From Myroides odoratus DSM 2801 (lineage in GTDB: Bacteria; Bacteroidota; Bacteroidia; Flavobacteriales; Flavobacteriaceae): 64,000 nucleotides of DNA. The stretch covers positions 3,914,616 to 3,978,615 of the forward strand of contig NZ_CM001437.1 in assembly GCF_000243275.1 (NCBI RefSeq), written 5' to 3'. The position numbers and the translations under genes are program-made. Under the pieces are notes generated by a model. The model was not told where the DNA came from and did not search any database. It worked only from the letters and a program-made list of their open reading frames with translations. Positions 1 through 64,000 of the stretch are shown one piece after another (the stretch's first letter is position 1; every line of letters starts with the position of its first letter).

Positions 1-659
1 TTGCTAAGTACATGAAAGAGTTAGGATTACGTAGTAAAATAGCTCGACGATATAGAATAACCACAGACTCTGAACACAATTATTTAGTGGTTGAAAATAT
101 TTTAGATAGACAATTTACACAAACTGAACCAGGGAAAGCCTGGGTGTCTGACATTACTTATATCGCTGTTAAAGAAGGGTTTATTTACCTAACTACAATA
201 ATAGATTTATACGATAGAAAGGTTATTGGATGGAGTTTGAGTAAAGATATGTCAACAGAAAATACCACCTTGGCTGCCTTTAAAATGGCTAAAAAGAACA
301 GAGTTTTTGAAGAAGGACTAATTTTCCATTCTGACCAAGGAGTACAATATGCAAACTACAAATTTGCAAACTATTTAGAGTCCTTTAATGTTGTTAGAAG
401 CATGAGTAGGAAGGCTAATTGTTGGGATAATGCTGTAGCAGAAAGCTTCTTTAAATCCTTAAAAGTGGAGATGGTTTATGGGAATTTACAATTAAGTACA
501 AAGCAAATGGAATCTAAAGTCTTTGAATATATCGAAATGTGGTATAATAAAAAACGAAGACACTCCTACTTAAACTACAAGACAATCAACGAATTTAATC
601 AAATAATAAATATTAATAAAGCTGCTTAACTAATTGTCCAGATTTAGTTTGGATATCCA
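1..659 (+). mobile_element. IS3-family insertion sequence, right part only
   Basis: The transposase reading frame is open at the left window edge, and about 30 bp after its stop codon lies a plausible right terminus. Read inward on the minus strand, the terminus begins TGGATATCCAAACTAAATCT, so it starts with the TG typical of IS3-family ends. The left part of the element is outside the window, so length and target duplication cannot be judged. The end abuts the crtZ reading frame at about base 660, which shows that the element inserted into that gene. Confidence 0.8.
3..629 (+). CDS. IS3-family transposase OrfB, 5' end outside window
   Basis: This is the DDE integrase-core transposase that cuts and joins IS ends. 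The frame is open from base 3 (AKYMKELGL...), and the family is usually about 280 residues, so the N-terminal HTH_21 part begins upstream. The three acidic catalytic residues are in recognisable settings: SDITYI, FHSDQGVQYA and NAVAESFFKSLK. The C-terminus has the usual KKRRHSYLNY-type end. Nothing visible disrupts the frame, so the element may still be active if its left part is intact. Family assignment is firm; the IS group within IS3 is not resolved. Confidence 0.9.
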   Translation, partial: AKYMKELGLRSKIARRYRITTDSEHNYLVVENILDRQFTQTEPGKAWVSDITYIAVKEGFIYLTTIIDLYDRKVIGWSLSKDMSTENTTLAAFKMAKKNRVFEEGLIFHSDQGVQYANYKFANYLESFNVVRSMSRKANCWDNAVAESFFKSLKVEMVYGNLQLSTKQMESKVFEYIEMWYNKKRRHSYLNYKTINEFNQIININKAA

Positions 660-983
660 ATTACTAGTATTTTTTAATACTTTTATTCTTTGATGAATAA
701 AGATATCATGAACAAAAAAATAAGTCATTCCATAAAGCATAATTCCTAATCCTATATAAAACAAATAATTATAATTATTCAAGGCTCCATAATACATTAA
801 TGCTATTGATGGAATAGAAAAAATAATAAAAAAATAGTCATTTTTTTCAAAAATACCCTTATTGGAATGATTATGATGATCTTTGTGTAGTATCCATAAA
901 AATCCATGCATTAAGTATTTATGTGTAAGCCAAGTAGCTATTTCCATTAATATAAAAACTAGAAATATAAGTAAAATATTCAT
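630..983 (-). pseudogene. crtZ: beta-carotene hydroxylase CrtZ, 3' end cut off by IS3 element
   Basis: CrtZ is a membrane-bound di-iron hydroxylase that converts beta-carotene to zeaxanthin. The frame keeps the transmembrane segments and the first histidine clusters (HKYLMHG and HKDHHNHS) and the HDIFIHQR segment. It then runs into IS sequence, so the last residues (WISKLNLDN) are encoded by the IS end. The family normally continues for some 30 further residues with another HxxHH-type cluster that contributes iron ligands, so the product is very probably inactive. It is the last gene of the carotenoid operon, with its start only 4 bp from the stop of the SRPBCC gene. Whether the missing part lies beyond the IS is not visible. 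Confidence 0.85.
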
Positions 984-987
984 AGAC

Positions 988-1452
988 TTATTTATTAGAA
1001 TTGAATATGTTTTCTAGAACTTTGTATCTATAATCAAAAATTTCTGTAAGTTTTTTCTTTACAAATAATTTGTGCGCAAAGTATCCAATAAAACCCAAAG
1101 GCAGTTCATACTCCACAGTATCCTTCATAAGAACACCTTCTTTGTTAGGAATAAATTCATGATGATGAATCCACAATTTATAAGGCCCCTTTTGTTGAAA
1201 ATCTGTAAAACTATTCTCATCATCTACTTGTGTAATAAGAGTGGTCCACCTCAACGGTATTCCAAGAATGGGAGTTACTACGTAATCGACAATCATTCCC
1301 GGATATATCTTTTCATCACCAAATTCAGTTAAGACATGAAATTTCATATTCTTAGGTGTTATTTTCGATAAATTCAATGGAGAGCAGAAAAATCTCCAAG
1401 CCGTATCTATATCACATTTTAATTGCTGTTCTCTATATAGAATGTATTTCAT
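988..1452 (-). CDS. SRPBCC-family protein of the carotenoid locus
   Basis: A 154-residue soluble protein of the SRPBCC/START-like ligand-binding fold. The start (YREQQLKCDIDTAWRFFCSPLNLSKITP) is typical of the cell-division-inhibitor/polyketide-cyclase-like subgroup. The middle has the WTTLITQVDDENSFTDFQQKGPYKLWIHHHEF pattern and the end a MKDTVEYELPLGFIG segment. Homologues often sit between crtB and crtZ in flavobacteria; their function is not established and a role in handling a hydrophobic pigment intermediate is only inference. It is separated from crtB by about 170 bp and from crtZ by 4 bp, so it and crtZ are co-transcribed. Confidence 0.8.
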   Translation of the reverse strand: MKYILYREQQLKCDIDTAWRFFCSPLNLSKITPKNMKFHVLTEFGDEKIYPGMIVDYVVTPILGIPLRWTTLITQVDDENSFTDFQQKGPYKLWIHHHEFIPNKEGVLMKDTVEYELPLGFIGYFAHKLFVKKKLTEIFDYRYKVLENIFNSNK

Positions 1453-1621
1453 TTTAAATTTATTTCAATATTATCTCTTAAAATAGAGTAGATTGTTTTT
1501 CTTTATTTCTTTTGATAAATTCTTTATTTTTAGGGTATAATGCATCATAATCTAGAAGTTTGAGAGCATTTTAAAACTCAAGTACTAATTAAAGGAATAC
1601 AACTAAAATTTATAATTTTAA

Positions 1622-2467
1622 TCATAAGAGAGCTATTTTATATCTTAAATAACTTTTAAAAGCGACTAGTGCTTTATGTGAATTTGATATGCGTATTCTA
1701 GAATTCAAAATTTCTGATGATGATTTGTTTTTAATTTTATAAAATAGGGACAAGTAATACTTATAAGCTAAATAAACACCGAATTTAGATGAATTTGGAA
1801 GTTTTTGTATACCAATAAGTGCTTGTTTAAATTCAATTTCAATGTCATCTTCAATTTGACTTTTAACTTCATTATCAAATACACCCATATTCATATTTGG
1901 AAAGTAAGTCCTACCAAGTAATTGATAATCGTCTTTTAAATCACGTAAGAAGTTTACTTTTTGAAATGCCGAACCCAATTTCATAGCAAAAGGTTTAAGC
2001 TCTTCATATTTAGTTTTATTTCCTTCTGTAAAAATCTGTAAACACATTAAACCAACAACCTCTGCTGAACCATATATGTATTGATTATATAAATCTGAAT
2101 TGTAGTCAACTTTTTGTAAATCCATCTCCATGCTATGTAAAAATTGTTCAATCAAATTATAATCAATTTTATATTGATGTACAGTTTGTTGAAAAGATTG
2201 TAAAATAGGATTTAATGAAATGTGTTCATTTAAGGCTATTTTAGTTTCATCTTTTAGTCTTGAAAGTAACGTAGCTTTATCATAATTGTGAAAACTATCA
2301 ACGATTTCATCCGCTAGTCTTACATATGCGTAAATTGCATATATCGCCGGACGAATAGAAGGTTTTAAGGCTAAAATTCCCAATGAAAAACTAGTACTAT
2401 ACTTCTTAGTTGTGATTTTACTAATGGAGCAAGAAAGTTCATCAAACAAATGTTTCATACAAATCAT
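1622..2467 (-). CDS. crtB: phytoene synthase
   Basis: Condenses two geranylgeranyl diphosphates head to head to give phytoene, the first committed carotenoid step. The two aspartate-rich Mg-diphosphate sites of the squalene/phytoene synthase family are present: DEIVD at about residues 53-57 and RDLKDD at about 175-180. The second is followed by LGRTYFP, as usual. Length (281 residues) is normal. The start overlaps the crtI stop by four bases (ATGA), which indicates translational coupling. An alternative start is the Met at residue 4. No defect is seen, so phytoene formation should be intact even though crtZ is broken. Confidence 0.93.
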   Translation of the reverse strand: MICMKHLFDELSCSISKITTKKYSTSFSLGILALKPSIRPAIYAIYAYVRLADEIVDSFHNYDKATLLSRLKDETKIALNEHISLNPILQSFQQTVHQYKIDYNLIEQFLHSMEMDLQKVDYNSDLYNQYIYGSAEVVGLMCLQIFTEGNKTKYEELKPFAMKLGSAFQKVNFLRDLKDDYQLLGRTYFPNMNMGVFDNEVKSQIEDDIEIEFKQALIGIQKLPNSSKFGVYLAYKYYLSLFYKIKNKSSSEILNSRIRISNSHKALVAFKSYLRYKIALL

Positions 2468-3933
2468 TTATTAAAATTATTAATTTGATTAGCTACTATT
2501 TTTCCTGATATGATACAAGGGGGGACTCCTGGACCAGGAACAGTTAACTGCCCCGTATAAAATAAATTCTTCAGTTTTTGATTCTTTAACTTTGGCTTTA
2601 ATATTGCTGTTTGCCTTAAGGTATTGGCCAAACCATACGCATTTCCTCCATACGCATTGTAGTCAGCAATAAAATCACTAACACAATAACTTCTTTTATA
2701 GACAATTTTTGATGATAAATTTTGTATACCTGTGTGTTGCTCTATTCTAGCTAACATTTTCGACAAATAATTATTTCTAACCTCTTCATTATCTTCAAGA
2801 CCAATAGCTAGGGGCATTAATAAAAAAATATTTTCTTTGCCTTTGGGGGCTACTGAGTCATCTGTCTTAGAAGGACAGCAACAATAAAAAAGTGGATCTT
2901 CAGGCCATTTTTTATCTGTGTAAATACATTCAATATGTGTGTCAAAATCATTTTCAAAAAACAGTGTATGATGTTGTAAAATTGGTAATTTTTGATCAAT
3001 ACCTAGATAAAATATTAAACATGATGGAGCAAAAGTTTTCTTACTCCAATAATTTTCCGTGTAATTTCTAAAATCTTTGTCTAAAAGACTTTCTGTATGA
3101 TGGTAGTCGCAAGAAGCAATAACAACATCAAATTCATGTAATTTACCATTGATAAGTAAAGAAGTTACTTTATTATTAATAACATTGATTTTTTCTACTG
3201 TTTGATTAAAGTAGAATTTTGTTCCTTGTTTTTCAGCAATTGATTGCATCGCCAAAACTAATTGATAAAAACCACCAATAGGATAATAAGTACCTAATTT
3301 ATATCCACCATAGTTCATCAAACTATATAAAGCAGGTATATTTTTTGGTGAGGCACCTAAAAATATAACAGGAAATTCCATTAACGCTCTTAATTTTTCA
3401 TTTTGAAAGTATTTGTGAACATAGGTCCTAAAATTAGTCAGCATATCTAACTTAAAAGCCTGTATGCCAATTTGTAAAGAAGTAAATTCAAGCCAGTTAT
3501 GACATGGCTTTGTAACAAAGTCTTTCATCGCTATTTCGTATTTGGATTGTGCCACACGCATAAATTTTTCTAAGTTTTTAGCAGCTCCTGGCTCTATCTT
3601 ATCAAAGATGACTTTAAGTTGTTCAAAACTTTCAGGAACTTGAAGGCAATCATTAGAAAAGATTATTTCGAACTGAGGATTAAGTGATACTAGTTTAAAA
3701 AAGTCAGAGGTTTTAAAACCAAAATCACAAAAGAATCCTTCAATAATATCAGGCATCCAATACCAACTCGGGCCCATATCAAAAACAAAACCTTCTGGAG
3801 TTGTAAACTGTCGAGCACGTCCTCCCGCTACAGTGTGTTTTTCAAAAACCGAAACATCATTACCAGCTTTAGCAGCGTAAGCAGCAGCGGATAGTCCAGA
3901 AAATCCCGAACCAATTATAGCTATTTTTTTCAT
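2464..3933 (-). CDS. crtI: phytoene desaturase
   Basis: An FAD-dependent CrtI-type desaturase that turns phytoene into lycopene. The N-terminal dinucleotide-binding motif is IAIIGSGFSGLSAAAYAAKAG-like, beginning at residue 4 and followed by the acidic FEKH strand end. The GGRARQF segment and the C-terminal FAD motif (NLFYTGQLTVPGPGVPPCIISG) match the family. Length (489) is normal. Its ATG overlaps the stop of the upstream gene (TAATG) and its own stop overlaps the crtB start, so three genes are tightly coupled. The membrane-associated product would act with CrtB at the inner membrane. Confidence 0.95.
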   Translation of the reverse strand: MKKIAIIGSGFSGLSAAAYAAKAGNDVSVFEKHTVAGGRARQFTTPEGFVFDMGPSWYWMPDIIEGFFCDFGFKTSDFFKLVSLNPQFEIIFSNDCLQVPESFEQLKVIFDKIEPGAAKNLEKFMRVAQSKYEIAMKDFVTKPCHNWLEFTSLQIGIQAFKLDMLTNFRTYVHKYFQNEKLRALMEFPVIFLGASPKNIPALYSLMNYGGYKLGTYYPIGGFYQLVLAMQSIAEKQGTKFYFNQTVEKINVINNKVTSLLINGKLHEFDVVIASCDYHHTESLLDKDFRNYTENYWSKKTFAPSCLIFYLGIDQKLPILQHHTLFFENDFDTHIECIYTDKKWPEDPLFYCCCPSKTDDSVAPKGKENIFLLMPLAIGLEDNEEVRNNYLSKMLARIEQHTGIQNLSSKIVYKRSYCVSDFIADYNAYGGNAYGLANTLRQTAILKPKLKNQKLKNLFYTGQLTVPGPGVPPCIISGKIVANQINNFNK

Positions 3934-4337
3934 TAGTTACCTCGATAAGTTGAATATCCATATGGACTTAAAGTAATGGGAACATGGTAGTGTTTATTAT
4001 CACTAATTTGAAAAACTACTTCAATAAAAGGATAAAAGCTTTCTAAGTTTAACGTTTCGAAATAAGGAGAAGTTTTAAAAATTAATTTATAAATTCCATA
4101 ATTATTTTGATCACTTAAAGGCAAGAAATTAGTAACCCTGCCATTACTATCTGTTTTAGTTTTGTTTATGGTTTTCCAGTTTGCTTCATTTTCCATCTTT
4201 TGTAAAACGACTTCAACATCAGAGGCAGGTTGTCCCAAAGAAATATTTAAAATATGGGTTGATAATTGAAAAGACTTATTTTGAGCAAAGCAAAATTGCC
4301 CAAAAATTACCAATACTAATAATAGATTTTTTTTCAT
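3933..4337 (-). CDS. exported 5-hydroxyisourate hydrolase-like (transthyretin-related) protein
   Basis: This is a transthyretin-related protein of the 5-hydroxyisourate hydrolase family, whose members act in urate degradation. The family signature is clear: STHILNISLGQPA near the mature N-terminus, TKTDSNGRV in the middle, and a C-terminal HYHVPITLSPYGYSTYRGN, where the usual end is YRGS. A signal peptide (KKNLLLVLVIFGQFCFAQ) precedes it, so the protein is probably periplasmic. It is the first gene of the crtI-crtB operon and its stop overlaps the crtI start. A urate role in a pigment operon is odd, so its real substrate may differ; that is inference. Confidence 0.85.
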   Translation of the reverse strand: MKKNLLLVLVIFGQFCFAQNKSFQLSTHILNISLGQPASDVEVVLQKMENEANWKTINKTKTDSNGRVTNFLPLSDQNNYGIYKLIFKTSPYFETLNLESFYPFIEVVFQISDNKHYHVPITLSPYGYSTYRGN

Positions 4338-4897
4338 AATATATAAAGTTTAATATAAATAGTAATATTTAAAAAGTGATTTATATTTATTTGTTAATAG
4401 TGTAAAAGTATACAAATATATAACAATAAGTGTAATAGTATATTTGTTTTATGGAAAAAGAAAAAATACTTGATTTATAATAGACTCTAATTTTTCTATT
4501 AAAGAAGTTTACAGATGTTTTAAAAAAAATATTAAAAATATCAGACAGGATATTAATTCTTAATAACAGAGTGGTATAGTAGCTATCTAAAATGATTAAC
4601 AATACGATGATTAGATAAAAAAAAAACGATTTATTTAATTGAAAATAAACGTACAAAATGGTAATATAGTTCTCTGACTTTATGATTTTATATTGTTTAA
4701 AACTTTACTTGTTTTTACATGTATTTTATGCTATTTAGTTTAGAACATATATTATTATTTTGCTTATATATATTTATATAGTTTGGGGAAATAAACATAC
4801 ATATATTGTAGGATTTAGTAGTGAAATTCGATTATTTCACATCATATAAAAACTTTTTACAGAAGATTGTTTACTTTAAATTATAGAGGGATATCTT
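4338..4897. promoter_or_regulatory. carotenoid operon upstream region with a -7-like element
   Basis: A very AT-rich stretch of 560 bases without a credible gene. On the minus strand TATATTTG at 4413-4420 fits the Bacteroidota -7 consensus TAnnTTTG and lies about 75 bases before the carotenoid operon. No good TTTG -33 element is seen at the usual distance, so the promoter call is weak. An 89-codon minus-strand frame here is low-complexity AT sequence. The right part is the 3' flank of the RteC gene, which reads leftward into this region. Confidence 0.35.
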
Positions 4898-5743
4898 TTA
4901 AATATCCTTATCCATATACTCTTCTAACTCCTGTTTTAATTTATCCAAATAACAAGTCCTTGATTTAGCCCTTGTTTTCATCCGATGAAAAGCATGATGA
5001 ATATCTCCTAAAGGGATCTGAAACAGTTCTTGAAAAACAATAGCTATTTTCCTGATTTCTATTCTTCTATGCCCGATGGAACCAGTTACATAAAGCGCAT
5101 AAATCAGCTCAATAAGCGCATTTTGAGATTCAGACCAATGTAGAGTTTGGGACTTTACTTTATTTGATTTGCAAGAATACACCTCTTGTTGTTCTAGTAA
5201 ATATAATTGATCTTTTAGATAACTGTAGAACATATTATCAGCTATTATTTTAGCTACCTTGATATCATAATAGGTAGAGAATTCCATATCGATTTTAAAA
5301 GCCACACTGCTTAAACCTTCTTTTAGATCAATGTTTCCTCTACTAAAATAAAGATGATCTTTGTCTGTGCGATTGTTTATGTAGTATTTATAAAAACTGG
5401 ATTTTCTAATGTACTTTTTGCTTTGATTTTTAAGCTGAGTAAGTTTCTTTGAAAAGAACTTTTTCTCCAGGTGCATTTGTCTGTTAAGACTTGACTCTAA
5501 ACGGTAGATTTTATTGTAATAGATCAGTTTACCAAGAATAGTGGGTTTCAACACTTTAAAAAAATAGATTTCTTCTTCAAGGGTTAAGGTTGAATTAAGC
5601 AGATATGCGCTTAACTGATATAAAATAAGCTGAAGGTTATTTATAATTTGTACGATGTCCTGCGAGTGTAAAAGAAGATTTAAAGATTCTTCCTGATTTT
5701 GAATGCTTGTAAGCAGGCTATTAAAGTAAGTTTGGTGCTTCAT
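4898..5743 (-). CDS. rteC: RteC-family regulator
   Basis: A 281-residue protein matching RteC, the regulator that controls excision genes of CTnDOT-like conjugative transposons. The C-terminal part is typical: LHWSESQNALIELIYALYVTGSI, then IRKIAIVFQELFQIPLGDIHHAFHRMK, then a basic KSRTCYLDKLKQEL tail that acts as DNA-binding region in the family. The protein is cytosolic, with no membrane segment. It is divergent from the two-component operon that follows, with about 180 bp between them. In CTnDOT the gene is driven by a two-component pair (RteA/RteB). The kinase and regulator here are of a different type (HisKA_3/LuxR), so a direct link is inference. Confidence 0.85.
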   Translation of the reverse strand: MKHQTYFNSLLTSIQNQEESLNLLLHSQDIVQIINNLQLILYQLSAYLLNSTLTLEEEIYFFKVLKPTILGKLIYYNKIYRLESSLNRQMHLEKKFFSKKLTQLKNQSKKYIRKSSFYKYYINNRTDKDHLYFSRGNIDLKEGLSSVAFKIDMEFSTYYDIKVAKIIADNMFYSYLKDQLYLLEQQEVYSCKSNKVKSQTLHWSESQNALIELIYALYVTGSIGHRRIEIRKIAIVFQELFQIPLGDIHHAFHRMKTRAKSRTCYLDKLKQELEEYMDKDI

Positions 5744-5816
5744 AACACTTGTATTTTGGTTTGGTTATTATTTTGCACGATTTTCAGAAATGGAAGTGAG
5801 ACAAGGTATAGGGGAA

Positions 5817-5872
5817 AGTACGTATTAGTCAATACGTATTATTACGTTTTAATGCTGCGGAAATTACGTATT
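5817..5872. promoter_or_regulatory. cluster of TACGTA-type sites upstream of the two-component operon
   Basis: Four related decamers lie between RteC and the two-component operon: AGTACGTATT (5817), AATACGTATT (5831, a perfect palindrome), ATTACGTTTT (5841) and ATTACGTATT (5863). The same perfect palindrome occurs once more at 8267-8276, before the MauE-fusion gene. The arrangement suggests binding sites for a dimeric regulator, with the LuxR-type response regulator encoded here the obvious candidate. That assignment is inference. Confidence 0.5.
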
Positions 5873-5926
5873 GCGAATTTTATTATTAATTCAGAGATTT
5901 ATTTCATAATTTTAACATGTAGTATT

Positions 5927-6247
5927 ATGAGTATCAGCAGTCAAAGTGGAAAGGTAATTACCTTAGAACAAGCAATAGAGTATACGCATACCTATCAAAG
6001 TGAGCACCCAGAAAAGACTAAATCCTTTTTTGTGGGACTAGATAAATTAAATCTGATATTATCACAAAATGATTGTATTGGTCTTCGAATTTATTTAGGC
6101 GAGGATCCAGATAACTCACAAGCCAATATGGTTTTAGTGGGAGTGGATAGTAATCAAGAAGACTTAACTAAGGGGACTCTTTTAGAGGAACTCGTTCCAT
6201 GTCCTAGAATCTGTCCCAAAAAAAGTGAATTAATAAAAATTGAGTGA
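5927..6247 (+). CDS. small conserved-looking protein, first gene of the two-component operon
   Basis: A soluble, acidic protein of 106 residues beginning MSISSQSGKV. I chose this ATG because the upstream in-frame stretch is noncoding in character and holds the regulatory repeats. I do not recognise a named family. It has no signal peptide or membrane segment. It has a FFVGLDKLNLIL...GLRIYLGED segment and ends with a CPRICPKK element whose two cysteines could bind a metal or form a disulfide. The next gene begins with a GTG that overlaps its stop codon, so the two are translationally coupled and probably work together. Confidence 0.7.
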   Translation: MSISSQSGKVITLEQAIEYTHTYQSEHPEKTKSFFVGLDKLNLILSQNDCIGLRIYLGEDPDNSQANMVLVGVDSNQEDLTKGTLLEELVPCPRICPKKSELIKIE

Positions 6248-6882
6248 TTTATCAAGTTCTAGTCTATATCGCCCTTATCCTTGGATTTGTACCTTTAATC
6301 CTAGCCTCACTCTGTAAAAACCTTGTCTTTACAAAACAATATCGGGGGTATATCCCATTAATTGGACTTATGGCTTTGGCAAGTGGATATGAACTTGTTT
6401 GTAGTTATTTTCTAAAGATTAATAGCGATTATTGGTTTCAAATCTATACACTGTTTGAGTTTTCAGTCATCTTTTACTTCCTTAAATTCATATTTAATCA
6501 AAGACTTAGTAGGTATTTAGCTGTCTATCTAAGTCTTTTTTTATTGGTGTATTTATATACCTTTTGGTTTGTATTTCCTGTTGATGTATTAAAAAGTAAA
6601 GCAATTGGCAAGATAGGGGTGAGTGTGTTGGTCTTTGCTGGAACTTTTTATTGGTTGGGCCAATTGTTTAGCCGCCGTAGTGTTGCAAGCCCTTATAATA
6701 CCCCTGCATTTTATTTTATTGTTGGGCTTTTTATGTATTACCTCAATACAATTTTCTTTTTTGTTTTAGTGCCACATGTCTATAGTTTGAATCTGTATTT
6801 ATATGACTATTGGATTGTAAATGTGATCGCTACTTTGTTTTTTCGAATAATGATAATTCTAGGAGTATGGAAAATGATTTAA
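6244..6882 (+). CDS. polytopic membrane protein of the two-component operon
   Basis: A 212-residue integral membrane protein with about six or seven hydrophobic segments starting from residue 2, with short basic loops between them. The GTG start overlaps the stop of the preceding gene (GAGTGATT), and its 3' end overlaps the kinase start by about 16 bases. I do not recognise a family. Given the tight coupling to a kinase with almost no sensor domain of its own, it could be the sensing partner. That is inference from gene order only. Confidence 0.75.
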   Translation: MIYQVLVYIALILGFVPLILASLCKNLVFTKQYRGYIPLIGLMALASGYELVCSYFLKINSDYWFQIYTLFEFSVIFYFLKFIFNQRLSRYLAVYLSLFLLVYLYTFWFVFPVDVLKSKAIGKIGVSVLVFAGTFYWLGQLFSRRSVASPYNTPAFYFIVGLFMYYLNTIFFFVLVPHVYSLNLYLYDYWIVNVIATLFFRIMIILGVWKMI

Positions 6883-7613
6883 CCTTGATGTTTTGGCTTG
6901 GTACTGCTATGACACTTTGCCTTTTTAGTTTAGTACTAGTTTTGATCTATATCTATCAAAAAGGAATGATACGTCAATTAGAGCTGCAGCAAAACGTAAG
7001 AATTCAGATTGAGCATCATCAGATGCGAGCTTTGTCTCAAGAGATACACGATGGAATCTGTAGTGATCTAGCAGCTGTATTAAAATACATGGAACATCTA
7101 GACAATAAAAAGGATAAAAATAAAGAGGAGTATTTAATCACTTCTTTAAAAGAAGCAGTTAAAAGTAGCTATCAAAATGCCCTTAATCTATGTTACAATC
7201 TGTATCCTTCCGATATAGAAGAGTATCGAATTGTTGATATAATAAAACAATATGTTGGCAGAATTCAGAAAGTTGGTTTGATTCAAATTGATTTCACCAC
7301 CAATAAACAGACGTTTGTTTTATCCAATACCCAAAAGATTGAACTCTATCGAAGTCTTCAGGAAATTATTCAGAACATCTTAAAACACAGCAAAGCTACG
7401 AAAGTTACAATCGGTGCGTATTGGAATATAAATCACTTGTTTCTAAAAATAAAAGACGATGGGATTGCCTATGACTTTATGGCTTTGAGTAAAGAGAAAA
7501 AGGGGATAGGACTTGTAAATATTTTAACTCGAACAAATCACATAAAGGCCATGTTTACTCACAAGAGCAGACAAGGGAATAATGATATAAGTATTAAAAT
7601 AGACAGATTATGA
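6867..7613 (+). CDS. sensor histidine kinase, HisKA_3 type
   Basis: A short kinase of 248 residues. One N-terminal membrane segment (about residues 8-30) is followed directly by the dimerisation helix with the phosphoacceptor His61 (SQEIHDGICSDLAAVL), typical of the NarX/DesK-like HisKA_3 group. The ATP-binding domain follows: N box QEIIQNILKHSKA near 165-177, G1 KIKDDGIAYD near 195-203 and G2 KKGIGLVNI near 211-219. I start it at the ATG overlapping the previous gene. A 19-codon in-frame upstream extension would lie inside that gene. It has no periplasmic sensor domain, so the signal must come through the membrane segment or a partner. Its stop overlaps the regulator start. Confidence 0.92.
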   Translation: MENDLTLMFWLGTAMTLCLFSLVLVLIYIYQKGMIRQLELQQNVRIQIEHHQMRALSQEIHDGICSDLAAVLKYMEHLDNKKDKNKEEYLITSLKEAVKSSYQNALNLCYNLYPSDIEEYRIVDIIKQYVGRIQKVGLIQIDFTTNKQTFVLSNTQKIELYRSLQEIIQNILKHSKATKVTIGAYWNINHLFLKIKDDGIAYDFMALSKEKKGIGLVNILTRTNHIKAMFTHKSRQGNNDISIKIDRL

Positions 7614-8254
7614 GTATTCGCATAGCCATAGCTGATGATCATGTAATGTATAGGGGAGGTTTTGCCTTATCGTTGGATGCTATAAAAAATGTAGAATTAG
7701 TTGTAAGTGTATCTAACGGGCTGGAGCTTTTAGAGCATTTAAAAACACAAGAAGTAGATGTTGTTTTTTTGGATATCAGTATGCCTGTAATGGATGGGTT
7801 TACAACGGCAAAAGAACTTAATTTACAATACCCACACATAAAGATTATCATTTTAAGTAGTTACACTAATATTGGGCATATCAAGCGTATGATTGCTTGT
7901 AATGTATCGGGATATGTTTCCAAGGTAGCTAATACAGCTATTATAAAAAAAGCAATAAAAGTGGTATGTAAAAAAGGCTATTATTACGATAAAGAAATAT
8001 ATCATAAGATACAAGAAAACTTAAGTAACATCAGTCAAGGTATTACCTATTTTACCGAAAGAGAGCTGAGTATTATAAAGCTTTTTGCCTTACAATACAG
8101 CGCAAAACAAATTGCAGATACTTTGTGTTGTAGCACAAGAACAGTAGAGAAACATAAAGAAGCATTACTTGAGAAAACAGTTAGCTTTAGTTTTATAGGT
8201 GTTCTGATGTATGCCTTGTCTAATGGGTATCTTCTACTAGAAGACATTGAATGA
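7610..8254 (+). CDS. LuxR/NarL-type response regulator
   Basis: A 214-residue regulator paired with the kinase just upstream (four-base overlap, ATGA). The receiver domain has the acidic pair D9-D10 (IADDHVMYRGG) and phosphoacceptor D55 (VVFLDISMPVMDG). The LuxR-type HTH lies at about 147-195 (YFTERELSIIKLFALQYSAKQIADTLCCSTRTVEKHKEALLEK). Candidate targets are the TACGTA palindromes before its own operon and before the MauE-fusion gene. Its own operon would then be autoregulated, but no binding evidence is visible. Confidence 0.93.
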   Translation: MSIRIAIADDHVMYRGGFALSLDAIKNVELVVSVSNGLELLEHLKTQEVDVVFLDISMPVMDGFTTAKELNLQYPHIKIIILSSYTNIGHIKRMIACNVSGYVSKVANTAIIKKAIKVVCKKGYYYDKEIYHKIQENLSNISQGITYFTERELSIIKLFALQYSAKQIADTLCCSTRTVEKHKEALLEKTVSFSFIGVLMYALSNGYLLLEDIE

Positions 8255-8266
8255 TTTTATAGTAAA

Positions 8267-8305
8267 AATACGTATTGATTTGAATTATAGTGAATTGTAT
8301 TTTTG
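8267..8305 (+). promoter_or_regulatory. promoter of the MauE-fusion gene with overlapping palindrome
   Basis: TTG at 8275-8277 and TATTTTTG at 8298-8305 are separated by 20 bases, which fits the Bacteroidota -33/-7 promoter (TTG, 17-23, TAnnTTTG). The palindrome AATACGTATT at 8267-8276 overlaps the -33 element. It is identical to one upstream of the two-component operon, so control by that regulator is likely. Confidence 0.55.
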
Positions 8306-8327
8306 ATTATCCCAAAATGCAATCACC

Positions 8328-9779
8328 ATGAAAGCCAAATACGTCCTTATAATATCCTACTTCTATATTTTACTTTTTGTATATGCAGCCATAAGTAAGC
8401 TCATTACCTTTGAAGCCTTCCAGGTTCAACTAACCCAGTCCCCACTACTTAGCGCCTACGCTAGTACTATTGCTTATTTAGTACTTGGAGCTGAACTATT
8501 ATTTGCTTTACTGCTTTGTATTAATACAACAAGACTCCTAGGGCTTTATCTTAGTTATGGGCTTATGGTTGCATTTACTCTCTATATTTATTTGATATTA
8601 AATTACAGTGATTTCATTCCTTGTTCTTGTGGAGGAATACTTGAAAAAATGGGATGGAATGAGCATCTGTGTTTTAATATCATTGTAAGTCTACTGGCCT
8701 TAGTTGCTTTATTTTTTCAAGATCAGAAAAGAAAACGGTTTTATCTAGGATCAATCGTTACAACAATAGCTAGTAGTTTACTTGTTATTCTACTTTTTCT
8801 ATCCTCAGAGCATATTATAAAAAAAGAGAATCCATTTATTAGAAGGTATTTGCCTCATGTTATTGATTATCCAAAAGTAAAAGATTTAGGATTTAATTCT
8901 TTTTATTTTGCTGGTGTCAATGCTGATACTATTTATTTAGGAAATACAACGGCTCCTTTGTTGTTGACTTCTATAACAGAAGATATGCAGTTTCAATATG
9001 AGAAGATAATTGAAATTCCACAAATGAATCTTAATTATACAGATATTAAACTGCAGTTTTTAGATTCCTTATTTTTTGTAAGCGATGGTACAGTATCACG
9101 AGTTTTTAAAGGTATGTTGCCAGATGTTAAGACAAAAGTAATAATAGAAGATAAGGGAAAATTTACCAAAGCTAAAGCACTTTCAAATAACAAAATTGCT
9201 TTTATAGGTCAGTTAGTTGGCAGTAATCAAAGTGTACTTGGATTATTCGAAATAGTTAATGATTCCATAATTCAAACCAAGGTAAATTCAGATTTTTTAG
9301 AAAAACAGATCGATGGAGTTTTTGATGTTGATGGGAATCTATCTTTTGATACAAAAACATCACTTGGCATTTACACTTATAATTACCGAAATGAATTTTT
9401 AGTCTTTGATTCAGATTTGTCTCTTATTTCAAGGGGGAATACAATTGATACTATTTCTAAAGCTCAAGTCAAGGTTACTCAATTAAAGGATGGAACAGTA
9501 AAGATGTCTTCTCCTTCAAATCTTGTCAATAGCAAACAGTTTGCTTATAATGGAGATTTATTTAATCATTCAAAAGTAAAAGGAAAAAAGGAATCCAAAA
9601 GCCTTTGGGATGAATCTATAGTTATTGATGTGTATGATTATCAGTCGGCTATTTATCGTTATAGTTTTTCTATTCCCATTAAAGATAAAAAGTTATTTAG
9701 AGATTTCTGGGTGACGGATCAGTATTTCTATATTCTTGCAGATAAAGAATTTATCCAATACAGACGCATGCGTAAATAA
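8328..9779 (+). CDS. MauE/DoxX-like membrane protein fused to a large C-terminal domain
   Basis: 483 residues in two parts. Residues 1-165 hold about five membrane segments in the pattern of the MauE/DoxX-like redox-associated family, with a cysteine motif IPCSCGG near residue 100. MauE relatives help move reducing power or form disulfides in exported proteins. Residues 165-483 are rich in beta-strand patterns with repeated phrases such as FAGVNADTIYLGN, LSNNKIAFIGQLVG and WVTDQYFYILADKEFIQY, like a six-bladed propeller. This part probably lies outside the membrane. The propeller assignment is inference. The gene is directly followed by a small exported protein with cysteines, a plausible redox client. 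Confidence 0.75.
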   Translation: MKAKYVLIISYFYILLFVYAAISKLITFEAFQVQLTQSPLLSAYASTIAYLVLGAELLFALLLCINTTRLLGLYLSYGLMVAFTLYIYLILNYSDFIPCSCGGILEKMGWNEHLCFNIIVSLLALVALFFQDQKRKRFYLGSIVTTIASSLLVILLFLSSEHIIKKENPFIRRYLPHVIDYPKVKDLGFNSFYFAGVNADTIYLGNTTAPLLLTSITEDMQFQYEKIIEIPQMNLNYTDIKLQFLDSLFFVSDGTVSRVFKGMLPDVKTKVIIEDKGKFTKAKALSNNKIAFIGQLVGSNQSVLGLFEIVNDSIIQTKVNSDFLEKQIDGVFDVDGNLSFDTKTSLGIYTYNYRNEFLVFDSDLSLISRGNTIDTISKAQVKVTQLKDGTVKMSSPSNLVNSKQFAYNGDLFNHSKVKGKKESKSLWDESIVIDVYDYQSAIYRYSFSIPIKDKKLFRDFWVTDQYFYILADKEFIQYRRMRK

Positions 9780-9808
9780 GATCTACTATCTATTGGCCAA
9801 ATAGAAAG

Positions 9809-9837
9809 TTACAGGAGTCTTGCTGAAAATCCTGTAA
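9809..9837. other. intercistronic hairpin before the small exported protein gene
   Basis: TTACAGGA at 9809-9816 pairs with TCCTGTAA at 9830-9837. It lies between the MauE-fusion gene and the small exported protein gene. On the plus strand it is followed by A residues rather than T residues, so it is not a terminator in the direction of these genes. It may stabilise or process the transcript so that the two genes are expressed at different levels. Confidence 0.35.
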
Positions 9838-9868
9838 AAAAAGAGTAAGCCAGCTAAAATATAATATT

Positions 9869-10162
9869 ATGAAATTTAATTTTAAACAAGTCATATTACC
9901 TCTAGTTGTGGTTGGTATGGCAACAGCGGCAGCATTTGCAACAAATGCAGTAAAATCTAATTCTTTAGCCACACCAAGTGAGTGGGGATATGTTTATAAT
10001 CACCAAAAGCAGGAGTGTGAATATAAAATGGATTGTAGTGAAGTACCTGGTGCTATTTGTACTTATTTAGATCAACAGGTATTTGGGGTAAATCGATTTG
10101 ATGAATTAGGGCAACCTATTCTATCAGAGTGTAGCGTACTACTTTATAAGCCGTTAAATTAG
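9869..10162 (+). CDS. small exported cysteine-containing protein, DUF6520-like
   Basis: A 97-residue protein with an N-terminal hydrophobic segment (VILPLVVVGMATAAAFA, ending in an AFA-type cleavage site). The mature part of about 75 residues contains five cysteines (ECEYKMDCSEVPGAICTYLD and later SECSV). The pattern fits the Bacteroidota DUF6520/NVEALA-like small exported proteins, whose function is unknown. It follows the MauE-like fusion gene and precedes a terminator. I infer that the MauE domain may oxidise or maintain its cysteines. An odd Cys number in the mature part suggests one free thiol or intermolecular bonding. Confidence 0.65.
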   Translation: MKFNFKQVILPLVVVGMATAAAFATNAVKSNSLATPSEWGYVYNHQKQECEYKMDCSEVPGAICTYLDQQVFGVNRFDELGQPILSECSVLLYKPLN

Positions 10163-10172
10163 ACCAAAAAGA

Positions 10173-10197
10173 TAAGCCGCATTTTGCGGCTTATTTT
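10173..10197. terminator. bidirectional terminator between convergent genes
   Basis: TAAGCCGC (10173-10180) and GCGGCTTA (10186-10193) form an eight-pair stem with a five-base loop, followed by TTTTAT on the plus strand. It ends the small exported protein transcript. Its left side is A-rich, so it can also serve the convergent peptidase gene. Confidence 0.85.
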
Positions 10198-12706
10198 ATA
10201 ATTCAATCCAATGTTTATCAATCCCTTTTAGATGATAATCAAACCAATCTAAAATATATAGCGTTAACTTTTTTTGATTTGATGGATCTAATAGTACATG
10301 ATCTTCTTTTTTAAAATTCAAAAGCATTGCCTTTTTGTTTAATCTTTTAAGGCCTGTAAAGTATTCAAAACTTTGAAGAGCCGAGACATTTGTATCTAAA
10401 AAACCAGTCCACAGTAAAATAGGTGTAGATACGTTAGATAAATTTATCACATTGGTTATATCTGAGTAAGTTTGTATATCATCTTGTAGTTTGTTGTTGA
10501 TCTTAAATATTTGGTTTTCAAAGCGCTGGAATCCATACATTCTCCAATTCTTTTTTACACTTAGATATTCACTTATAGCATTATGAACCCCAGCGCCTGA
10601 TATAGCTGTTTTGAATAAGTTTGTACGCGCAATAATATATCCGACTTCAAAACCACCAAAAGAATGTCCAATTAATCCAATATTCGTTGAATCAATACTT
10701 TGTAACTCAGTTACTTTTTCTACTGCTTTAAGCGTTGTCTTAAGAGCTATAGATCCAGGATTTCCTCCATAGTTATCAATATCAGGAGATAAAACAAAAT
10801 AGCCATGTTGAGTCCATAAATTGTAATTTACTCCTTCACTATTTTTATAAGTTGGAGGAAGGTAAGCGTATGAAGATTTAAATTTCTTTTCATATATATC
10901 GACAATTAAAGGATATTTTTTACTTGGATCATACTCAGCCGGATAATATAACACTCCTTTTTGTTCTTTATTATTTGATTGATAATGAATTATCTCTGTT
11001 TTACTCCATAGATAATCGTTTAGTTGATCACTTGTGTCAATGATGAGCTTTTCTGTATTACTTTTTAAATTAAAACAATGTAAGGAGGGAGGAGTATTCT
11101 GCTTTGTTTTGTTGTATAAAACCTGATAATTGGTATAAATGATATTATCTAGTTTAAAGTCACCTTTAGTTAGTAATGTGGCTTTATCGTTAATTAAAAG
11201 CTCTAATGCTTGAGTCTGATTGTCATTACTTGTATACTCTAGTAATACTCCATGTGTATCGTCAAGTTGATCAATACTTTGATTAAAAATATTCTTTACA
11301 AAACGGAATTTATTGTAACTACTTATGGAATATTGAGTATCTGAATTTGCATTTGTAATTGGTATTAATCTAGTAGGTAGGTCTTTTATAACATAAATAT
11401 TTTTTGTACCACTTACATAAAGTGTTTTGTTGTCTTTTGCACTTATAAAAATTCTGTTTTTAGGACCTTGACCAACAAAGTTAGATACAGTATAAAAATA
11501 GTCATCTAAGTGTTGAGTCAAATTAGAGGTTTGATTACTTAACAGATTATGAAAATACCAGTTTTTATCTTTAAAATAAAATATCCCATCATGTTGATCA
11601 GATAAAATGAAATGATGAGCGGGTATACTATCTAAAGTAACTTGAAAATTAGGCTTTTCTAGATGCTTTACAGTTAGTTTAATAAAAGCAGATTTGGTTG
11701 TTTTATCATTATATAAATCTGGATTATACTGTACATAGTATTTTGAATCTTCATAGGTTTTGGTAGTATTTTTATTTGTTGAATTCAACATGTTTAAGGA
11801 ATTATTCTTAAGGTTTAAAACCCCTATAGTATTTGGTTTTTGATGGATGTTTTTAGTATAAAAAGGTTTTTTTGTATACCATAGTTCAATCTCTGAGTCA
11901 TCGATATTTGCGTTTGTTTTTTGATTATAGGATAAGCAGAGATACTGATCAGTTATAAATGATATTTGATTTACTATAAATTCAAAACCTTCTTTTGGGG
12001 GAGGAAGTGCTAAGGTTTTAATTAGTTTACCCTTGGTGTTGTAAATAGTAAGTTTTACCTTGGACTGATCTTTATAGATAACAGCAATTAGTTTTTTGTT
12101 TTTATGATATATGATTTTCTCTATACATGTATTTTGATTTATATGATTGAGATAGGTAAACTCACCAGATTTTAAATCAAATAAACTTACTTGATTATCT
12201 ATTGTGAAAATAAGAGTATTGCCTAATTCTTCCCATGTACTGGTTTTATTAATAGCAATGTGTTTTTGTTTTGATTTCAGGTCAACAATATTAATTAAGT
12301 AGTTGGTATTTACCTCCTTTGAAAATACCAACAAGTTGTTTTCTTTATATAATTTAAAAAATGGAACCTGTTTAATGGTATCAATTTTTTGATTTATAGG
12401 GTTAATTAAGTATAATGCTTTTTCTTTGGAGTCTCCAGCTATAAGTAATGTATCGGTATAAAATACAATTGCACTACCAGATGGATCTAGTTGTGGTAAT
12501 TGGAAGTTTTTTTTAGTTGTCTTTAAAAAATATTGACTAGACAAATCTCCAAAAATCTTTCGATACACAACATCACCCTTACTTGATATATCATAAGGGT
12601 GTATTGTATACAAGCTATCATACTGTTGTTCTGGTAATAGGATTTGTCCTTGGGTGCTAGTTACTATTCCAAGGATACTAATCAGAAGTAATACTGCTTT
12701 TGTCAT
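10196..12706 (-). CDS. exported S9-family (prolyl oligopeptidase-like) serine peptidase
   Basis: An 836-residue peptidase with a signal peptide (TKAVLLLISILGIVTSTQGQ). The N-terminal two thirds is a beta-rich, propeller-like domain and the C-terminal third an alpha/beta-hydrolase domain. The catalytic triad is visible: Ser in GLIGHSFGGFE (about 680), Asp in LWTGFLDTN (about 770) and His in KKEDHVLLD (about 802). Family members cut short peptides. It is the last gene after susC and susD (two bases from the susD stop), so it probably works on peptides handled by that outer-membrane importer. The natural substrate is not known. Confidence 0.9.
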   Translation of the reverse strand: MTKAVLLLISILGIVTSTQGQILLPEQQYDSLYTIHPYDISSKGDVVYRKIFGDLSSQYFLKTTKKNFQLPQLDPSGSAIVFYTDTLLIAGDSKEKALYLINPINQKIDTIKQVPFFKLYKENNLLVFSKEVNTNYLINIVDLKSKQKHIAINKTSTWEELGNTLIFTIDNQVSLFDLKSGEFTYLNHINQNTCIEKIIYHKNKKLIAVIYKDQSKVKLTIYNTKGKLIKTLALPPPKEGFEFIVNQISFITDQYLCLSYNQKTNANIDDSEIELWYTKKPFYTKNIHQKPNTIGVLNLKNNSLNMLNSTNKNTTKTYEDSKYYVQYNPDLYNDKTTKSAFIKLTVKHLEKPNFQVTLDSIPAHHFILSDQHDGIFYFKDKNWYFHNLLSNQTSNLTQHLDDYFYTVSNFVGQGPKNRIFISAKDNKTLYVSGTKNIYVIKDLPTRLIPITNANSDTQYSISSYNKFRFVKNIFNQSIDQLDDTHGVLLEYTSNDNQTQALELLINDKATLLTKGDFKLDNIIYTNYQVLYNKTKQNTPPSLHCFNLKSNTEKLIIDTSDQLNDYLWSKTEIIHYQSNNKEQKGVLYYPAEYDPSKKYPLIVDIYEKKFKSSYAYLPPTYKNSEGVNYNLWTQHGYFVLSPDIDNYGGNPGSIALKTTLKAVEKVTELQSIDSTNIGLIGHSFGGFEVGYIIARTNLFKTAISGAGVHNAISEYLSVKKNWRMYGFQRFENQIFKINNKLQDDIQTYSDITNVINLSNVSTPILLWTGFLDTNVSALQSFEYFTGLKRLNKKAMLLNFKKEDHVLLDPSNQKKLTLYILDWFDYHLKGIDKHWIEL

Positions 12707-12708
12707 TA

Positions 12709-14088
12709 TTAGTAGTTTGTATTTTGAGGAAGTAAATTAGGATTCAAAAGAATTTCATTCTCTGGAATAGGAAGTAGATTATATTTTGTATTCCAATTGT
12801 TTTTAATTGAAAGCATCGTGTTGTCAAGTTCAGAAAAACGCCTTAGATCAAAAAATCGATGGCCGTGTTCTAAAAATAATTCATGTTGTCGTTCTTGTAG
12901 TATTGCCTTTAAAAGTTCTGTTTGATTATTAATTTGAATTGAGGGTAATCCGGCTCTGTTTCTTATTGTATTTAAATCATTACAAGACAGGTCATATACC
13001 TGTAGTATAGCATAAGCCTCACTTCGAATTAGATACATTTCCTCTAAACGAAATACAATAGAAAATTCTTTAGAACTATCGGTTTGACCATTTTGTTTGT
13101 ATTTGTAAACATGGTGCCATGCTTTATTACCTTGATCAATGGATTTAATCCAATGAGATTTTCTTTGATCGCTACTCTCAAAGGATTCATATAATGAATT
13201 AGATAAGGAGATTAAATTAGGTGGTGCTGAGCTAAAAATATAGTAAGAGCCCTCTTGTGTGTTAGACTTATCAGCTGATTGGTATTGCCAAATTGTAGAT
13301 TTATTTTCTTTTAGAAATACCTGATTCAAATCTGTTTGTATTTCAAAGGAAGAATCATCAATTAATTTAGTTGAATATTCAATGGCATGACTCCAGTTTT
13401 GTTGATAAAGAAATATACGTGCAAGAAGAGCTTGAGCTGTAAATTTATTGGGTTTAATTCGCAAGGAAGAACTGTAATTAATAGACAGTAGTTCTTCTGC
13501 TTTTTGTAAGTCATGAATTAATAAATCATATACGCCTGATTTATTTAGTCTTTTTACTTGTTTGTTTTGCGTATAATTTGTGGTTGTTACATATGGTATA
13601 TCCCCAAAGAGTTCGCTCAGATAAAATAAGTAAAGACTCCTCATAAATAAGGCTTCTCCCTTTAATTGATCTTTAAACTGCTCATTTAATGTTATTGAAT
13701 TATCTAACCCTTCTATAACTGCATTGCATTGATATATTGCATTATAAGTGGTATTCCAAAGTTGTAAAATATCTTTATTTGAGCTTATAATATTGGGAGT
13801 GTAAAAGTTTAAAAAAGATTCATTTTGTGTGTTACAATTTAGCTCATCGGTTAATAATCCGAGTATGGACCCAACTCCATTTTGATCTCCACTTAAAATA
13901 GCTTTTGATAAGTATATATTAGCCATTGCTGCAGTCGCAGTTTTCTCATCTTGAAATACAACAGAGGAGTTAAGTTGAGAATCAGGTTCATCTATTGTTG
14001 TAAAAGACTCACAGCTAAGTGTACTAATTAAAATAAGTATAACAAAGCACAATTTGATTATATAAAATAAATGGTATATCGTTTTCAT
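12709..14088 (-). CDS. SusD/RagB-family outer-membrane lipoprotein
   Basis: The substrate-binding lid partner of a SusC-type importer. Residues 1-27 form a lipoprotein signal peptide ending in ISTLSC, so the mature protein is lipidated on the cysteine. The body has the SusD pattern of TPR-like helices (EALFMRSLYLFYLSELFGDIPYVT, ALLARIFLYQQNWSHAIEYSTKLI). It ends with the family's ERQHELFLEHGHRFFDLRRF and LLPIPENEILLNPNL segments. It lies between susC (three bases) and the peptidase (two bases), all on the minus strand. Association with a peptidase rather than glycosidases suggests a peptide substrate, as for RagB; that is inference. Confidence 0.92.
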   Translation of the reverse strand: MKTIYHLFYIIKLCFVILILISTLSCESFTTIDEPDSQLNSSVVFQDEKTATAAMANIYLSKAILSGDQNGVGSILGLLTDELNCNTQNESFLNFYTPNIISSNKDILQLWNTTYNAIYQCNAVIEGLDNSITLNEQFKDQLKGEALFMRSLYLFYLSELFGDIPYVTTTNYTQNKQVKRLNKSGVYDLLIHDLQKAEELLSINYSSSLRIKPNKFTAQALLARIFLYQQNWSHAIEYSTKLIDDSSFEIQTDLNQVFLKENKSTIWQYQSADKSNTQEGSYYIFSSAPPNLISLSNSLYESFESSDQRKSHWIKSIDQGNKAWHHVYKYKQNGQTDSSKEFSIVFRLEEMYLIRSEAYAILQVYDLSCNDLNTIRNRAGLPSIQINNQTELLKAILQERQHELFLEHGHRFFDLRRFSELDNTMLSIKNNWNTKYNLLPIPENEILLNPNLLPQNTNY

Positions 14089-14091
14089 AAT

Positions 14092-17000
14092 TTAAAAAGT
14101 TAAGTTGATTCCAAAAGCAAATGTTCGAAGAGGGGGAAGAAAACCTGTTGTTGTAAACTCAGGGTCGTAACCTTTATAACGAGTCAAAGTCCATATATTT
14201 TGAGCTTGAAAATAAACCATAGCATGGATTCCATTAAGGCTCTGCGCTGGTAGTGTATAAGATATATTGATATTTTTTAGCCTTAAATAAGAGGCATCAG
14301 AGACTACTTGATCACTTGTTTTATAATCCGAATAAGCTTTAATTACATCAGGGTTATTTGTTGTTAAGACTTGATAATCAGCAATAGGTGTGTGCTGATT
14401 CCAAGAATTGTTATAATAGTCTACAGAAGTATTGTTTAAAGCACCTGGTCGATTAAAGAAATACAAGTGATTATAATTTTTTTGTTTGACAAATTGAAAT
14501 AGAAAACTCACAGATAAGTTCTTATAGTTTATGGTATTGGTTAAACCTCCAAATAATTTTGGAAAGAATGATTCGATTATTTTCTTATCATCAATAGCGC
14601 TGAGGTTACCATCATTATTAAAATCCTTAAAAGTGTATATTCCAGTTTTAGGATCAATACCTGTATATTGAAATAGTTTAATGATATTAATGGGCTGGCC
14701 GATTATATACTGATTTGCATAGGTTGAGCCTTCAAGATTTGGAAAGGATACTAATTTATTTTTTGGTATTGTCAGATTAAAATCAGTTGTCCAGCTCCAT
14801 TTTTTTTGTTTAATATTTTGAGTGTTAAAGCTTACTTCAACTCCTTTGTTTTCCACTACAGCATTTAAATTAGATTGAATAGAAGAAAAACCAGTAGTTC
14901 CAGGTAATGGAGTTCCAACGAGTTGATTGGATGAGCGATTATTATACCATGCAATAGTTGAGTTTAGTCGGTTCTCAAACAAATTAAATTCTAAGGCGAT
15001 TTCAAGTTTCTTGGTCTTCTCCCAACTAAAATTTGGGTTATAAAGCCTAGATGGATATAAACCAATTACATTATCATATTTTGCTCTTGACAAGGTATAG
15101 GTATCTAAGTATGCATAATCTCCAATGTTATCGCTTCCAGTTACTCCATAACTAGAGCGAAGTTTTAAAAGACTAAGCCAGGAGAGATTATTTAGCCAAG
15201 GTTCTTCAGATAAAATCCAAGCAAATCCAATAGCCCCAAAGTTTCCGAACTTATAGTTTTCTCCAAATCTAGAGGATCCATCTCTTCTGGCAGTAAGGTT
15301 TAAGTAGTATTTATCAGAGTAGTTGTAATTTAACCTAGCAAATATAGCGCTGTAACGATACGTGGAATTGATTTGGGAACTAACATCCACAGTCGATGCG
15401 GATTTTAGATTATGTACAAAGGAATTTGAAGTAAAACCTAAGGCGTATAATCCAAGAGAAGTAAAGGTGTTTTCTTGAAATGTGCTCCCTAGAATATAGT
15501 TGAATTGGTGTCTACCAATTTTTAAAAACCCATTTAATTGAGGTTCAATAATCCAGCTATTTGAATTACTTGTAGCATACTGTACACTTGTTTTCTCAGG
15601 TCCATATCCATAGGAAGGATTAAATCTAGTATGTAATGCTATATTGTATTGCTGAACCCTACTATCGGAATAACCAGTATTAATTTTAAAACTTAATAGA
15701 TCATGAAAGGCATATTCAAGACTTAAGTTTGAACTTAATCCTTTAGAGGAAGATTGATATAGACTATTTAATTGCGCTAAAGGGTTTTCAAAAGTATTGT
15801 CTTGCCAATTTAAACTACCATCTTCTTGAAAAAGATTAGGTGCATTTGGAGCAAGATTTCGACTTGTAGAGGTAAGGTCTAAAGTCATAAGATTATTCTT
15901 TTGTGTATTGTAATTCACAGAGAATTTCATACGTAGTTTTTCATCCTGATTTTTGTGATTAACAAAGAATGATAATGTATTTCGCTTGTATGCAAAATCA
16001 CCAGGAAAAACAGTAGTTTCTTCGTTGTGATTTCCACTTAGCATAAATTGAGTGTGCTTATTGCCTCCACTTAAACTAGCTTGTAGAGTTTGAGCTTTAG
16101 CAGTTCCTCCAATTAACTCTTTCTGCCAGTTGGTATATTTATTTTCATCCCAAGTTCCATTTAAATCATATGCATTATCTGGATAGGTAGTAATATTATC
16201 ATTTTTAAATGCTTGTTCTCTAATACTGAGATATTGAGCAGTATCAAGTAGATTTAAAAACTTAGCAACGCTACTAAATGCTGTTGAACTATTAATTGTT
16301 AGTTTTGTTTTTCCCGATTTTCCTGTTTTGGTTGTAACAAGCACTACTCCGTTAGCTCCTCGTGAACCATAAATAGCAGTAGCATCTGCATCTTTTAGTA
16401 TTTCAATACTTTCAATATCATTGGGATTGATAGAGTTCAAAGGATTTGATTCACCAAGGGGTAATATTCCTCCAGCTAACAATCTGGAGTTATCCTCTGT
16501 AAAAGGAACTCCATCAATAATATAAAGTGGAGTGTTTCCATCTCTTCTTAAACTATTGCGACCACGTATCTGTATATCAAATCCCCCGCCAGCAATCCCT
16601 GAATTTTGCGTAATACTAACTCCCGCCATTCTACCCTGTAGAGCTTGAAGGGGATTCAAAACTGGCTGAAACTCGATATCCTTAGCTGTCACACGAGCAA
16701 TACTTCCTGTGCGTTCTCGGTCTTTTACCGTGTAGTATCCAGCATTAACTACAATTTCATCAAGGGTGGTAGTATCCTCAAGTAGCTCAATATTTAAAAT
16801 AACCCCCATACTACTTGAGTACACCATGGATCGCTCTTTATAACCGAGCATTGAAAAAGTAATCTTATCTCCAATAGCTACATCGATTGAATATTTTCCA
16901 TCAAGATCAGTTGTCACAGCTTTACGCCCAACCGATACAATTACTCCACCAAGAACACCTTGAGCGTCTTTTACAGTTCCAGAGAGTTTTATAATTCCTT

Positions 17001-17142
17001 TTTGCTGCTTATCTTGCAATAGGTAAGAAGCTTTAAAAAACAAATGATTATCATTTGATACGGCATAAGTTGGATAGCCAATTAAAAGGCCAATAAGTAT
17101 AGCTATCCTATAACCACAAGTGGTCAATATTTGAGTTTTCAT
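14092..17142 (-). CDS. SusC/RagA-family TonB-dependent outer-membrane transporter
   Basis: A TonB-dependent importer of about 1016 residues. I start at the ATG giving MKTQILTTCGYRIAILIGLLIGYPTYA, a signal peptide; an in-frame ATG 17 codons upstream adds no recognisable sequence. After it come a carboxypeptidase-D-like regulatory domain (IKLSGTVKDAQGVLGGVIVSV to ITFSMLGYKERS), the plug with the family motif GRNSLRRDGNTPLYIIDGVPF and SIEILKDADATAIYGSRGANGVVLVTTK, and a long barrel ending LRTFAFGINLTF. It is first in the operon with susD and the S9 peptidase. Upstream lies a long folded leader with a stem followed by six U residues. Confidence 0.93.
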   Translation of the reverse strand: MKTQILTTCGYRIAILIGLLIGYPTYAVSNDNHLFFKASYLLQDKQQKGIIKLSGTVKDAQGVLGGVIVSVGRKAVTTDLDGKYSIDVAIGDKITFSMLGYKERSMVYSSSMGVILNIELLEDTTTLDEIVVNAGYYTVKDRERTGSIARVTAKDIEFQPVLNPLQALQGRMAGVSITQNSGIAGGGFDIQIRGRNSLRRDGNTPLYIIDGVPFTEDNSRLLAGGILPLGESNPLNSINPNDIESIEILKDADATAIYGSRGANGVVLVTTKTGKSGKTKLTINSSTAFSSVAKFLNLLDTAQYLSIREQAFKNDNITTYPDNAYDLNGTWDENKYTNWQKELIGGTAKAQTLQASLSGGNKHTQFMLSGNHNEETTVFPGDFAYKRNTLSFFVNHKNQDEKLRMKFSVNYNTQKNNLMTLDLTSTSRNLAPNAPNLFQEDGSLNWQDNTFENPLAQLNSLYQSSSKGLSSNLSLEYAFHDLLSFKINTGYSDSRVQQYNIALHTRFNPSYGYGPEKTSVQYATSNSNSWIIEPQLNGFLKIGRHQFNYILGSTFQENTFTSLGLYALGFTSNSFVHNLKSASTVDVSSQINSTYRYSAIFARLNYNYSDKYYLNLTARRDGSSRFGENYKFGNFGAIGFAWILSEEPWLNNLSWLSLLKLRSSYGVTGSDNIGDYAYLDTYTLSRAKYDNVIGLYPSRLYNPNFSWEKTKKLEIALEFNLFENRLNSTIAWYNNRSSNQLVGTPLPGTTGFSSIQSNLNAVVENKGVEVSFNTQNIKQKKWSWTTDFNLTIPKNKLVSFPNLEGSTYANQYIIGQPINIIKLFQYTGIDPKTGIYTFKDFNNDGNLSAIDDKKIIESFFPKLFGGLTNTINYKNLSVSFLFQFVKQKNYNHLYFFNRPGALNNTSVDYYNNSWNQHTPIADYQVLTTNNPDVIKAYSDYKTSDQVVSDASYLRLKNINISYTLPAQSLNGIHAMVYFQAQNIWTLTRYKGYDPEFTTTGFLPPLRTFAFGINLTF

Positions 17143-17262
17143 AATTTTATAATTGATTTTGATACAACAAGCCTTTAAATCATCAAGATTCATATTGCCG
17201 TAGTACTTTGATCGGCCAGTTGTACCAAAAGGTTAGTTAATGGGTAATTTGTAATAGATAAT

Positions 17263-17449
17263 AAAAAACTATCTCCTTCACTCTAAGCACGTCTCCCAAA
17301 ATGCAAAAGAGCAAGGAGATAGCCATGGACTTTTAGCATGGCTCAAAACTCCCTTTAAGCCACACAATTTTTTGTGAGTTTTTGTGCTTACTACTGGCTG
17401 ACGTCTACATTATAACCAACCCAGATACACCAAGATAGTAAGCGGTTTT
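17263..17449 (-). ncRNA. candidate structured RNA or attenuator leader before susC
   Basis: Read on the minus strand, four successive perfect stems occur. GCTTACTA/TAGTAAGC pairs 17443-17436 with 17393-17386. AAAACTC/GAGTTTT pairs 17382-17376 with 17351-17345. AGCCATG/CATGGCT pairs 17343-17337 with 17327-17321. CTATCTCCTT/AAGGAGATAG pairs 17322-17313 with 17278-17269 and is followed at once by six U residues. The last is a good intrinsic terminator 120 bases before susC. The first stem, read on the plus strand, is likewise followed by T6, so the direction is not certain. I match it to no known family. Confidence 0.45.
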
Positions 17450-18035
17450 TTCCATAATAAAATAGTTTTAAGTGTGATTAATAATTAATAATAGAACAGA
17501 AGGAAAGTCTTATTTCATAGCATTTTTCCCTTACTAACTAATTAATATTGCCTTATAACCGAATGGATGAACGAATTATATAGATGTGAATTAAAAGGCA
17601 ATAGATATCCTGTACGCATCCAAAAACTGTTTTCGGACCTAGCGTAAAAAGTGTATTATGCTAACTAAATAGATAATAGGGTAGCCATCCAACATTGACA
17701 AGTCATGCTAGATACAACTACAACAATGTGATTTAGTTAAACTAAAATTTAATCATAGGCTAAATGTGAGTTTAGTTACTAATTTGTTGTTTTAATAAAA
17801 TGTAATAATTGATAAATTCTCGAATAGAACATTCGATAAGTCCATTAAGGATAGATAAGGTATTGCAAGCATTCATAAAACAGGAACACTAAACAAATCC
17901 ACCTTTGTTTTAAACCTCTATATACCAAATTGGGAGACGGTATAGTTTAGAAGTCTGTAGTATGTTTAATATAAAGCGAAACTTAAGAATTTCAATAAAG
18001 TGAGAAGTAAATGACAAGCCTATATAAAATAAGTT

Positions 18036-18105
18036 GGCGTGGGTACTCACAATATCTGCATCAGAGGTACTGGTATACCGAGGAACAGACAAGTGAGCCC
18101 ACGCC
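18036..18105. ncRNA. rod-like 70-base hairpin of unknown role
   Basis: GGCGTGGG (18036-18043) pairs with CCCACGCC (18098-18105). After a two-base bulge CTCAC (18046-18050) pairs with GTGAG (18093-18097), and TCTG (18055-18058) with CAGA (18086-18089). GC-rich pairing of this quality is exceptional in such AT-rich surroundings, which argues for a functional RNA or a protein-binding hairpin. It is not a terminator of any visible gene; the T4 run on the plus strand comes only about 12 bases later. No known family is recognised. Confidence 0.4.
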
Positions 18106-18319
18106 TAGGTCGTGAGCTTTTAAACTTATCTTCTCGCTCCTTAAAATTACCAGTTTTCTGATACGAGATTCTAAGCAATAGCTTTAATTTCTTTTAATAG
18201 TCTAAATACAAAAATAGAATTTTTATAAAAGAGAATCAAATATAAGTAAAAATATATATACATCCTAATAGGGATGTGATTATGTTTTTTTTAATGAGGT
18301 ACTTGCTAATAAAAATAAT

Positions 18320-18748
18320 ATGGCAAAACTTGAACAGATTACTATTATTATTTCAGAGTTAGAGTTATTTTTAATTGATCGAATTCGTGAGTTAAGAGGT
18401 AGAGCTGTGCCATATATTTCGCAGGTTGATTTATCCATAAAGATGGAATACTCTGAAGGTTATATTGGAAAAGTAGAGAATTTTAAAACTAGTAGTAAAT
18501 ACAACTTGAGAAGTTTAAATCTAATAGCTAATAGCCTTGGACTTGAATCTTATACAGAATTATTGCCTACGACTATTTTAAAAAATGATTTATTGGAATT
18601 AACTATTGAGGTCAAAGGAAGTAATGATAGGGTAGATTTTGATGAAAATAACCAAGTAATTAAAAATTATAATATTGTTAAAAAACGTATTTTAACTAAA
18701 AAAGAGATAAAGGAATTTAATACTAGACGTAGTAAAAAATCTTCTTAA
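18320..18748 (+). CDS. XRE-like helix-turn-helix protein
   Basis: A 142-residue protein whose first 85 residues fit a Cro/C1-type HTH (LIDRIRELRGRAVPYISQVDLSIKMEYSEGYIGKVENFKTSSKYNLRSLNLIANSLGL). The rest is a charged tail ending in RRSKKSS, possibly a second DNA contact. It probably acts as a transcriptional regulator. It stands alone between the gene-free region and a small membrane protein on the other strand, so the target is unknown. Similar proteins are common in Bacteroidota mobile elements. Confidence 0.65.
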   Translation: MAKLEQITIIISELELFLIDRIRELRGRAVPYISQVDLSIKMEYSEGYIGKVENFKTSSKYNLRSLNLIANSLGLESYTELLPTTILKNDLLELTIEVKGSNDRVDFDENNQVIKNYNIVKKRILTKKEIKEFNTRRSKKSS

Positions 18749-18896
18749 AAAGAAAATATTAAAGGTTTAATATTTTGGGATTAAAGATAGTTAGGATTGA
18801 AAAAAACTAAAATCCTAGGTAAGTATGGTGCTAAGAATCTGTTTTTTTAAATAGTTATGTTTTTGTAGAAATAGTGTTTTTTTAATTAATCATTTT

Positions 18897-19187
18897 TCAG
18901 GTTGTCGAAGCTTCATTCCCCATCTCTATCCTTTGCTGTTTATCTTCAATCCTTTCTTTTTCTAAAGAATGAATATAAAATAAGAATAAACTAAAAAGAA
19001 TTAATACGTAAGCTAGCCATTTACCGATACGTTCTATAAAACGTATAAATAGAGAAGCTTCAAAGCTTGAAAAACCTTCTAAACCTGCTACATTGCGTCT
19101 GTAGAATTTTCTTCTATTAATCCAATATATAAGCCCAATTCCTGAGAGTAAGGATAAAATTGCGAGTATTAGTATAACAGTAGCCAT
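18897..19187 (-). CDS. small two-helix membrane protein
   Basis: 96 residues with two hydrophobic helices (about 3-24 and 57-73) joined by a conserved-looking RRKFYRRNVAGLEGFSSFEASLFIRFIERIGKW loop, and a charged C-terminal tail. Proteins with this RRKFYRRN signature are widespread in flavobacteria and often labelled molybdenum ABC transporter permease, which the size and lack of any transporter partner do not support. Function unknown. It sits at the left side of the ICE block with no operon partner. Confidence 0.65.
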   Translation of the reverse strand: MATVILILAILSLLSGIGLIYWINRRKFYRRNVAGLEGFSSFEASLFIRFIERIGKWLAYVLILFSLFLFYIHSLEKERIEDKQQRIEMGNEASTT

Positions 19188-19297
19188 ATGAATTTAATTT
19201 ATGTAAATCATTTGATAATGAGTTGATTGCTAATTTAAACAAATTTAGTTAAGCAACTACCTCTTTAAATTGAAGTGTATAAAATATAAGTATTACA

Positions 19298-19330
19298 AAA
19301 AAAGCACTGCTTGATAAAACAGTGCTTTTT
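19298..19330. terminator. terminator of the 43-codon gene
   Basis: AAAAAGCACTG (19299-19309) pairs with CAGTGCTTTTT (19320-19330) around a ten-base loop. The stem ends in A/T runs on both sides, so it can act in both directions. It lies 10 bases past the stop of the small minus-strand gene. Confidence 0.75.
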
Positions 19331-19339
19331 CAATTGCTT

Positions 19340-19471
19340 TTAATCACCTTTCTTATGTTTATGAGGCTTAAGAGAAGGTGTGTTTCCAGAAGTATCTTTA
19401 TTGTCTCTCTGACGTCTGTCAGGTTTACCTGTTGAAATAGCAATTCTTTTTGGTCCAGGTTTGATTCCCAT
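19340..19471 (-). CDS. 43-residue basic small protein
   Basis: A short gene, MGIKPGPKRIAISTGKPD... ending KPHKHKKGD, rich in Lys, Arg, Pro and His and without hydrophobic segments. The ATG, the biased amino acid content (protein-like rather than random AT sequence) and the strong terminator just after the stop support it as real. It could bind nucleic acid; that is only a guess from charge. I do not recognise a named family. Confidence 0.55.
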   Translation of the reverse strand: MGIKPGPKRIAISTGKPDRRQRDNKDTSGNTPSLKPHKHKKGD

Positions 19472-19657
19472 ATCGTAATAAGTTTAAAAAGAATTAATTA
19501 CCACTAATTTACCTAAAAAACAGCTATTTATAAATACTGTTTTGCTAATATTTATAGCAAAATAATTAGTTTTGATTTTAGACTTAATTGCTAATTAATA
19601 ATACACCCATTGGCAGAGCTTGGCAGATTTATTCTACCAAGCTTTGTTGTTTTGTAA

Positions 19658-19669
19658 TGTTAGCTAACA
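19658..19669. promoter_or_regulatory. TGTTAGCTAACA palindrome upstream of the topB operon
   Basis: A perfect 12-base palindrome with core TTAGCTAA, 31 bases before the excisionase-like HTH gene. Just upstream AGCTTGG/CCAAGCT (19617-19623 and 19637-19643) can form a hairpin. The same TTAGCTAA core occurs in ACTTAGCTAAGT at 35530-35541 before the parA-like gene, so one element-encoded protein may bind both. Confidence 0.45.
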
Positions 19670-19699
19670 AATTTAATTAACCCATTAAATTCTAACATT

Positions 19700-19996
19700 A
19701 TGAATATAGATCGCACAGAATTCCTTTTATGGATGGAGCGTATTATGACGCGCTTTGATCATTTATCAGAACATATCAAAGACCTGCCTATAAAAACTCA
19801 AACTATAGATGGAGAAGAGCTTTTAGACAGTCAAGATGTAATGGCACTTTTTAAAATAAGTCCACGTTCCTTACAACGTTACCGCTCAGATGGTAAACTT
19901 CCTTATTATACAATTAGTGGTAAACTATACTACAAACGCTCAGATGTCAATCAGTTTATCAGAGAATGTTTTAAACATCCTGTACGCAAGAAGTAA
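19700..19996 (+). CDS. excisionase-like helix-turn-helix protein
   Basis: 98 residues. The C-terminal half is a MerR-like HTH_17 domain: LLDSQDVMALFKISPRSLQRYRSDGKLPYYTISGKLYYKRSDVNQFI. Such proteins act as excision accessory factors or local regulators in Bacteroidota conjugative elements and commonly precede the DUF3945-topB pair, as here. The N-terminal part (IDRTEFLLWMERIMTRFDHLSEHIKDL) is probably helical and used for oligomer formation. Confidence 0.8.
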   Translation: MNIDRTEFLLWMERIMTRFDHLSEHIKDLPIKTQTIDGEELLDSQDVMALFKISPRSLQRYRSDGKLPYYTISGKLYYKRSDVNQFIRECFKHPVRKK

Positions 19997-20097
19997 ATAG
20001 CAACTAAAAGCCAAGAGTGACCTTTAAAACATACTATTTACTGACCAGGCTCTCTTGGCTTTAGTTTTAAGTTTTTAATCATTTAAAACTAGGTGTT

Positions 20098-21411
20098 ATG
20101 AGTACAGAAACCACACAAAGACAAGTAGAGCATGATGTGCTTCTTGTCAATGACAAAGCAAAAAACAAGATTCAAGTAGTAAAGGGACTGGATAAAGATG
20201 GAAAGCTTGAAACAGTGCCGGCTACTAAAAAGAATCAAAATCAATTTTTAAAAGTTGATCGTAACGGAGATTTCTTTTCCAACTTCTTTTCTAATTTTTT
20301 CAGCCAACTTAAAAACCCAACGCAGTTCACGTTCTTTAGAGTGCCGGAACTATTGACAATCAAGATGGCTAACCAAATGCAAAAGGAGCTTAAGCAATCA
20401 GGACCTACTCATGAACTGTTTTTAAAACATGAGATAACAGAGATAGGCAATGAGCCAAAGAAAGAAAACAAGGTAGCTGAACCCACAAAAGAAGAGGGAA
20501 AGCACAATTCCAACAAGTTTGATATTAAAGATATTGATTGGGATTCACTCTCAAGACTTGGCCTTTCAAAAGAGAAGCTTCAAGAAATGGATTTATTAGA
20601 ACCACTCTTACAAGGCTATAAAACCAAGGATTTAGTGGCTGTAAATCTTGATTTAGGCTCAGCGGTGTTTTCTTTGGATGCAAGACTCTCGCTACAAAAA
20701 AACGAAGAGGGCAAAGTGGTTATGGCTCTTGAAGGAGTAAAGAAATACCCTAATCTTAATGTACCATTTTACGGTCATGAATTTTCAAAAGAGGACAAGC
20801 ACAACCTTTTAAAAACAGGGAACATGGGCAGGGTAGTAGAGCTTGTTCATCCAACAACTAAAGAAATGATCCCTTCGGTTGTAAGCGTGGATAGACTAAC
20901 TAATAACCTTGTAGTTACAAGAGTTGAAAAGATGCAATTACCACAAGAGGTAAAAGGTATTGTTTTAAGTGAAGAACAGCTTCAAACTTTAAAAGAAGGA
21001 AAGCCACTACTTGTGGAAGGAATGACCTCGGCTAAAGGAAATCTATTTAATGCAGAGATTCAGTTTAACGCAGCTAAAGGACATATTGAATTTTTGTTTG
21101 ACAATACCAATAAGCAGAGTCAGAATAACTCGCAAAATCAATCTCAACTTTCAGATGATTTAAAAACCTTTAGAGGTAAAGAACTTACTAAAAAACAGCA
21201 AAGCGATTTACTGGAAGGTAAACCAATTTACATCAAAGATTTGATAGATAAACGAGGTAATCCTTATCAAGGGTATGTGACGTATAACAAAGAAACTAAG
21301 AAAGCTGACTTTTCTTTTCAAAATCCAAACAAAGAACAGCAGTCAAAAGCTCAATCGCAGTCAGAAAAACAAGCGGATGAGCCAAAGAAAAGCAAAGGAC
21401 GTAAAATGTAA
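20098..21411 (+). CDS. DUF3945/DUF4099-type ICE protein
   Basis: 437 residues. The central part (DIKDIDWDSLSRLGLSKEKLQEMDLLEPLLQGYKTKDLVAVNL) fits DUF4099. It is followed by two copies of a DUF3945-like unit: residues about 300-345 (LSEEQLQTLKEGKPLLVEGMTSAKGNLFNAEIQFNAAKGHIEF) and about 360-410 (LTKKQQSDLLEGKPIYIKDLIDKRGNPYQGYVTYNKETKKADFSF). The tail is a Gln/Lys-rich low-complexity stretch. A FFSNFFSNFFSQL repeat sits near residue 60. The family is always linked to topoisomerase genes of conjugative transposons; its biochemical role is unknown. The topB gene follows after 11 bases. Confidence 0.85.
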   Translation: MSTETTQRQVEHDVLLVNDKAKNKIQVVKGLDKDGKLETVPATKKNQNQFLKVDRNGDFFSNFFSNFFSQLKNPTQFTFFRVPELLTIKMANQMQKELKQSGPTHELFLKHEITEIGNEPKKENKVAEPTKEEGKHNSNKFDIKDIDWDSLSRLGLSKEKLQEMDLLEPLLQGYKTKDLVAVNLDLGSAVFSLDARLSLQKNEEGKVVMALEGVKKYPNLNVPFYGHEFSKEDKHNLLKTGNMGRVVELVHPTTKEMIPSVVSVDRLTNNLVVTRVEKMQLPQEVKGIVLSEEQLQTLKEGKPLLVEGMTSAKGNLFNAEIQFNAAKGHIEFLFDNTNKQSQNNSQNQSQLSDDLKTFRGKELTKKQQSDLLEGKPIYIKDLIDKRGNPYQGYVTYNKETKKADFSFQNPNKEQQSKAQSQSEKQADEPKKSKGRKM

Positions 21412-21422
21412 AGCTAAAGACT

Positions 21423-23486
21423 ATGATTGTAATTCTTGCAGAAAAACCAAGTGTGGCTAGGGAGATAGCTATGCTTGTTGGAGCCAAAACAAAAAAAGAT
21501 GGCTTTATCGAAGGAAATGGATACTGTGTTACTTGGGCAATTGGTCATTTAGTTTCTTTGGCTATGCCAGAGGATTATGGATTTCAGGGCTTTAAAAGAG
21601 AAGCTTTACCAATCTTACCAAGGTCTTATTTGTTACTTCCAAGAAAGGTCAAAAAAGCAAACAAATACACTTCTGATCCAGGAGCTTTAAAACAGCTTAA
21701 AATTATTGATAAACTCTTTAAAGCATGCTCTGAGATTATTGTAGCCACTGATGCAGGTAGGGAAGGAGAACTTATCGCAAGATATATTTTTCAATACCTA
21801 AACTGTACTAAACCTTTTAAAAGACTTTGGATTAGTTCACTAACTGAAAAAGCTATTAAAGAAGGCTTACAAAATCTTAGAGAAGGAAGCGAATTCGATG
21901 GACTTTTTAGAGCAGGCCACAGTAGAAGTAGAGCAGATTGGCTTGTTGGTATAAACGCTTCTCAAGCACTTACTGTTTCAATGAATGATTCGGTGTATTC
22001 TCTCGGTAGAGTACAAACACCAACCCTCAGTCTTATCTGTAAACGGTATTTAGAGAATACTTCTTTTAAGAAGCAACTGTACTATCAAATAGAACTTATT
22101 CATCAAAAAGACGGTATACTATTTAAATCGCTCTCAACTGATAAATGGGAAGATAAACAAAAAGCAGAACAAGCTTTAAAACTCATTGACAAACAAAGTG
22201 AGGTTAAAATACAAAAAGTAGAAACCAAAACAATAAGAGAAGAGTCCCCACTACTTTTTGATTTAACCTCACTTCAAAAAAGAGCCAATGAACTCTTTGG
22301 ATTCTCAGCAGATGAGACTCTCAGCATTGCTCAGAGCCTGTATGAAAAGAAGTTTATCACCTATCCAAGAACATCGAGTAAGTATATTCCAGAGGATTTA
22401 TGGGCTGAGGTTCCTAATTTATTGAAAGTACTTTCAGATGATAGTAGATATAGTAACCTGCTTCTAAAACTAAAGATGGCAAGGCTTAATAAGAAGATAG
22501 TAAATGATGTAAAGGTTACGGATCATCATGGACTATTAACTACAGATAGACTTCCTTCAGCGATTAACGCTAAAGAAGAAAGCATTTATCATTTGATTGC
22601 TCAACGCGTATGGGAAACAGTATTTGAACCTTGTGTAAAAAAGCAAACAGAGGTAACCTTAAATGTTTTGGATTATGAGTTTAGTTTTAAGTCTTCTTCA
22701 ATAATAGAACTTGGATGGAGAGAGGTAAGAAAAGAACTTTCTACTACTGATGAGGTAGTAATAGATTTACCTGATTTACAACAAGGCGAGAATCTAAAAA
22801 TTAAAGAATCAATTGCTCTTGAAAAATCAACAAGACCAAAAGCTTTATATACAGAGAGTTCACTTTTATCAGCTATGGAAAACGCTTCTAAAGAGGTAGA
22901 AGATAAATCACTTCAGAGCGTTATTAAAGATGTTGGAATTGGAACAGCAGCTACAAGGGCTTCTATTATCGAAACGCTTTTAAAAAGAGACTACATCACA
23001 AGAAAAGCAAAGTCGCTTGTTCCAACTGAGAAAGGACTCAAAGTGTATGAAATAGTAAAGGATAAACTTATCTCCGATGTACTATTAACTGCTAAGTGGG
23101 AATCTGCTTTTAAAGACATAGAAGAGAATAAAACCGATATGGAAGATTTCCATAGGCAAATTGAAGATTATACTACGGAGATAACAGTAGAGCTTTTAGC
23201 TACTAAACCAATCACTGAAACAGATCATCTATCTTGTCCTAAGTGTAAAGGGCATACACTTCAACTAAGAGAAAAGGTAGTGAAATGTTTGGATACTGAT
23301 TGTAGTTGGGTGTTGTTTAGGGAGGTATGTGGAGTAAAACTAACTATTGATGATATCACTGACCTAATACAACAAGGTAAAACCAAAATCCTAAAAGGAT
23401 TGACAAGTAAAGCAGGGAAGAAGTTCGATGCTTACCTTATCTTAAAAGAAGATTGTACTACTGGATTTGAATTTAAAAACAAGTAA
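21423..23486 (+). CDS. topB: DNA topoisomerase III
   Basis: A type IA topoisomerase of 687 residues, relaxing or decatenating DNA through a covalent 5'-phosphotyrosine. The TOPRIM domain begins VILAEKPSVAREIA and contains ATDAGREGELIAR. The catalytic tyrosine lies in KKFITYPRTSSKYI at about residue 313. A C-terminal four-cysteine zinc element follows (SCPKCKGHTLQLREKVVKCLDTDC), then one DUF3945-like unit (IQQGKTKILKGLTSKAGKKFDAYLILKED) that resembles the repeats of the upstream gene. The gene belongs to the ICE block, where it probably assists replication or processing of the transferred DNA. Confidence 0.95.
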   Translation: MIVILAEKPSVAREIAMLVGAKTKKDGFIEGNGYCVTWAIGHLVSLAMPEDYGFQGFKREALPILPRSYLLLPRKVKKANKYTSDPGALKQLKIIDKLFKACSEIIVATDAGREGELIARYIFQYLNCTKPFKRLWISSLTEKAIKEGLQNLREGSEFDGLFRAGHSRSRADWLVGINASQALTVSMNDSVYSLGRVQTPTLSLICKRYLENTSFKKQLYYQIELIHQKDGILFKSLSTDKWEDKQKAEQALKLIDKQSEVKIQKVETKTIREESPLLFDLTSLQKRANELFGFSADETLSIAQSLYEKKFITYPRTSSKYIPEDLWAEVPNLLKVLSDDSRYSNLLLKLKMARLNKKIVNDVKVTDHHGLLTTDRLPSAINAKEESIYHLIAQRVWETVFEPCVKKQTEVTLNVLDYEFSFKSSSIIELGWREVRKELSTTDEVVIDLPDLQQGENLKIKESIALEKSTRPKALYTESSLLSAMENASKEVEDKSLQSVIKDVGIGTAATRASIIETLLKRDYITRKAKSLVPTEKGLKVYEIVKDKLISDVLLTAKWESAFKDIEENKTDMEDFHRQIEDYTTEITVELLATKPITETDHLSCPKCKGHTLQLREKVVKCLDTDCSWVLFREVCGVKLTIDDITDLIQQGKTKILKGLTSKAGKKFDAYLILKEDCTTGFEFKNK

Positions 23487-23498
23487 CTAAAATTAAAT

Positions 23499-23542
23499 AA
23501 ATCAAAAGGAGTTATCTAAAACTAGGTAACTCCTTTTGATTT
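23499..23542. terminator. strong bidirectional terminator after topB
   Basis: A 16-base stem, AAATCAAAAGGAGTTA (23499-23514) with its complement at 23527-23542, around a 12-base loop. It separates topB from the convergent small lipoprotein gene. Confidence 0.85.
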
Positions 23543-23549
23543 ATATCTA

Positions 23550-23741
23550 TTAGTGTTTATGCTTTTTAGCATGTTTTTTCTGTTGTCCAGGAGCATAAGG
23601 CTTAGCTGACTTTGATCCTGTTACTTTTTTCATTTGTCCAGGAGGAACGTCATTGTTTCCATGTGATTTTACGTGTACAGAACAAGAAGCTAAAAGTAAA
23701 GTCGTTAAGGCTAAAACACCTAATTGTTTAATTCTTTTCAT
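23550..23741 (-). CDS. small lipoprotein with lysine-rich tail
   Basis: 63 residues from the ATG giving MKRIKQLGVLALTTLLLASC; the longer in-frame start adds a non-signal-like stretch, so I prefer this one. The LLASC lipobox marks a lipoprotein. The mature part has the VPPGQMKKVTGSKSAKPYAPGQQKK pattern common in small Bacteroidota proteins that are sometimes labelled quinol oxidase subunit 4, which nothing here supports. Function unknown. It stands alone between two terminators. Confidence 0.7.
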   Translation of the reverse strand: MKRIKQLGVLALTTLLLASCSVHVKSHGNNDVPPGQMKKVTGSKSAKPYAPGQQKKHAKKHKH

Positions 23742-23871
23742 ATTTTTTGTATTACTGCTTAGTGAGATAAGAAGCACAGACTTAGCTATACTTACTTTAC
23801 TTGGCTAAGTAATGAAGAAACAAAGGTAAATAAATTTTAAACCTATCCGTTTAAAACTACTAAAGTAAAAC

Positions 23872-23900
23872 AAGAAGTTATCTATATCAGATAACTTCTT
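23872..23900. terminator. terminator after ardA
   Basis: AAGAAGTTATCT (23872-23883) pairs with AGATAACTTCTT (23889-23900) around a five-base loop, about 30 bases beyond the ardA stop on the minus strand. Confidence 0.8.
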
Positions 23901-23927
23901 ATTATGTAAACTAATTGAAATAATCAA

Positions 23928-24455
23928 TTAACTATTTCTAAATACATGACCATTTTCATAAGTATAATCACCTATGAAAAGGTCTCTAGCAAAGCTTTCA
24001 TAATCAAAGTATGATTTTACAAAATCAGACAAATCGTAACATTCATCAATGATTTGATAAGCGAAATCTTCTTCACTGTTATAATATCCTTGATAATCAT
24101 CTTCAAATGATTCAAATAACGAGTCTATATCATCAGATTCAATATCGTGATTACCTATACTTATCCAAGCTGCAAAAGCTTCTAAAGTTTTATAATCTAA
24201 ATCGGATATTTTTTCAATGATTGAAAAGGTATTTTCTGAAAGGCTACTTTCTGAGATTAACTCAGAAGGAATATTTTCCCAATCTTGAAACATAAACTCT
24301 GGATCTATTTCATCACAATGTAGTTCTGTACAGAATTCATAAAATTCTTCTATAGAGCTAAAGTTACTTAACTCAATCCATTCTCCTTTAATTGAACCAT
24401 TGTTATATTTAGCATAAGTACCAACATAAACTTTTGAGTGTATTAAATTTTCCAT
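23928..24455 (-). CDS. ardA: ArdA-type antirestriction protein
   Basis: 175 residues, extremely acidic, matching the ArdA family: VYVGTYAKYNNGSIKGEWIELSNFSS at the start, EFMFQDWENIP and a central AAWISIG. The end is an acidic DYQGYYNSEEDFAYQIIDECY...YFDYESFARDLFIGDYTY segment. ArdA proteins mimic bent DNA and inhibit type I restriction enzymes, helping incoming conjugative DNA survive in a new host. It is on the minus strand of the ICE block with its own terminator. Note that the same element also carries a complete type I system; whether this ArdA spares it is unknown. Confidence 0.88.
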   Translation of the reverse strand: MENLIHSKVYVGTYAKYNNGSIKGEWIELSNFSSIEEFYEFCTELHCDEIDPEFMFQDWENIPSELISESSLSENTFSIIEKISDLDYKTLEAFAAWISIGNHDIESDDIDSLFESFEDDYQGYYNSEEDFAYQIIDECYDLSDFVKSYFDYESFARDLFIGDYTYENGHVFRNS

Positions 24456-24849
24456 GATAAATAGTATTATGACCTTAGGGTCTGGTTAATTTCATGGCAC
24501 GTATGTTTTGGTTTTCAGCTACGAGCATGTTTTACAAGATAAATACGCTCATAGAATGAGGAAGATTTATTGCGGTAATCCATAGGACTTGAACTTGTAA
24601 GAGATAAAAAGCTAAAAAACTTTGCCTATTGAAATACCAGATCCTAAGTCTATAGAATTGTTAGGAAAAAGGGGGGATACTTTAATATTTGTGTATATAT
24701 TAGTTCCCGGTAGATAGTATAGGAAAATGATATTAAGATGTTTTAGTCAACTAAGATGTCATTTTGAGTTGATTTAGTGGCTTTTCAAGAATTGTGAAAA
24801 TCTAATTTAGAAAGATATTTATATTTTTGTTTTCATAACTAATTTAGAA
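24456..24849. promoter_or_regulatory. intergenic region with promoter-like element for the acetyltransferase gene
   Basis: No gene is seen in these 394 bases. TATTTTTG at 24822-24829 fits the -7 consensus TAnnTTTG and lies 20 bases before the chloramphenicol acetyltransferase ATG. The only upstream TTG (24792-24794) is 27 bases away, longer than usual. The rest shows no clear structure. Confidence 0.4.
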
Positions 24850-25494
24850 ATGAACTATAAAAAATTTGATGTAGAGTCTTGGAATAGAAAAGAGCATTTT
24901 TATCACTTTAAAAACCAATTGAGATGTGGGTTTAGTTTAACCACTAAAATAGATATAAGTAAGGTGATACTCTTTATAAGAGAACATGAGTACAAGTTCT
25001 ACCCTACGATTATTTACTTAATAACTAAAGCGGTTAATAAGCATTCTGAGTTTAAATTTGCCATGAAGGATGGAGAGTTAATACAGTGGGATACTGTTAA
25101 CCCAGCTTATACTATTATGCATCCTGAAACAGAGACATTCTCAGAATTATGTTCTGTGTATAAAGGAGATTTTAAAACCTTTTTAGAAGAGTATGATCGA
25201 GTATATGAGAAATATAAAGGAGATTACTCAATGTCACCACAAAGAGAAATAGAGAATATATTTAATATTTCTATGATTCCTTGGGTGAGTTTTGATGGAT
25301 TTAATTTAAATGTACCTGGTTTTGGTGATTATTTTGCTCCAATTTTTACATTGGGTAAGTATATTAAAAACAATGAAGAAATATTGATGCCTATATCAAT
25401 ACAAGTACATCATGCGACATGCGATGGACTTCATGTCGCTAAATTACTACATAGCTTACAAGAGCTATGTGATAATATAGAAGAGCTGAAATAA
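24850..25494 (+). CDS. type A chloramphenicol O-acetyltransferase
   Basis: 214 residues, the usual length for the trimeric CAT family that acetylates the 3-hydroxyl of chloramphenicol. The start (FDVESWNRKEHFYHFKNQLRCGFSLTTKIDIS) is characteristic. The catalytic histidine lies in the HHxxxDG motif (VHHATCDGLH) near residue 187. The middle PWVSFDGFNLN segment is also conserved in the family. It is a single-gene cargo of the ICE with its own upstream promoter-like element. Resistance is expected from family membership, but the level and substrate cannot be read from sequence. Confidence 0.9.
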   Translation: MNYKKFDVESWNRKEHFYHFKNQLRCGFSLTTKIDISKVILFIREHEYKFYPTIIYLITKAVNKHSEFKFAMKDGELIQWDTVNPAYTIMHPETETFSELCSVYKGDFKTFLEEYDRVYEKYKGDYSMSPQREIENIFNISMIPWVSFDGFNLNVPGFGDYFAPIFTLGKYIKNNEEILMPISIQVHHATCDGLHVAKLLHSLQELCDNIEELK

Positions 25495-25519
25495 GATTTA
25501 TTGACTATATAATAAAAAT

Positions 25520-25539
25520 AAGGCGTCATAAGACGCCTT
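25520..25539 (-). terminator. terminator overlapping the radC-like gene end
   Basis: AAGGCGTC (25520-25527) pairs with GACGCCTT (25532-25539) around four bases. The stem overlaps the last codons and stop of the minus-strand radC-like gene and is followed, on that strand, by a T-rich run. Confidence 0.65.
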
Positions 25540-25996
25540 CATCTGCAAAAGAGTAGTAACTCTCAGGTGTTATTATTAAATGATCTAAAAGAGCAATATC
25601 AAGAATATTGCTGGCTTGTTTAATCTTTTGTGTGATTTGTCTATCCGCATCACTTGGTTGTAATTTCCCAGAAGGATGATTATGTACTAGAATCATAGCT
25701 GTACTTTTAGATTTTAGTAAAGCTGCAAATATCAATCTAAGATCTACTACTGTTCCAGTAATACCACCTGATGATATCTCAAGTACACCAAGCACTCTAT
25801 TATTGTTTGAAAGCATAAGTACTTTGAACTGTTCTAATAGTTCAATTTTATTCTCATCCCATGCTTTTAAAGCTATTTCAAAAGCAGAATAAGAAGATTC
25901 AATTCTTGGTCTTTGTGATGCTTTAACTTTAGACTTGTAGATTAATTCTATCTCTGATGCCACTAACCAATTGCTGTTTAAAACTGTAGATTCCAT
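25526..25996 (-). CDS. RadC-like JAB-domain protein
   Basis: 156 residues with the JAMM metalloprotease-like motif HNHPSGKLQPSDAD near residues 124-137 and an upstream glutamate in LGVLEIS. These are the features of the RadC C-terminal (JAB) domain. It lacks the N-terminal HhH part of chromosomal RadC, as is usual for the copies carried by plasmids and conjugative elements. Despite the name, a role in repair is not established. It is next to the coupling-protein gene but separated by a 200-base region with inverted repeats. Confidence 0.88.
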   Translation of the reverse strand: MESTVLNSNWLVASEIELIYKSKVKASQRPRIESSYSAFEIALKAWDENKIELLEQFKVLMLSNNNRVLGVLEISSGGITGTVVDLRLIFAALLKSKSTAMILVHNHPSGKLQPSDADRQITQKIKQASNILDIALLDHLIITPESYYSFADEGVL

Positions 25997-26032
25997 AATA
26001 TTATATTTTTAAATTAATTATGGAACAGCTAC

Positions 26033-26138
26033 AGGTAATGCTTAAGCAAGCTCAAAAAGCAACGCAATAAAGTGAAGACAAGGTCAAGCATTTATGGGGG
26101 AATTTTTTGAAAGCGAACCGCGGAGCATTACCTTGCTT
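26033..26138. repeat. spaced inverted repeats between radC-like and coupling-protein genes
   Basis: AGGTAATGCT (26033-26042) has its exact complement AGCATTACCT at 26124-26133, and AAGCAAG (26044-26050) has its complement CTTGCTT at 26132-26138. The 80 bases between them include a GC-rich GCGAACCGCGGAGC stretch. The arrangement could be a folded RNA or a DNA-processing site. Nothing else supports a specific role. Confidence 0.4.
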
Positions 26139-26196
26139 AGTGAGAGAATTGATAAAAAATAAAACCACTAATAGCTTAAAGAACTAAAATATAAGA

Positions 26197-28200
26197 CTAC
26201 TTCTTCTTATTAATCAAATGAGCCAATTCTGGATCGTTTTCAATACGTTTTAACTCTGATTCAATAATTGATTCAACATCAAGTTTAACTTGCCTGTAAT
26301 TCGCTTGTATTGTTTTATCTAAGGTATTATTACCCTTAGCATCTATGAAGGAAGTTATTTGAGGTATCTTTTGATAGGCTTTCATCTCTTTAGATACCTT
26401 TTCGTTATCAACTACTATTTCTGAATGAAATATCTTTTGCTCTATACGCTCATCAAAATTATCAGACACAGCTCCAACAAACATTCCTTGTGTAAGAGTT
26501 GCTATTTTAGAAGCTGGAATAAGCGTATCAAGCTGGGTAGAGAAGGAGGTAGAACGATCATTTCTATTAATGGATATGCTCTGACGCTTTTGAAGTATCT
26601 TACCAAAGCGTTCTGATAGGGCTTTAGCTGTATCTCCAACTACTTGACCTGAGAAGATATTTCCAACTGTATTTTGAATTACCTTACTTTCTTTATCTCC
26701 ATAATCTCTATTAAGCTGTGAGAAATCTTGAAATCCTAAACACACCGCTACTTTATTACTACGAGCAGTCGCAATAAGATTGTCTAGCCCTCTAAAGTAG
26801 ATAGTTGGTAATTCATCAATGATAACAGAGCTTTTAAGTTGACCTTTTTTATTGATTAGTTTTACAATACGTGAGTTATAAAGCCCAAGAGCAGCAGAGT
26901 AGATGTTTTGACGATCAGGATTGTTACCCACACAGAGTATTTTAGGTGCTGCCGGATTATTAATATCCAAAGTAAAATCATCTCCTGTCATCACCCAGTA
27001 TAGCGATGGAGAAATCATACGAGAGAGTGGTATTTTAGCAGAAGCTATTTGTCCTTGTAACTGGTCTTGTGCTCCACCTTCCCACGCGTCCATAAAAGGA
27101 GAAAGGTAATTCTCTAAATCAGAGTAGGAGGTAAGAATAGTAAATACGTCAGCATACTTTTTATTAAGTAGTTCAATAGCGTGAGGGAATGTACAGTATT
27201 TTCCATTTTGATAAATCTTCAAAAACCATATAATAGCTGCTAAGAGTATGATTGGAGATTCTACAAAGAAGTCTCCTTGTTTTTGTATCCATGAGCGGTT
27301 AAGGTTAAGCATTATAGTATAGGCTGATTCATAAGCATCAGATATATCTGTCATAAACGATGGGTTAATCGGATTACAACGATGACTGAGACTTGGATCA
27401 TCAAAGTTTATAACATAGAACTTGGGAACAATAGCGTATTTATCTTTGTGTAATAACAAGTGATTATAAGCTATAGTTGATAAGTCATGGAACTTAAAAT
27501 CGTAAATATACATCGAGAATCCTTTTTCAATTTGTTGTTTGATAAAGTTATTCACCACAGCATAAGATTTACCAGAACCTGGAGTACCAAGAACGATAGT
27601 CGCCCGAAATGGATTAACAATATTTATCCAACCACTATTCCATTTTCCTTTGTAATAGAACCTTGAAGGAAGGTTAACAGAGTATTGATTTTCAATAAGA
27701 CGAGTCTCTTGCATAAAACTCTCATTTTCAAAATTAAATACATCTTGCATAAGGTTATCGTTTAGTAGCCTACTAATCCAAGCTCCTGAGACAAGAAGTA
27801 AAATATACCCTAAGAAGGTACTTGCTATATACAGTATCGCGCTCCAAGCGTATCCAAAATCAAGTAAGAAGAAGTTGAAAAAAAACAAACTAAAACCAAC
27901 TGTAAAAACACTTATGATTTTAGAGATTGTTATCTTTTCATGTTTTACGCCTTTGCCTCCCCACAGGCTTAAAGAAAGTAAAACCAAACAAAAGAGTTTA
28001 GTATAAAGTAAATGAGAAAACAGTCCTGCTGTTCGGTTGAAGTTTACTAGTATTCGATCTACAACAGTGTGCGTTATTCCTATGTTTAAAAAGAAAGAAT
28101 AACAATACCAGTATAAGTGCATAAGCATAATTAAAATACTTACTGCTCGCATAAATGCTAAGATTTTAGCAAGCGCTTTTAAATCGTCTTCTGATTGCAT
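26197..28200 (-). CDS. type IV coupling protein, VirD4/TraG-like (CTnDOT MobC type)
   Basis: 667 residues. Four or so membrane segments in the first 170 residues are followed by the P-loop ATPase domain with Walker A GTPGSGKSYAVV (about 205) and a Walker-B-like SSVIIDELPTIYF (about 455). Then come the family's TARSNKVAVCLGFQDFSQLNRDYG segment and NTVGNIFSGQVVGDTAKALSERFGK. The protein links the relaxase-DNA complex to the transfer channel. It is encoded opposite to the relaxase and separated from it by two unrelated genes, whereas in CTnDOT relatives the mob genes are usually clustered. That suggests a local rearrangement or cargo insertion. Confidence 0.92.
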   Translation of the reverse strand: MQSEDDLKALAKILAFMRAVSILIMLMHLYWYCYSFFLNIGITHTVVDRILVNFNRTAGLFSHLLYTKLFCLVLLSLSLWGGKGVKHEKITISKIISVFTVGFSLFFFNFFLLDFGYAWSAILYIASTFLGYILLLVSGAWISRLLNDNLMQDVFNFENESFMQETRLIENQYSVNLPSRFYYKGKWNSGWINIVNPFRATIVLGTPGSGKSYAVVNNFIKQQIEKGFSMYIYDFKFHDLSTIAYNHLLLHKDKYAIVPKFYVINFDDPSLSHRCNPINPSFMTDISDAYESAYTIMLNLNRSWIQKQGDFFVESPIILLAAIIWFLKIYQNGKYCTFPHAIELLNKKYADVFTILTSYSDLENYLSPFMDAWEGGAQDQLQGQIASAKIPLSRMISPSLYWVMTGDDFTLDINNPAAPKILCVGNNPDRQNIYSAALGLYNSRIVKLINKKGQLKSSVIIDELPTIYFRGLDNLIATARSNKVAVCLGFQDFSQLNRDYGDKESKVIQNTVGNIFSGQVVGDTAKALSERFGKILQKRQSISINRNDRSTSFSTQLDTLIPASKIATLTQGMFVGAVSDNFDERIEQKIFHSEIVVDNEKVSKEMKAYQKIPQITSFIDAKGNNTLDKTIQANYRQVKLDVESIIESELKRIENDPELAHLINKKK

Positions 28201-28366
28201 AATAAATGTAATTAAGATTAACGATTTAAAGTAAAAGTAGATTTAAGAACACTAATTGAAATGGCACTAGGTAGTATTATTTGACCTCCATTGATAACAA
28301 ACCTACATTATTAAAACTTGTCAATTGTATTATAATTCCTATTTTTAAAAACCAATATTAATTATT

Positions 28367-28834
28367 ATGAACCATTTAAAAGTGAAAGACTATCTAAAAA
28401 GCAAGGGCTTTGAAGATCGTTTTATTGAATTTAAGGAGAGTACAGCTACTGTAGGAGAAGCTGCAATTGCGATTGGTTGTGATAACGACCAAATAGCAAA
28501 GAGTATAACGCTTTATGCCCCAGAAGAGGGAGCCGCTATTTTGGTCGTCGCTTCAGGAAATAGTAAAATAGATAATAAAACTTTTAAAGACACTTTTGGT
28601 ATTAAAGCTAAGATGCTTAAATATGAAGATGTAGAAGAGTTAGTAGGTCACCAAGTAGGAGGAGTCTGTCCTTTTAAGGTAAAAGAATCAACCAAAGTCT
28701 ACTTTGATGAATCTTTAAAAAAACATCAAGTACTCTATCCTGCTGGGGGTAGTACTAATACTGTAGTTCAACTAAAACAAGAAGAATTGATTGACTTGTG
28801 TGATTTTGTTGATTGGGTATCTGTGACAAAGTAA
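28367..28834 (+). CDS. YbaK/EbsC-family aminoacyl-tRNA deacylase-like protein
   Basis: 155 residues of the YbaK/EbsC fold, whose members remove wrongly attached amino acids from tRNA. Visible hallmarks are the IAKSITLYAPEEGAAILVVASGNSKID segment and the VGGVCPFKVKESTKVYFDESL segment with the conserved GGVCPF motif. Lengths fit the single-domain form. Its placement between the conjugation genes, on its own with a terminator, marks it as cargo. Its tRNA substrate is not predictable. Confidence 0.85.
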   Translation: MNHLKVKDYLKSKGFEDRFIEFKESTATVGEAAIAIGCDNDQIAKSITLYAPEEGAAILVVASGNSKIDNKTFKDTFGIKAKMLKYEDVEELVGHQVGGVCPFKVKESTKVYFDESLKKHQVLYPAGGSTNTVVQLKQEELIDLCDFVDWVSVTK

Positions 28835-28875
28835 AAATTATAGGTTACGAGTAATTACTTGTAACCTATAATTTT
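28834..28875. terminator. terminator after the YbaK-like gene
   Basis: A 15-base stem (28834-28848 with 28861-28875), loop of 12, starting at the stop codon of the YbaK-like gene and ending in TTTT. Confidence 0.85.
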
Positions 28876-28933
28876 AAGTGTTATTTCTTCGTATTATCAA
28901 AAGCAAACATCTTAGTAATATTTCAAGAATCAG

Positions 28934-29638
28934 TTAAAAACTATTTAAAAGTGTGATTAATTCAAGTGGTGTGTTGATTTCATAATCAGGTTTATCATTC
29001 CAGTTTTTTGTGTCTGAATTGCTATACTTTACAGCTATAGAAATGACTGTACCATTATTGTTTAATTCTTTTTTTATGTTTTTAGCAAATGTTACATCTC
29101 CTTCATGATCTCCAATGTATATAATGTTCTTATTATAGAAGTTAGTAAAGATTTGCTCTAAACATTTTAGTCCTCCAAAAGGATTAGGTTTTTGCATATT
29201 ATTTGGTATATCATCATATCCAATAACAGATTTGAACTTATGTTGAAGGTTATTTGATTTTAAAACTTTAAGTATATTATTTGATGAATTTTGAGAGCAA
29301 ATACCTTGAGGTAAATCAATTTGTGTAATAGTTTGTTTAATATCAGAAAACAATTCGACAGGGGTTGTGTTTTTTAATTGATATTCAGTCCAAAGAGTAC
29401 CCGCTTCAAGCATTTCACTCTCTGTCATTCTGTAATAATTTACGTACAAATCTTGCCAGTTTTTGGATTGGTGATTAGCAATATGATATTGACTTTCAGA
29501 TTTTAAATATATAGGAAGATTCTCATTTGTTAATCTAGGGGCGACCTTAGCTAATATTTCTTTAGTAATATCAATATTTTTAGGAACAGAGTTTACTAAT
29601 GTTCCATCATAATCCCAAAGAATAGCATCAATTTTCAT
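28934..29638 (-). CDS. HAD-family hydrolase
   Basis: 234 residues with the HAD motifs in order: DYDGTLVNS (motif I, nucleophile Asp9 in AILWDYDGTL), GICSQNSSNN (motif II region, with the serine in SQNSS), the lysine in NNMQKPNPFGG (motif III) and IIYIGDHEGDVTFAKN (motif IV). The helical cap lies between motifs I and II, like phosphoglycolate-phosphatase relatives. The substrate is unknown. It lies between the YbaK-like gene and the mobilisation genes and reads toward the former, so it too is cargo. Confidence 0.88.
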   Translation of the reverse strand: MKIDAILWDYDGTLVNSVPKNIDITKEILAKVAPRLTNENLPIYLKSESQYHIANHQSKNWQDLYVNYYRMTESEMLEAGTLWTEYQLKNTTPVELFSDIKQTITQIDLPQGICSQNSSNNILKVLKSNNLQHKFKSVIGYDDIPNNMQKPNPFGGLKCLEQIFTNFYNKNIIYIGDHEGDVTFAKNIKKELNNNGTVISIAVKYSNSDTKNWNDKPDYEINTPLELITLLNSF

Positions 29639-29804
29639 AGTTATGTGTTTATTATAAATTTATTTCGTCCAAAGACTAAAGTACAAAGTTATAAGTAAAA
29701 AATTAAAAGAGTGTTTGATTATTTCCAAATACGACCTCTAAGAGCCATTAGAAGTTTAGCGATATAAGTATTTCCTATTTTGACAAAAATCAAGATAAGA
29801 AACC
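29639..29804. other. region upstream of the mob genes, possible oriT location
   Basis: In related mobile elements the transfer origin lies just upstream of the mobilisation and relaxase genes. This 166-base stretch is the only space there. I see no strong inverted repeat and no nick-site sequence I can assign, so placing oriT here rests on position alone. Confidence 0.25.
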
Positions 29805-30233
29805 ATGCAAACTACCACTAAAAACAAAGGAGGAAGAAAACTAAAATCCAATCCTAAAAAATACAGACATGTTTTTAGACTCACTGAATCTGAAAACCAA
29901 CGATTGCTTGCTTTGTTTGCATCATCAGGAATGACAAACAAAGCAAGCTTTCTTGTTTCTATGCTTTTAGATAGACAAGTTAAAACAGTAAAAGTAGATG
30001 TTGCTGCTTTGCAATATCACGGATTACTAACTAAACTGTTTAATCAATTTAGAGCAGTAGGAGTGAACTACAACCAAATTGTAAAACTTTGTAACCAGTA
30101 CTTCTCAGAAAATAGAGCCAAACGTTCTATTTCAAAACTTGAAGAGTATACCAAAGATTTATCAAAACTTTGCTATTACATTATCAAGCTAACCAAAGAG
30201 TTTGAAGACAAGCACTTAAATACTAATCTATAA
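29805..30233 (+). CDS. mobilisation accessory protein (MobA/MobC-like)
   Basis: 142 residues. A basic N-terminus (KNKGGRKLKSNPKKYRHVFRLTESENQRLLALFASSG) resembles a ribbon-helix-helix DNA-binding domain. It is followed by the LLTKLFNQFRAVGVNYNQIVKLCNQYFSENRAKRSISKLEEY segment typical of relaxosome accessory proteins. It precedes the relaxase gene by three bases. The protein is expected to bind near oriT and help the relaxase. Confidence 0.88.
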   Translation: MQTTTKNKGGRKLKSNPKKYRHVFRLTESENQRLLALFASSGMTNKASFLVSMLLDRQVKTVKVDVAALQYHGLLTKLFNQFRAVGVNYNQIVKLCNQYFSENRAKRSISKLEEYTKDLSKLCYYIIKLTKEFEDKHLNTNL

Positions 30234-30236
30234 GTT

Positions 30237-31505
30237 ATGATAGCTAAGATTGGTAAAGGAAGTAATCTTATAGGAGCTTTGTCCTACAATCAATTAAAAG
30301 TTGATAAAGGACAAGGTTCTGTTTTGTTTACAAATAATCTACCAGAACCAAATAACACTTCAAACTACATCACTCAACTTTATAAACACCTTGAGCCTTA
30401 TCTACTTTTAAATAATAAGACAGAGAAAGTTGTAAGACATATTTCTTTGAATCCGAATCCCAATGATAAATTAACAGACGAGACCTTAAATGAAATAGCG
30501 AAGCAGTATATGAATAGTATGGGCTATGAAAATCAACCTTACATTGTCTATAAACACAGTGATATAGAAAGAGAACACATTCATATCGTAACAGTATGTA
30601 CAGATTTAGAAGGAAAGAAAATTGATGATAAATACGATCATTTAAAATCAATGAAAGCGTGTCGTGAAATTGAAGGTAAATTCAACCTAACTTCTTCTGT
30701 AAAACAAATAGATAAAGAATCTAAACAGATTCAATTTATACCAGTTGATTATACCAAACATAATTTAAAAGCTCAAATAGCCTCAGTAATACGATATCTA
30801 CCCAAGTATTATAAGTATGATAGTCTAACAAGTTATAATGCTTTATTATCCCTATTTAACATCAGATCAGAAAAGGTTGAAGCTTCCTACAATGGACAAA
30901 CCAAACACGGTTTAGTGTACTTTGCTTTAAATGAAATAGGAGAGAAGGTAAGTAATCCTTTTAAGGCTTCCCTTTTTGGAAAAAATGCAAGTTATCAAAA
31001 TCTTGAAAGTCACTTTAAAACATCAAAAGAAAAACTAAAATCTTTACCTAATAAAGAGAACCTTAAACATACAATTGAGATAGCGTTAAATACAACAAAT
31101 TCACAACAAGAGTTTAAAGGAGAACTTTTAAATCACGGAATAAACGTTGTTTTATTCCAAAACAAAGACAATCGTATCTATGGCGTAACTTTTATCGATC
31201 ACAACTCTAAAAGTGTCTATAAAGGTTCTGATTTAAGTAAAGAGCTATCTGCTAATACACTAAATAAAAAGTGGAGTAACGCAGAAGATCATACCAATTC
31301 AATTTTAATACCTTCTCAACAAGCTAATACTAATGAATCAGACGAGTTACATCCAATGTTTGAGCATTTACATTCTGATACTACCAATTTTAATAATGAT
31401 GAGTTTTTATCATTGTTTAATCTTTTAAACAATAACCAAGAGATAGATTATGAAGAGTTGAGTTTTGAGAAAAGGATCAAAAGAAGAAAAAAAAGATCTT
31501 TCTGA
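30237..31505 (+). CDS. relaxase/mobilisation nuclease
   Basis: 422 residues. The N-terminal half is a MobP-type relaxase domain. The metal-binding histidine motif is YIVYKHSDIEREHIHIVTVCTD (residues about 102-123; HxDxxxxHxH). An upstream VVRHISLNPNPNDKL segment and the tyrosine in ALSYNQLKV near residue 18 are candidate nick residues. The C-terminal half is Asn/Lys-rich and not conserved. The enzyme nicks oriT and stays bound to the 5' end for transfer. The gene is coupled with the accessory protein. A strong terminator follows about 70 bases after. Confidence 0.9.
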   Translation: MIAKIGKGSNLIGALSYNQLKVDKGQGSVLFTNNLPEPNNTSNYITQLYKHLEPYLLLNNKTEKVVRHISLNPNPNDKLTDETLNEIAKQYMNSMGYENQPYIVYKHSDIEREHIHIVTVCTDLEGKKIDDKYDHLKSMKACREIEGKFNLTSSVKQIDKESKQIQFIPVDYTKHNLKAQIASVIRYLPKYYKYDSLTSYNALLSLFNIRSEKVEASYNGQTKHGLVYFALNEIGEKVSNPFKASLFGKNASYQNLESHFKTSKEKLKSLPNKENLKHTIEIALNTTNSQQEFKGELLNHGINVVLFQNKDNRIYGVTFIDHNSKSVYKGSDLSKELSANTLNKKWSNAEDHTNSILIPSQQANTNESDELHPMFEHLHSDTTNFNNDEFLSLFNLLNNNQEIDYEELSFEKRIKRRKKRSF

Positions 31506-32043
31506 GACAGCGCACCTAATTAGATATTCATATTATGAGCACTTTTAAAACAAATAACTATCTAGATTAAATATAAAAGCCTGTAAACTCATTCAATTTA
31601 CAGGCTTTTGTTTTGTTTTGAAACTTTTAATAGGTAATAATCCTATTTATGTTGTGGAGAAAGAGGGATTGCCTCTTTTACTTCGTATGCTTTATAAATA
31701 GGGATGTTCACTTTTTTTAATTGTAGTAAGCACCTTATTCGGAAAGTTTTATACTATGATTGAAATCATTTGATTCAATATCAAAAATAGTAATAAATTT
31801 TTATCAAAATAATATTATTGAAATGAATTTAAATGTAAAAAAACTACAACTTAATTTAGATGTAGGTTTTATATTTAAAAAATATTTTAATTCTTACAGG
31901 GAAAGAAAGAATTCTCTTTAATTCTGTACACCTTACAAGTTGGTTTATTTTTTTGAATTACGCTGTGTATCAAACTCTCAAAGTGAGAACTATGATTAAA
32001 AGATCTAACTCTATTGCAAAAAGAGTAATTTTAATAATTAGAA
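31506..32043. other. 540-base gap between relaxase and NTPase genes
   Basis: Besides the relaxase terminator near its left end, I see no gene. The rest is AT-rich, with no repeat or RNA-like fold that stands out. Two genes converge here (relaxase from the left, the STAND protein from the right). Confidence 0.6.
31575..31609 (+). terminator. terminator after the relaxase gene
   Basis: AAAAGCCTGTAAA (31575-31587) pairs with TTTACAGGCTTTT (31597-31609) around a nine-base loop, followed by G and then more T-rich sequence. Confidence 0.85.
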
Positions 32044-34827
32044 TTATAAAAACCTAATATTATAAGCATGCATTTTATCAAAATCAGATTCTAACTTTTT
32101 AAACACTACATCTTTATTAATAATTGAGTCGAATAGAATTTCAATTTTTGGAATAAATTTGGAACGATGTCCTAAATATGTTTCATCTGTTTCATTTTCA
32201 GTAATAATAGCAAATCCTTTTTCAGCATTAATTCTTGATATTTTACCATACTTTAAATTTTCTAAATCAAGATTTTCTTGCAAAATAGTATATCGATCAT
32301 TAAAATTAGGATACTTGATCTGTGGTGTTCCCTTAAATTCTCTGTGTATTCGTCCCATATATCTTTTAAATTGTATTTCATCATTGCTATTAATATAGTG
32401 TTCAGCTAAGTTTAGCAATGAGTTTAATTTATAGGAAAGTTGTTTATTAGTATACGCTTGAGAATTTGCAACATTACTTAGAGCTTCTATTGCCTTTGGA
32501 TACTCTTTTCTTTCCAAAAGCATTGTACCTTTTCTTAAATTAGATTTATTTAATACGTTATATATTTTTGGATCCTTTGAATTATCACTTATTGCAGAGA
32601 AACAATTTCTTAATGCTTCATTATATTTATCTTCAGCATCTTTATAATTCTTGTTTTTATATAAACTATCCCCCCAATTAACATAGTTTTCTGCCAAACT
32701 AGTTTTACAGATAACATTATGTTTTATTGAATCAAATTTAGACTCTAATGCTTTTGATAATAGATCTTCTGCTTCTTCATAATTTCCTAATCGACATTGC
32801 GCTTGTCCATAAGCATTAAGAATAATAGGGTCTTCTGGTGATAGATCATGGGCAATTTTATATTTACTTAACGCGTCTATATGTCTTGTGCTTTTTCTTT
32901 TAATGTTTCCCCAAATTAAAAATATCTGAGGATCATGTTTATCTAAAGTAGCTGCTTTTTCCATTAAGCTATCAGCTTCAGAAAGATGATCTTCATATGC
33001 TTCCATTAAAGCCCAATTACGATAAACGGGAGCAAAATTCGGAGCAGTTTTAATAGCTCTTTTGTACTCCTCCAAAGCTCCTTCATAATCATCATTTTGA
33101 TATTTTTGAAAAGCATTCTGTGCAATAATAGTTGCTACTTTTTCTTCATCTGTTTTTGCACCATAATTATATAAACTGTGTTTATATTCTTTTTTCGCAA
33201 TTTCAGAGGCTGTGATCGTATGTTCTACTTCATTTATACGATATTTTAATTTTTCTCTTAAATCTAGTGTTTTAGACGCTTGTATTCGTATAAAACTCTT
33301 CGTTAAAGGTAGTAACGAGTATTTTGTTGATATTTCGTTGTTATCATTTTGATATTGCTCTGGAATTACGAGAGATGATAAAATTAATTCTTCAATGGCA
33401 TCTTCAAAATCATCTTCATTTAATTCTACAACATATTGTAAAACTGTAGCAGTAGGTATCTTCTCTACTAAACTTAATGTCAACAAGATTTTTTGAGAAT
33501 TCTCATTTAATGATGAATAGATTTCATCAAAACAAAATTTAGAAATATCACTATCTGATGTATTTATCTTATCTATAATGGAATTAATATCTTTTCCTCT
33601 TGCAACTTGCCCAACAACCCATTTAATCGCTAAAGGATAATTCGATACTTTTTCAACGTATTTACTAATAATCTCATCTTTAAGTTGTGACAGTTTAATT
33701 AATCCTTTATCTTTTGCAATTTGTCTAAATAAATAAACAGCTTCTTTTTGTTTAAGTTCTCTTAGCTCATGCCTTCTTTCAATTTGTCCTAAACCTTTTC
33801 TTGATGTAATCAAAAATTTTACATTTAAAGGGGCATCATATATAAAATTAATAATTCTTTGATCTGTTATAGTCTCAAGGTTATCAACCACAATCAAAAT
33901 TTTTTCATTTATCTCAAAGATCTTATTAACAGATATTATTTTTTCTTCAATTGAGTCTAAAATTGGAAGATCAAACATATCAATAATAATATTAAGTAGT
34001 TCCTCGAAATCTTTTAAGGATGGCTCAATATCTTCTATTCCTAAATCAGATAATTTATTTTCTTTAGCACTTAACCAAACTATAGTATCTAGATTTAATT
34101 TGTTTCCCTCTTCTAATATATCTTGTATAATTCTTAAAGACAAGGCTGTTTTACCTACACCTCCAGACCCTGTTATTGTAACAACAGGAAACTTAGGAGA
34201 GGATAAATATTGGATGATTTTTTTTCTATCTTCATCTCGCCCAACAAAACCACCATCATACTCATAGTCTGGTGTGGGAAGGTTATTTATTATGCCTATT
34301 TTATTATAAGTATCAATATAGAAATCAGTTGGTACGGTTAGTAAAAAATCCGAATTAGTGTTTTCTTTTAGGTTATCTATTAAATCTAAAATAATTTTTA
34401 ATTGTAGTTTTTTAGATAATATTTCAGTGAATTCAATTAATTTTTCTAAATCTATTGAAGAGAAACTTCCTTTTATATGGGCTATTTTACAACGTAAATC
34501 ATAAAGTTGATCCATATATAATATAAAATCATCTTTACTAAAACCTTCATTTATTAATAGTTTAAAATGGTCTTTAAATATTGTTATTTCCTTTAAATCA
34601 GGAAAATCAATATTTTCAAAAAAATCTAACGAGCTTTCAAAATCGCCATTATTTCTATCTTTAGCTTTTTGAACTATTCCTTTTGGTATATAAATATAGA
34701 ATGAATCATATTTTCTATTTAGAAAATTATTTAAGAGTAATCTGAAATTTTCTTCAAACCTAGATATTATAGTATAACCAACATCTCTTCTATTAGATAT
34801 AATCATTTTAGTAATCATTTTAAACAA
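32044..34827 (-). CDS. STAND NTPase: HEPN, NB-ARC, TPR and cold-shock-like domains (candidate anti-phage protein)
   Basis: 927 residues, four parts. Residues 1-150: a helical HEPN-like domain with the RxxxxH signature (LYDLRCKIAH, R112 and H117), resembling Swt1-type HEPN. Residues 190-560: an NB-ARC-type STAND ATPase, with GGFVGRDEDRKK, Walker A TITGSGGVGKTAL (about 218-229), Walker B KILIVVDNLE (about 309-318), sensor VKFLITSRKG and YPLAIKWVVG as the GLPL-like motif. Residues 565-840: TPR-like repeats (FAPVYRNWALMEAYEDHLSEADSL and similar). Residues 855-927: a cold-shock/OB-like unit (YGKISRINAEKGFAII...AYNIRFL). STAND proteins of this type sense invader molecules and trigger an effector, here plausibly HEPN RNase. 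The sensor role and target are inference. Confidence 0.8.
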   Translation of the reverse strand: MFKMITKMIISNRRDVGYTIISRFEENFRLLLNNFLNRKYDSFYIYIPKGIVQKAKDRNNGDFESSLDFFENIDFPDLKEITIFKDHFKLLINEGFSKDDFILYMDQLYDLRCKIAHIKGSFSSIDLEKLIEFTEILSKKLQLKIILDLIDNLKENTNSDFLLTVPTDFYIDTYNKIGIINNLPTPDYEYDGGFVGRDEDRKKIIQYLSSPKFPVVTITGSGGVGKTALSLRIIQDILEEGNKLNLDTIVWLSAKENKLSDLGIEDIEPSLKDFEELLNIIIDMFDLPILDSIEEKIISVNKIFEINEKILIVVDNLETITDQRIINFIYDAPLNVKFLITSRKGLGQIERRHELRELKQKEAVYLFRQIAKDKGLIKLSQLKDEIISKYVEKVSNYPLAIKWVVGQVARGKDINSIIDKINTSDSDISKFCFDEIYSSLNENSQKILLTLSLVEKIPTATVLQYVVELNEDDFEDAIEELILSSLVIPEQYQNDNNEISTKYSLLPLTKSFIRIQASKTLDLREKLKYRINEVEHTITASEIAKKEYKHSLYNYGAKTDEEKVATIIAQNAFQKYQNDDYEGALEEYKRAIKTAPNFAPVYRNWALMEAYEDHLSEADSLMEKAATLDKHDPQIFLIWGNIKRKSTRHIDALSKYKIAHDLSPEDPIILNAYGQAQCRLGNYEEAEDLLSKALESKFDSIKHNVICKTSLAENYVNWGDSLYKNKNYKDAEDKYNEALRNCFSAISDNSKDPKIYNVLNKSNLRKGTMLLERKEYPKAIEALSNVANSQAYTNKQLSYKLNSLLNLAEHYINSNDEIQFKRYMGRIHREFKGTPQIKYPNFNDRYTILQENLDLENLKYGKISRINAEKGFAIITENETDETYLGHRSKFIPKIEILFDSIINKDVVFKKLESDFDKMHAYNIRFL

Positions 34828-35107
34828 CCTATTATAAAGTTGTATGGGTTAAAAAATTGTTATAATGAAACATAGCATACATAAACAAAAAACAAGTAAT
34901 TATTCAATATAGTTAAAATAATTATCTTAAATGTTTTAACTATAATTACATCTTATTAAAAGTATTGTAGATGTTTATTTAAATTTCAAATATACAAAAC
35001 TATTATCATGAATTTTTACGGAAATACGTAAACCCCTCAATATTTTGAGTCTACCTACCATCCCCAAAAAAAACACGACTTCGGAGTAGTTTTCCAGCCC
35101 TCTTCAA

Positions 35108-35166
35108 GAGCAAGTAGTTTTGATAGCACGAACGTAGTTTCGAGTGCCTCAAAACATAACTTGCTC
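35108..35166. repeat. three-part inverted repeat (long imperfect hairpin)
   Basis: GAGCAAGT (35108-35115), TTTTGA (35118-35123) and GCAC (35126-35129) have their complements in matching order at 35159-35166, 35149-35154 and 35144-35147. Together they make an interrupted stem of 18 pairs with a loop of 14 bases. It could be a protein-binding or nick-associated structure near the transfer operon. It has no T-run, so it is not a terminator. Confidence 0.5.
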
Positions 35167-35419
35167 TCATCTTTCGATGAGTAATTCCACCAATTTTACA
35201 AAGTAAAATCTATAGTGATTTCATAGTAATAAATCACCCACTATTTGACGCTAAAATGCCAAATATTACCACAAAATGCCATAAATCAGATTCAGGTGGT
35301 TTATGAAGTTTCTTTGTATGTATAATCATATTTGCATAGGTAGATAGATCAGTTGCTTTGCACTGATGTATCTAAAAAAGTAAGTAATGAGGTCATTACG
35401 CACATTAGTATATAATTAG

Positions 35420-35655
35420 AGTAACAAGTAGTTATTTAAGTATCTATTATGCTAAGTACAAACGTAGCTATTCAACTATTTATGTGAAGTATTGCATAGA
35501 AAAGTATATAGCTAAATAGGTAGTTTGAAACTTAGCTAAGTATTTGATTAGGCTTATAGTTCACTACTTAACTAAGTAAAAAGTTACTGAGATAGCTGAC
35601 CACAAACTTACTAATGGATTGAAGTATCTATTTACTAATGCAGATAGCTAAATAC
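35420..35655. repeat. iteron-like cluster with TTAGCTAA palindromes upstream of parA-like gene
   Basis: ACTTAGCTAAGT (35530-35541, perfect palindrome) and ACTTAACTAAGT (35566-35577, one mismatch) are the clearest units. Variants such as ATGCTAAGTAC, TATAGCTAAATAG, AAGTATCTATT (twice) and ATAGCTAAATAC surround them up to the start codon. Such a cluster directly before a ParA-type gene fits a centromere-like or operator site. Confidence 0.5.
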
Positions 35656-35663
35656 ATACAATT

Positions 35664-36431
35664 ATGAAAACAAAAAAAGAACCAATTTTTGTGGCATTCT
35701 CATCTCAAAAAGGGGGAGTAGGTAAAAGTACATTTACCACATTAGTGGCAAGTATTTTACATTATCAGATGAATTACAATGTAATTGTCTTTGATGCTGA
35801 TTTTCCACAGCATAGTCTTGTGAAAATGAAAGAGCGAGATTTATCTATCGTTATGGAAAATGAGGTACTCAAAAAACTTGCTTATAAGCAGTTTACAACG
35901 ATTAATAAAAAAGCCTACCCAATATTACAAGAGAAGGCAGATAATGTACTCAGCGCAGCCAAACAATTTATACGTGAGTCAACTATACCAGTTGATGTAG
36001 TTTTCTTTGATTTACCAGGAACGGTTAATACCGCTGGAATCTTAAATGCATTATCGGGCATGCACTATATTTTTACGCCTATCAAAGCGGATAGAGTAGT
36101 GATGGAAAGTACGCTTGTTTTTACACAACTTTTGCGAGATGTTGTGATGAAAAAATCAGAGACAGCAATACACAGTATAAATCTGTTTTGGAACCAAGTA
36201 GATGGGAGGGAAAGTACTCCTTTGTATGATGTCTATAACCAAGCTATTAAGGAACTGGATTTTAGTTTGATGCAAAGTCAGATTAAAAGTAGTACGAGAT
36301 TTCGTAAGGAGAGTGAAGTGACAAGCAAGTTTGTTTTCCGTTCCACTTTACTACCTCCAGATAAACGTCTTAGTAAAGCTAGTGGCTTAGACCTTTTTAT
36401 AGAAGAGTTTTTAACAATCATCCAACTATAA
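35664..36431 (+). CDS. traA: ParA-family ATPase (TraA-like) of the conjugative element
   Basis: 255 residues with the deviant Walker A motif SSQKGGVGKSTFTT at residues 11-24, a VIVFDADFPQHSL switch I segment and VVFFDLPGTVNTA as the Walker B region. These are ParA/MinD-type features. In CTnDOT-like elements the first tra gene is of this family. The iteron-like repeats before it suggest a role in DNA binding with the two DUF3408 proteins that follow (four and eleven bases apart), rather than in the channel. Confidence 0.87.
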   Translation: MKTKKEPIFVAFSSQKGGVGKSTFTTLVASILHYQMNYNVIVFDADFPQHSLVKMKERDLSIVMENEVLKKLAYKQFTTINKKAYPILQEKADNVLSAAKQFIRESTIPVDVVFFDLPGTVNTAGILNALSGMHYIFTPIKADRVVMESTLVFTQLLRDVVMKKSETAIHSINLFWNQVDGRESTPLYDVYNQAIKELDFSLMQSQIKSSTRFRKESEVTSKFVFRSTLLPPDKRLSKASGLDLFIEEFLTIIQL

Positions 36432-36435
36432 TACC

Positions 36436-36861
36436 ATGGAAAAAGAAAACAAAAAACAACAGCATATTGATGAAGAACTAATGATGAGTCTAATGGTTGA
36501 TGGAGTGAGAAAAGAAGGAATCAAAGAACCGTCTCAGGATATTGAAAAAGTAGAAGAGAGAAAGACAGAGGACACTCCTTTGAAGAAGAACTCTGTTTCA
36601 AAACAAAAGAAACAAACAAAGCAATCTGTTGAAACAGATTACGAGAGTATCTTTTTTAAAAAATCTGACACCAATGCCAGAGATGGTAAGACAGTGTATA
36701 TAAGACCTGAATTTCATGAAAAACTAACTCGCATCATTCACATAATAGGTGAGGATAAAATAACAATTTATGCCTATTTAGATAATTTGTTAGACAATCA
36801 CTTTGATGAGTTTGCTCAGCAGATTACCAAGAGTTACAATGAAAAATATAAACCAATTTAA
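36436..36861 (+). CDS. DUF3408 protein (TraB-like)
   Basis: 141 residues. The N-terminal 70 residues are charged and probably disordered. The C-terminal part (GKTVYIRPEFHEKLTRIIHIIGEDKITIYAYLDNLLDNHFDEF) is the DUF3408 domain, which has a ribbon-helix-helix-like pattern and probably binds DNA as a dimer. It lies between the ParA-like gene and a second, shorter copy, and is likely the ParB-like partner by position. That role is inference. Confidence 0.82.
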   Translation: MEKENKKQQHIDEELMMSLMVDGVRKEGIKEPSQDIEKVEERKTEDTPLKKNSVSKQKKQTKQSVETDYESIFFKKSDTNARDGKTVYIRPEFHEKLTRIIHIIGEDKITIYAYLDNLLDNHFDEFAQQITKSYNEKYKPI

Positions 36862-36872
36862 TACCAAGAAAC

Positions 36873-37145
36873 ATGAAAAATCTATTCAAAAAAACAGAAG
36901 AAAAAAACGATACTAAGAAATATGAGGATCAGTTTTTAACTAATCGATTACCTGCAAATAGTAAAGGAAAAGTGGTATACATCCGCCCTGAACACCATGA
37001 GGTACTTATTCGCCTTGTTCAATTATCTAAAGAAAATAAGACAACGCTCTATGCCTATATCGACAATATTTTAGAACAACATTTAAAAGATCATGCGGAT
37101 GATATCAAGGCTTATTTTCAGCAACATTTTAAACCAATTCTGTAA
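36873..37145 (+). CDS. short DUF3408 protein, paralogue of the preceding gene
   Basis: 90 residues, nearly all domain: GKVVYIRPEHHEVLIRLVQLSKENKTTLYAYIDNILEQHLKDH. It closely parallels the C-terminal domain of the gene just upstream, including the ending YFQQHFKPIL versus YNEKYKPI, so the pair arose by tandem duplication. They may form heterodimers. Co-transcribed with traA. Confidence 0.82.
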   Translation: MKNLFKKTEEKNDTKKYEDQFLTNRLPANSKGKVVYIRPEHHEVLIRLVQLSKENKTTLYAYIDNILEQHLKDHADDIKAYFQQHFKPIL

Positions 37146-37148
37146 TCT

Positions 37149-37655
37149 ATGGAAATAATTATCATAATCAGTCTTGTACTTGTTATCACTCTTCTGTTAT
37201 TAGATAAAAATAAAACCATTAAACAAGAGAACCCAACTAAAACAGAAGAGCTACCTTTTAAACAAGATGTCCCTGTTAGTATTATAGGAGAAAGTAAACC
37301 AGTCATAATAAAGCAATCGCTAATGAGTCAAACAGAAGTTGAACTTGATTTAGAAGAGGAAGAAAAAGAGTTAAGCAAGAATTTACAATCTATAGATCAT
37401 GAGTTTACTGAGCGAGTCAGTATGGAAGAGCTTAATAGTTTTGTTAGGTCTATTGAAAAAGAATTAATTAATGAGACTACAGTAAAAACAGCTCAAAAAA
37501 TTGAAGGATCTGATTTACTTGAATTACTTCAACAGGCGATGCCTGATTCAGCTAAAACAATAGCAAAATTATTAGATCAATCATTAAACGAAAAATCACC
37601 AAAAAAGGAAGAAGTAATAGATAGTGAAGATTTTAATATTAATGATTTTGTGTAA
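37149..37655 (+). CDS. single-pass membrane protein of the transfer operon
   Basis: 168 residues: an N-terminal membrane helix (MEIIIIISLVLVITLLLL) and a long acidic cytoplasmic region ending in SEDFNINDFV. No family is recognised; a similar small membrane gene occurs at this place (before traE) in related elements. Three bases separate it from the DUF3408 gene, and a terminator follows, so it ends the first transfer-operon unit. Confidence 0.65.
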   Translation: MEIIIIISLVLVITLLLLDKNKTIKQENPTKTEELPFKQDVPVSIIGESKPVIIKQSLMSQTEVELDLEEEEKELSKNLQSIDHEFTERVSMEELNSFVRSIEKELINETTVKTAQKIEGSDLLELLQQAMPDSAKTIAKLLDQSLNEKSPKKEEVIDSEDFNINDFV

Positions 37656-37667
37656 AGAAAAACTGTG

Positions 37668-37705
37668 AAGGCGTTATAGTTAAACATACTTAACGCCTTT
37701 TTTAT
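37668..37705 (+). terminator. terminator between the ParA module and traE
   Basis: AAGGCGTTA (37668-37676) pairs with TAACGCCTT (37691-37699) around 14 bases, followed by TTTTTATT on the plus strand. Confidence 0.8.
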
Positions 37706-37826
37706 TACACCTTATCGCCATGAACATCCACTAACTTCCACAATCAAACCTTCAAACAGTTTTCCAAAGACATTTACCAAAGTATCATGCAAAGGGCATG
37801 ATCATAACGAAATAAATGTCATTCTT

Positions 37827-38135
37827 ATGAAAACAAAAACAATCAAACAAAGGTTATTTTTACTACTTATAGTACTAAGTAGTTTACCACTATTAGCTCA
37901 AGGAAACGGAACAGCTGGAATTACTGAAGCTACCCAGATGGTTACTTCTTACTTTGATCCAGCCACTAAACTAATTTATGCCATTGGAGCAGTAGTTGGT
38001 CTTATTGGAGGAGTGAAGGTATACAACAAATTCTCAAGTGGTGATCCTGATACAAGCAAGACAGCTGCAAGCTGGTTTGGGGCTTGTATCTTCTTAATTG
38101 TAGCAGCTACAATTCTAAGATCATTTTTCCTTTAA
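37827..38135 (+). CDS. traE: conjugative transposon protein TraE (DUF4134)
   Basis: 102 residues with a signal peptide (LFLLLIVLSSLPLLAQG) and two membrane segments (LIYAIGAVVGLIGGVKVY and WFGACIFLIVAATILRSFFL), in the pattern of DUF4134 proteins. By size and topology it corresponds to a VirB2-like pilin candidate. It starts a continuous run of tra genes E to N. Confidence 0.88.
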   Translation: MKTKTIKQRLFLLLIVLSSLPLLAQGNGTAGITEATQMVTSYFDPATKLIYAIGAVVGLIGGVKVYNKFSSGDPDTSKTAASWFGACIFLIVAATILRSFFL

Positions 38136-38146
38136 AAGATACGCTT

Positions 38147-38491
38147 ATGAAAAAGTTTAGTATCAATAAAGGTATTGGAGCGAGTGTTGAGTTTAAAGGA
38201 CTCAAGGCGCAGTATCTGTTTTACTTTGCAGGAGGACTTTTAGCTGATTTAATTCTTGTTATGGTTTTGTATATGGCAGGGGTAAACAATCTTATTTGTT
38301 TAGCCCTTGGCCTTAGTACATCAGGCTATCTTGTATACAAAGTATTTTCACTGAATAAGAAATACGGTCAGTATGGTCTTATGAAACTTCAGGCTAGAAA
38401 ATATTTTCCAAGGTATATCATCTCAAGAAAGGACGTCAAAGGGTATTTCAATAGAAACTTAAAACTAAGAAGTTATGAGAAATACAGCTAA
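38147..38491 (+). CDS. traF: conjugative transposon protein TraF (DUF4133)
   Basis: 114 residues beginning MKKFSINKGIGASVEFKGLKAQYL. I start at this ATG, 11 bases after traE; the longer frame overlaps traE. Two hydrophobic segments near residues 25-65 and a basic end fit the VirB3-like DUF4133 family. Its 3' end overlaps the traG start by 17 bases, indicating coupling. Confidence 0.88.
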   Translation: MKKFSINKGIGASVEFKGLKAQYLFYFAGGLLADLILVMVLYMAGVNNLICLALGLSTSGYLVYKVFSLNKKYGQYGLMKLQARKYFPRYIISRKDVKGYFNRNLKLRSYEKYS

Positions 38492-40976
38492 GACAAATAC
38501 CCTTGAGAGGATGTTTCCGATTCTTTCGGTTGAAAATAACTGCATTGTTTCCAAGCAAGGAGATATAACGGTTTGTTACAAGGTCATCTTACCTGAGATA
38601 TTTACTATTTCAGATAAAGAATATGAGACTATTCACAGTGTGTGGCATAAAGCGATTAAAACATTGCCTGAGTTTACTGTGATACACAAGCAAGATTGGT
38701 TTATAAAAGAAAGTTATCAGGCGGATTTTAGTGATGTAGAACAAAGCTATCTAAGTAGAAGTTTTGAAAGGCATTTTAACGAGCGCCCCTTTTTAAATCA
38801 CAGTTGTTATTTGTTTATCACAAAGACAACTAAAGAGCGAATTAAAAGCCAAAGCAATTTTTCATCACTCACAAGGGGGGAGCTTATCCCTAAAGAAATC
38901 AGAGATAAAGATACGGTTCTAAGCTTTTTAGAGGCTACAACCCAACTTGAAAAGATAGTTAATGATAGTGGATTAATAAGCTTAATTAAACTATCTGAAG
39001 AAGATATCATTGGCTCGGAAGCTAAAAGCGGACTTTTAGAGCAGTATCTAACTCTTAGCTCAAGTGAGAGAGGAAGCCTTGAAGATATTGCTATTAGCGC
39101 AGAGCAGGTTAGAGTAGGAGATAATAGGATTTCAATGCACACTCTTTCAAGTACAGATGATCTGCCTATTGAGGTGTCATATTTATCACGCTATGAAAAA
39201 CTATCAACCGATAAAAGTAGTATGGCTTTGTCGTTTGCATCTCCTGTTGGACTCTTACTTAATTGTAATCACATCTATAACCAGTATTTGTTTATAGAGG
39301 ATAGTGATTACAATTTAAAGCAATTTGAAAAGTCAGCCAAGAATATGCATTCCCTTGCCAGATACAGTAGAGCTAATCAAATCAACAAAAAGTGGATTGA
39401 AGAATACTTAAATGAGGCTCATAGTAAAGGCCTTGCTTCTATAAAAGCTCACTTTAATGTAATGGCATGGTCAGATAATCCAAGCGAGCTTAAACAGCTT
39501 AAAAATGACGTAGGAAGCGCAATCGCTTCTATGGAGTGCGTGCCAAGACACAACACTGTAGATGCTGCTACGCTTTACTGGGCAGGTATGCCAGGGAATA
39601 GCGCAGACTTTCCAAGTGAAGAGAGCTTTTATACCTTCATAGAACCTGCTTTATGCTTATTTACAGGGGAGACGAATTATCAAAACTCACTATCTCCCTT
39701 TGGAATAAAAATGGCAGATCGATTAACTGGTAAACCAATTCATTTAGATATTTCAGATTTACCAATGAAAAAAGGAATTATCACCAACCGCAACAAGTTT
39801 ATCTTGGGACCATCGGGAAGTGGTAAGAGCTTTTTTACCAATCATATGGTAAGGCAGTATTATGAGCAAGGCGCGCATGTACTGCTTGTTGATACAGGAA
39901 ACTCTTACCAAGGATTATGCGAGCTAATTAAAGGCAAAACAAAAGGGGAGGACGGTGTATATTTTACTTACACTGAAGAAAACCCAATTGCCTTTAATCC
40001 TTTTTATACTGAAGATGGGGTATTTGATATTGAAAAAAGAGAGAGTATTAAAACACTTATCCTGACGCTTTGGAAGCGAGATGACCAGCCGCCTTCTAGA
40101 TCGGAAGAAGTAGCGCTTTCAAATGCTGTTAGTGGATACATCCAAAAACTTCAAAGCAGTGATATAAAACCAAGCTTCAATACTTTCTATGAGTATATCA
40201 AAACAGATTACAAAGCTGAGTTGGAAGATAAAAAGGTTAGAGAGAAGGATTTTGATCTTTATAACTTTTTAAATGTACTTGAGCCTTATTATAAAGGAGG
40301 AGAATATGACTATTTATTAAACTCAGAAAGTGAGCTTGATTTACTAAATAAACGCTTTATTGTCTTTGAGGTAGATTCAATCAAAGATCACAAAATTCTG
40401 TTTCCTATAGTGACTATTATCATCATGGAAGTGTTTATAAATAAGATGAGGCGTCTTAAAGGTCAGCGTAAACTAATACTAATTGAGGAGGCTTGGAAAG
40501 CCATAGCCAAAGAGGGTATGGCATCGTACATTAAATATTTGTTTAAAACCGTTAGAAAGTTTTTTGGAGAAGCCATTATTGTAACTCAAGAGGTAGATGA
40601 TATTATCCAATCTCCGATTGTAAAGGAGAGTATCATCAATAATTCAGATTGTAAGATCCTTCTTGATCAGCGCAAGTACATGAATAAGTTTGATGATATA
40701 CAAGCTATGCTTGGTCTGACTGACAAAGAGAAAGCTCAGATACTTTCAATAAACTTAAACAATAATCCAAATCGTCTTTACAAAGAAGTTTGGATTGGTC
40801 TTGGAGGTACTCACTCAGGTGTGTATGCTACAGAGGTGAGCTATTCGGAGTATCTCGCCTATACCACTGAAGAGACTGAGAAATTGCAGGTCATGAATTT
40901 GGCTAAAGAACTCGATGGTAATGTAGAGATGGCTATAAAACGTCTTGTACAAGAAAAACAAGAAGAGCAGGCCTAA
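38475..40976 (+). CDS. traG: TraG-family conjugation ATPase, VirB4-like
   Basis: 833 residues. The C-terminal half carries Walker A ILGPSGSGKSFFTNHMV (about 445-455) and the Walker-B-containing LILIEEAWKAIAKEGMASYIKYLFKTVRKF segment (about 670). The N-terminal half fits the VirB4/TraC family (MFPILSVENNCIVSKQGDITVCYKVILPE at the start). It powers assembly of the transfer channel from the inner membrane. Its start overlaps traF. Length is normal for the family. Confidence 0.93.
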   Translation: MRNTAKTNTLERMFPILSVENNCIVSKQGDITVCYKVILPEIFTISDKEYETIHSVWHKAIKTLPEFTVIHKQDWFIKESYQADFSDVEQSYLSRSFERHFNERPFLNHSCYLFITKTTKERIKSQSNFSSLTRGELIPKEIRDKDTVLSFLEATTQLEKIVNDSGLISLIKLSEEDIIGSEAKSGLLEQYLTLSSSERGSLEDIAISAEQVRVGDNRISMHTLSSTDDLPIEVSYLSRYEKLSTDKSSMALSFASPVGLLLNCNHIYNQYLFIEDSDYNLKQFEKSAKNMHSLARYSRANQINKKWIEEYLNEAHSKGLASIKAHFNVMAWSDNPSELKQLKNDVGSAIASMECVPRHNTVDAATLYWAGMPGNSADFPSEESFYTFIEPALCLFTGETNYQNSLSPFGIKMADRLTGKPIHLDISDLPMKKGIITNRNKFILGPSGSGKSFFTNHMVRQYYEQGAHVLLVDTGNSYQGLCELIKGKTKGEDGVYFTYTEENPIAFNPFYTEDGVFDIEKRESIKTLILTLWKRDDQPPSRSEEVALSNAVSGYIQKLQSSDIKPSFNTFYEYIKTDYKAELEDKKVREKDFDLYNFLNVLEPYYKGGEYDYLLNSESELDLLNKRFIVFEVDSIKDHKILFPIVTIIIMEVFINKMRRLKGQRKLILIEEAWKAIAKEGMASYIKYLFKTVRKFFGEAIIVTQEVDDIIQSPIVKESIINNSDCKILLDQRKYMNKFDDIQAMLGLTDKEKAQILSINLNNNPNRLYKEVWIGLGGTHSGVYATEVSYSEYLAYTTEETEKLQVMNLAKELDGNVEMAIKRLVQEKQEEQA

Positions 40977-41056
40977 TAATACTCTAGCTCAATTTCTTTA
41001 AAGGAAAACAGAGTAGATAATCAATAGAATAAACAATCAATTAAAAACATATTACA

Positions 41057-41689
41057 ATGAAAAAACTATTACAGGTAGTTATGGTAGCTATGCTACTTAT
41101 TCTGCCAATACAGATTAATGCTCAGTGGGTGGTAACGGATCCCACTAATTTGGCATCGGGCATATTAAACAGTGCTAATGAGATTATACAAACTTCTTCA
41201 ACGGTAAGTAATGTCATTAAAAACTTTAAAGAAGTAGAGAAGGTCTATAAACAAGGCAAGGAGTATTATGATAAGCTCCAAGCGGTAAACAATCTTGTTA
41301 AGGATGCGAGGAAGGTTCAGCAAACGGTACTCTTAGTAGGAGAAGTTTCAGAGCTGTATGTCAAGAACTTTGGCAAGATGCTTAATGACCCAAACTTCTC
41401 TGCACAGGAGCTTGTAGCTATTGCCAATGGGTATTCCGTATTACTTCAAGAGAGCACAGAGCTTGTCAAGGAGCTTAAACAGATTGTAAGCGCTTCGAGT
41501 CTTTCTTTAAATGATAAGGAGCGTATGGATATTATAGATAGGGTTTACAAAGAAGTAAAAGGCTATCACAACCTTGTTAGTTATTATACCAGAAAAAATA
41601 TAGGTATCAGCATCTTAAGATCGAAGAAGAAAAATAATACCCAAAGAGTACTTGATCTCTATGGAACCTCGAATCAAAGATATTGGTAG
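41057..41689 (+). CDS. traI: conjugative transposon protein, DUF4141 (TraI)
   Basis: 210 residues with a signal peptide (KKLLQVVMVAMLLILPIQINAQW). A helical, coiled-coil-prone region follows (IIQTSSTVSNVIKNFKEVEKVYKQGKEYYDKLQAVNNLVKDARKVQ), as in the DUF4141 family of CTnDOT-like elements. It is probably a VirB5-like periplasmic component; that comparison is positional. The traJ start lies two bases after its stop. Confidence 0.85.
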   Translation: MKKLLQVVMVAMLLILPIQINAQWVVTDPTNLASGILNSANEIIQTSSTVSNVIKNFKEVEKVYKQGKEYYDKLQAVNNLVKDARKVQQTVLLVGEVSELYVKNFGKMLNDPNFSAQELVAIANGYSVLLQESTELVKELKQIVSASSLSLNDKERMDIIDRVYKEVKGYHNLVSYYTRKNIGISILRSKKKNNTQRVLDLYGTSNQRYW

Positions 41690-41691
41690 TT

Positions 41692-42687
41692 ATGGGAGAT
41701 AATAATTTACACGAGGTACTTCAGAACCTCTATTACGATATGATGCCGCTATCAGCCCAGATGGCAGGGGTGGCTAAAAGCTTAGCGGGTCTTGGTGCTC
41801 TTTTTTACATTGGTATTAAAGTATGGCAAGCACTAGCAAGAGCAGAACCTATTGATGTATATCCGATGCTCAGACCATTTGCTTTGGGTATTTGTATTAT
41901 GTTTTTTCCAACCCTTGTTCTTGGAACTTTAAATACGGTTTTAAGTCCAGTTGTAAAAGGTACACATCAGATATTAGAAAATCAGGTAATTGATATGACT
42001 TCCTTACAACAAAAGAAAGATATTTTAGAAAGAGAGGCTATGTTACGAAATCCTGAAACAGCTTATTTAGTCTCAGACGAAGAATTTGATAAAAAGCTTG
42101 ACGAGCTTGGTTGGTCGCCCTCTGATTTAGCTGCTATGACAGGAATGTATTTAGAGAAATGGCAATATGATTTTCAAAAAAATCTAAGAGATGGCTTTAG
42201 AGAGATATTAGAAATGCTCTTTCAAGCTTCAGCTCTTGTTATCGATACCATTCGAACATTCTTCTTAGTGGTACTCTCCATACTAGGACCCATTGCCTTT
42301 GCCATCTCAATATGGAGTGGTTTTGAATCTACACTTTTACAGTGGCTCACACGGTATATAAGCGTGTACCTCTGGCTTCCAGTAGCGGATTTATTCAGTG
42401 CTATGCTCGCTAAGATTCAATCGCTAATTATCGAAAGAGATATGTTAATGCTTGCAGATCCGAGCTATGTACCAGATACGTCCAATACTGCTTATGTCAT
42501 TTTTATGATCATTGGTATAGTAGGATATTTTACAATCCCTACAGTAACAGGATGGGTAATTCAAGCAGGTGGAGCAGGAAACTTTATGCGCAACATGAAT
42601 AAGACTGTATCTACTACTGGTAATATGGCTACAGCAGGAGCAGGGGCAACAGTTGGTAATATTTCAGGACAACTAATCAAAAAATAA
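41692..42687 (+). CDS. traJ: conjugative transposon protein TraJ (VirB6-like)
   Basis: 331 residues from the ATG at two bases after traI; a TTG three codons upstream is also possible but would overlap it. Several membrane segments (SLAGLGALFYIGIKVWQALA, LRPFALGICIMFFPTLVLGTL, TFFLVVLSILGPIAFAISIW, YVIFMIIGIVGYFTIPTVTGWVI) and a glycine-rich C-terminus fit TraJ, the polytopic VirB6-like channel subunit. Confidence 0.9.
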   Translation: MGDNNLHEVLQNLYYDMMPLSAQMAGVAKSLAGLGALFYIGIKVWQALARAEPIDVYPMLRPFALGICIMFFPTLVLGTLNTVLSPVVKGTHQILENQVIDMTSLQQKKDILEREAMLRNPETAYLVSDEEFDKKLDELGWSPSDLAAMTGMYLEKWQYDFQKNLRDGFREILEMLFQASALVIDTIRTFFLVVLSILGPIAFAISIWSGFESTLLQWLTRYISVYLWLPVADLFSAMLAKIQSLIIERDMLMLADPSYVPDTSNTAYVIFMIIGIVGYFTIPTVTGWVIQAGGAGNFMRNMNKTVSTTGNMATAGAGATVGNISGQLIKK

Positions 42688-42694
42688 AAGTATT

Positions 42695-43318
42695 ATGGAA
42701 TTTAAATCACTTCGAAATATAGAAAATAGTTTTGTGCAGATAAGACTCTATGCCATTGTATTAGCAGTTGTTTGCCTTATAGTAGTAGGATTCTCCATCT
42801 ATAAGAGCTACGATTTTGCTAAAGAGCAGCGAGAGAAGATCTATGTGCTTGACAGAGGTAAATCTTTAATGCTTGCCCTGTCTCAAGATGCTAGTATAAA
42901 TAGACCAGTAGAGGCAAGAGAGCACGTAAGGCGTTTTCACGAGCTTTTCTTTACCCTCTCACCTGAAAAAGCAGCCATTGAGGGTAATATGCAAAGAGCG
43001 TTTAATCTATCTGATAAAACAGCCTTTGACTATTACAAAGACTTACTTGAAAAAGGTTATTACAGCAGAGTCATTTCAGGAAATATCCAGCAAAGGGTAG
43101 AGGTGGATAGTATTAAGATCGATTTTAACGCCTATCCCTATAAGACATTGACCTACGCAACTCAGTATATCATACGATCTAGTAACCTAACTAAAAGGAA
43201 TTTAATTACAAGTAGCCAGCTTGTTTCGGCTGTACGCTCAGATAATAACCCGCAAGGGTTCATTATCGAAAAGTTTACAGTTGTAGAGAACAAAGACTTA
43301 GAAGTTGTTAAACGCTAA
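42695..43318 (+). CDS. traK: conjugative transposon protein TraK (VirB8-like)
   Basis: 207 residues: a short cytoplasmic start (MEFKSLRNIENSFVQIRLYA), one membrane helix (LAVVCLIVVGFSIYKSYDFA) and a periplasmic domain with ISGNIQQRVEVDSIKIDFNAYPYKTLTYATQYIIR. This fits TraK of CTnDOT-like systems, which corresponds to VirB8. It is co-transcribed with traJ (seven bases) and traL (eleven bases). Confidence 0.9.
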   Translation: MEFKSLRNIENSFVQIRLYAIVLAVVCLIVVGFSIYKSYDFAKEQREKIYVLDRGKSLMLALSQDASINRPVEAREHVRRFHELFFTLSPEKAAIEGNMQRAFNLSDKTAFDYYKDLLEKGYYSRVISGNIQQRVEVDSIKIDFNAYPYKTLTYATQYIIRSSNLTKRNLITSSQLVSAVRSDNNPQGFIIEKFTVVENKDLEVVKR

Positions 43319-43329
43319 AAAACAAGATT

Positions 43330-43620
43330 ATGAATAAGCTACAACTTCTAAGAGATAGTTATTCTAGTAGACTTAAGGTTTACTGGAATAACCTCTCTAT
43401 AAAAAGACAACGAGTTTTATTACTTACCGCTTTTACTCTCTACGGGATTGTTTGCCTTTTTATTGTAAAGACAAGCTTTACCTCTAAAATAAAGCAGGCA
43501 ACAAGTAGGCAGAAACAAAGTAATATAAAACCAGTTAAGTATTTGCTTGATAGGCAAAAAATAGAATTACACCCAACTATTAAACTAAAACATTATGAAT
43601 CAAGATCAAGCATCAAATAA
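43330..43620 (+). CDS. traL: conjugative transposon protein TraL (DUF3989)
   Basis: 96 residues with one membrane helix (VLLLTAFTLYGIVCLFIVKTSF) in a very basic sequence, as in the short TraL/DUF3989 proteins. Its end overlaps the traM start by 26 bases, so the two are translationally coupled. Confidence 0.82.
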   Translation: MNKLQLLRDSYSSRLKVYWNNLSIKRQRVLLLTAFTLYGIVCLFIVKTSFTSKIKQATSRQKQSNIKPVKYLLDRQKIELHPTIKLKHYESRSSIK

Positions 43621-44881
43621 AATCCACCAGATAGAGAAAGTACCCAAAGAAAATAAGGCAATTCAAAATTTGATAGAAAAACACAAAAAGCACATTGTCT
43701 TTGCTTTAATGGGGATTGTGTTTTTAGGTGTGATGTACCTTTTGTTTAAACCAGTAGAGAAAGAACTTATCACTCACAATGATTCCGTTCCTGAGGCAAC
43801 AACTAGCGCTATGCCAACAGATAAAGTAAAAGCTTATGAAAAGGAGCTATGGGAACAAAAGCAGCAAGAGAATGAAAATCAGATTCACTCCTTAGCAGAC
43901 TATTGGAATGAGCCTCAAGATGAGTCTAATATTACTTATAATCATAAAGATTATAATGTAGAACCAACTTACACGCCCTACGAGCGGTCTTATCAGAACT
44001 ACAAGCAAACCCAAGATGTACTTGGTAGTTTTTATAGCAGTACTGAAAACCCTGAAGCTGATAAGCTTAAAAAGCAAATAGAAGAGTTAGAGAAACAATT
44101 AGAAGAAAAAGATACTCCAACTGCTATTACTATGGATAATCAATTAGAACTTATGGAAAAGTCTTTTCAGATGGCTGCTAAGTACATGCCAGGTGGTCAA
44201 CCTTCAAATGTATCAGTACCCATAAATCAAACTACTAGCGTCAAAACAATTCCAAGTAAAAAGCAGGCTATAACTGTGATAGATAAAACAAGTAAAGAGA
44301 TTGTATCCTCACTTGTAAAACCAACGAGTCTTCAGGATTTCTTACCAATTAATTTTGAAAACAATCCAACCTTCTATACAGCAGAAGGAGAGCATAAAAC
44401 GCAAATCCACAAAAACAGTATAAAAGTAAGTATCAAAGAAGATCAGGTCATTATAAACGAAGGTTACATCAAACTAAAACTCTTAGAAAGCATTGTAATA
44501 AATGGAGCTTTATTAGCTGAAGCAAGTACACTCATTGCTAAAGTAAAGGTCAACAGTGGCAGGCTTGAGCTTATTGTAAACTCTATTAAGATAGAAGAGA
44601 CCATCATAGAAACAGAGCTTATCGGTTATGATAACTACGGGCAAAGAGGCTTAGAGGTATTAAACCTTCAAGAGATAAGCGCCTCAAAAGAAATCATAGC
44701 CAATATGGGGCAAACAGCAGGCACAAGTATTTCAATGAGTAGATCTGCTTCAGATCAAATTGCAGGAGACTTAACCAAAGGACTCATTCAAGGCGTATCA
44801 GGGTATTTCTCAAAGAAAGTAAAAGCTCAGAGAGTAACGCTAAAACAAGGACAAGAGCTGTTTCTTGTACCTAAGGAATAA
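43595..44881 (+). CDS. traM: conjugative transposon protein TraM (VirB10-like)
   Basis: 428 residues: short cytoplasmic start, membrane helix (HIVFALMGIVFLGVMYLLF), a Glu/Gln-rich linker with a coiled-coil stretch (KLKKQIEELEKQLEEKD), and a C-terminal beta-rich domain (FYTAEGEHKTQIHKNSIKVSI... SYFSKKVKAQRVTLKQGQELFLV). This is the TraM layout and corresponds to VirB10, bridging inner and outer membrane. Confidence 0.92.
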   Translation: MNQDQASNKIHQIEKVPKENKAIQNLIEKHKKHIVFALMGIVFLGVMYLLFKPVEKELITHNDSVPEATTSAMPTDKVKAYEKELWEQKQQENENQIHSLADYWNEPQDESNITYNHKDYNVEPTYTPYERSYQNYKQTQDVLGSFYSSTENPEADKLKKQIEELEKQLEEKDTPTAITMDNQLELMEKSFQMAAKYMPGGQPSNVSVPINQTTSVKTIPSKKQAITVIDKTSKEIVSSLVKPTSLQDFLPINFENNPTFYTAEGEHKTQIHKNSIKVSIKEDQVIINEGYIKLKLLESIVINGALLAEASTLIAKVKVNSGRLELIVNSIKIEETIIETELIGYDNYGQRGLEVLNLQEISASKEIIANMGQTAGTSISMSRSASDQIAGDLTKGLIQGVSGYFSKKVKAQRVTLKQGQELFLVPKE

Positions 44882-44910
44882 CAATCAATAACCAAGTAAA
44901 TCAAAACATT

Positions 44911-45783
44911 ATGAAAACAATTATAAAATATGTATTACTGTGCTTACTAACAGTAAACACAGTAACGGCTCAAGAAAGTAGTCAATCTATTAACCTTTCA
45001 ACTGCTGAGGTAACTCCTTATAAGGTAGAACTAACCAAAAACAAAACCACTCATATCTTGTTTCCAAGTAGCATTGAATATGTGGACTTAGGAAGTAGTG
45101 ATATTATAGCCCGTAAAGTAGAGACGACTTCAAATGTTCTTCGTTTAAAAACGATAAAAGAAGATATCACACCTACAAACTTTACAGTTATTACAAACGA
45201 TGGTAAATATTACAATTTCAATACTACTTACAAAGAGCAGCCAATACAATTGAGCTATGATTTAACCAAGTTTGAGAATCAAAACAGTAAAAAGCAAAGT
45301 GAAGTGCTTTTTAAAGACTTAGGAAACACTAGTCCAAGTTTAGCTGATCTTTTAATGAAAGCTATTATCAAAAAAAACAAGAAAGAGCTAAACATTAAAA
45401 GCAAAAATTATGGAGTAGAAGCAAGGTTAAAGAGTATTTATATCCAAGATGGTAAGCTCTACTTTCACTTGTCTATAAACAACAAGAGTAATTTACCATA
45501 TGAAGTTGACTATGTAAGCTTTAAAATCAAGGATAGAAGAACCACTAAACGAACCACAGTTCAAGAAGTGAGCTTAAAGCCAATTAGAAGCTTAAGCGAT
45601 GCTCAAATAATCAATAGTCAAAGTAAACAAGATAATGTCTTTATGTTAGATCAATTTACTCTGTCTGATAAACAGGTGCTATTGATTGAAATTAATGAGA
45701 AAAATGGAGTGAGAAATCAGATTTTGAAAGTGAAGAATTCGAATCTTTTAAGATCAAAAGGAGTAGATTATTTGAAGATTTAA
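44911..45783 (+). CDS. traN: conjugative transposon protein TraN (VirB9-like)
   Basis: 290 residues with a signal peptide (IIKYVLLCLLTVNTVTAQ). The body has the DUF4138/TraN pattern (TTHILFPSSIEYVDLGSSDIIARKV, LRLKTIKEDITPTNFTVITNDGKYYNF, KLYFHLSINNKSNLPYEVDYVSFKI). It corresponds to VirB9, forming the outer-membrane core with TraM. It is the last tra gene; traO, traP and traQ of the CTnDOT order do not follow. A terminator comes directly after. Confidence 0.92.
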   Translation: MKTIIKYVLLCLLTVNTVTAQESSQSINLSTAEVTPYKVELTKNKTTHILFPSSIEYVDLGSSDIIARKVETTSNVLRLKTIKEDITPTNFTVITNDGKYYNFNTTYKEQPIQLSYDLTKFENQNSKKQSEVLFKDLGNTSPSLADLLMKAIIKKNKKELNIKSKNYGVEARLKSIYIQDGKLYFHLSINNKSNLPYEVDYVSFKIKDRRTTKRTTVQEVSLKPIRSLSDAQIINSQSKQDNVFMLDQFTLSDKQVLLIEINEKNGVRNQILKVKNSNLLRSKGVDYLKI

Positions 45784-45789
45784 CAAATC

Positions 45790-45817
45790 AAAAAGTCCTT
45801 TTTTAAGGGCTTTTTTT
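45790..45817 (+). terminator. terminator of the tra operon
   Basis: AAAAAGTCC (45790-45798) pairs with GGGCTTTTT (45807-45815, one G-T pair) around eight bases, followed by TTTAG. It lies seven bases after the traN stop. Confidence 0.85.
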
Positions 45818-45937
45818 AGTATATACAGTTTAAGAAGTATATTTTGCCTTATATTATACTTTAGATATAAAAGTTTACTATTTTAGTGCCACTTTAAGGA
45901 TTGTATATCCTCAATTAAATAAAAGTTATTTCAAAAA

Positions 45938-47497
45938 ATGTCAGAAGAACAAAAGAAAATATTAGAACAACAGCTTTGGAATATTGCCAATACGTTGAGA
46001 GGAAAGATGAATGCAGATGAATTCCGAGATTATATTCTTGGATTTATTTTCTACAAGTATTTAGCAGAAAAAATGGAAATCTATGCGAACTCCATTTTGC
46101 AAGAAGATAATATTGAGTTTAGCAGTATTGATGAAAATTCAGCTGTAGGAAAAGAATATATTGATGCAATTAGAGAGGAAGCTTTGGAAACCTTAGGCTA
46201 CTTTTTAAAGCCTTCTGAGCTTTTTAGTGAGATAGCAAAAAGAGGAAGTGGAGGTACTAACACTTTTATCTTAGAAGACTTACAGAAAATTTTAACGAAT
46301 ATTCAGTTAAGTACTATGGGAACTCAAAGTGAAGAAGACTTTGATAACCTATTTGAAGATATGGATCTTAATAGTACTAAACTTGGTAAAACGGCTGAAG
46401 CACGTAATGAAATTATCGTAAAGGTTTTAGTTCATTTAGATGAAATTGATTTTAAATTAGAACATACTGAATTGGATGTTTTAGGAGATGCTTATGAGTA
46501 TTTAATTGGTCAATTTGCAAGTGGTGCTGGTAAAAAAGCTGGAGAGTTTTATACTCCTCAAGAAGTTTCTAAGATTCTGGCAAAGATCGTTACTACAGGA
46601 AAGAATAGATTAAAATCTGTATATGATCCTACTTGTGGTTCAGGTTCTTTATTGTTACGTGTTGCGCGTGAAGTGAAAGATGTCAATAATTTTTATGGAC
46701 AAGAGATGAACCGAACAACGTATAACCTTGCAAGGATGAATATGATTTTGCATGGTGTACATTATTTAAAATTTGATATTAAACAAGAAGATACGTTAGA
46801 GCATCCTCAACATTTGAATGATATGCCATTTGAGGCTATTGTTGCAAATCCACCTTTCTCAGCTAATTGGAGTGCTAATCCACTATTTTTAAGTGACGAT
46901 CGCTTTAGTCAATATGGTAAACTTGCACCTGCAAGCAAAGCTGATTTCGCTTTTGTTCAGCACATGATTTATCACCTTGCTGAGAATGGTACGATGGCGA
47001 TTGTTTTACCTCATGGTGTGTTATTTAGAGGAGCAGCAGAATTACATATTCGTAAGTATCTTATTGAGCAAAAAAACTACTTAGAGGCAGTAATTGGACT
47101 TCCTGCTAATATCTTTTATGGCACAAGTATTCCAACTTGTATTTTAGTGTTTAAGAAATGTAAAGAGGATCCTAATCATATTTTATTTATCGATGCAAGC
47201 AAAGACTTTGAAAAGGTAAAGAACCAAAACATGTTGCGTGAGGAACATATTGAGAAAATTGTAGATACTTATCGCAACAGAACCGTAATCGAAAAATATA
47301 GCCATTTAGCTACTTTAGAAGAAGTTGCAGAAAATGATTATAATCTAAATATCCCCAGGTATGTTGATACTTTTGAAGAAGAAGAAGAGATCGATATACA
47401 TGCTGTAATGAAGGAAATAAAGTCTTTGGAAGCTAAGCGTGCTGAATTAGACAAGGAAATTGATGTTTATTTCAAAGAACTAGGACTAGTTTTTTAA
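45938..47497 (+). CDS. hsdM: type I restriction-modification methyltransferase subunit
   Basis: 519 residues. The N-terminal helical domain (LEQQLWNIANTLRGKMNADEFRDYILGFIFYKYLAEKM) is followed by the N6-adenine methyltransferase domain with motif I DPTCGSGSLLLRV (about 230-242) and catalytic motif IV ANPPFSANW (about 303-311). The fragment GEFYTPQEVSKILAKIV is also characteristic. It forms the modification enzyme with HsdS (next gene) and with HsdR cleaves unmodified DNA. The system is carried as ICE cargo immediately after the tra operon. Confidence 0.95.
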   Translation: MSEEQKKILEQQLWNIANTLRGKMNADEFRDYILGFIFYKYLAEKMEIYANSILQEDNIEFSSIDENSAVGKEYIDAIREEALETLGYFLKPSELFSEIAKRGSGGTNTFILEDLQKILTNIQLSTMGTQSEEDFDNLFEDMDLNSTKLGKTAEARNEIIVKVLVHLDEIDFKLEHTELDVLGDAYEYLIGQFASGAGKKAGEFYTPQEVSKILAKIVTTGKNRLKSVYDPTCGSGSLLLRVAREVKDVNNFYGQEMNRTTYNLARMNMILHGVHYLKFDIKQEDTLEHPQHLNDMPFEAIVANPPFSANWSANPLFLSDDRFSQYGKLAPASKADFAFVQHMIYHLAENGTMAIVLPHGVLFRGAAELHIRKYLIEQKNYLEAVIGLPANIFYGTSIPTCILVFKKCKEDPNHILFIDASKDFEKVKNQNMLREEHIEKIVDTYRNRTVIEKYSHLATLEEVAENDYNLNIPRYVDTFEEEEEIDIHAVMKEIKSLEAKRAELDKEIDVYFKELGLVF

Positions 47498-47535
47498 TTT
47501 TTTATATCCTTAATGTTATTACTAACGAAAATTAA

Positions 47536-48735
47536 ATGATTAAAATGACAAGTAAAAGATTAAAAGATAAGAAGGTTCCTAATTTGAGATTTCCAGAGTT
47601 TGAAGGAGAGTGGGAAACGAAGAAGTTGAGGGAATTTGGTGAAATAAATCCAAAATACAAAAAGTTTCCTAGTTTGTTTGTCTACATTGATTTAGAGAGT
47701 GTATCCAATGGACGTCTTTTGAAAGAGGAATTTATAAATGAGAAAGAAGCTCCAAGTAGAGCTCAAAGAATACTTGAAAAAGGTGATATCTTATTTCAAA
47801 TGGTCAGACCATATCAAAAGAATAATTTATTTTTTAACAAAGAAGGAAGATATGTTGCTTCAACTGGCTATGCTCAAATAAGAACAAAACAAAATCCACA
47901 ATTTGTTTTCCAATATTTACATAATCAGAAGTTTGTTGACAAAGTTATAGAAAGATGCACAGGGACAAGTTACCCTGCTATTAATTCATCAGATTTAGGA
48001 AATATTCATATTCATTATCCTCATTTAAATGAACAAAGTAAAATAGCCTCATTCCTATCACTTGTTGACGAACGAATACAAACCCAAAACAAAATAATTG
48101 AGTATCAAGAAACCTTAATGTTAGGGGTGTTGACTAAAATTTTTACCCAAAAACTAAAATCAAATAGTATAAGAACCAAAGAATTTCCTTTATGGACATA
48201 TAAAAAAGGAGGTGACATTTTTTACAATTGTTCTAATAAAAAACATAATTCAGATTTACCGATTCTTGCTATTACTCAAGAATATGGTGCTGTACCTAGA
48301 GATTTAATAGATCATAATATAACAGTAACTGAAAAGAGTATTGACAGTTATAAAGTGGTTGATAAAGGTGATTTTATCATTAGTTTAAGGAGTTTTCAAG
48401 GAGGTATTGAATATTCAAATTACCATGGAATTTGTAGTCCAGCATATATAATATTAAAAAACAGTATTGATATAGTACCAGAATTCTATAAACACTATTT
48501 AAAATCAGCAGCTTATATAAAGTTATTGAATAAGAAACTAGAAGGGATTAGAGACGGGAAAATGATTAGTTACAATTATTTTTCAGAGATAAATTTACCA
48601 TATCCATGTCTGGAGGAACAGAAATATATAGCTGATATTCTTACTACAATTGATAATAAAATAAAGATAGAGAAGCAGATGTTAAACTCGTTAAGTAAGC
48701 AAAGAGATTATTTACTACAACAAATGTTTATCTAA
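47536..48735 (+). CDS. hsdS: type I restriction specificity subunit, expressed copy
   Basis: 399 residues with two target-recognition domains (about 25-165 and 215-345). Each is followed by a conserved helix (SKIASFLSLVDERIQTQNKIIEYQETL and KYIADILTTIDNKIKIEKQMLNSLSKQRDYLLQQMFI). The two domains read the two halves of the DNA target. It follows hsdM and faces a second hsdS on the other strand. A 25-base repeat at 47572-47596 (coding for VPNLRFP) and a 22-base repeat at 48081-48102 (central spacer) are shared in inverted orientation with that copy, so its recognition domains can be exchanged. Confidence 0.93.
   Translation: MIKMTSKRLKDKKVPNLRFPEFEGEWETKKLREFGEINPKYKKFPSLFVYIDLESVSNGRLLKEEFINEKEAPSRAQRILEKGDILFQMVRPYQKNNLFFNKEGRYVASTGYAQIRTKQNPQFVFQYLHNQKFVDKVIERCTGTSYPAINSSDLGNIHIHYPHLNEQSKIASFLSLVDERIQTQNKIIEYQETLMLGVLTKIFTQKLKSNSIRTKEFPLWTYKKGGDIFYNCSNKKHNSDLPILAITQEYGAVPRDLIDHNITVTEKSIDSYKVVDKGDFIISLRSFQGGIEYSNYHGICSPAYIILKNSIDIVPEFYKHYLKSAAYIKLLNKKLEGIRDGKMISYNYFSEINLPYPCLEEQKYIADILTTIDNKIKIEKQMLNSLSKQRDYLLQQMFI
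47572..47596. repeat. inverted repeat IR-N, copy in hsdS
   Basis: 25 bases beginning AAGGTTCCTAATTTGAGATT, exactly complementary to 49932-49956. Similarity continues for about 35 further bases with a few mismatches. Recombination here would exchange the whole recognition part of hsdS. Confidence 0.9.
48081..48102. repeat. inverted repeat IR-C, central spacer copy in hsdS
   Basis: 22 bases beginning AACCCAAAACAAAATAATTG, exactly complementary to 49387-49408. Recombination here would exchange only the second recognition domain. Confidence 0.88.
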
Positions 48736-48740
48736 TATAA

Positions 48741-48771
48741 AAGGCAAGAAATGATTAACGTTTCTTGCCTT
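48741..48771. terminator. bidirectional terminator between the two hsdS copies
   Basis: AAGGCAAGAAA (48741-48751) pairs with TTTCTTGCCTT (48761-48771) around nine bases. It lies near the middle of the invertible segment, so it serves whichever copy is read. Confidence 0.85.
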
Positions 48772-48777
48772 ACTATT

Positions 48778-49975
48778 TTAAACGAAAAGATTATCTAAAA
48801 GATATTTTTTCTGGTTATCTAATTTCTGTAGAAAAGTATTTTCTATATCAATTTTAGTATTTAAAGATACTAAGATATTGGATATCTTCTGTTGTTCTTG
48901 AATTGATGGAAAAGGTATTACAATAGAACTCATCGTTCCATTCATAAGTTTTGGATTACCAACATAAGAAACATATTTATGTGAAACAGAATTGATTAAT
49001 TCTGCTATACAATGATTCGCATTACCATTAGAATTTAATAATACACCACAAACATTTGTGCAATAAAATTTTCCTTCCCGATAATTTACATCACCAGCAT
49101 TAGCTCCATCAGTAGTCCAAGTAATGGCATTCTCAAATATAAAGTTATTATAGTAACCTGCTAAACCTTTGTTTTTTGTTTGTGAAGAGTAAACAGGGTA
49201 ATTATTTTCATTATCTTTATCATTGGACAACAAGCTCATTGATAAAACATTACCTCTGGTTATTGTAAAAACATCACCTATCTCTTTAAATTCCCATCTA
49301 GAGAATTCATTACCATTATTATCTTTAAATCTCAAGTTTTGAGAGAATATCTTTTTTGATATACTTGTCTTTAATGTTTCTAACTCCTCAATTATTTTGT
49401 TTTGGGTTGTTATCCTTTCATCTATTAGAGATAGAAATGATGCTATTTTTTGTTGTTCAATGATTGAAGGGAGAGACAAAGTTACAGAGGCTAATATTTC
49501 TTGACCAACATTATATCTTGTACTTCCTCCTGATTTTGATGTTATTTGATTTCTTACAAAACTAGTTTTTAATGCTTTATTTAAAAATATAGGTTCATAT
49601 TCTCCAATTTGTTTTCCTCTAATTACAAATCCACCAAACGTTGCAGTCTTGTGTTTATCTAAATATACGCTAGTTGTTCCTACTTCTTCTCGAGTTTCTG
49701 AACTTCTTTGAAACAAAATATCTCCATAATTCACAGGAAACTTATTTATAATCTCATTCGTCACATTTACGCTTCCGATAATTTTATCGTATGTTATAAA
49801 CTCATTACTTAAGATATCTAATACGTTTATAAACTTATATCCATTACCATATTGTTCTTTTGTTGCATTTATACCATTCTTAAACTCCAATAAATCCCCC
49901 AACTTCTTCGTTTTCCATTCTTCTTCAAATCCTGGAAATCTCAAATTAGGAACCTTAGAACCTAAGCTATCACTA
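48778..49975 (-). CDS. hsdS: silent second hsdS copy lacking an ATG start
   Basis: A type I specificity subunit in inverted orientation. From LRFPGFEEEWKTKKLGDLL it carries two recognition domains and two conserved helices (QQKIASFLSLIDERITTQNKIIEELETL and QQKISNILVSLNTKIDIENTFLQKLDNQKKYLLDNLFV), about 388 residues. Upstream the frame stays open (NPSDSLGSKVPNLRFP) to about 50008, but holds no ATG and no obvious promoter; the TTG of the LRFP codon is the only possible start in the shared repeat. It looks like a storage cassette, complete in its domains, expressed only after inversion places it behind hsdM. This is the usual design of phase-variable type I systems. Confidence 0.85.
49387..49408. 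repeat. inverted repeat IR-C, copy in silent hsdS
   Basis: Exact complement of 48081-48102, at the same place between the two recognition domains. Confidence 0.88.
49932..49956. repeat. inverted repeat IR-N, copy at the 5' end of silent hsdS
   Basis: Exact complement of 47572-47596. The segment between the two IR-N copies (about 2.4 kb) is the largest invertible unit. The recombinase gene starts 73 bases further on. Confidence 0.9.
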
Positions 49976-50028
49976 GGATTAAATATCCTTAATTGTTTTC
50001 CTTTGGCGTTTTAAAATATAAATACAGA

Positions 50029-50955
50029 ATGAATACACAAAAACAACTTTCAGAAGTAATTGAGCTATGGAAAATAGACAAACAGCAATATGTGAAAAAA
50101 TCAAGTTTTTCAGCTTATACTCTTTTGATTGAAAATCACTTATTACCCATTTTTGGAGAACAATATGAAATTGAAGAAGCAGATGTACAAAACTTTGTAC
50201 TTCAAAAATTAGAAGGAGGATTGAGTCATAAAACAATTAAAGATATTTTGATTGTCTTAAAGATGGTATTGAAGTTTGGAGCTAAGAATAAGTGGTTGAG
50301 TTATACGCCTTTTGATATACAGTTCCCAACAGAGCGAGAAAAGCAAAATTTAGAAGTACTCAGTCGAGCTGAACAAAAAAAGATAATGAACTACATACAA
50401 GATCATTTTACATTTAAGAATTTAGGAGTTTATATCTGTTTAAGCGCAGGGATCCGTATAGGAGAAGTCTGTGCCCTTACTTGGGAAGATATAGATACTG
50501 ATAATGGTGTTATAAGTATTAATAGAACTATTCAAAGAATTTATTTGATAGAGAATGGTGTCAGAAGAACTGAGTTAATTTTAGACACACCAAAGACAAA
50601 AAATTCCATTCGCGATATACCTATTAGTAAAGATTTATTAAGAATATTAAAGCCTTTTAAAAAAATAGTAAACCCTACTTTTTTTGTACTAACTAATGAT
50701 GCCAAGCCTACAGAGCCAAGAACGTATCGTAGCTATTATAAAAAACTGATGAATGAATTAGATATGCCTGAATTAAAATTTCATGGATTAAGACATAGCT
50801 TTGCGACTCGTTGTATTGAGAGTAATTGTGATTATAAAACAGTTAGTGTGCTTTTAGGTCATTCTAATATTAGTACAACCTTAAATTTATATGTTCATCC
50901 TAATATGGAGCAGAAAAAAAAGGCAATTGAACAAATGTTTAAGACATTAAGGTAA
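50029..50955 (+). CDS. tyrosine recombinase of the hsdS inversion system
   Basis: 308 residues from the ATG giving MNTQKQLSEVIELW; a longer frame adds 12 residues without family character. It has the phage-integrase SAM-like N-terminal domain and the catalytic residues: Arg143 (SAGIRIGEVCALTWED), Lys in TPKTKNSIRDIPI, His252-Arg255 (FHGLRHSFATR), His278 (LLGHSN) and Tyr288 (TTLNLYVHPN). It lies next to the inverted hsdS and before hsdR, the position of Bacteroidota specificity-shuffling invertases. It resembles neither the ICE integrase in size nor in the Arg region. Its role in inversion is inferred from position and the exact inverted repeats. Confidence 0.88.
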   Translation: MNTQKQLSEVIELWKIDKQQYVKKSSFSAYTLLIENHLLPIFGEQYEIEEADVQNFVLQKLEGGLSHKTIKDILIVLKMVLKFGAKNKWLSYTPFDIQFPTEREKQNLEVLSRAEQKKIMNYIQDHFTFKNLGVYICLSAGIRIGEVCALTWEDIDTDNGVISINRTIQRIYLIENGVRRTELILDTPKTKNSIRDIPISKDLLRILKPFKKIVNPTFFVLTNDAKPTEPRTYRSYYKKLMNELDMPELKFHGLRHSFATRCIESNCDYKTVSVLLGHSNISTTLNLYVHPNMEQKKKAIEQMFKTLR

Positions 50956-50967
50956 AATTATTATCAC

Positions 50968-51057
50968 TATGAATTAGGAGAAATGAGTGGGAGTATGTAT
51001 ATTTTGTTAAATTTGTTTACAAATCAAATATTCACCTTTTTTAACTCCTAATTCATA
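50968..51057. promoter_or_regulatory. possible invertible promoter before hsdR
   Basis: TATGAATTAGGAG (50968-50980) and its exact complement (51045-51057) flank 64 bases that contain TAAATTTG (51008-51015), a match to the -7 consensus, and a palindrome ATTTGTTTACAAAT (51011-51024). The present orientation points at hsdR, but no good -33 element is seen. The repeat core TCCTAATT is shared with the hsdS IR-N repeat, so the same recombinase might act here. This is inference. Confidence 0.4.
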
Positions 51058-51063
51058 ATTATT

Positions 51064-53940
51064 TTGAGTAAGCAGTCTGAGCAGTTTTTAGAAGAGCAAT
51101 TGGTAATCCAATTGCAAAAGATGGGATATAAATACGTTTCTATTGCCAATGAAGCAGAGTTGCTGGCTAATTTAAAAATACAATTAGAAAAGCATAATCG
51201 AATTGAATTTAGTGATAGCGAATTCGAGAAAGTACTAAATATACTTAACAAAGGATCTGTCTTTGAAAAAGCAAAAACTTTACGAGAGAAAAAGCAACAT
51301 ATTATTAGAGATAACGGAGATAATCTATATTTTGAATTTCTAAATGTTGAGCATTGGTGTCAGAATGAATACCAAGTAACAAATCAGATTACGCAAGAAG
51401 GAAAATATGTAAATCGCTACGATGTTACACTTTTAATTAATGGTCTTCCTTTAGTTCAAATTGAATTAAAAAGAAGAGGACTTGAATTAAAAGAAGCTTT
51501 CAATCAAATTAACCGATACCAAAAACATAGTTATGGTTCAGGAAAAGCTTTGTTTCAATATGTACAATTGTTTGTAATAAGTAACGGGATTAATACAAAG
51601 TATTACAGTAATTTTGGAACTCATACACCAGAGTTTTTACAGACTTTTCATTGGACAGACGAGCTTAATAATCCTTTAAATAATATTTTAAACGGTTTTA
51701 CAGATCGATTCTTAGAACCTTGTCATGTGAGTAAGATGATTTGTAAATACATTGTTCTTAATGAGACAGATAAACGTTTAATGGTTCTTCGTCCCTATCA
51801 GTATTATGCTGTGGAGAGTATTATTAAAAAAGTTACAGAAAATGAAGTGCTCAATGGTTATAATATTGAAAAGAATGGATATATCTGGCATACTACAGGT
51901 AGTGGAAAAACATTGACAAGTTTTAAAGCGAGTCAAATTCTCTCTAATATACCAGCTATTAGAAAAGTTGTGTTTGTTGTAGACCGAAAGGATTTAGATT
52001 ATCAAACCAATCAAGAATATGATAAGTTTAGTAAGGGATCAGTTAGCTCGGCTACCAATACAGACGATTTAATTAAGAAGTTTATTGATCCTAATGTTAG
52101 TATTATTGTAACTACTATTCAGAAATTAAACAATGCTATATCTGGTAGAAATGTATCAAAGATGAAATCCATAAAGGACATGCGTATGGTTTTTATTTTT
52201 GATGAATGTCATCGCTCTCAATTTGGTGATACCCATAAAAATATAGTACAATATTTTACTAATATTCAATTATTTGGTTTTACAGGAACCCCAATATTAG
52301 CTGAGAATGCTAATGGAGAGAAAACAACAGCAAGTCTTTTTGGAAACTGTTTGCATAAGTATGTTATTACTGATGCAATACGCGATGAGAATGTCTTGAA
52401 GTTTTCGGTTGAGTACATTCAAACATTTAAGAAGAAGGATCATATCATTGATTTACAAATAGAGCAAATTAATGAAGCTGAAGTTTATGAAGCTCCTGAG
52501 CGTAAAGAAGCTATTGTAGATTATATTGTGCAATATCACAATCAAAAAACACAAAATAAAAAGTTCTGTGCGATGATGTGTGTACAGGATATTGACGCAG
52601 TTATCCAATATTATGAGATTTTTAAAAGAAAGAAACAGGATGGAGAACACGATTTAAAGATTGCTACTATATTTAGTTTTGCTCAAAATGAAGATGAGAT
52701 GGAAGAGCAAGTTGTAAATCAGCTAAATATGGCTGCTGAATCACCTCTTGAATATCAGAGCAATTATGTTCCTCATCGAAGAGAATTGCTTGAGTTATAT
52801 GTCGACGATTTTAATAATCAGTTTGAAGAAAAACATAATATAAAGGATACAGAAGGTTTCTATAACTATTACAATGCTGTGGCAAAGAAATCAAAACAAA
52901 ATGAAACAGATATTCTTTTGGTTGCTAATATGTTTTTAACGGGATTTGATAGCAAATATTTAAATACACTATATGTAGACAAGAATTTACAATACCATGG
53001 GCTTATTCAAGCCTTTAGTCGTACAAATAGAATTTTAGATAAGAATAAGACACAAGGGAATATAGTATGCTTCCGCAATTTGAAGGAGAAGACTGATCAA
53101 GCAATTGCTTTGTTTAGTAATAAAGAAGCTATTGATGAGATTATTGTAGAACCTTATGAAAAGTACGTTGAGAAATTTAATGAAGCTACAGAAAAACTTT
53201 TAGAACTTGTACCAGGAGTTGATGCTGTAGACGGACTATATTCTGAGGATGAAAAGTTGAAATTTATCTTAGCATTTCGTGCTCTTATAAGACTTCATAA
53301 GAAGATGACTCATTTTACTGAGTTTAATTGGGAAGATTTAGATTTAGAAGAACAAATATTTGCTGATTACACTAGTAAGTATTTAGATTTAAAAGACAAG
53401 TTAAGCTCTGATACTTCTGCACCAGAAAAAACTTCAATTCTAAATGATATTGATTTTGAATTAGAACTTATTAGAAGAGATACAATTAATGTGAATTATA
53501 TTCTCCAGTTATTAATTACATTCAAATCAAAACAAACAGATAAGGATAAAGAAACTATTGAAAAAGAAATATCTAATTTATTGAATACAGAAGTATCTCT
53601 TCGAAGTAAACGCGAACTAATAGAGAAGTTTATTCAAGAAAATTTACCTCTAATAGAAGATACCGATAATATCACAGAAGAGTTTGATAAATTCTGGGTT
53701 AAAGAACAAGAATCAGCACTGGTTAAATTAGTTCAGACAGAAAACTTATATAGAGATCAAACAGAGAAATTAATAGAGAATTATTTGTTTTCTGAGAGAG
53801 AACCTTTACGAGATGATTTACTGAGCTTAAGAAAAGATGGAAAACCAAGTGTTCTAAAATTTAAAGAAACAGGTGATCGTATTTTAGGAAAGATTATGGG
53901 ATTTGTGGACACTTTTGTAAATGGAATATCGGGACATTAA
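51064..53940 (+). CDS. hsdR: type I restriction endonuclease subunit
   Basis: 958 residues beginning with TTG (SKQSEQFLEEQLVIQLQKMGYKYVSI), the usual N-terminal sequence of the family; no ATG lies upstream in frame. The nuclease domain has YDVTLLINGLPLVQIELKRRG (PD-(D/E)xK core, about 118-142). The helicase part has Walker A IWHTTGSGKTLTSFKAS (about 272-288) and the DEAD-box variant FDECHRSQFGD (about 378). It translocates DNA and cleaves it when HsdM/HsdS find unmodified sites. It is separated from hsdM/hsdS by the recombinase gene and may have its own, possibly switchable, promoter. Confidence 0.93.
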   Translation: MSKQSEQFLEEQLVIQLQKMGYKYVSIANEAELLANLKIQLEKHNRIEFSDSEFEKVLNILNKGSVFEKAKTLREKKQHIIRDNGDNLYFEFLNVEHWCQNEYQVTNQITQEGKYVNRYDVTLLINGLPLVQIELKRRGLELKEAFNQINRYQKHSYGSGKALFQYVQLFVISNGINTKYYSNFGTHTPEFLQTFHWTDELNNPLNNILNGFTDRFLEPCHVSKMICKYIVLNETDKRLMVLRPYQYYAVESIIKKVTENEVLNGYNIEKNGYIWHTTGSGKTLTSFKASQILSNIPAIRKVVFVVDRKDLDYQTNQEYDKFSKGSVSSATNTDDLIKKFIDPNVSIIVTTIQKLNNAISGRNVSKMKSIKDMRMVFIFDECHRSQFGDTHKNIVQYFTNIQLFGFTGTPILAENANGEKTTASLFGNCLHKYVITDAIRDENVLKFSVEYIQTFKKKDHIIDLQIEQINEAEVYEAPERKEAIVDYIVQYHNQKTQNKKFCAMMCVQDIDAVIQYYEIFKRKKQDGEHDLKIATIFSFAQNEDEMEEQVVNQLNMAAESPLEYQSNYVPHRRELLELYVDDFNNQFEEKHNIKDTEGFYNYYNAVAKKSKQNETDILLVANMFLTGFDSKYLNTLYVDKNLQYHGLIQAFSRTNRILDKNKTQGNIVCFRNLKEKTDQAIALFSNKEAIDEIIVEPYEKYVEKFNEATEKLLELVPGVDAVDGLYSEDEKLKFILAFRALIRLHKKMTHFTEFNWEDLDLEEQIFADYTSKYLDLKDKLSSDTSAPEKTSILNDIDFELELIRRDTINVNYILQLLITFKSKQTDKDKETIEKEISNLLNTEVSLRSKRELIEKFIQENLPLIEDTDNITEEFDKFWVKEQESALVKLVQTENLYRDQTEKLIENYLFSEREPLRDDLLSLRKDGKPSVLKFKETGDRILGKIMGFVDTFVNGISGH

Positions 53941-54133
53941 AAAAATAGAGATTTCTTGTTTGATCGATAGTAAAGAAGTGTTTATGCTAATAACTAATTA
54001 AGTTTTTTATTAGAACATGTTTACTTGGAGGTTTGATTTTTCTTATCTAAATAAGTTATTATTTCAGATGTTTTTGTTTGAGATAAGGTGTTACTATTCA
54101 ATAAACAAAATATTTAATCATATGAAAAGAAAT

Positions 54134-54166
54134 TTTGTCACAAATATTGATTAAATTTGTGACAAA
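54134..54166. promoter_or_regulatory. operator-like inverted repeat over the AbiE promoter
   Basis: TTTGTCACAAAT (54134-54145) and ATTTGTGACAAA (54155-54166) are perfect inverted copies nine bases apart. TAAATTTG at 54152-54159 fits the -7 consensus and overlaps the second copy, 22 bases before the ATG. AbiEi antitoxins are known to bind inverted repeats at their own promoter, so this is a good candidate site. Confidence 0.7.
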
Positions 54167-54181
54167 TATACATGTTTTTTT

Positions 54182-54799
54182 ATGAGTGAATCTGTTAGTA
54201 ATCAGGTTTTAGAGAAGATTTCTAAATCTAAACGTGGCGAAATTTTTTTCGCTAATGATTTTATTAAATATGGCACATCTGATAATATTCGCCAAGTACT
54301 TTCACGTTTAGAAAAAGAAAAACTTATTGAACGACTAGCCCAAGGTATTTATATAAAACCTAAGCAAGATTCTTTGTTAGGAACAATATATCCAGGTATA
54401 GAGGAAATTGCAAATGAGATTGCAAAAAGAGATAAGGTGCGTATAGCTCCAACTGGTGTATTAGCATTATATCTATTGGGACTAACAACTCAAATACCAT
54501 TAAAGACTGTTTATTTGACTGACGGGTCTCAAAGAGAAATTAAGGTTGGAAATAGGAAGATTAATTTTAAGAGGACTGTCCCTAAAAATCTTATGATAAA
54601 AGATAATCTATTACATTTAGTAGTGCAGGCTTTTAAAGAAAAAGGGCAAAAACAAATTACAGATTCTTTTTTAAATACTATTAAATTAACTATTGATAAA
54701 ATAGATCAGCAAGTGATAGAATCTCAATTGAAATTTGCTCCAGTTTGGATTCAAAAAGAAATTAAAAAACTTTATTATAAAGAGGAGTATGTGGATTAA
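54182..54799 (+). CDS. AbiEi-type antitoxin (DUF6088-like)
   Basis: 205 residues. The N-terminal winged-helix-like part is SKSKRGEIFFANDFIKYGTSDNIRQVLSRLEKEKLIERLAQGIYIKPKQDSLLG. Then follows the AbiEi-type C-terminal region (IAPTGVLALYLLGLTTQIPLKTVYLTDGSQREIKVGNRKINFKRT). In the AbiE type IV toxin-antitoxin system this antitoxin represses its operon and blocks the toxin effect. The toxin gene overlaps its end by 11 bases. The upstream inverted repeat fits self-repression. Confidence 0.87.
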   Translation: MSESVSNQVLEKISKSKRGEIFFANDFIKYGTSDNIRQVLSRLEKEKLIERLAQGIYIKPKQDSLLGTIYPGIEEIANEIAKRDKVRIAPTGVLALYLLGLTTQIPLKTVYLTDGSQREIKVGNRKINFKRTVPKNLMIKDNLLHLVVQAFKEKGQKQITDSFLNTIKLTIDKIDQQVIESQLKFAPVWIQKEIKKLYYKEEYVD

Positions 54800-55784
54800 T
54801 TTATCAGAAGAGCAAAGAGTTACTGTACTAAAACAAGCTGAAGCAGTTTATGGACTACCAGCTTTTGTAATAGAGAAAGATTGGTGGGTTTGTATTCTTT
54901 TAAAGGCAATATTTCAATCTAAATATGCAGGTTCTATTATATTTAAAGGAGGAACTTCACTGAGTAAGGCTTATAGTTTAATACAACGATTCTCAGAAGA
55001 TATTGACTTGATTATTGACAGACGTTTATTGGGGTTTGATGAGCTTGATTCTAAAACACAAATAAAAAAACTTAGAAAGGCTTCTGGGGGATTTATTATT
55101 AATGAATTTAGAGAAGAGTTAATACATCAATTAACTGAGTTGGGAGTAAATCCGAGTTTATATGAAATTAAGTATAACAATCATGTTGATGATACAAGTG
55201 ACCCCAATACTTTAGAGGTTTATTATCAATCAAGTGTCCCTGCTACTAATGCATATATTCAACAGCGTGTTTTACTTGAAATGGGGGCTAGATCGTTAAC
55301 TGAGCCAGCTGAGTCAAAATCTATTATTTCATATATTGATTCGGAATTTTCAAAATCGCCTTTTGCTATGCCTACATTTAATGTAGAAGTTGTTGTTCCC
55401 ACTCGTACTTTAATTGAGAAAGTATTGTTATTGCACGAAGAATTCTCAAAGCCTATTGAAAATATTAGAACTGATCGATTGACTAGGCATTTTTATGACA
55501 TAGACAAAATTATGGATTCAGAATTTGGTGAACAAGCAATAGTTGATGATGATTTGTTTACTAATATTGTTGAACATCGACAAAAAGTAACGCCTTTAAG
55601 AGGGATAGATTACTCAAATCATAAAAAAGGTAAATTGAGTATTTTACCTCCAGAAGAACTACTTGAAAGATGGGCAGAAGACTATAAAACAATGCAAGAG
55701 CATATGATCATTGGAAATAGTTTAAACTGGACTGATTTACTTAATCGTTTAAAGGAGATCGAAAATAAATTTAATAAGATTTAA
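54789..55784 (+). CDS. AbiEii-type nucleotidyltransferase toxin
   Basis: 331 residues from the ATG in MWINLSEEQRVTVL, which is preceded by AGAGGAG; the longer frame lies within the antitoxin gene. The nucleotidyltransferase motif is FKGGTSLSKAYSLIQRFSEDIDLII (GGTSLSK at 54-60, catalytic D71 and D73). A conserved RTLIEKVLLLHEEFS segment follows near residue 210. AbiEii toxins transfer nucleotides to host RNA and abort infection. Carried as a defence or maintenance module beside the type I system. Confidence 0.9.
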   Translation: MWINLSEEQRVTVLKQAEAVYGLPAFVIEKDWWVCILLKAIFQSKYAGSIIFKGGTSLSKAYSLIQRFSEDIDLIIDRRLLGFDELDSKTQIKKLRKASGGFIINEFREELIHQLTELGVNPSLYEIKYNNHVDDTSDPNTLEVYYQSSVPATNAYIQQRVLLEMGARSLTEPAESKSIISYIDSEFSKSPFAMPTFNVEVVVPTRTLIEKVLLLHEEFSKPIENIRTDRLTRHFYDIDKIMDSEFGEQAIVDDDLFTNIVEHRQKVTPLRGIDYSNHKKGKLSILPPEELLERWAEDYKTMQEHMIIGNSLNWTDLLNRLKEIENKFNKI

Positions 55785-55881
55785 AAACTCAACTTTGTTA
55801 GTTGTCACACAAAAATACAAAGGTTTTAAGATCATTATTTATAAAATATATGGAAATCGATAAATCCCTTTCCATATAATA

Positions 55882-55920
55882 AAACAGCCCCAACTATCCA
55901 TGTAATAGTTGGGGCTGTTT
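55882..55920. terminator. strong terminator between AbiE and the excisionase-like gene
   Basis: A perfect 15-base stem, AAACAGCCCCAACTA (55882-55896) with 55906-55920, loop of nine, T-rich on the plus side and A-rich on the other. Confidence 0.9.
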
Positions 55921-55924
55921 CATT

Positions 55925-56191
55925 TCATTCACTTTCCATCATTTTTATTATATCTTCATACCTATAAAATATAAGTCCACCTATCTTCTTAAATGGTATG
56001 GTACCATTTATTCTCATATTTTGTAAGGTACCAGGAGAAATACCAAGAAGTTTTCTTACTTCATAGCTTTTAATCCATTGTTTTATCTCTTGGTCTTTCT
56101 TTCTATTAAAAGGGCTATACCTTCTTATCTCAGTAATAATCTCTTGTTTAAAAATCTCAAGGTCTTCTTTTGTAATAAAATCTACTTTCAT
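55925..56191 (-). CDS. excisionase-like helix-turn-helix protein next to the integrase
   Basis: 88 residues. The C-terminal half is a MerR-like HTH_17 domain (IKSYEVRKLLGISPGTLQNMRINGTIPFKKIGGLIFYRYEDIIKMM). It stands on the integrase strand, about 110 bases after it, as expected of an excision factor. It resembles the HTH gene at 19700 only in the HTH part. Confidence 0.85.
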   Translation of the reverse strand: MKVDFITKEDLEIFKQEIITEIRRYSPFNRKKDQEIKQWIKSYEVRKLLGISPGTLQNMRINGTIPFKKIGGLIFYRYEDIIKMMESE

Positions 56192-56303
56192 AATTAATAG
56201 TATTTAGGGTTAGTTTTGATTTGTTTTAAGCCGTTATAAGCTTAGTTCTAACCCTAAATAACAATTTGTATGTACTGGTTTAGTTCTGTTGTCTTTGGAA
56301 GGT

Positions 56304-57566
56304 TTAATTTGACTCTTCAAAGTTGTATTTGTGATTTTCCTGAATAAGTCTTCTTTCTCTTAGGTTGTCCATATCTTCACCCAGTTTATGTTCTAATACC
56401 TTCGCATAGATTTGAGTTGTTTTAATAGCGGTATGTCCAAGCATTTTGCTAACAGACTCAATTGGTACACCATTGTTTAGTGTAACAGTCGTAGCAAAGG
56501 TATGTCTGGCTAAGTGGAAAGATAAGTTCTTATCTATTTCACAAATAATAGCAATCTCTTTTAAGTAACCATTCATTCGTTGGTTACTAATAACAGGAAA
56601 TAGTTTGCCTTTGGCAAAAGCCACAGGATGCTCTTTGTATTTTTCAATTAGTTCTAAGGCTTCAGGTAAGAGAGGTACCCTAACTGGTATTTTAGTTTTC
56701 TCTCTACTTGATATAATCCAATCTTTTCCATCACTTCCTTTTGTTATGTTTTGTGGTGCTAAGTGAAAGATATCTATATAAGCTAAGCCAGTATAACAAC
56801 TAAACAAAAACATATCAAGAACGGATTGTAATCGTTCAATAGCGAAATTCTTGTTGACAAGGATTTCAAGTTCTGATTTAGTTAGGTGTCCTCTTTCTGT
56901 CTTTTCAAATTGAAGTTTATATTTGGTAAAGGGATCTTTCTCCATCCATTCCATTGTGATAGCTAAGTTGATTAACTTTTTAAACCTTTCAATGTGTTTC
57001 ATAATACCATTGTTATTTAATGGTTGATGCTTGTGAATAGGTTTACAGTTTCTCAAGAAGTTTTCAAAGTCAAAGATAAATTTGTAGTTAATCTCGCTTA
57101 AATAGATGTCAGTTCGATTGTGTACTTTACGCAAATAGTTTTTAAGGTACTTTTCCGTAGAGAAGTAGTTCTTTAGGGTACCATAAGCTAATTTACTTGT
57201 AGCTATCTCTCTGTGATAGTCTATAAGCTTTAAAAGTGATGATTCTGTATCATCATGTCCAAGAAAGATGTTTTTAACAGCTCCAATAGAGACAACTCTT
57301 TTTTGTTGAACTAATTGATGATAGGCATCTGTAATGAGGGAACGTACTCGCTCAATATGTGCGTTGATTCGAACCGTGTCCTCACTTTTTCCTTTTGCTT
57401 TTCCTTTAATGTTATCCCAAGAAGTAGGGGATATTTTTAGTTTTAAAGAAATTTCTGTTCGTTGCCCATTTACTGTAACCCTAGCGTATATAAGGGATGG
57501 GACTGTTTTGTTTGAATTAGAAACACGTATAATGAAGTGTATTCCAAATGTGTTTTTTGTTTTCAT
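56304..57566 (-). CDS. int: ICE tyrosine integrase
   Basis: 420 residues with the Bacteroidota integrase layout. The N-terminal arm-binding region (FGIHFIIRVSNSNKTVPSLIYARVTVNGQRTEISL) is followed by a SAM-like core-binding domain and a catalytic domain. It has LSFHLARHTFATTVTL (Arg about 353), MLGHTAIKTTQIYAKV (Tyr about 386) and CYTGLAYIDIFHL (about 260), where the first catalytic arginine is replaced, as in other CTnDOT-like integrases. It reads away from the tRNA-Pro gene 300 bases to the right. It is expected to integrate and excise the ICE. Confidence 0.92.
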   Translation of the reverse strand: MKTKNTFGIHFIIRVSNSNKTVPSLIYARVTVNGQRTEISLKLKISPTSWDNIKGKAKGKSEDTVRINAHIERVRSLITDAYHQLVQQKRVVSIGAVKNIFLGHDDTESSLLKLIDYHREIATSKLAYGTLKNYFSTEKYLKNYLRKVHNRTDIYLSEINYKFIFDFENFLRNCKPIHKHQPLNNNGIMKHIERFKKLINLAITMEWMEKDPFTKYKLQFEKTERGHLTKSELEILVNKNFAIERLQSVLDMFLFSCYTGLAYIDIFHLAPQNITKGSDGKDWIISSREKTKIPVRVPLLPEALELIEKYKEHPVAFAKGKLFPVISNQRMNGYLKEIAIICEIDKNLSFHLARHTFATTVTLNNGVPIESVSKMLGHTAIKTTQIYAKVLEHKLGEDMDNLRERRLIQENHKYNFEESN

Positions 57567-57865
57567 ATCAATCTATTTTAATGTTAACCGAACTGTTTTG
57601 ATATGGTTTTTAAAAACTACTCACCTGAATAGTACTCAAACAAGACCAAAAAGCACTGAATTAAACTAAAATAAATTGTATTTAATTTATTGAAATACAA
57701 TTAGTTAAACTCGATTCGGTGAGCTAATTTACCTTTTAAAAATAGCTCACCTAATAGCTCACATTTAGATTGATTTACAATGGATTATTATGATATATTT
57801 AAAAATAAAAAAATCCGTAAGTAATTGATACTTACGGATTTAGGCACATTCTGATACCCTAAAAG
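57567..57865. other. integrase-tRNA spacer with short repeats
   Basis: This 300-base gap separates int from tRNA-Pro. It holds three copies of TAGCTCAC: one inverted at 57718-57725 (GTGAGCTA) and two direct at 57743-57750 and 57755-57762. They could be arm-type integrase or excisionase sites. A terminator stem follows at 57811-57841. No gene is seen. Confidence 0.45.
57811..57841 (-). terminator. terminator of the tRNA transcript
   Basis: AAATCCGTAAGT (57811-57822) pairs with ACTTACGGATTT (57830-57841). On the minus strand it lies 25 bases after tRNA-Pro and is followed by T-rich sequence. Confidence 0.75.
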
Positions 57866-57940
57866 TCGGGGTGGCAGGATTCGAACCTGCGACCTCCTGG
57901 TCCCAAACCAGGCGCGATGACCGGGCTACGCTACACCCCG
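57866..57940 (-). tRNA. tRNA-Pro (anticodon TGG)
   Basis: On the minus strand CGGGGTG pairs with CACCCCG, with discriminator A and no encoded CCA. The anticodon stem-loop is CCTGGTTTGGGACCAGG, giving TGG. The T arm reads GCAGGTTCGAATCCTGC. The gene is the nearest tRNA to the ICE integrase, whose 5' end lies 300 bases away on its 3' side, so its 3' end is the likely integration site. I found no second copy of the 3' end in the window. Confidence 0.95.
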
Positions 57941-57946
57941 AAGAAG

Positions 57947-58030
57947 CGGAGAGACAGGGACTCGAACCCTGGCGACCGTTACCAGTCGACAGATTAGCAA
58001 TCTGCTCCGTTACCACTCCGGCACCTCTCC
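57947..58030 (-). tRNA. tRNA-Ser (anticodon GCT)
   Basis: On the minus strand GGAGAGG pairs with TCTCTCC (one G-T pair), discriminator G. The anticodon stem-loop CAGATTGCTAATCTG gives GCT. A long variable arm (TCGACTGGTAACGGTCGC region) is present as expected for serine, and the T arm reads CAGGGTTCGAGTCCCTG. It lies six bases before tRNA-Pro, so the two are one transcript. Confidence 0.95.
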
Positions 58031-58063
58031 TGAAAACTGAGGAATCCCTCATTTTTACTGGAG

Positions 58064-58095
58064 CAAACATACCATTACTTTTTATTTTATGCAAA
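58064..58095 (-). promoter_or_regulatory. promoter of the tRNA-Ser-Pro operon
   Basis: On the minus strand TTTG (complement of 58092-58095) and TATGTTTG (complement of 58064-58071) are separated by 20 bases. Both match the Bacteroidota -33/-7 consensus. The start would lie about 25 bases before tRNA-Ser. Confidence 0.75.
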
Positions 58096-58323
58096 TAATT
58101 TTAAGTCAAAAATAGAAGAAAATAACGCAGTTTTTTTTACTCCATTAAGTATGAGATGGATATGATTGAAAAAAAAATAAAAAAAGAAGAGGGTTACATG
58201 TCTTTTATTCCAAAACCACCCTATTTTAAAGGGAAGAAGAGGAGTTTGATTTAAATTATCTCGTATCTTTGTGCCAGAAATATAGATAGAGCGAAGAAAA
58301 AAAAGCATTTCTAGCCTAAATCA

Positions 58324-58872
58324 ATGCAGCAATTTATGAAATTTGATACAACCCTAACTTTTTCAAGTGATCGCTTGAAGTTTATTATTGTAAATGACCA
58401 ATACGTAGAGGACATCTTTAAAGAGTTAACCCCAACAGTGGCTAAGTTCTTACCTTTTATCCCTACCCAAAAAAAAGAGGATACTTTTGGCTTTGTAGCG
58501 TATAGCTTAGGTCAATTAGAAAAGGAAAAAGACATTACTTTACTGGCAATAGATAATCAGACAGGAGAATTCATTGGATGTTGTGGAGTCCACGATATTT
58601 GTGATGAATCTATTTCGATTGGCCTTTGGATTAAAGAGAGTGCAAATGGAAAAGGATATGGAAAAGAAATCGTGAAAGCATTAGAACAATTCGTTTTCGA
58701 TCACTTAGCTGTTGATTACTTAATTTACAATGTAGAACGAAACAATGCAGGAAGTATCAACATTGCAGAAAAATTAGGTTACATATACCACAGTGATTTC
58801 AAGCGCAACATCAGTGAAGAAAAAATATTGGATATGTTGCATTACCGCAAGGCTAATGTAGCCAAGCAATAA
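58324..58872 (+). CDS. GNAT-family N-acetyltransferase
   Basis: 182 residues of the GNAT fold (RimJ/RimL-like). The acetyl-CoA loop is visible in SIGLWIKESANGKGYGKEIVKALEQF (near residue 100-125) and the following NVERNNAGSINIAEKLGYIYH segment is typical. The substrate is unknown; relatives modify amines in proteins or small molecules. The neighbouring gene has a related C-terminal domain, with near-identical phrases such as IGLWVREDQQGKGYGKELL, so the two are paralogues. A Met at residue 5 is an alternative start. Confidence 0.85.
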   Translation: MQQFMKFDTTLTFSSDRLKFIIVNDQYVEDIFKELTPTVAKFLPFIPTQKKEDTFGFVAYSLGQLEKEKDITLLAIDNQTGEFIGCCGVHDICDESISIGLWIKESANGKGYGKEIVKALEQFVFDHLAVDYLIYNVERNNAGSINIAEKLGYIYHSDFKRNISEEKILDMLHYRKANVAKQ

Positions 58873-58896
58873 ATTCAATTCAAAATAAGAGATAAG

Positions 58897-58934
58897 AAAG
58901 TTCAGTTTGATTCGAAAGAATGAAATTGAACTTT
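58897..58934 (+). terminator. terminator between the two GNAT genes
   Basis: AAAGTTCAGTTT (58897-58908) pairs with AAATTGAACTTT (58923-58934, one G-T pair) around 14 bases, followed by TTTT. It overlaps the upstream in-frame ATG of the next gene, which supports the later start chosen for it. Confidence 0.75.
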
Positions 58935-58958
58935 TTTTGCATAACAACTCAAATAATC

Positions 58959-60017
58959 ATGAAACAAAGATCCTCCTATACGCCAGAAAACCTTGCTAAA
59001 CTTTCTTTTTTAGAGGAAGCAGATTGCGAATTGATAACCTTGTTGCAAGCTTTGCTTCAGGGGGAAACGAATTGGTCAGATGTACTCTTACAAGTAGAAG
59101 AAGCGGAGCATTTATCCGTAGTTCATCCTTGTATCCTCTCTATTGTATTGGGAAACATAACCCAAGAAGTGGCATTGATTGAACGAGAAGTACAGCTAAG
59201 GCTTCTCGCGGTATTGCTGCAAAAGATGGGAAAACACTGGAATAACTATCGTTCAGTTGCTATACCGAATACAGCAGCCTGGATAGAGCAATTGATTGAA
59301 AATCCAACAGAAGAGATCCCACAAGAGGAACAAACCAAGCACGTTTGGTTTCACTTGTTGCAACTCTTTTTAGATGCTCAGCAAGACCTCAATCAAATGG
59401 CTACCTACAATTTGATTCAGACAGGGATAAAACAAGAGGTTTGTATGATTGTAGCGATGTTAGCTCCGCAAGAGCGAAAAATATTTGCATCCAATGAAGA
59501 ATGGGAAACCTCTCGATTGATGTTTAGAAAAATCCAAGAGGAGGATAAGACCTTACTGCAAAACCATTTTACACCTGCAGTAGGGAAGTATTTGAGTATA
59601 GATGCCTTAAATCATCCTGTATTAGTACAAGCTTATATTCAACAGTCACAAGCAGAAATGCAACAGGGAACTTGTTTAGTGCTGATGGCTTTTGAGCGTG
59701 AAACAGAGGTGTTTATTGGATGTTTAACCCTTAATGATATCAATCAAGAAACTGCCGAAATTGGATTGTGGGTGCGTGAAGATCAACAAGGAAAAGGGTA
59801 TGGAAAAGAATTACTCAATCAAGCGATTGCTATTATAGAAGAAAGTATTCCGACGAATGAAATAATTTATACCGTTGAAAAGGAGAATCACAAAAGTATA
59901 GCGCTGTGTGAGAACATGGGGTTTCAATTCGACAAGGAGTTAATCTTAGAACCTACCCCTTTAAAGAATAAATACAGGGAAATGTTGCGTTATAGTAAAA
60001 CGATAAAGGAGAAATAA
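58959..60017 (+). CDS. two-domain protein with C-terminal GNAT acetyltransferase
   Basis: 352 residues from MKQRSSYTPENLAKL. The N-terminal 190 residues are helical (IEREVQLRLLAVLLQKMGKHWNNY, HVWFHLLQLFLDAQQDLNQMATYNLIQTGI) and belong to no family I recognise. The C-terminal 150 residues are a GNAT domain with IGLWVREDQQGKGYGKELLNQAI and YTVEKENHKSIALCENMGFQ. I chose the ATG after the terminator stem; the ATG 13 codons earlier lies inside it. The C-terminal domain matches the preceding gene, so the extra helical part was probably gained or lost after duplication. It could provide substrate or partner binding. Confidence 0.8.
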   Translation: MKQRSSYTPENLAKLSFLEEADCELITLLQALLQGETNWSDVLLQVEEAEHLSVVHPCILSIVLGNITQEVALIEREVQLRLLAVLLQKMGKHWNNYRSVAIPNTAAWIEQLIENPTEEIPQEEQTKHVWFHLLQLFLDAQQDLNQMATYNLIQTGIKQEVCMIVAMLAPQERKIFASNEEWETSRLMFRKIQEEDKTLLQNHFTPAVGKYLSIDALNHPVLVQAYIQQSQAEMQQGTCLVLMAFERETEVFIGCLTLNDINQETAEIGLWVREDQQGKGYGKELLNQAIAIIEESIPTNEIIYTVEKENHKSIALCENMGFQFDKELILEPTPLKNKYREMLRYSKTIKEK

Positions 60018-60089
60018 TAAAGACACACTATAACCTTGATACCAAGAATAGTGCTTCATGGTTGCATTTGTCAGACCAAATGAGATAAA

Positions 60090-60118
60090 AAAAATAGCGA
60101 GGGTTACTCGCTATTTTT
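60090..60118. terminator. bidirectional terminator between GNAT gene and beta-barrel gene
   Basis: AAAAATAGCGAG (60090-60101) pairs with CTCGCTATTTTT (60107-60118) around five bases. It serves the two convergent genes on either side. Confidence 0.88.
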
Positions 60119-60153
60119 ATATCGTTATAAGAGAAAAGAGAAAGATCTGTACA

Positions 60154-60648
60154 TTAGAATTTGTAACGCACGGCAATACCTAGATCCAGGTATAAACCAT
60201 CTCTATACGAATTGTTTAAATACAATTCTGGACGTGCATCAATGGCGATTTGCAATGGAATATCCAAATTGTATTCTAATCCTACTGTTCCCGTTAATAG
60301 ACCAAAAGTTCCATCATCTTTGTATCGATGACCGTGGTCGTGGTATTTGTAGTCATAGGTTCCTACAGCCGCACCAGCACCCGCAAACCAATTCAGATTA
60401 CCCTCAATATTCCAAACCCATTCGTACAATCCAGTAACCTTAACCGTATTGTAGTTATGGTTGTCTCTAAAACCAAGGTTAACCTCTAAGCGATTGTTGC
60501 GCATTAAATCTCTTTGGTAAGAAATCTCCGTCCCTAGTCCTGAATTTGCTCCAAAACGCAAACCAATAGCATTTTTAGGTCCTTTTTGTGCAAAAGATGC
60601 CGTAGTAGCAAGTCCGACTAATCCAATTGAAAGCAGCAATTTTCTCAT
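60154..60648 (-). CDS. small outer-membrane beta-barrel protein
   Basis: 164 residues with a signal peptide (RKLLLSIGLVGLATTASFAQ). The mature part has alternating strand-like phrases (AIGLRFGANSGLGTEISYQRDL, RLEVNLGFRDNHNYNTVKVTGLYEWVW, LNWFAGAGAAVGTYDYK, DGLYLDLGIAVRYKF) and ends in phenylalanine, as porin-like proteins do. About eight strands fit. Ligand or role unknown. It is convergent to the GNAT gene and shares its terminator. Confidence 0.8.
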   Translation of the reverse strand: MRKLLLSIGLVGLATTASFAQKGPKNAIGLRFGANSGLGTEISYQRDLMRNNRLEVNLGFRDNHNYNTVKVTGLYEWVWNIEGNLNWFAGAGAAVGTYDYKYHDHGHRYKDDGTFGLLTGTVGLEYNLDIPLQIAIDARPELYLNNSYRDGLYLDLGIAVRYKF

Positions 60649-60748
60649 TTTCTTATTTAATTTTTAGTTTAAGAGTGCAAAAATAAGGAATCCAAGAGGA
60701 TTATAAAAGAGGAGTGTGTAAATGAATGAAAGTGATAAAATTTATTTT

Positions 60749-60783
60749 TTTGTTGTCAATTTTAAATAAAGGATTTATCTTTG
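60749..60783 (+). promoter_or_regulatory. promoter of the transporter leader
   Basis: TTG (60753-60755, part of TTTGTTG) and TATCTTTG (60776-60783) are 20 bases apart and fit the -33/-7 consensus. The start would be near 60790, exactly where the riboswitch-like leader begins. Confidence 0.65.
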
Positions 60784-60785
60784 TC

Positions 60786-60868
60786 GCTTAATTATCAGGA
60801 ATTTTTCTAAAAACAAGTAGAAAAATAGCAACCTGCAACAACAAGCAAGGTGCTGCAAACGATAAGCC
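60786..60868 (+). promoter_or_regulatory. SAM-riboswitch-like leader (S-box/SAM-I-IV type)
   Basis: P1: TTATC (60792-60796) with GATAA (60861-60865). P2: a nine-pair hairpin ATTTTTCTA/TAGAAAAAT after an AGGA junction. Then follow AGCAACC, a short P3 and AGGTGC, which are the conserved core words of the S-box class (GCAACC...GGTGC...GATAAG). The G-rich AGGGA of the standard SAM-I P2 region is missing, so a compact SAM-I/IV variant is my reading. It lies directly after a promoter and before a NhaC-superfamily transporter, the known context for MetT methionine transport genes. Confidence 0.55.
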
Positions 60869-60975
60869 AGTAATGGAAAAAATGTTGTATATACCACACT
60901 TAGGTATGATTTATGTAGTATTTTTTTTCGTTCGGTACGCGTTGTTACTTGACTTTAGAATGAAAAAAACGAACT

Positions 60976-62268
60976 ATGTCAGACAATAAATTCTACACCC
61001 TCATTCCGTTTTTTGTATTTGTAGCTGTCTTTTTAGGTAGCTGAATAGCTTTAGACAACTTTTATCAATTGCCATCGCCTATAGCCATCAGTTTAGGGAT
61101 TATTACGGCTTTTGTGCTTTTTTATAAAACACCAATTAACGATCGCATAACTGCACTAATTGAAGGTTGTGGGGATAGTAAAATTATAACCATGTGTTTA
61201 ATTTACTTGCTAGCTGGTGCTTTTGCAACCATAACCAAGGCTATTGGTGGAGTTGATGCCATGGTGAACATTGGGCTACAATATATCCCAGTGGCCTACT
61301 TAGGCGTGGGGATTTTTGTAATCTCTTGTTTCTTATCCCTTTCTATTGGAACATCAGTCGGGACGATTGTCGCCTTAGGGCCTATCGTCGTAGGTTTAGC
61401 AGAAAAAACAGGCAGTTCGATGGGACTACTTTGTGGTGCGCTATTAGGAGGTGCTATGTTTGGAGATAATCTCTCTATTATTTCAGATACTACAATTACA
61501 GCAACTCAAACGATGGGATGCGAGATGAAAGATAAATTCAAAGCCAATTTTAAAATTGCTATTCCAGCAGCACTATTGACGATTGTCGTTTTGGTATTCA
61601 TGAAAAATGATACTGTAGATGTTGCTTTGGCGGTAGATGAGCACGCCAATTATGTACTGTTGATTCCTTATGTATTGACGATTGTATTGGCTTTGGTGGG
61701 CATTCAGGTCTTCGTAGCTTTGTTCTTAGGGATTCTATCAGCGGGTATTATTGGTTTAGTGCAGGCAGATTTTGACCTGGTAGGTTTAGCGAATCATACG
61801 TATGACGGATTTACGTCCATGACAGAAATCTTTTTGTTGTCTATGTTAACAGGCGGTTTAGCGCGTATGATTGAACAACAGGGAGGAATTGTATGGATAT
61901 TGAGAAGCATGCAAAAGAGAATTCGAACCAGTAAAGGAGCCGTTTTTGGTATTGCCTCTCTTGTTTCAGGGATTGGGGTTTGTATGGCAAATAACACCGT
62001 TTCCATTTTAGTTGCAGGAAATTTAGCCAATGATGTCGCAACCGAATACAAACTAAATCGTCCGTATGTAGCCTCCGTGTTGGACATTTTCGCTTGTATT
62101 GTACAGGGAATTCTGCCGTATGGGGCTCAAATCCTTATCTTACTGAGCTTTACAGATAAGAAGCTAGGGTATCTTGAATTGGTATCTCAAGGTTATTACT
62201 TCGCTTTTCTATTTGTAGTAACCATATTTTACATGGTGTTCTTTAGAAAAGAGGTACAAACCACTTAA
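60976..62268 (+). pseudogene. NhaC-superfamily (MetT-like) transporter interrupted by a TGA codon
   Basis: A 430-codon membrane transporter of the NhaC antiporter superfamily. Family marks are LSIGTSVGTIVALGPIVVGLAEKTG, CGALLGGAMFGDNLSIISDTTITATQTMGCEMKDKFKANFKIA and the conserved VCMANNTVSILVAGNLAND. The start at 60976 (MSDNKFYTLIPFFVFVAVFLGS) is in frame with the rest, but codon 23 is TGA (61042-61044) where the family usually has Gly (GGA). One base change explains it. Translation could restart at a later TTG or ATG, losing the first helix. A SAM-riboswitch-like leader upstream suggests a methionine transporter (MetT). Sequencing error cannot be excluded. Confidence 0.8.
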
Positions 62269-62295
62269 AATAGTTATACCGAATTACAAAATGTT

Positions 62296-62303
62296 TATAT
62301 TTG
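62296..62303 (+). promoter_or_regulatory. -7 element of fabG promoter
   Basis: TATATTTG matches TAnnTTTG exactly, 30 bases before the fabG ATG. The -33 element is not clear. Confidence 0.5.
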
Positions 62304-62332
62304 CGCTTTGTCAAAACAAAATTTGAATATAC

Positions 62333-63079
62333 ATGAAATTATTAGAAGGAAAGATAGCAATTATTACCGGTGCTACACGTGGAATTGGTAGAGGTGTAGC
62401 AATAGCGTTTGCAGAGCAAGGAGCTAATGTAGCTTTTACTTATAGCTCATCTGTACAAGCAGCAGATGAATTAGTAAGCGAATTAGTAGCTTTAGGAGTT
62501 CAAGCAAAAGGATACCAATCAAATGCAGCTGAATATGCAGCAGCAGAACAATTGGTAGATGAAGTTTTGAAAGACTTTGGTAATATTGATATTTTAATTA
62601 ATAATGCTGGTATTACAAAAGATAACTTATTAATGAGAATGTCGGAACAAGATTTTGATGCAGTTATCGAAGTAAACTTGAAATCGGTGTTTAATATGAC
62701 AAAAGCCGTACAGCGTACCATGTTAAAAAATAGAAAAGGTTCTATTATTAATATGAGCTCTGTTGTGGGAGTAAAAGGAAATGCAGGTCAAGCAAATTAT
62801 GCAGCGTCTAAAGCAGGGGTAATTGGATTCTCTAAATCAGTAGCTTTAGAATTAGGATCTAGAAATATTCGTTGTAACGTCATTGCGCCAGGATTTATCG
62901 AAACAGAAATGACTGGAAAATTAGCCGAAGATGTAGTGAAAGGATGGACAGATGCTATTCCATTAAAACGCGGTGGAAAACCAGAAGATATTGCAAATGC
63001 ATGCGTATTCTTGGCTTCTGAGATGTCAGCTTATATTACAGGACAAGTAATCAACGTGGATGGAGGAATGTTAACTTAA
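62333..63079 (+). CDS. fabG: 3-oxoacyl-ACP reductase
   Basis: 248 residues of the classical short-chain dehydrogenase family, reducing 3-oxoacyl-ACP with NADPH in fatty acid synthesis. It has the cofactor motif TGATRGIGRG (12-21), NNAG (90-93), N115, S142/S143 in NMSSVVG, and Y156-K160 in ANYAASKAG. The C-terminus SAYITGQVINVDGGM is typical of FabG. Length is normal. It is monocistronic with its own -7 element and a terminator. Confidence 0.93.
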   Translation: MKLLEGKIAIITGATRGIGRGVAIAFAEQGANVAFTYSSSVQAADELVSELVALGVQAKGYQSNAAEYAAAEQLVDEVLKDFGNIDILINNAGITKDNLLMRMSEQDFDAVIEVNLKSVFNMTKAVQRTMLKNRKGSIINMSSVVGVKGNAGQANYAASKAGVIGFSKSVALELGSRNIRCNVIAPGFIETEMTGKLAEDVVKGWTDAIPLKRGGKPEDIANACVFLASEMSAYITGQVINVDGGMLT

Positions 63080-63098
63080 TCCATTTTTAAAATAGAGT

Positions 63099-63134
63099 AA
63101 AGAGGGTGCCTTAAACGGTTGCCCTCTTTTTTTT
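63099..63134 (+). terminator. terminator after fabG
   Basis: AAAGAGGG (63099-63106) pairs with CCCTCTTT (63122-63129), with inner pairing GCC/GGT, followed by a run of T residues. Confidence 0.85.
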
Positions 63135-63287
63135 TGTGTTGTAATGGCGAAAGGTATTCGCCTTTGTGTAGGAGGAGTTTCTTTAAAAGAAAAAGCAAAT
63201 GTTAAAAATATTTGATTTATAGACGAAAAAAGGATAATTTTAATATTCAGTTGAAATGAATTAACTGAGGTTTATACGTCAAAAAAG

Positions 63288-64000
63288 TTGAAAGATTTTA
63301 TCATACATAATCAAAAAGCTTGGGATAATCAAGCGAAGGCGAATGTAGCTTGGTCACAGCCAGTTAGTAGTGAACAAGTAGAAAATGCAAAAAAAGGAAT
63401 ATGGGAGTTGTATATATTGCCAACCCCCATAGATAAAGATTGGATTGGCGATATAAAAGGAAAAAAAGTATTGTGTCTCGCTTCTGCAGGAGGGCAGCAA
63501 GGGCCTATATTAGCAGCTTTAGGAGCCGAAGTTGTGGTCTATGACTTATCCGAAGAACAGCTGAATAAAGATCAAATGGTGGCACAACGAGATCACTTAA
63601 ATCTGCGTATTGTACAAGGAGATATGTGTGATTTATCCTCATTCGAGGACGCGTATTTTGATTTAATTGTACACCCTATCTCCAACTTATATGTCGATGA
63701 TGTCAATAAAGTTTGGAAGGAATGTCATCGGGTACTAAAAGTAGGAGGAAAGCTTATCAGTAGCTTTTATAACCCGATTGTTTTTGTAGAAGATAGAAAC
63801 GCTGAATTAAAAGAAAAAGGATTAATTCGTCCGCGTTTCACCATTCCTTATGCGGATCGCGTGGATTTAACTCCAGAAGAATTACAGCAAAAAATGGATA
63901 GAGGAGAAGCCTTGGTGTTTGGTCATAGCTTAAAGGATCTAATCGGAGGGCAAACACGCGCTGGTTTTGCAATTACAGCATATGATGAAGCCTGGCAGCC
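63288..64000 (+). CDS. class I SAM-dependent methyltransferase, 3' end outside window
   Basis: Open to the right edge, about 237 codons visible. I start at the TTG giving (L/M)KDFIIHNQKAWDNQAKANVAWSQPVSSE, since this N-terminus is characteristic of a methyltransferase subgroup and no ATG lies between it and the upstream in-frame stop. The SAM-binding motif is KKVLCLASAGGQQGPILAALGAEVVVYDLS (near 65-95), followed by DLIVHPISNLYVDD and ECHRVLKVGGKLISSFYNP. The substrate is unknown. No defect is visible in the part present. Confidence 0.8.
   Translation, partial: MKDFIIHNQKAWDNQAKANVAWSQPVSSEQVENAKKGIWELYILPTPIDKDWIGDIKGKKVLCLASAGGQQGPILAALGAEVVVYDLSEEQLNKDQMVAQRDHLNLRIVQGDMCDLSSFEDAYFDLIVHPISNLYVDDVNKVWKECHRVLKVGGKLISSFYNPIVFVEDRNAELKEKGLIRPRFTIPYADRVDLTPEELQQKMDRGEALVFGHSLKDLIGGQTRAGFAITAYDEAWQ

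Follow-up and report, generated by a model that had tools for sequence, protein, structure and literature searches.

On the reverse strand of the window (the whole stretch of 64,000 nucleotides of Myroides odoratus DSM 2801 that was analyzed) lies a gene whose product is, judging from sequence, probably a single-protein anti-phage defense switch of the NLR-like (STAND) type, carried as ICE cargo, and a candidate suicide sensor. A preliminary description of this DNA had proposed a defense sensor. That reading was supported in part, because the domains (HEPN, STAND, TPR and OB tip), the exchangeable slot, and R-M, Cas12k and phage neighbors of relatives agree; mobile carriage and the defense-type genes found in the slot of sister elements also favor it, and the part that fell away is the novelty of the architecture. 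The features to which the text refers are as follows.

32044..34827, (-): HEPN-NB-ARC-TPR-CSD gene (ORF call and database copy P0001, 924 aa)
34363..34797, (-): HEPN domain, residues 8-152, putatively Swt1/AbiF-like
34477..34494, (-): HEPN motif RCKIAH (R109, H114), with R and H invariant (99/99)
33274..34263, (-): NB-ARC/STAND ATPase, residues 186-515 (FVGR, Walker A, Walker B; Pfam NB-ARC E 2.1e-10)
34147..34170, (-): Walker A GSGGVGKT (G217, G219, G220, V221, G222 and K223 invariant, 99/99)
33883..33897, (-): Walker B strand, whose last residue is D312 of DNLET (D312 and N313 invariant, 99/99)
32269..33198, (-): TPR superhelix, residues 541-850 (Pfam TPR families and model)
32047..32256, (-): cold-shock-like OB domain, residues 855-924 (five model strands, Pfam CSD E 0.038, profile link)
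31799..34983, no strand: exchangeable ICE cargo slot between relaxase and traA-type genes (breakpoints against sister ICE G533)

Domain architecture of the protein

The ORF comprises 927 codons when counted from a TTG at 34827, which is merely the first possible start; an ATG at 34818 gives 924 aa, as in the database copy, and a further candidate is the ATG at 34806. The likely coding part is 32044-34818 (924 aa), or begins at ATG 34806. Residues are numbered on the 924-aa form, in which R112 and H117 of the preliminary description become R109 and H114. The four parts read there in a 927-residue protein (an RxxxxH HEPN-like N-terminus, a complete STAND ATPase, a TPR array and a C-terminal cold-shock-like domain) were all recovered. 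The gaps flanking the gene contain ORFs of 31-53 aa only, none of which is gene-like. For this reason a tight toxin-antitoxin pair was rejected, and among ORFs of 100 aa or more no adjacent partner recurred in the relatives (read by eye). Several homologues are annotated in the database as “LuxR family glucitol operon activator”; a LuxR-type transcription factor was also rejected, with no DNA-binding domain among the matches listed (25 of 29 Pfam families).

Conservation was assessed on the best 120 of 368 homologues. The alignment (n = 99) holds the window protein and 98 of the 119 other homologues among those 120; the 22 left unaligned were P0001, which is the window's own copy, and 21 short, truncated or similar sequences, some of them without an OB end by eye (P0088, P0099). 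When residues 1-165 were shuffled 2000 times, 153 of the shuffles contained a string of the form R....H, a frequency that makes such a string weak evidence on its own. Invariance carries the argument: R109 and H114 are identical across the alignment (99/99), and Rx4H is present in 120/120 of the best homologues, as R..IAH in 119 and as RCKIVH in P0026. An inactive HEPN was rejected in view of the invariant motif. The AlphaFold2 model of the N-terminal domain was all helical (pLDDT 89.7, pTM 0.86), and four of its five best VIA rows were AbiF, which gave the best fold, a chain of the MntA-HepT complex and two HEPN-domain structures; the domain thus models as a HEPN, a check that had been proposed for it. 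Foldseek of this model against PDB and BFVD returned nothing at E 0.001 or better. The HEPN part of the window protein fell below every Pfam cut-off. HEPN_Swt1 was found in six of nine family N-termini scanned and was the top match in five of those (E 1.6e-5 to 0.1), all under the Pfam cut-off of 27.5 bits, and the other three had no match; a search of the N-terminus at E up to 5 gave no hit to the Abi_2 family. Taken from sequence and model, the N-terminal domain is likely an RNA-cutting HEPN.

Both central parts passed Pfam cut-offs (NB-ARC with E 2.1e-10 and 40.8 bits against a cut-off of 23.5; TPR_2 with E 5.9e-16), whereas NACHT stayed under its own cut-off of 26.7 (E 0.059, 13.6 bits). 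The motifs GSGGVGKT, VVDNLET and FVGR are present, and across the alignment Walker A, the DNLET strand and FVGR vary little or not at all. The whole-protein model had a pLDDT of 85.4, and the VIA rows for its ATPase part included plant NRC1, NRC2, and Apaf-1. Its top Foldseek row was the solved STAND-TPR protein 6mfv (E 1.0e-12, TM 0.27 by model length), an entry titled for its STAND and TPR parts alone, whereas the window protein adds HEPN and OB. The whole-model VIA list was dominated by TPR and NLR-type chains, and the HEPN and OB ends were therefore scarcely probed by it. Searching the protein against PADLOC-DB 2023 gave mad8 as the sole match (E 0.0015); PADLOC includes Avs models. No McrB-type match was present in PADLOC or among the Pfam matches listed (25 of 29 families).

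Residues 855-923 form five strands in the whole-protein model. Pfam CSD matched the window protein at E 0.038 over the whole CSD model, passing no cut-off, and at E up to 1 it matched 5 of 21 tails, including P0114, a canonical one (precomputed PF00313). A profile of the 21 tails returned 42 PDB rows, 38 of them named cold-shock, Y-box or CSD (best E 4.9e-5); this match hinged on a single member, because with P0114 removed the remaining 20 tails matched no cold-shock protein in PDB at E up to 1. When 98 tails were compared with the P0114 tail, a probability of 4.0% (E 0.01) was obtained, against 0.1-1.1% in five column-shuffled controls. The cold-shock assignment accordingly draws on relatives from archaea and deltaproteobacteria, on the profile match that connects the window subfamily with them, and on the predicted barrel. 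Rows named cold-shock, Y-box or CSD made up 28/29 PDB rows for the Lokiarchaeota tail L025 (best E 0.0056), 16/16 for L019 (best E 0.00093) and 36/41 for a profile of six archaeal tails (best E 9e-6). Aligned with hhalign, 20 tails of the window subfamily matched the archaeal-tail profile at 97.7% (E 2.4e-12, 72 columns), and a distal TPR segment used as a control gave 0.1%. From this link and the cold-shock matches of the archaeal tails, the tip is cold-shock-like by descent, though diverged.

The tip was also compared with the four classical nucleic-acid-binding aromatics of cold-shock domains, at what we take to be their positions. The first RNP1 aromatic is retained (F or Y in 99/99 tails). 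The second position is I, L or V in 98/99 and tryptophan is absent from its usual place; Y881 (Y or F in 97/99) lies one place off the fourth, and the cold-shock histidine is retained in 42/99. Three of the four aromatics are consequently not in their usual places in the window subfamily, and nucleic-acid binding by the OB tip is possible.

Mean column entropy was lowest in NB-ARC (1.12) and the proximal TPR (residues 541-700, 1.23), intermediate in HEPN (1.80), and highest in the distal TPR (residues 701-850, 2.38) and the OB tip (2.36), such that the TPR superhelix has a conserved proximal and a variable distal part. Among 331 homologue pairs sharing 65% identity or more, HEPN was less conserved than NB-ARC in all 331 and less conserved than the distal TPR in 44. 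Fast ends and a slow core would fit an immune switch, although they do not prove one. Identity along close homologues had no sharp break and hence gave no sign of a domain swap.

Relatives, carrier element and cargo slot

Close relatives are patchily distributed. Among 36 congeners no match was found outside the TPR region. The phylum draw yielded 1 of 395 genomes, the window's own (cut-off 1e-60), and the order and class draws yielded 2/395 and 4/395 (cut-off 1e-30 for both); the draws overlap and two candidates were scored per genome, making these counts lower bounds. Relatives with Rx4H and an OB-like tail were found in Bacteroidota, Clostridia, Bacilli, cyanobacteria, actinobacteria, and alpha-, gamma- and deltaproteobacteria, and on six archaeal contigs, two of them Asgard. 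By these sequence features the four-part plan appears to span Bacteroidota to Asgard archaea. Matches to the phage collection were absent by tblastn, and the viral_contigs scan gave one relative (L084).

Neighborhoods were read for 25 relative loci. Five of these are plasmid loci (two being related Acinetobacter plasmids) and one is viral, proportions which reflect the choice of collections; relatives on short contigs (L011, L014, L015) were excluded, and L013 and G948 were counted as one place. A HEPN profile built from the alignment matched 14/25 loci, the remaining 11 showing the motif only, and an OB profile matched 12/25 (E up to 1e-3), with 13 accepted by eye. The 848-aa relative L014 lacks the C-terminal OB tail. 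In more distant NB-ARC proteins (L027 onward and two cyanobacterial plasmid proteins) neither profile matched, and no OB-like tail was seen by eye.

Neighbors were judged by eye on ORFs of 100 aa or more, of which the first 60 residues were read; for L026 and L129-L132 the neighbors were covered for HsdM/HsdR only. At L019, hsdR, hsdM and hsdS are followed by the HEPN-STAND gene about 85 bp downstream of hsdS. L021 is divergent, with hsdM 2.5 kb off and hsdR beyond, and with a 519-aa ORF without a PADLOC match in between; L025 has hsdM at 4 kb and hsdR at 7 kb, and on a Rhizobium plasmid (L122) a type I R-M gene (hsdR) is 0.8 kb away. In the window itself hsdM is 11 kb from the gene. At L016 the gene lies in transposon cargo with Cas12k (E 2.5e-199), TniQ, a TniB-type ATPase and a Mu-type transposase, adjoining a GmrSD gene and another whose product matches NACHT below threshold. 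L017 has a 153-aa MspI/C5-methylase ORF on its upstream side and, at 3.6-4.6 kb downstream, an AbiE-type pair. The viral relative (L084:9437-12052) sits between portal and tail genes in a moron-like position. Among the plasmids, the gene fills about a third of an 8-kb Acinetobacter plasmid (L134), and a 30-kb plasmid (L136) carries a BsuBI/PstI-type R-M pair. No clear defense or mobile gene was seen by eye at L009, L010, L012, L013, L018, L020 and L022-L024, with the exception of a possible insertion-sequence ORF near L020, and the R. etli relative (L133) lies among transport and regulatory genes. Recurrence of the same architecture in defense islands, a check suggested in the preliminary description, was seen in the R-M, Cas12k and phage settings and not at L009, L010, L012, L013, L018 and others; these ordinary-looking loci likewise leave a mixed answer to whether homologues lie in housekeeping contexts.

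The GmrSD, HEPN-STAND and NACHT-like genes of L016 lie between cas12k and tniQ (L016:2079-17982). A further match of the window protein was to phrog_24039, a family of phage proteins without assigned function.

The carrier in the window bears relaxase, MobC, TraM, topoisomerase, ArdA, RadC, integrase and type I R-M genes, a content consistent with an ICE. Carriage in an ICE had been claimed before, and mobile carriage is supported by the relaxase, MobC, TraM and integrase; a search for a direct (att) repeat marking the ends of the element found none. Also in the window are an AbiEi/AbiEii-type pair (54182-55784; DUF6088, AbiEi-like, and an AbiEii-type nucleotidyltransferase, between hsdR and integrase) and a chloramphenicol acetyltransferase family gene (24850-25494), presumably on the same element.

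The slot was delimited against sister element G533, whose relaxase is 98% identical to that of the window. Its match to the window ends at 31798 and restarts at 34984, with different genes in between, which encode DUF4062 and DUF5457 proteins as well as one of 357 aa that bears an RNTIVH string and gave no Pfam HEPN match. Past the relaxase of G020, one contig carries UPRTase, DUF4062 and CAP12/Pycsar-TIR-like genes and another carries an efflux-pump set (by eye); neither contig stretch reaches the far flank of the slot. From the breakpoints and differing contents, the slot is taken to hold exchangeable cargo. Defense-type genes were present in the slot of two of three sister elements and absent from that of the third. 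DUF4062 has been described as an anti-phage NADase, Swarozyc, in a preprint (PMC13174449), and a slot swapping the HEPN-STAND gene for DUF4062 NADase genes would be a place to seek more defense genes. Candidate defense genes at the same place in sister elements were noted at L117:11121-14367 (DUF4062, DUF5457 and the RNTIVH protein) and at L119:11271-17292 (UPRTase, DUF4062, a CAP12/Pycsar-TIR-like protein and one of 693 aa that no Pfam family matched).

Likeness to described systems

The preliminary description did not recall this domain order as a described system, a view corrected by Anantharaman et al. 2013 (PMC3710099), in which an Abi2/Swt1-group HEPN, mostly active, is listed as fused to “STAND-ATPase, TPR, S1” and mention is made of HEPN-STAND proteins from bacteria that end in cold-shock-like OB folds (Npun_F6454, MED222_16016, Desac_1927 and a B. 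cereus protein). The order (HEPN, STAND, TPR, OB RNA-binding-like) is that of the window protein, in which HEPN with Rx4H, STAND then TPR, and a C-terminal OB were found, while its HEPN may be of the Abi2/Swt1 group, given the sub-threshold HEPN_Swt1 matches and the AbiF fold. By these sequence features the window protein belongs to a class known in silico since 2013. In the passages of that article dealing with it, the class receives one line of a table and a single sentence, unaccompanied by experiments, and its likeness to the window protein is one of description, sequences aside. No experiment on the HEPN-STAND-TPR-OB architecture was found in a search of an open-access library, and a tested relative may exist. 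Elsewhere, four further HEPN-containing defense systems have been reported and validated (PMC13092281), and cold-shock domains are named among RNA-binding parts of conflict systems (Kaur et al. 2020, PMC7159879).

Several systems share part of the plan. AbiF (PDB 8vz6, PbAbiF) is a HEPN abortive-infection RNase whose fold resembles the window N-terminus. It is described as a separate toxin restrained by ncRNA (PMC12373285), whereas the window HEPN is fused to a STAND switch; the 924-aa fusion therefore differs from AbiF/AbiD, which are separate proteins, and AbiF RNA (Rfam RF03085) was not matched in 29000-37000 at E up to 1. Avs5 and other Avs proteins have, like the window protein, an N-terminal effector, a STAND ATPase and a C-terminal repeat sensor (PMC12931631), but Avs5 has nSTAND3 where the window protein has NB-ARC, together with HEPN and an OB tip. 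In bNACHT proteins the ATPase is NACHT instead of NB-ARC. The TIR-STAND-TPR proteins of P4 satellites are also single proteins with an N-terminal effector, STAND and C-terminal TPR, although TIR replaces HEPN, and the passages describing them do not mention an OB tip (PMC9122126). CoCoNuT type IV restriction combines HEPN RNases with cold-shock-like OB folds, as in the window protein, but uses an McrB GTPase and several genes, and a single NB-ARC-TPR protein is not mentioned in the relevant passages (PMC11090510). The animal proteins SAMD9/SAMD9L are STAND-like antiviral RNases with nuclease, P-loop NTPase, TPR and C-terminal OB, a likeness of layout only; they differ in their tRNase-SA nuclease, extra SAM and SIR2 domains, and a lost Walker A lysine (PMC13245274).

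Proposed mechanism and alternative explanations

If the protein is a defense switch, NB-ARC would keep it closed at rest, and a trigger acting on the distal TPR/OB end, which the preliminary description supposed to be a phage protein or RNA, would open it; in an Avs5 protein the pathogen is likely sensed by the repeats at the C-terminus (PMC12931631). Nucleotide exchange by NB-ARC and then oligomerization, as in the STAND family, may follow, whereupon HEPN domains would pair into active RNases by analogy with AbiF and other HEPN proteins. HEPN RNases usually work as dimers (PMC12165695; PMC13092281), and mutation of HEPN catalytic residues abolished defense by a CBS-HEPN protein (PMC13092281). 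RNA cleavage would then arrest or kill the infected cell, protecting the ICE and kin. Were this true, a HEPN RNase would join the effectors of bacterial NLR-like switches. By analogy of layout, and with little confidence, the protein could be a prokaryotic functional counterpart of SAMD9, its OB tip reading an RNA state (phage RNA, or host tRNA/ribosome status changed by infection or inhibited restriction) and NB-ARC oligomerization pairing HEPN for a cleavage that may be sequence-specific or tRNA-specific. Given the shared nuclease/NTPase/TPR/OB plan, what the C-terminal OB does might become testable in E. coli.

Three other explanations were weighed against the defense switch. PrrC is an anticodon nuclease that fires when type I R-M enzymes are inhibited, and the window protein might similarly guard restriction, working beside type I R-M and cutting tRNA or mRNA through its HEPN upon their inhibition. 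The hsd genes near L019, L021, L025, L122 and the window gene favor such a guard, and the window HsdM used as a query was positive in 4/25 relative loci against 1/57 generic NB-ARC loci (Fisher p 0.028), a post hoc comparison in that the pattern was spotted before it was tested, and one that may merely reflect shared defense islands. With no HsdM in the covered flanks of the other 21 loci, and no ABC ATPase such as PrrC carries, a restriction guard is considered unlikely. The cold-shock-like fold at the C-terminus, the conserved proximal TPR and the ordinary-looking neighbors of several relatives would instead suit a sensor of stress or translation state, in which the OB watches cellular RNA (tRNA, ribosome, cold stress), the HEPN tunes growth, and phage defense is secondary; the patchy distribution and carriage on an ICE, a Cas12k transposon, a phage contig and plasmids argue against this explanation, which is judged improbable. 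That the gene chiefly retains the ICE or a plasmid in the cell, as an addiction or stability module, is suggested by the share of the 8-kb plasmid taken up by L134, but is very doubtful given the lack of gene-like ORFs in the flanking gaps and of an Rfam AbiF RNA in 29000-37000, and given that STAND switches are unusual in such modules.

Within the type I R-M locus of the window (45938-53940), 48778-49944 (-) encodes HsdS and 49993-50955 a tyrosine recombinase. The ORF at 47536-48735 is linked to this HsdS gene by two inverted repeats, one of 65 nt (89%) and one of 123 nt (72%), and the locus looks like a phase-variable specificity switch.
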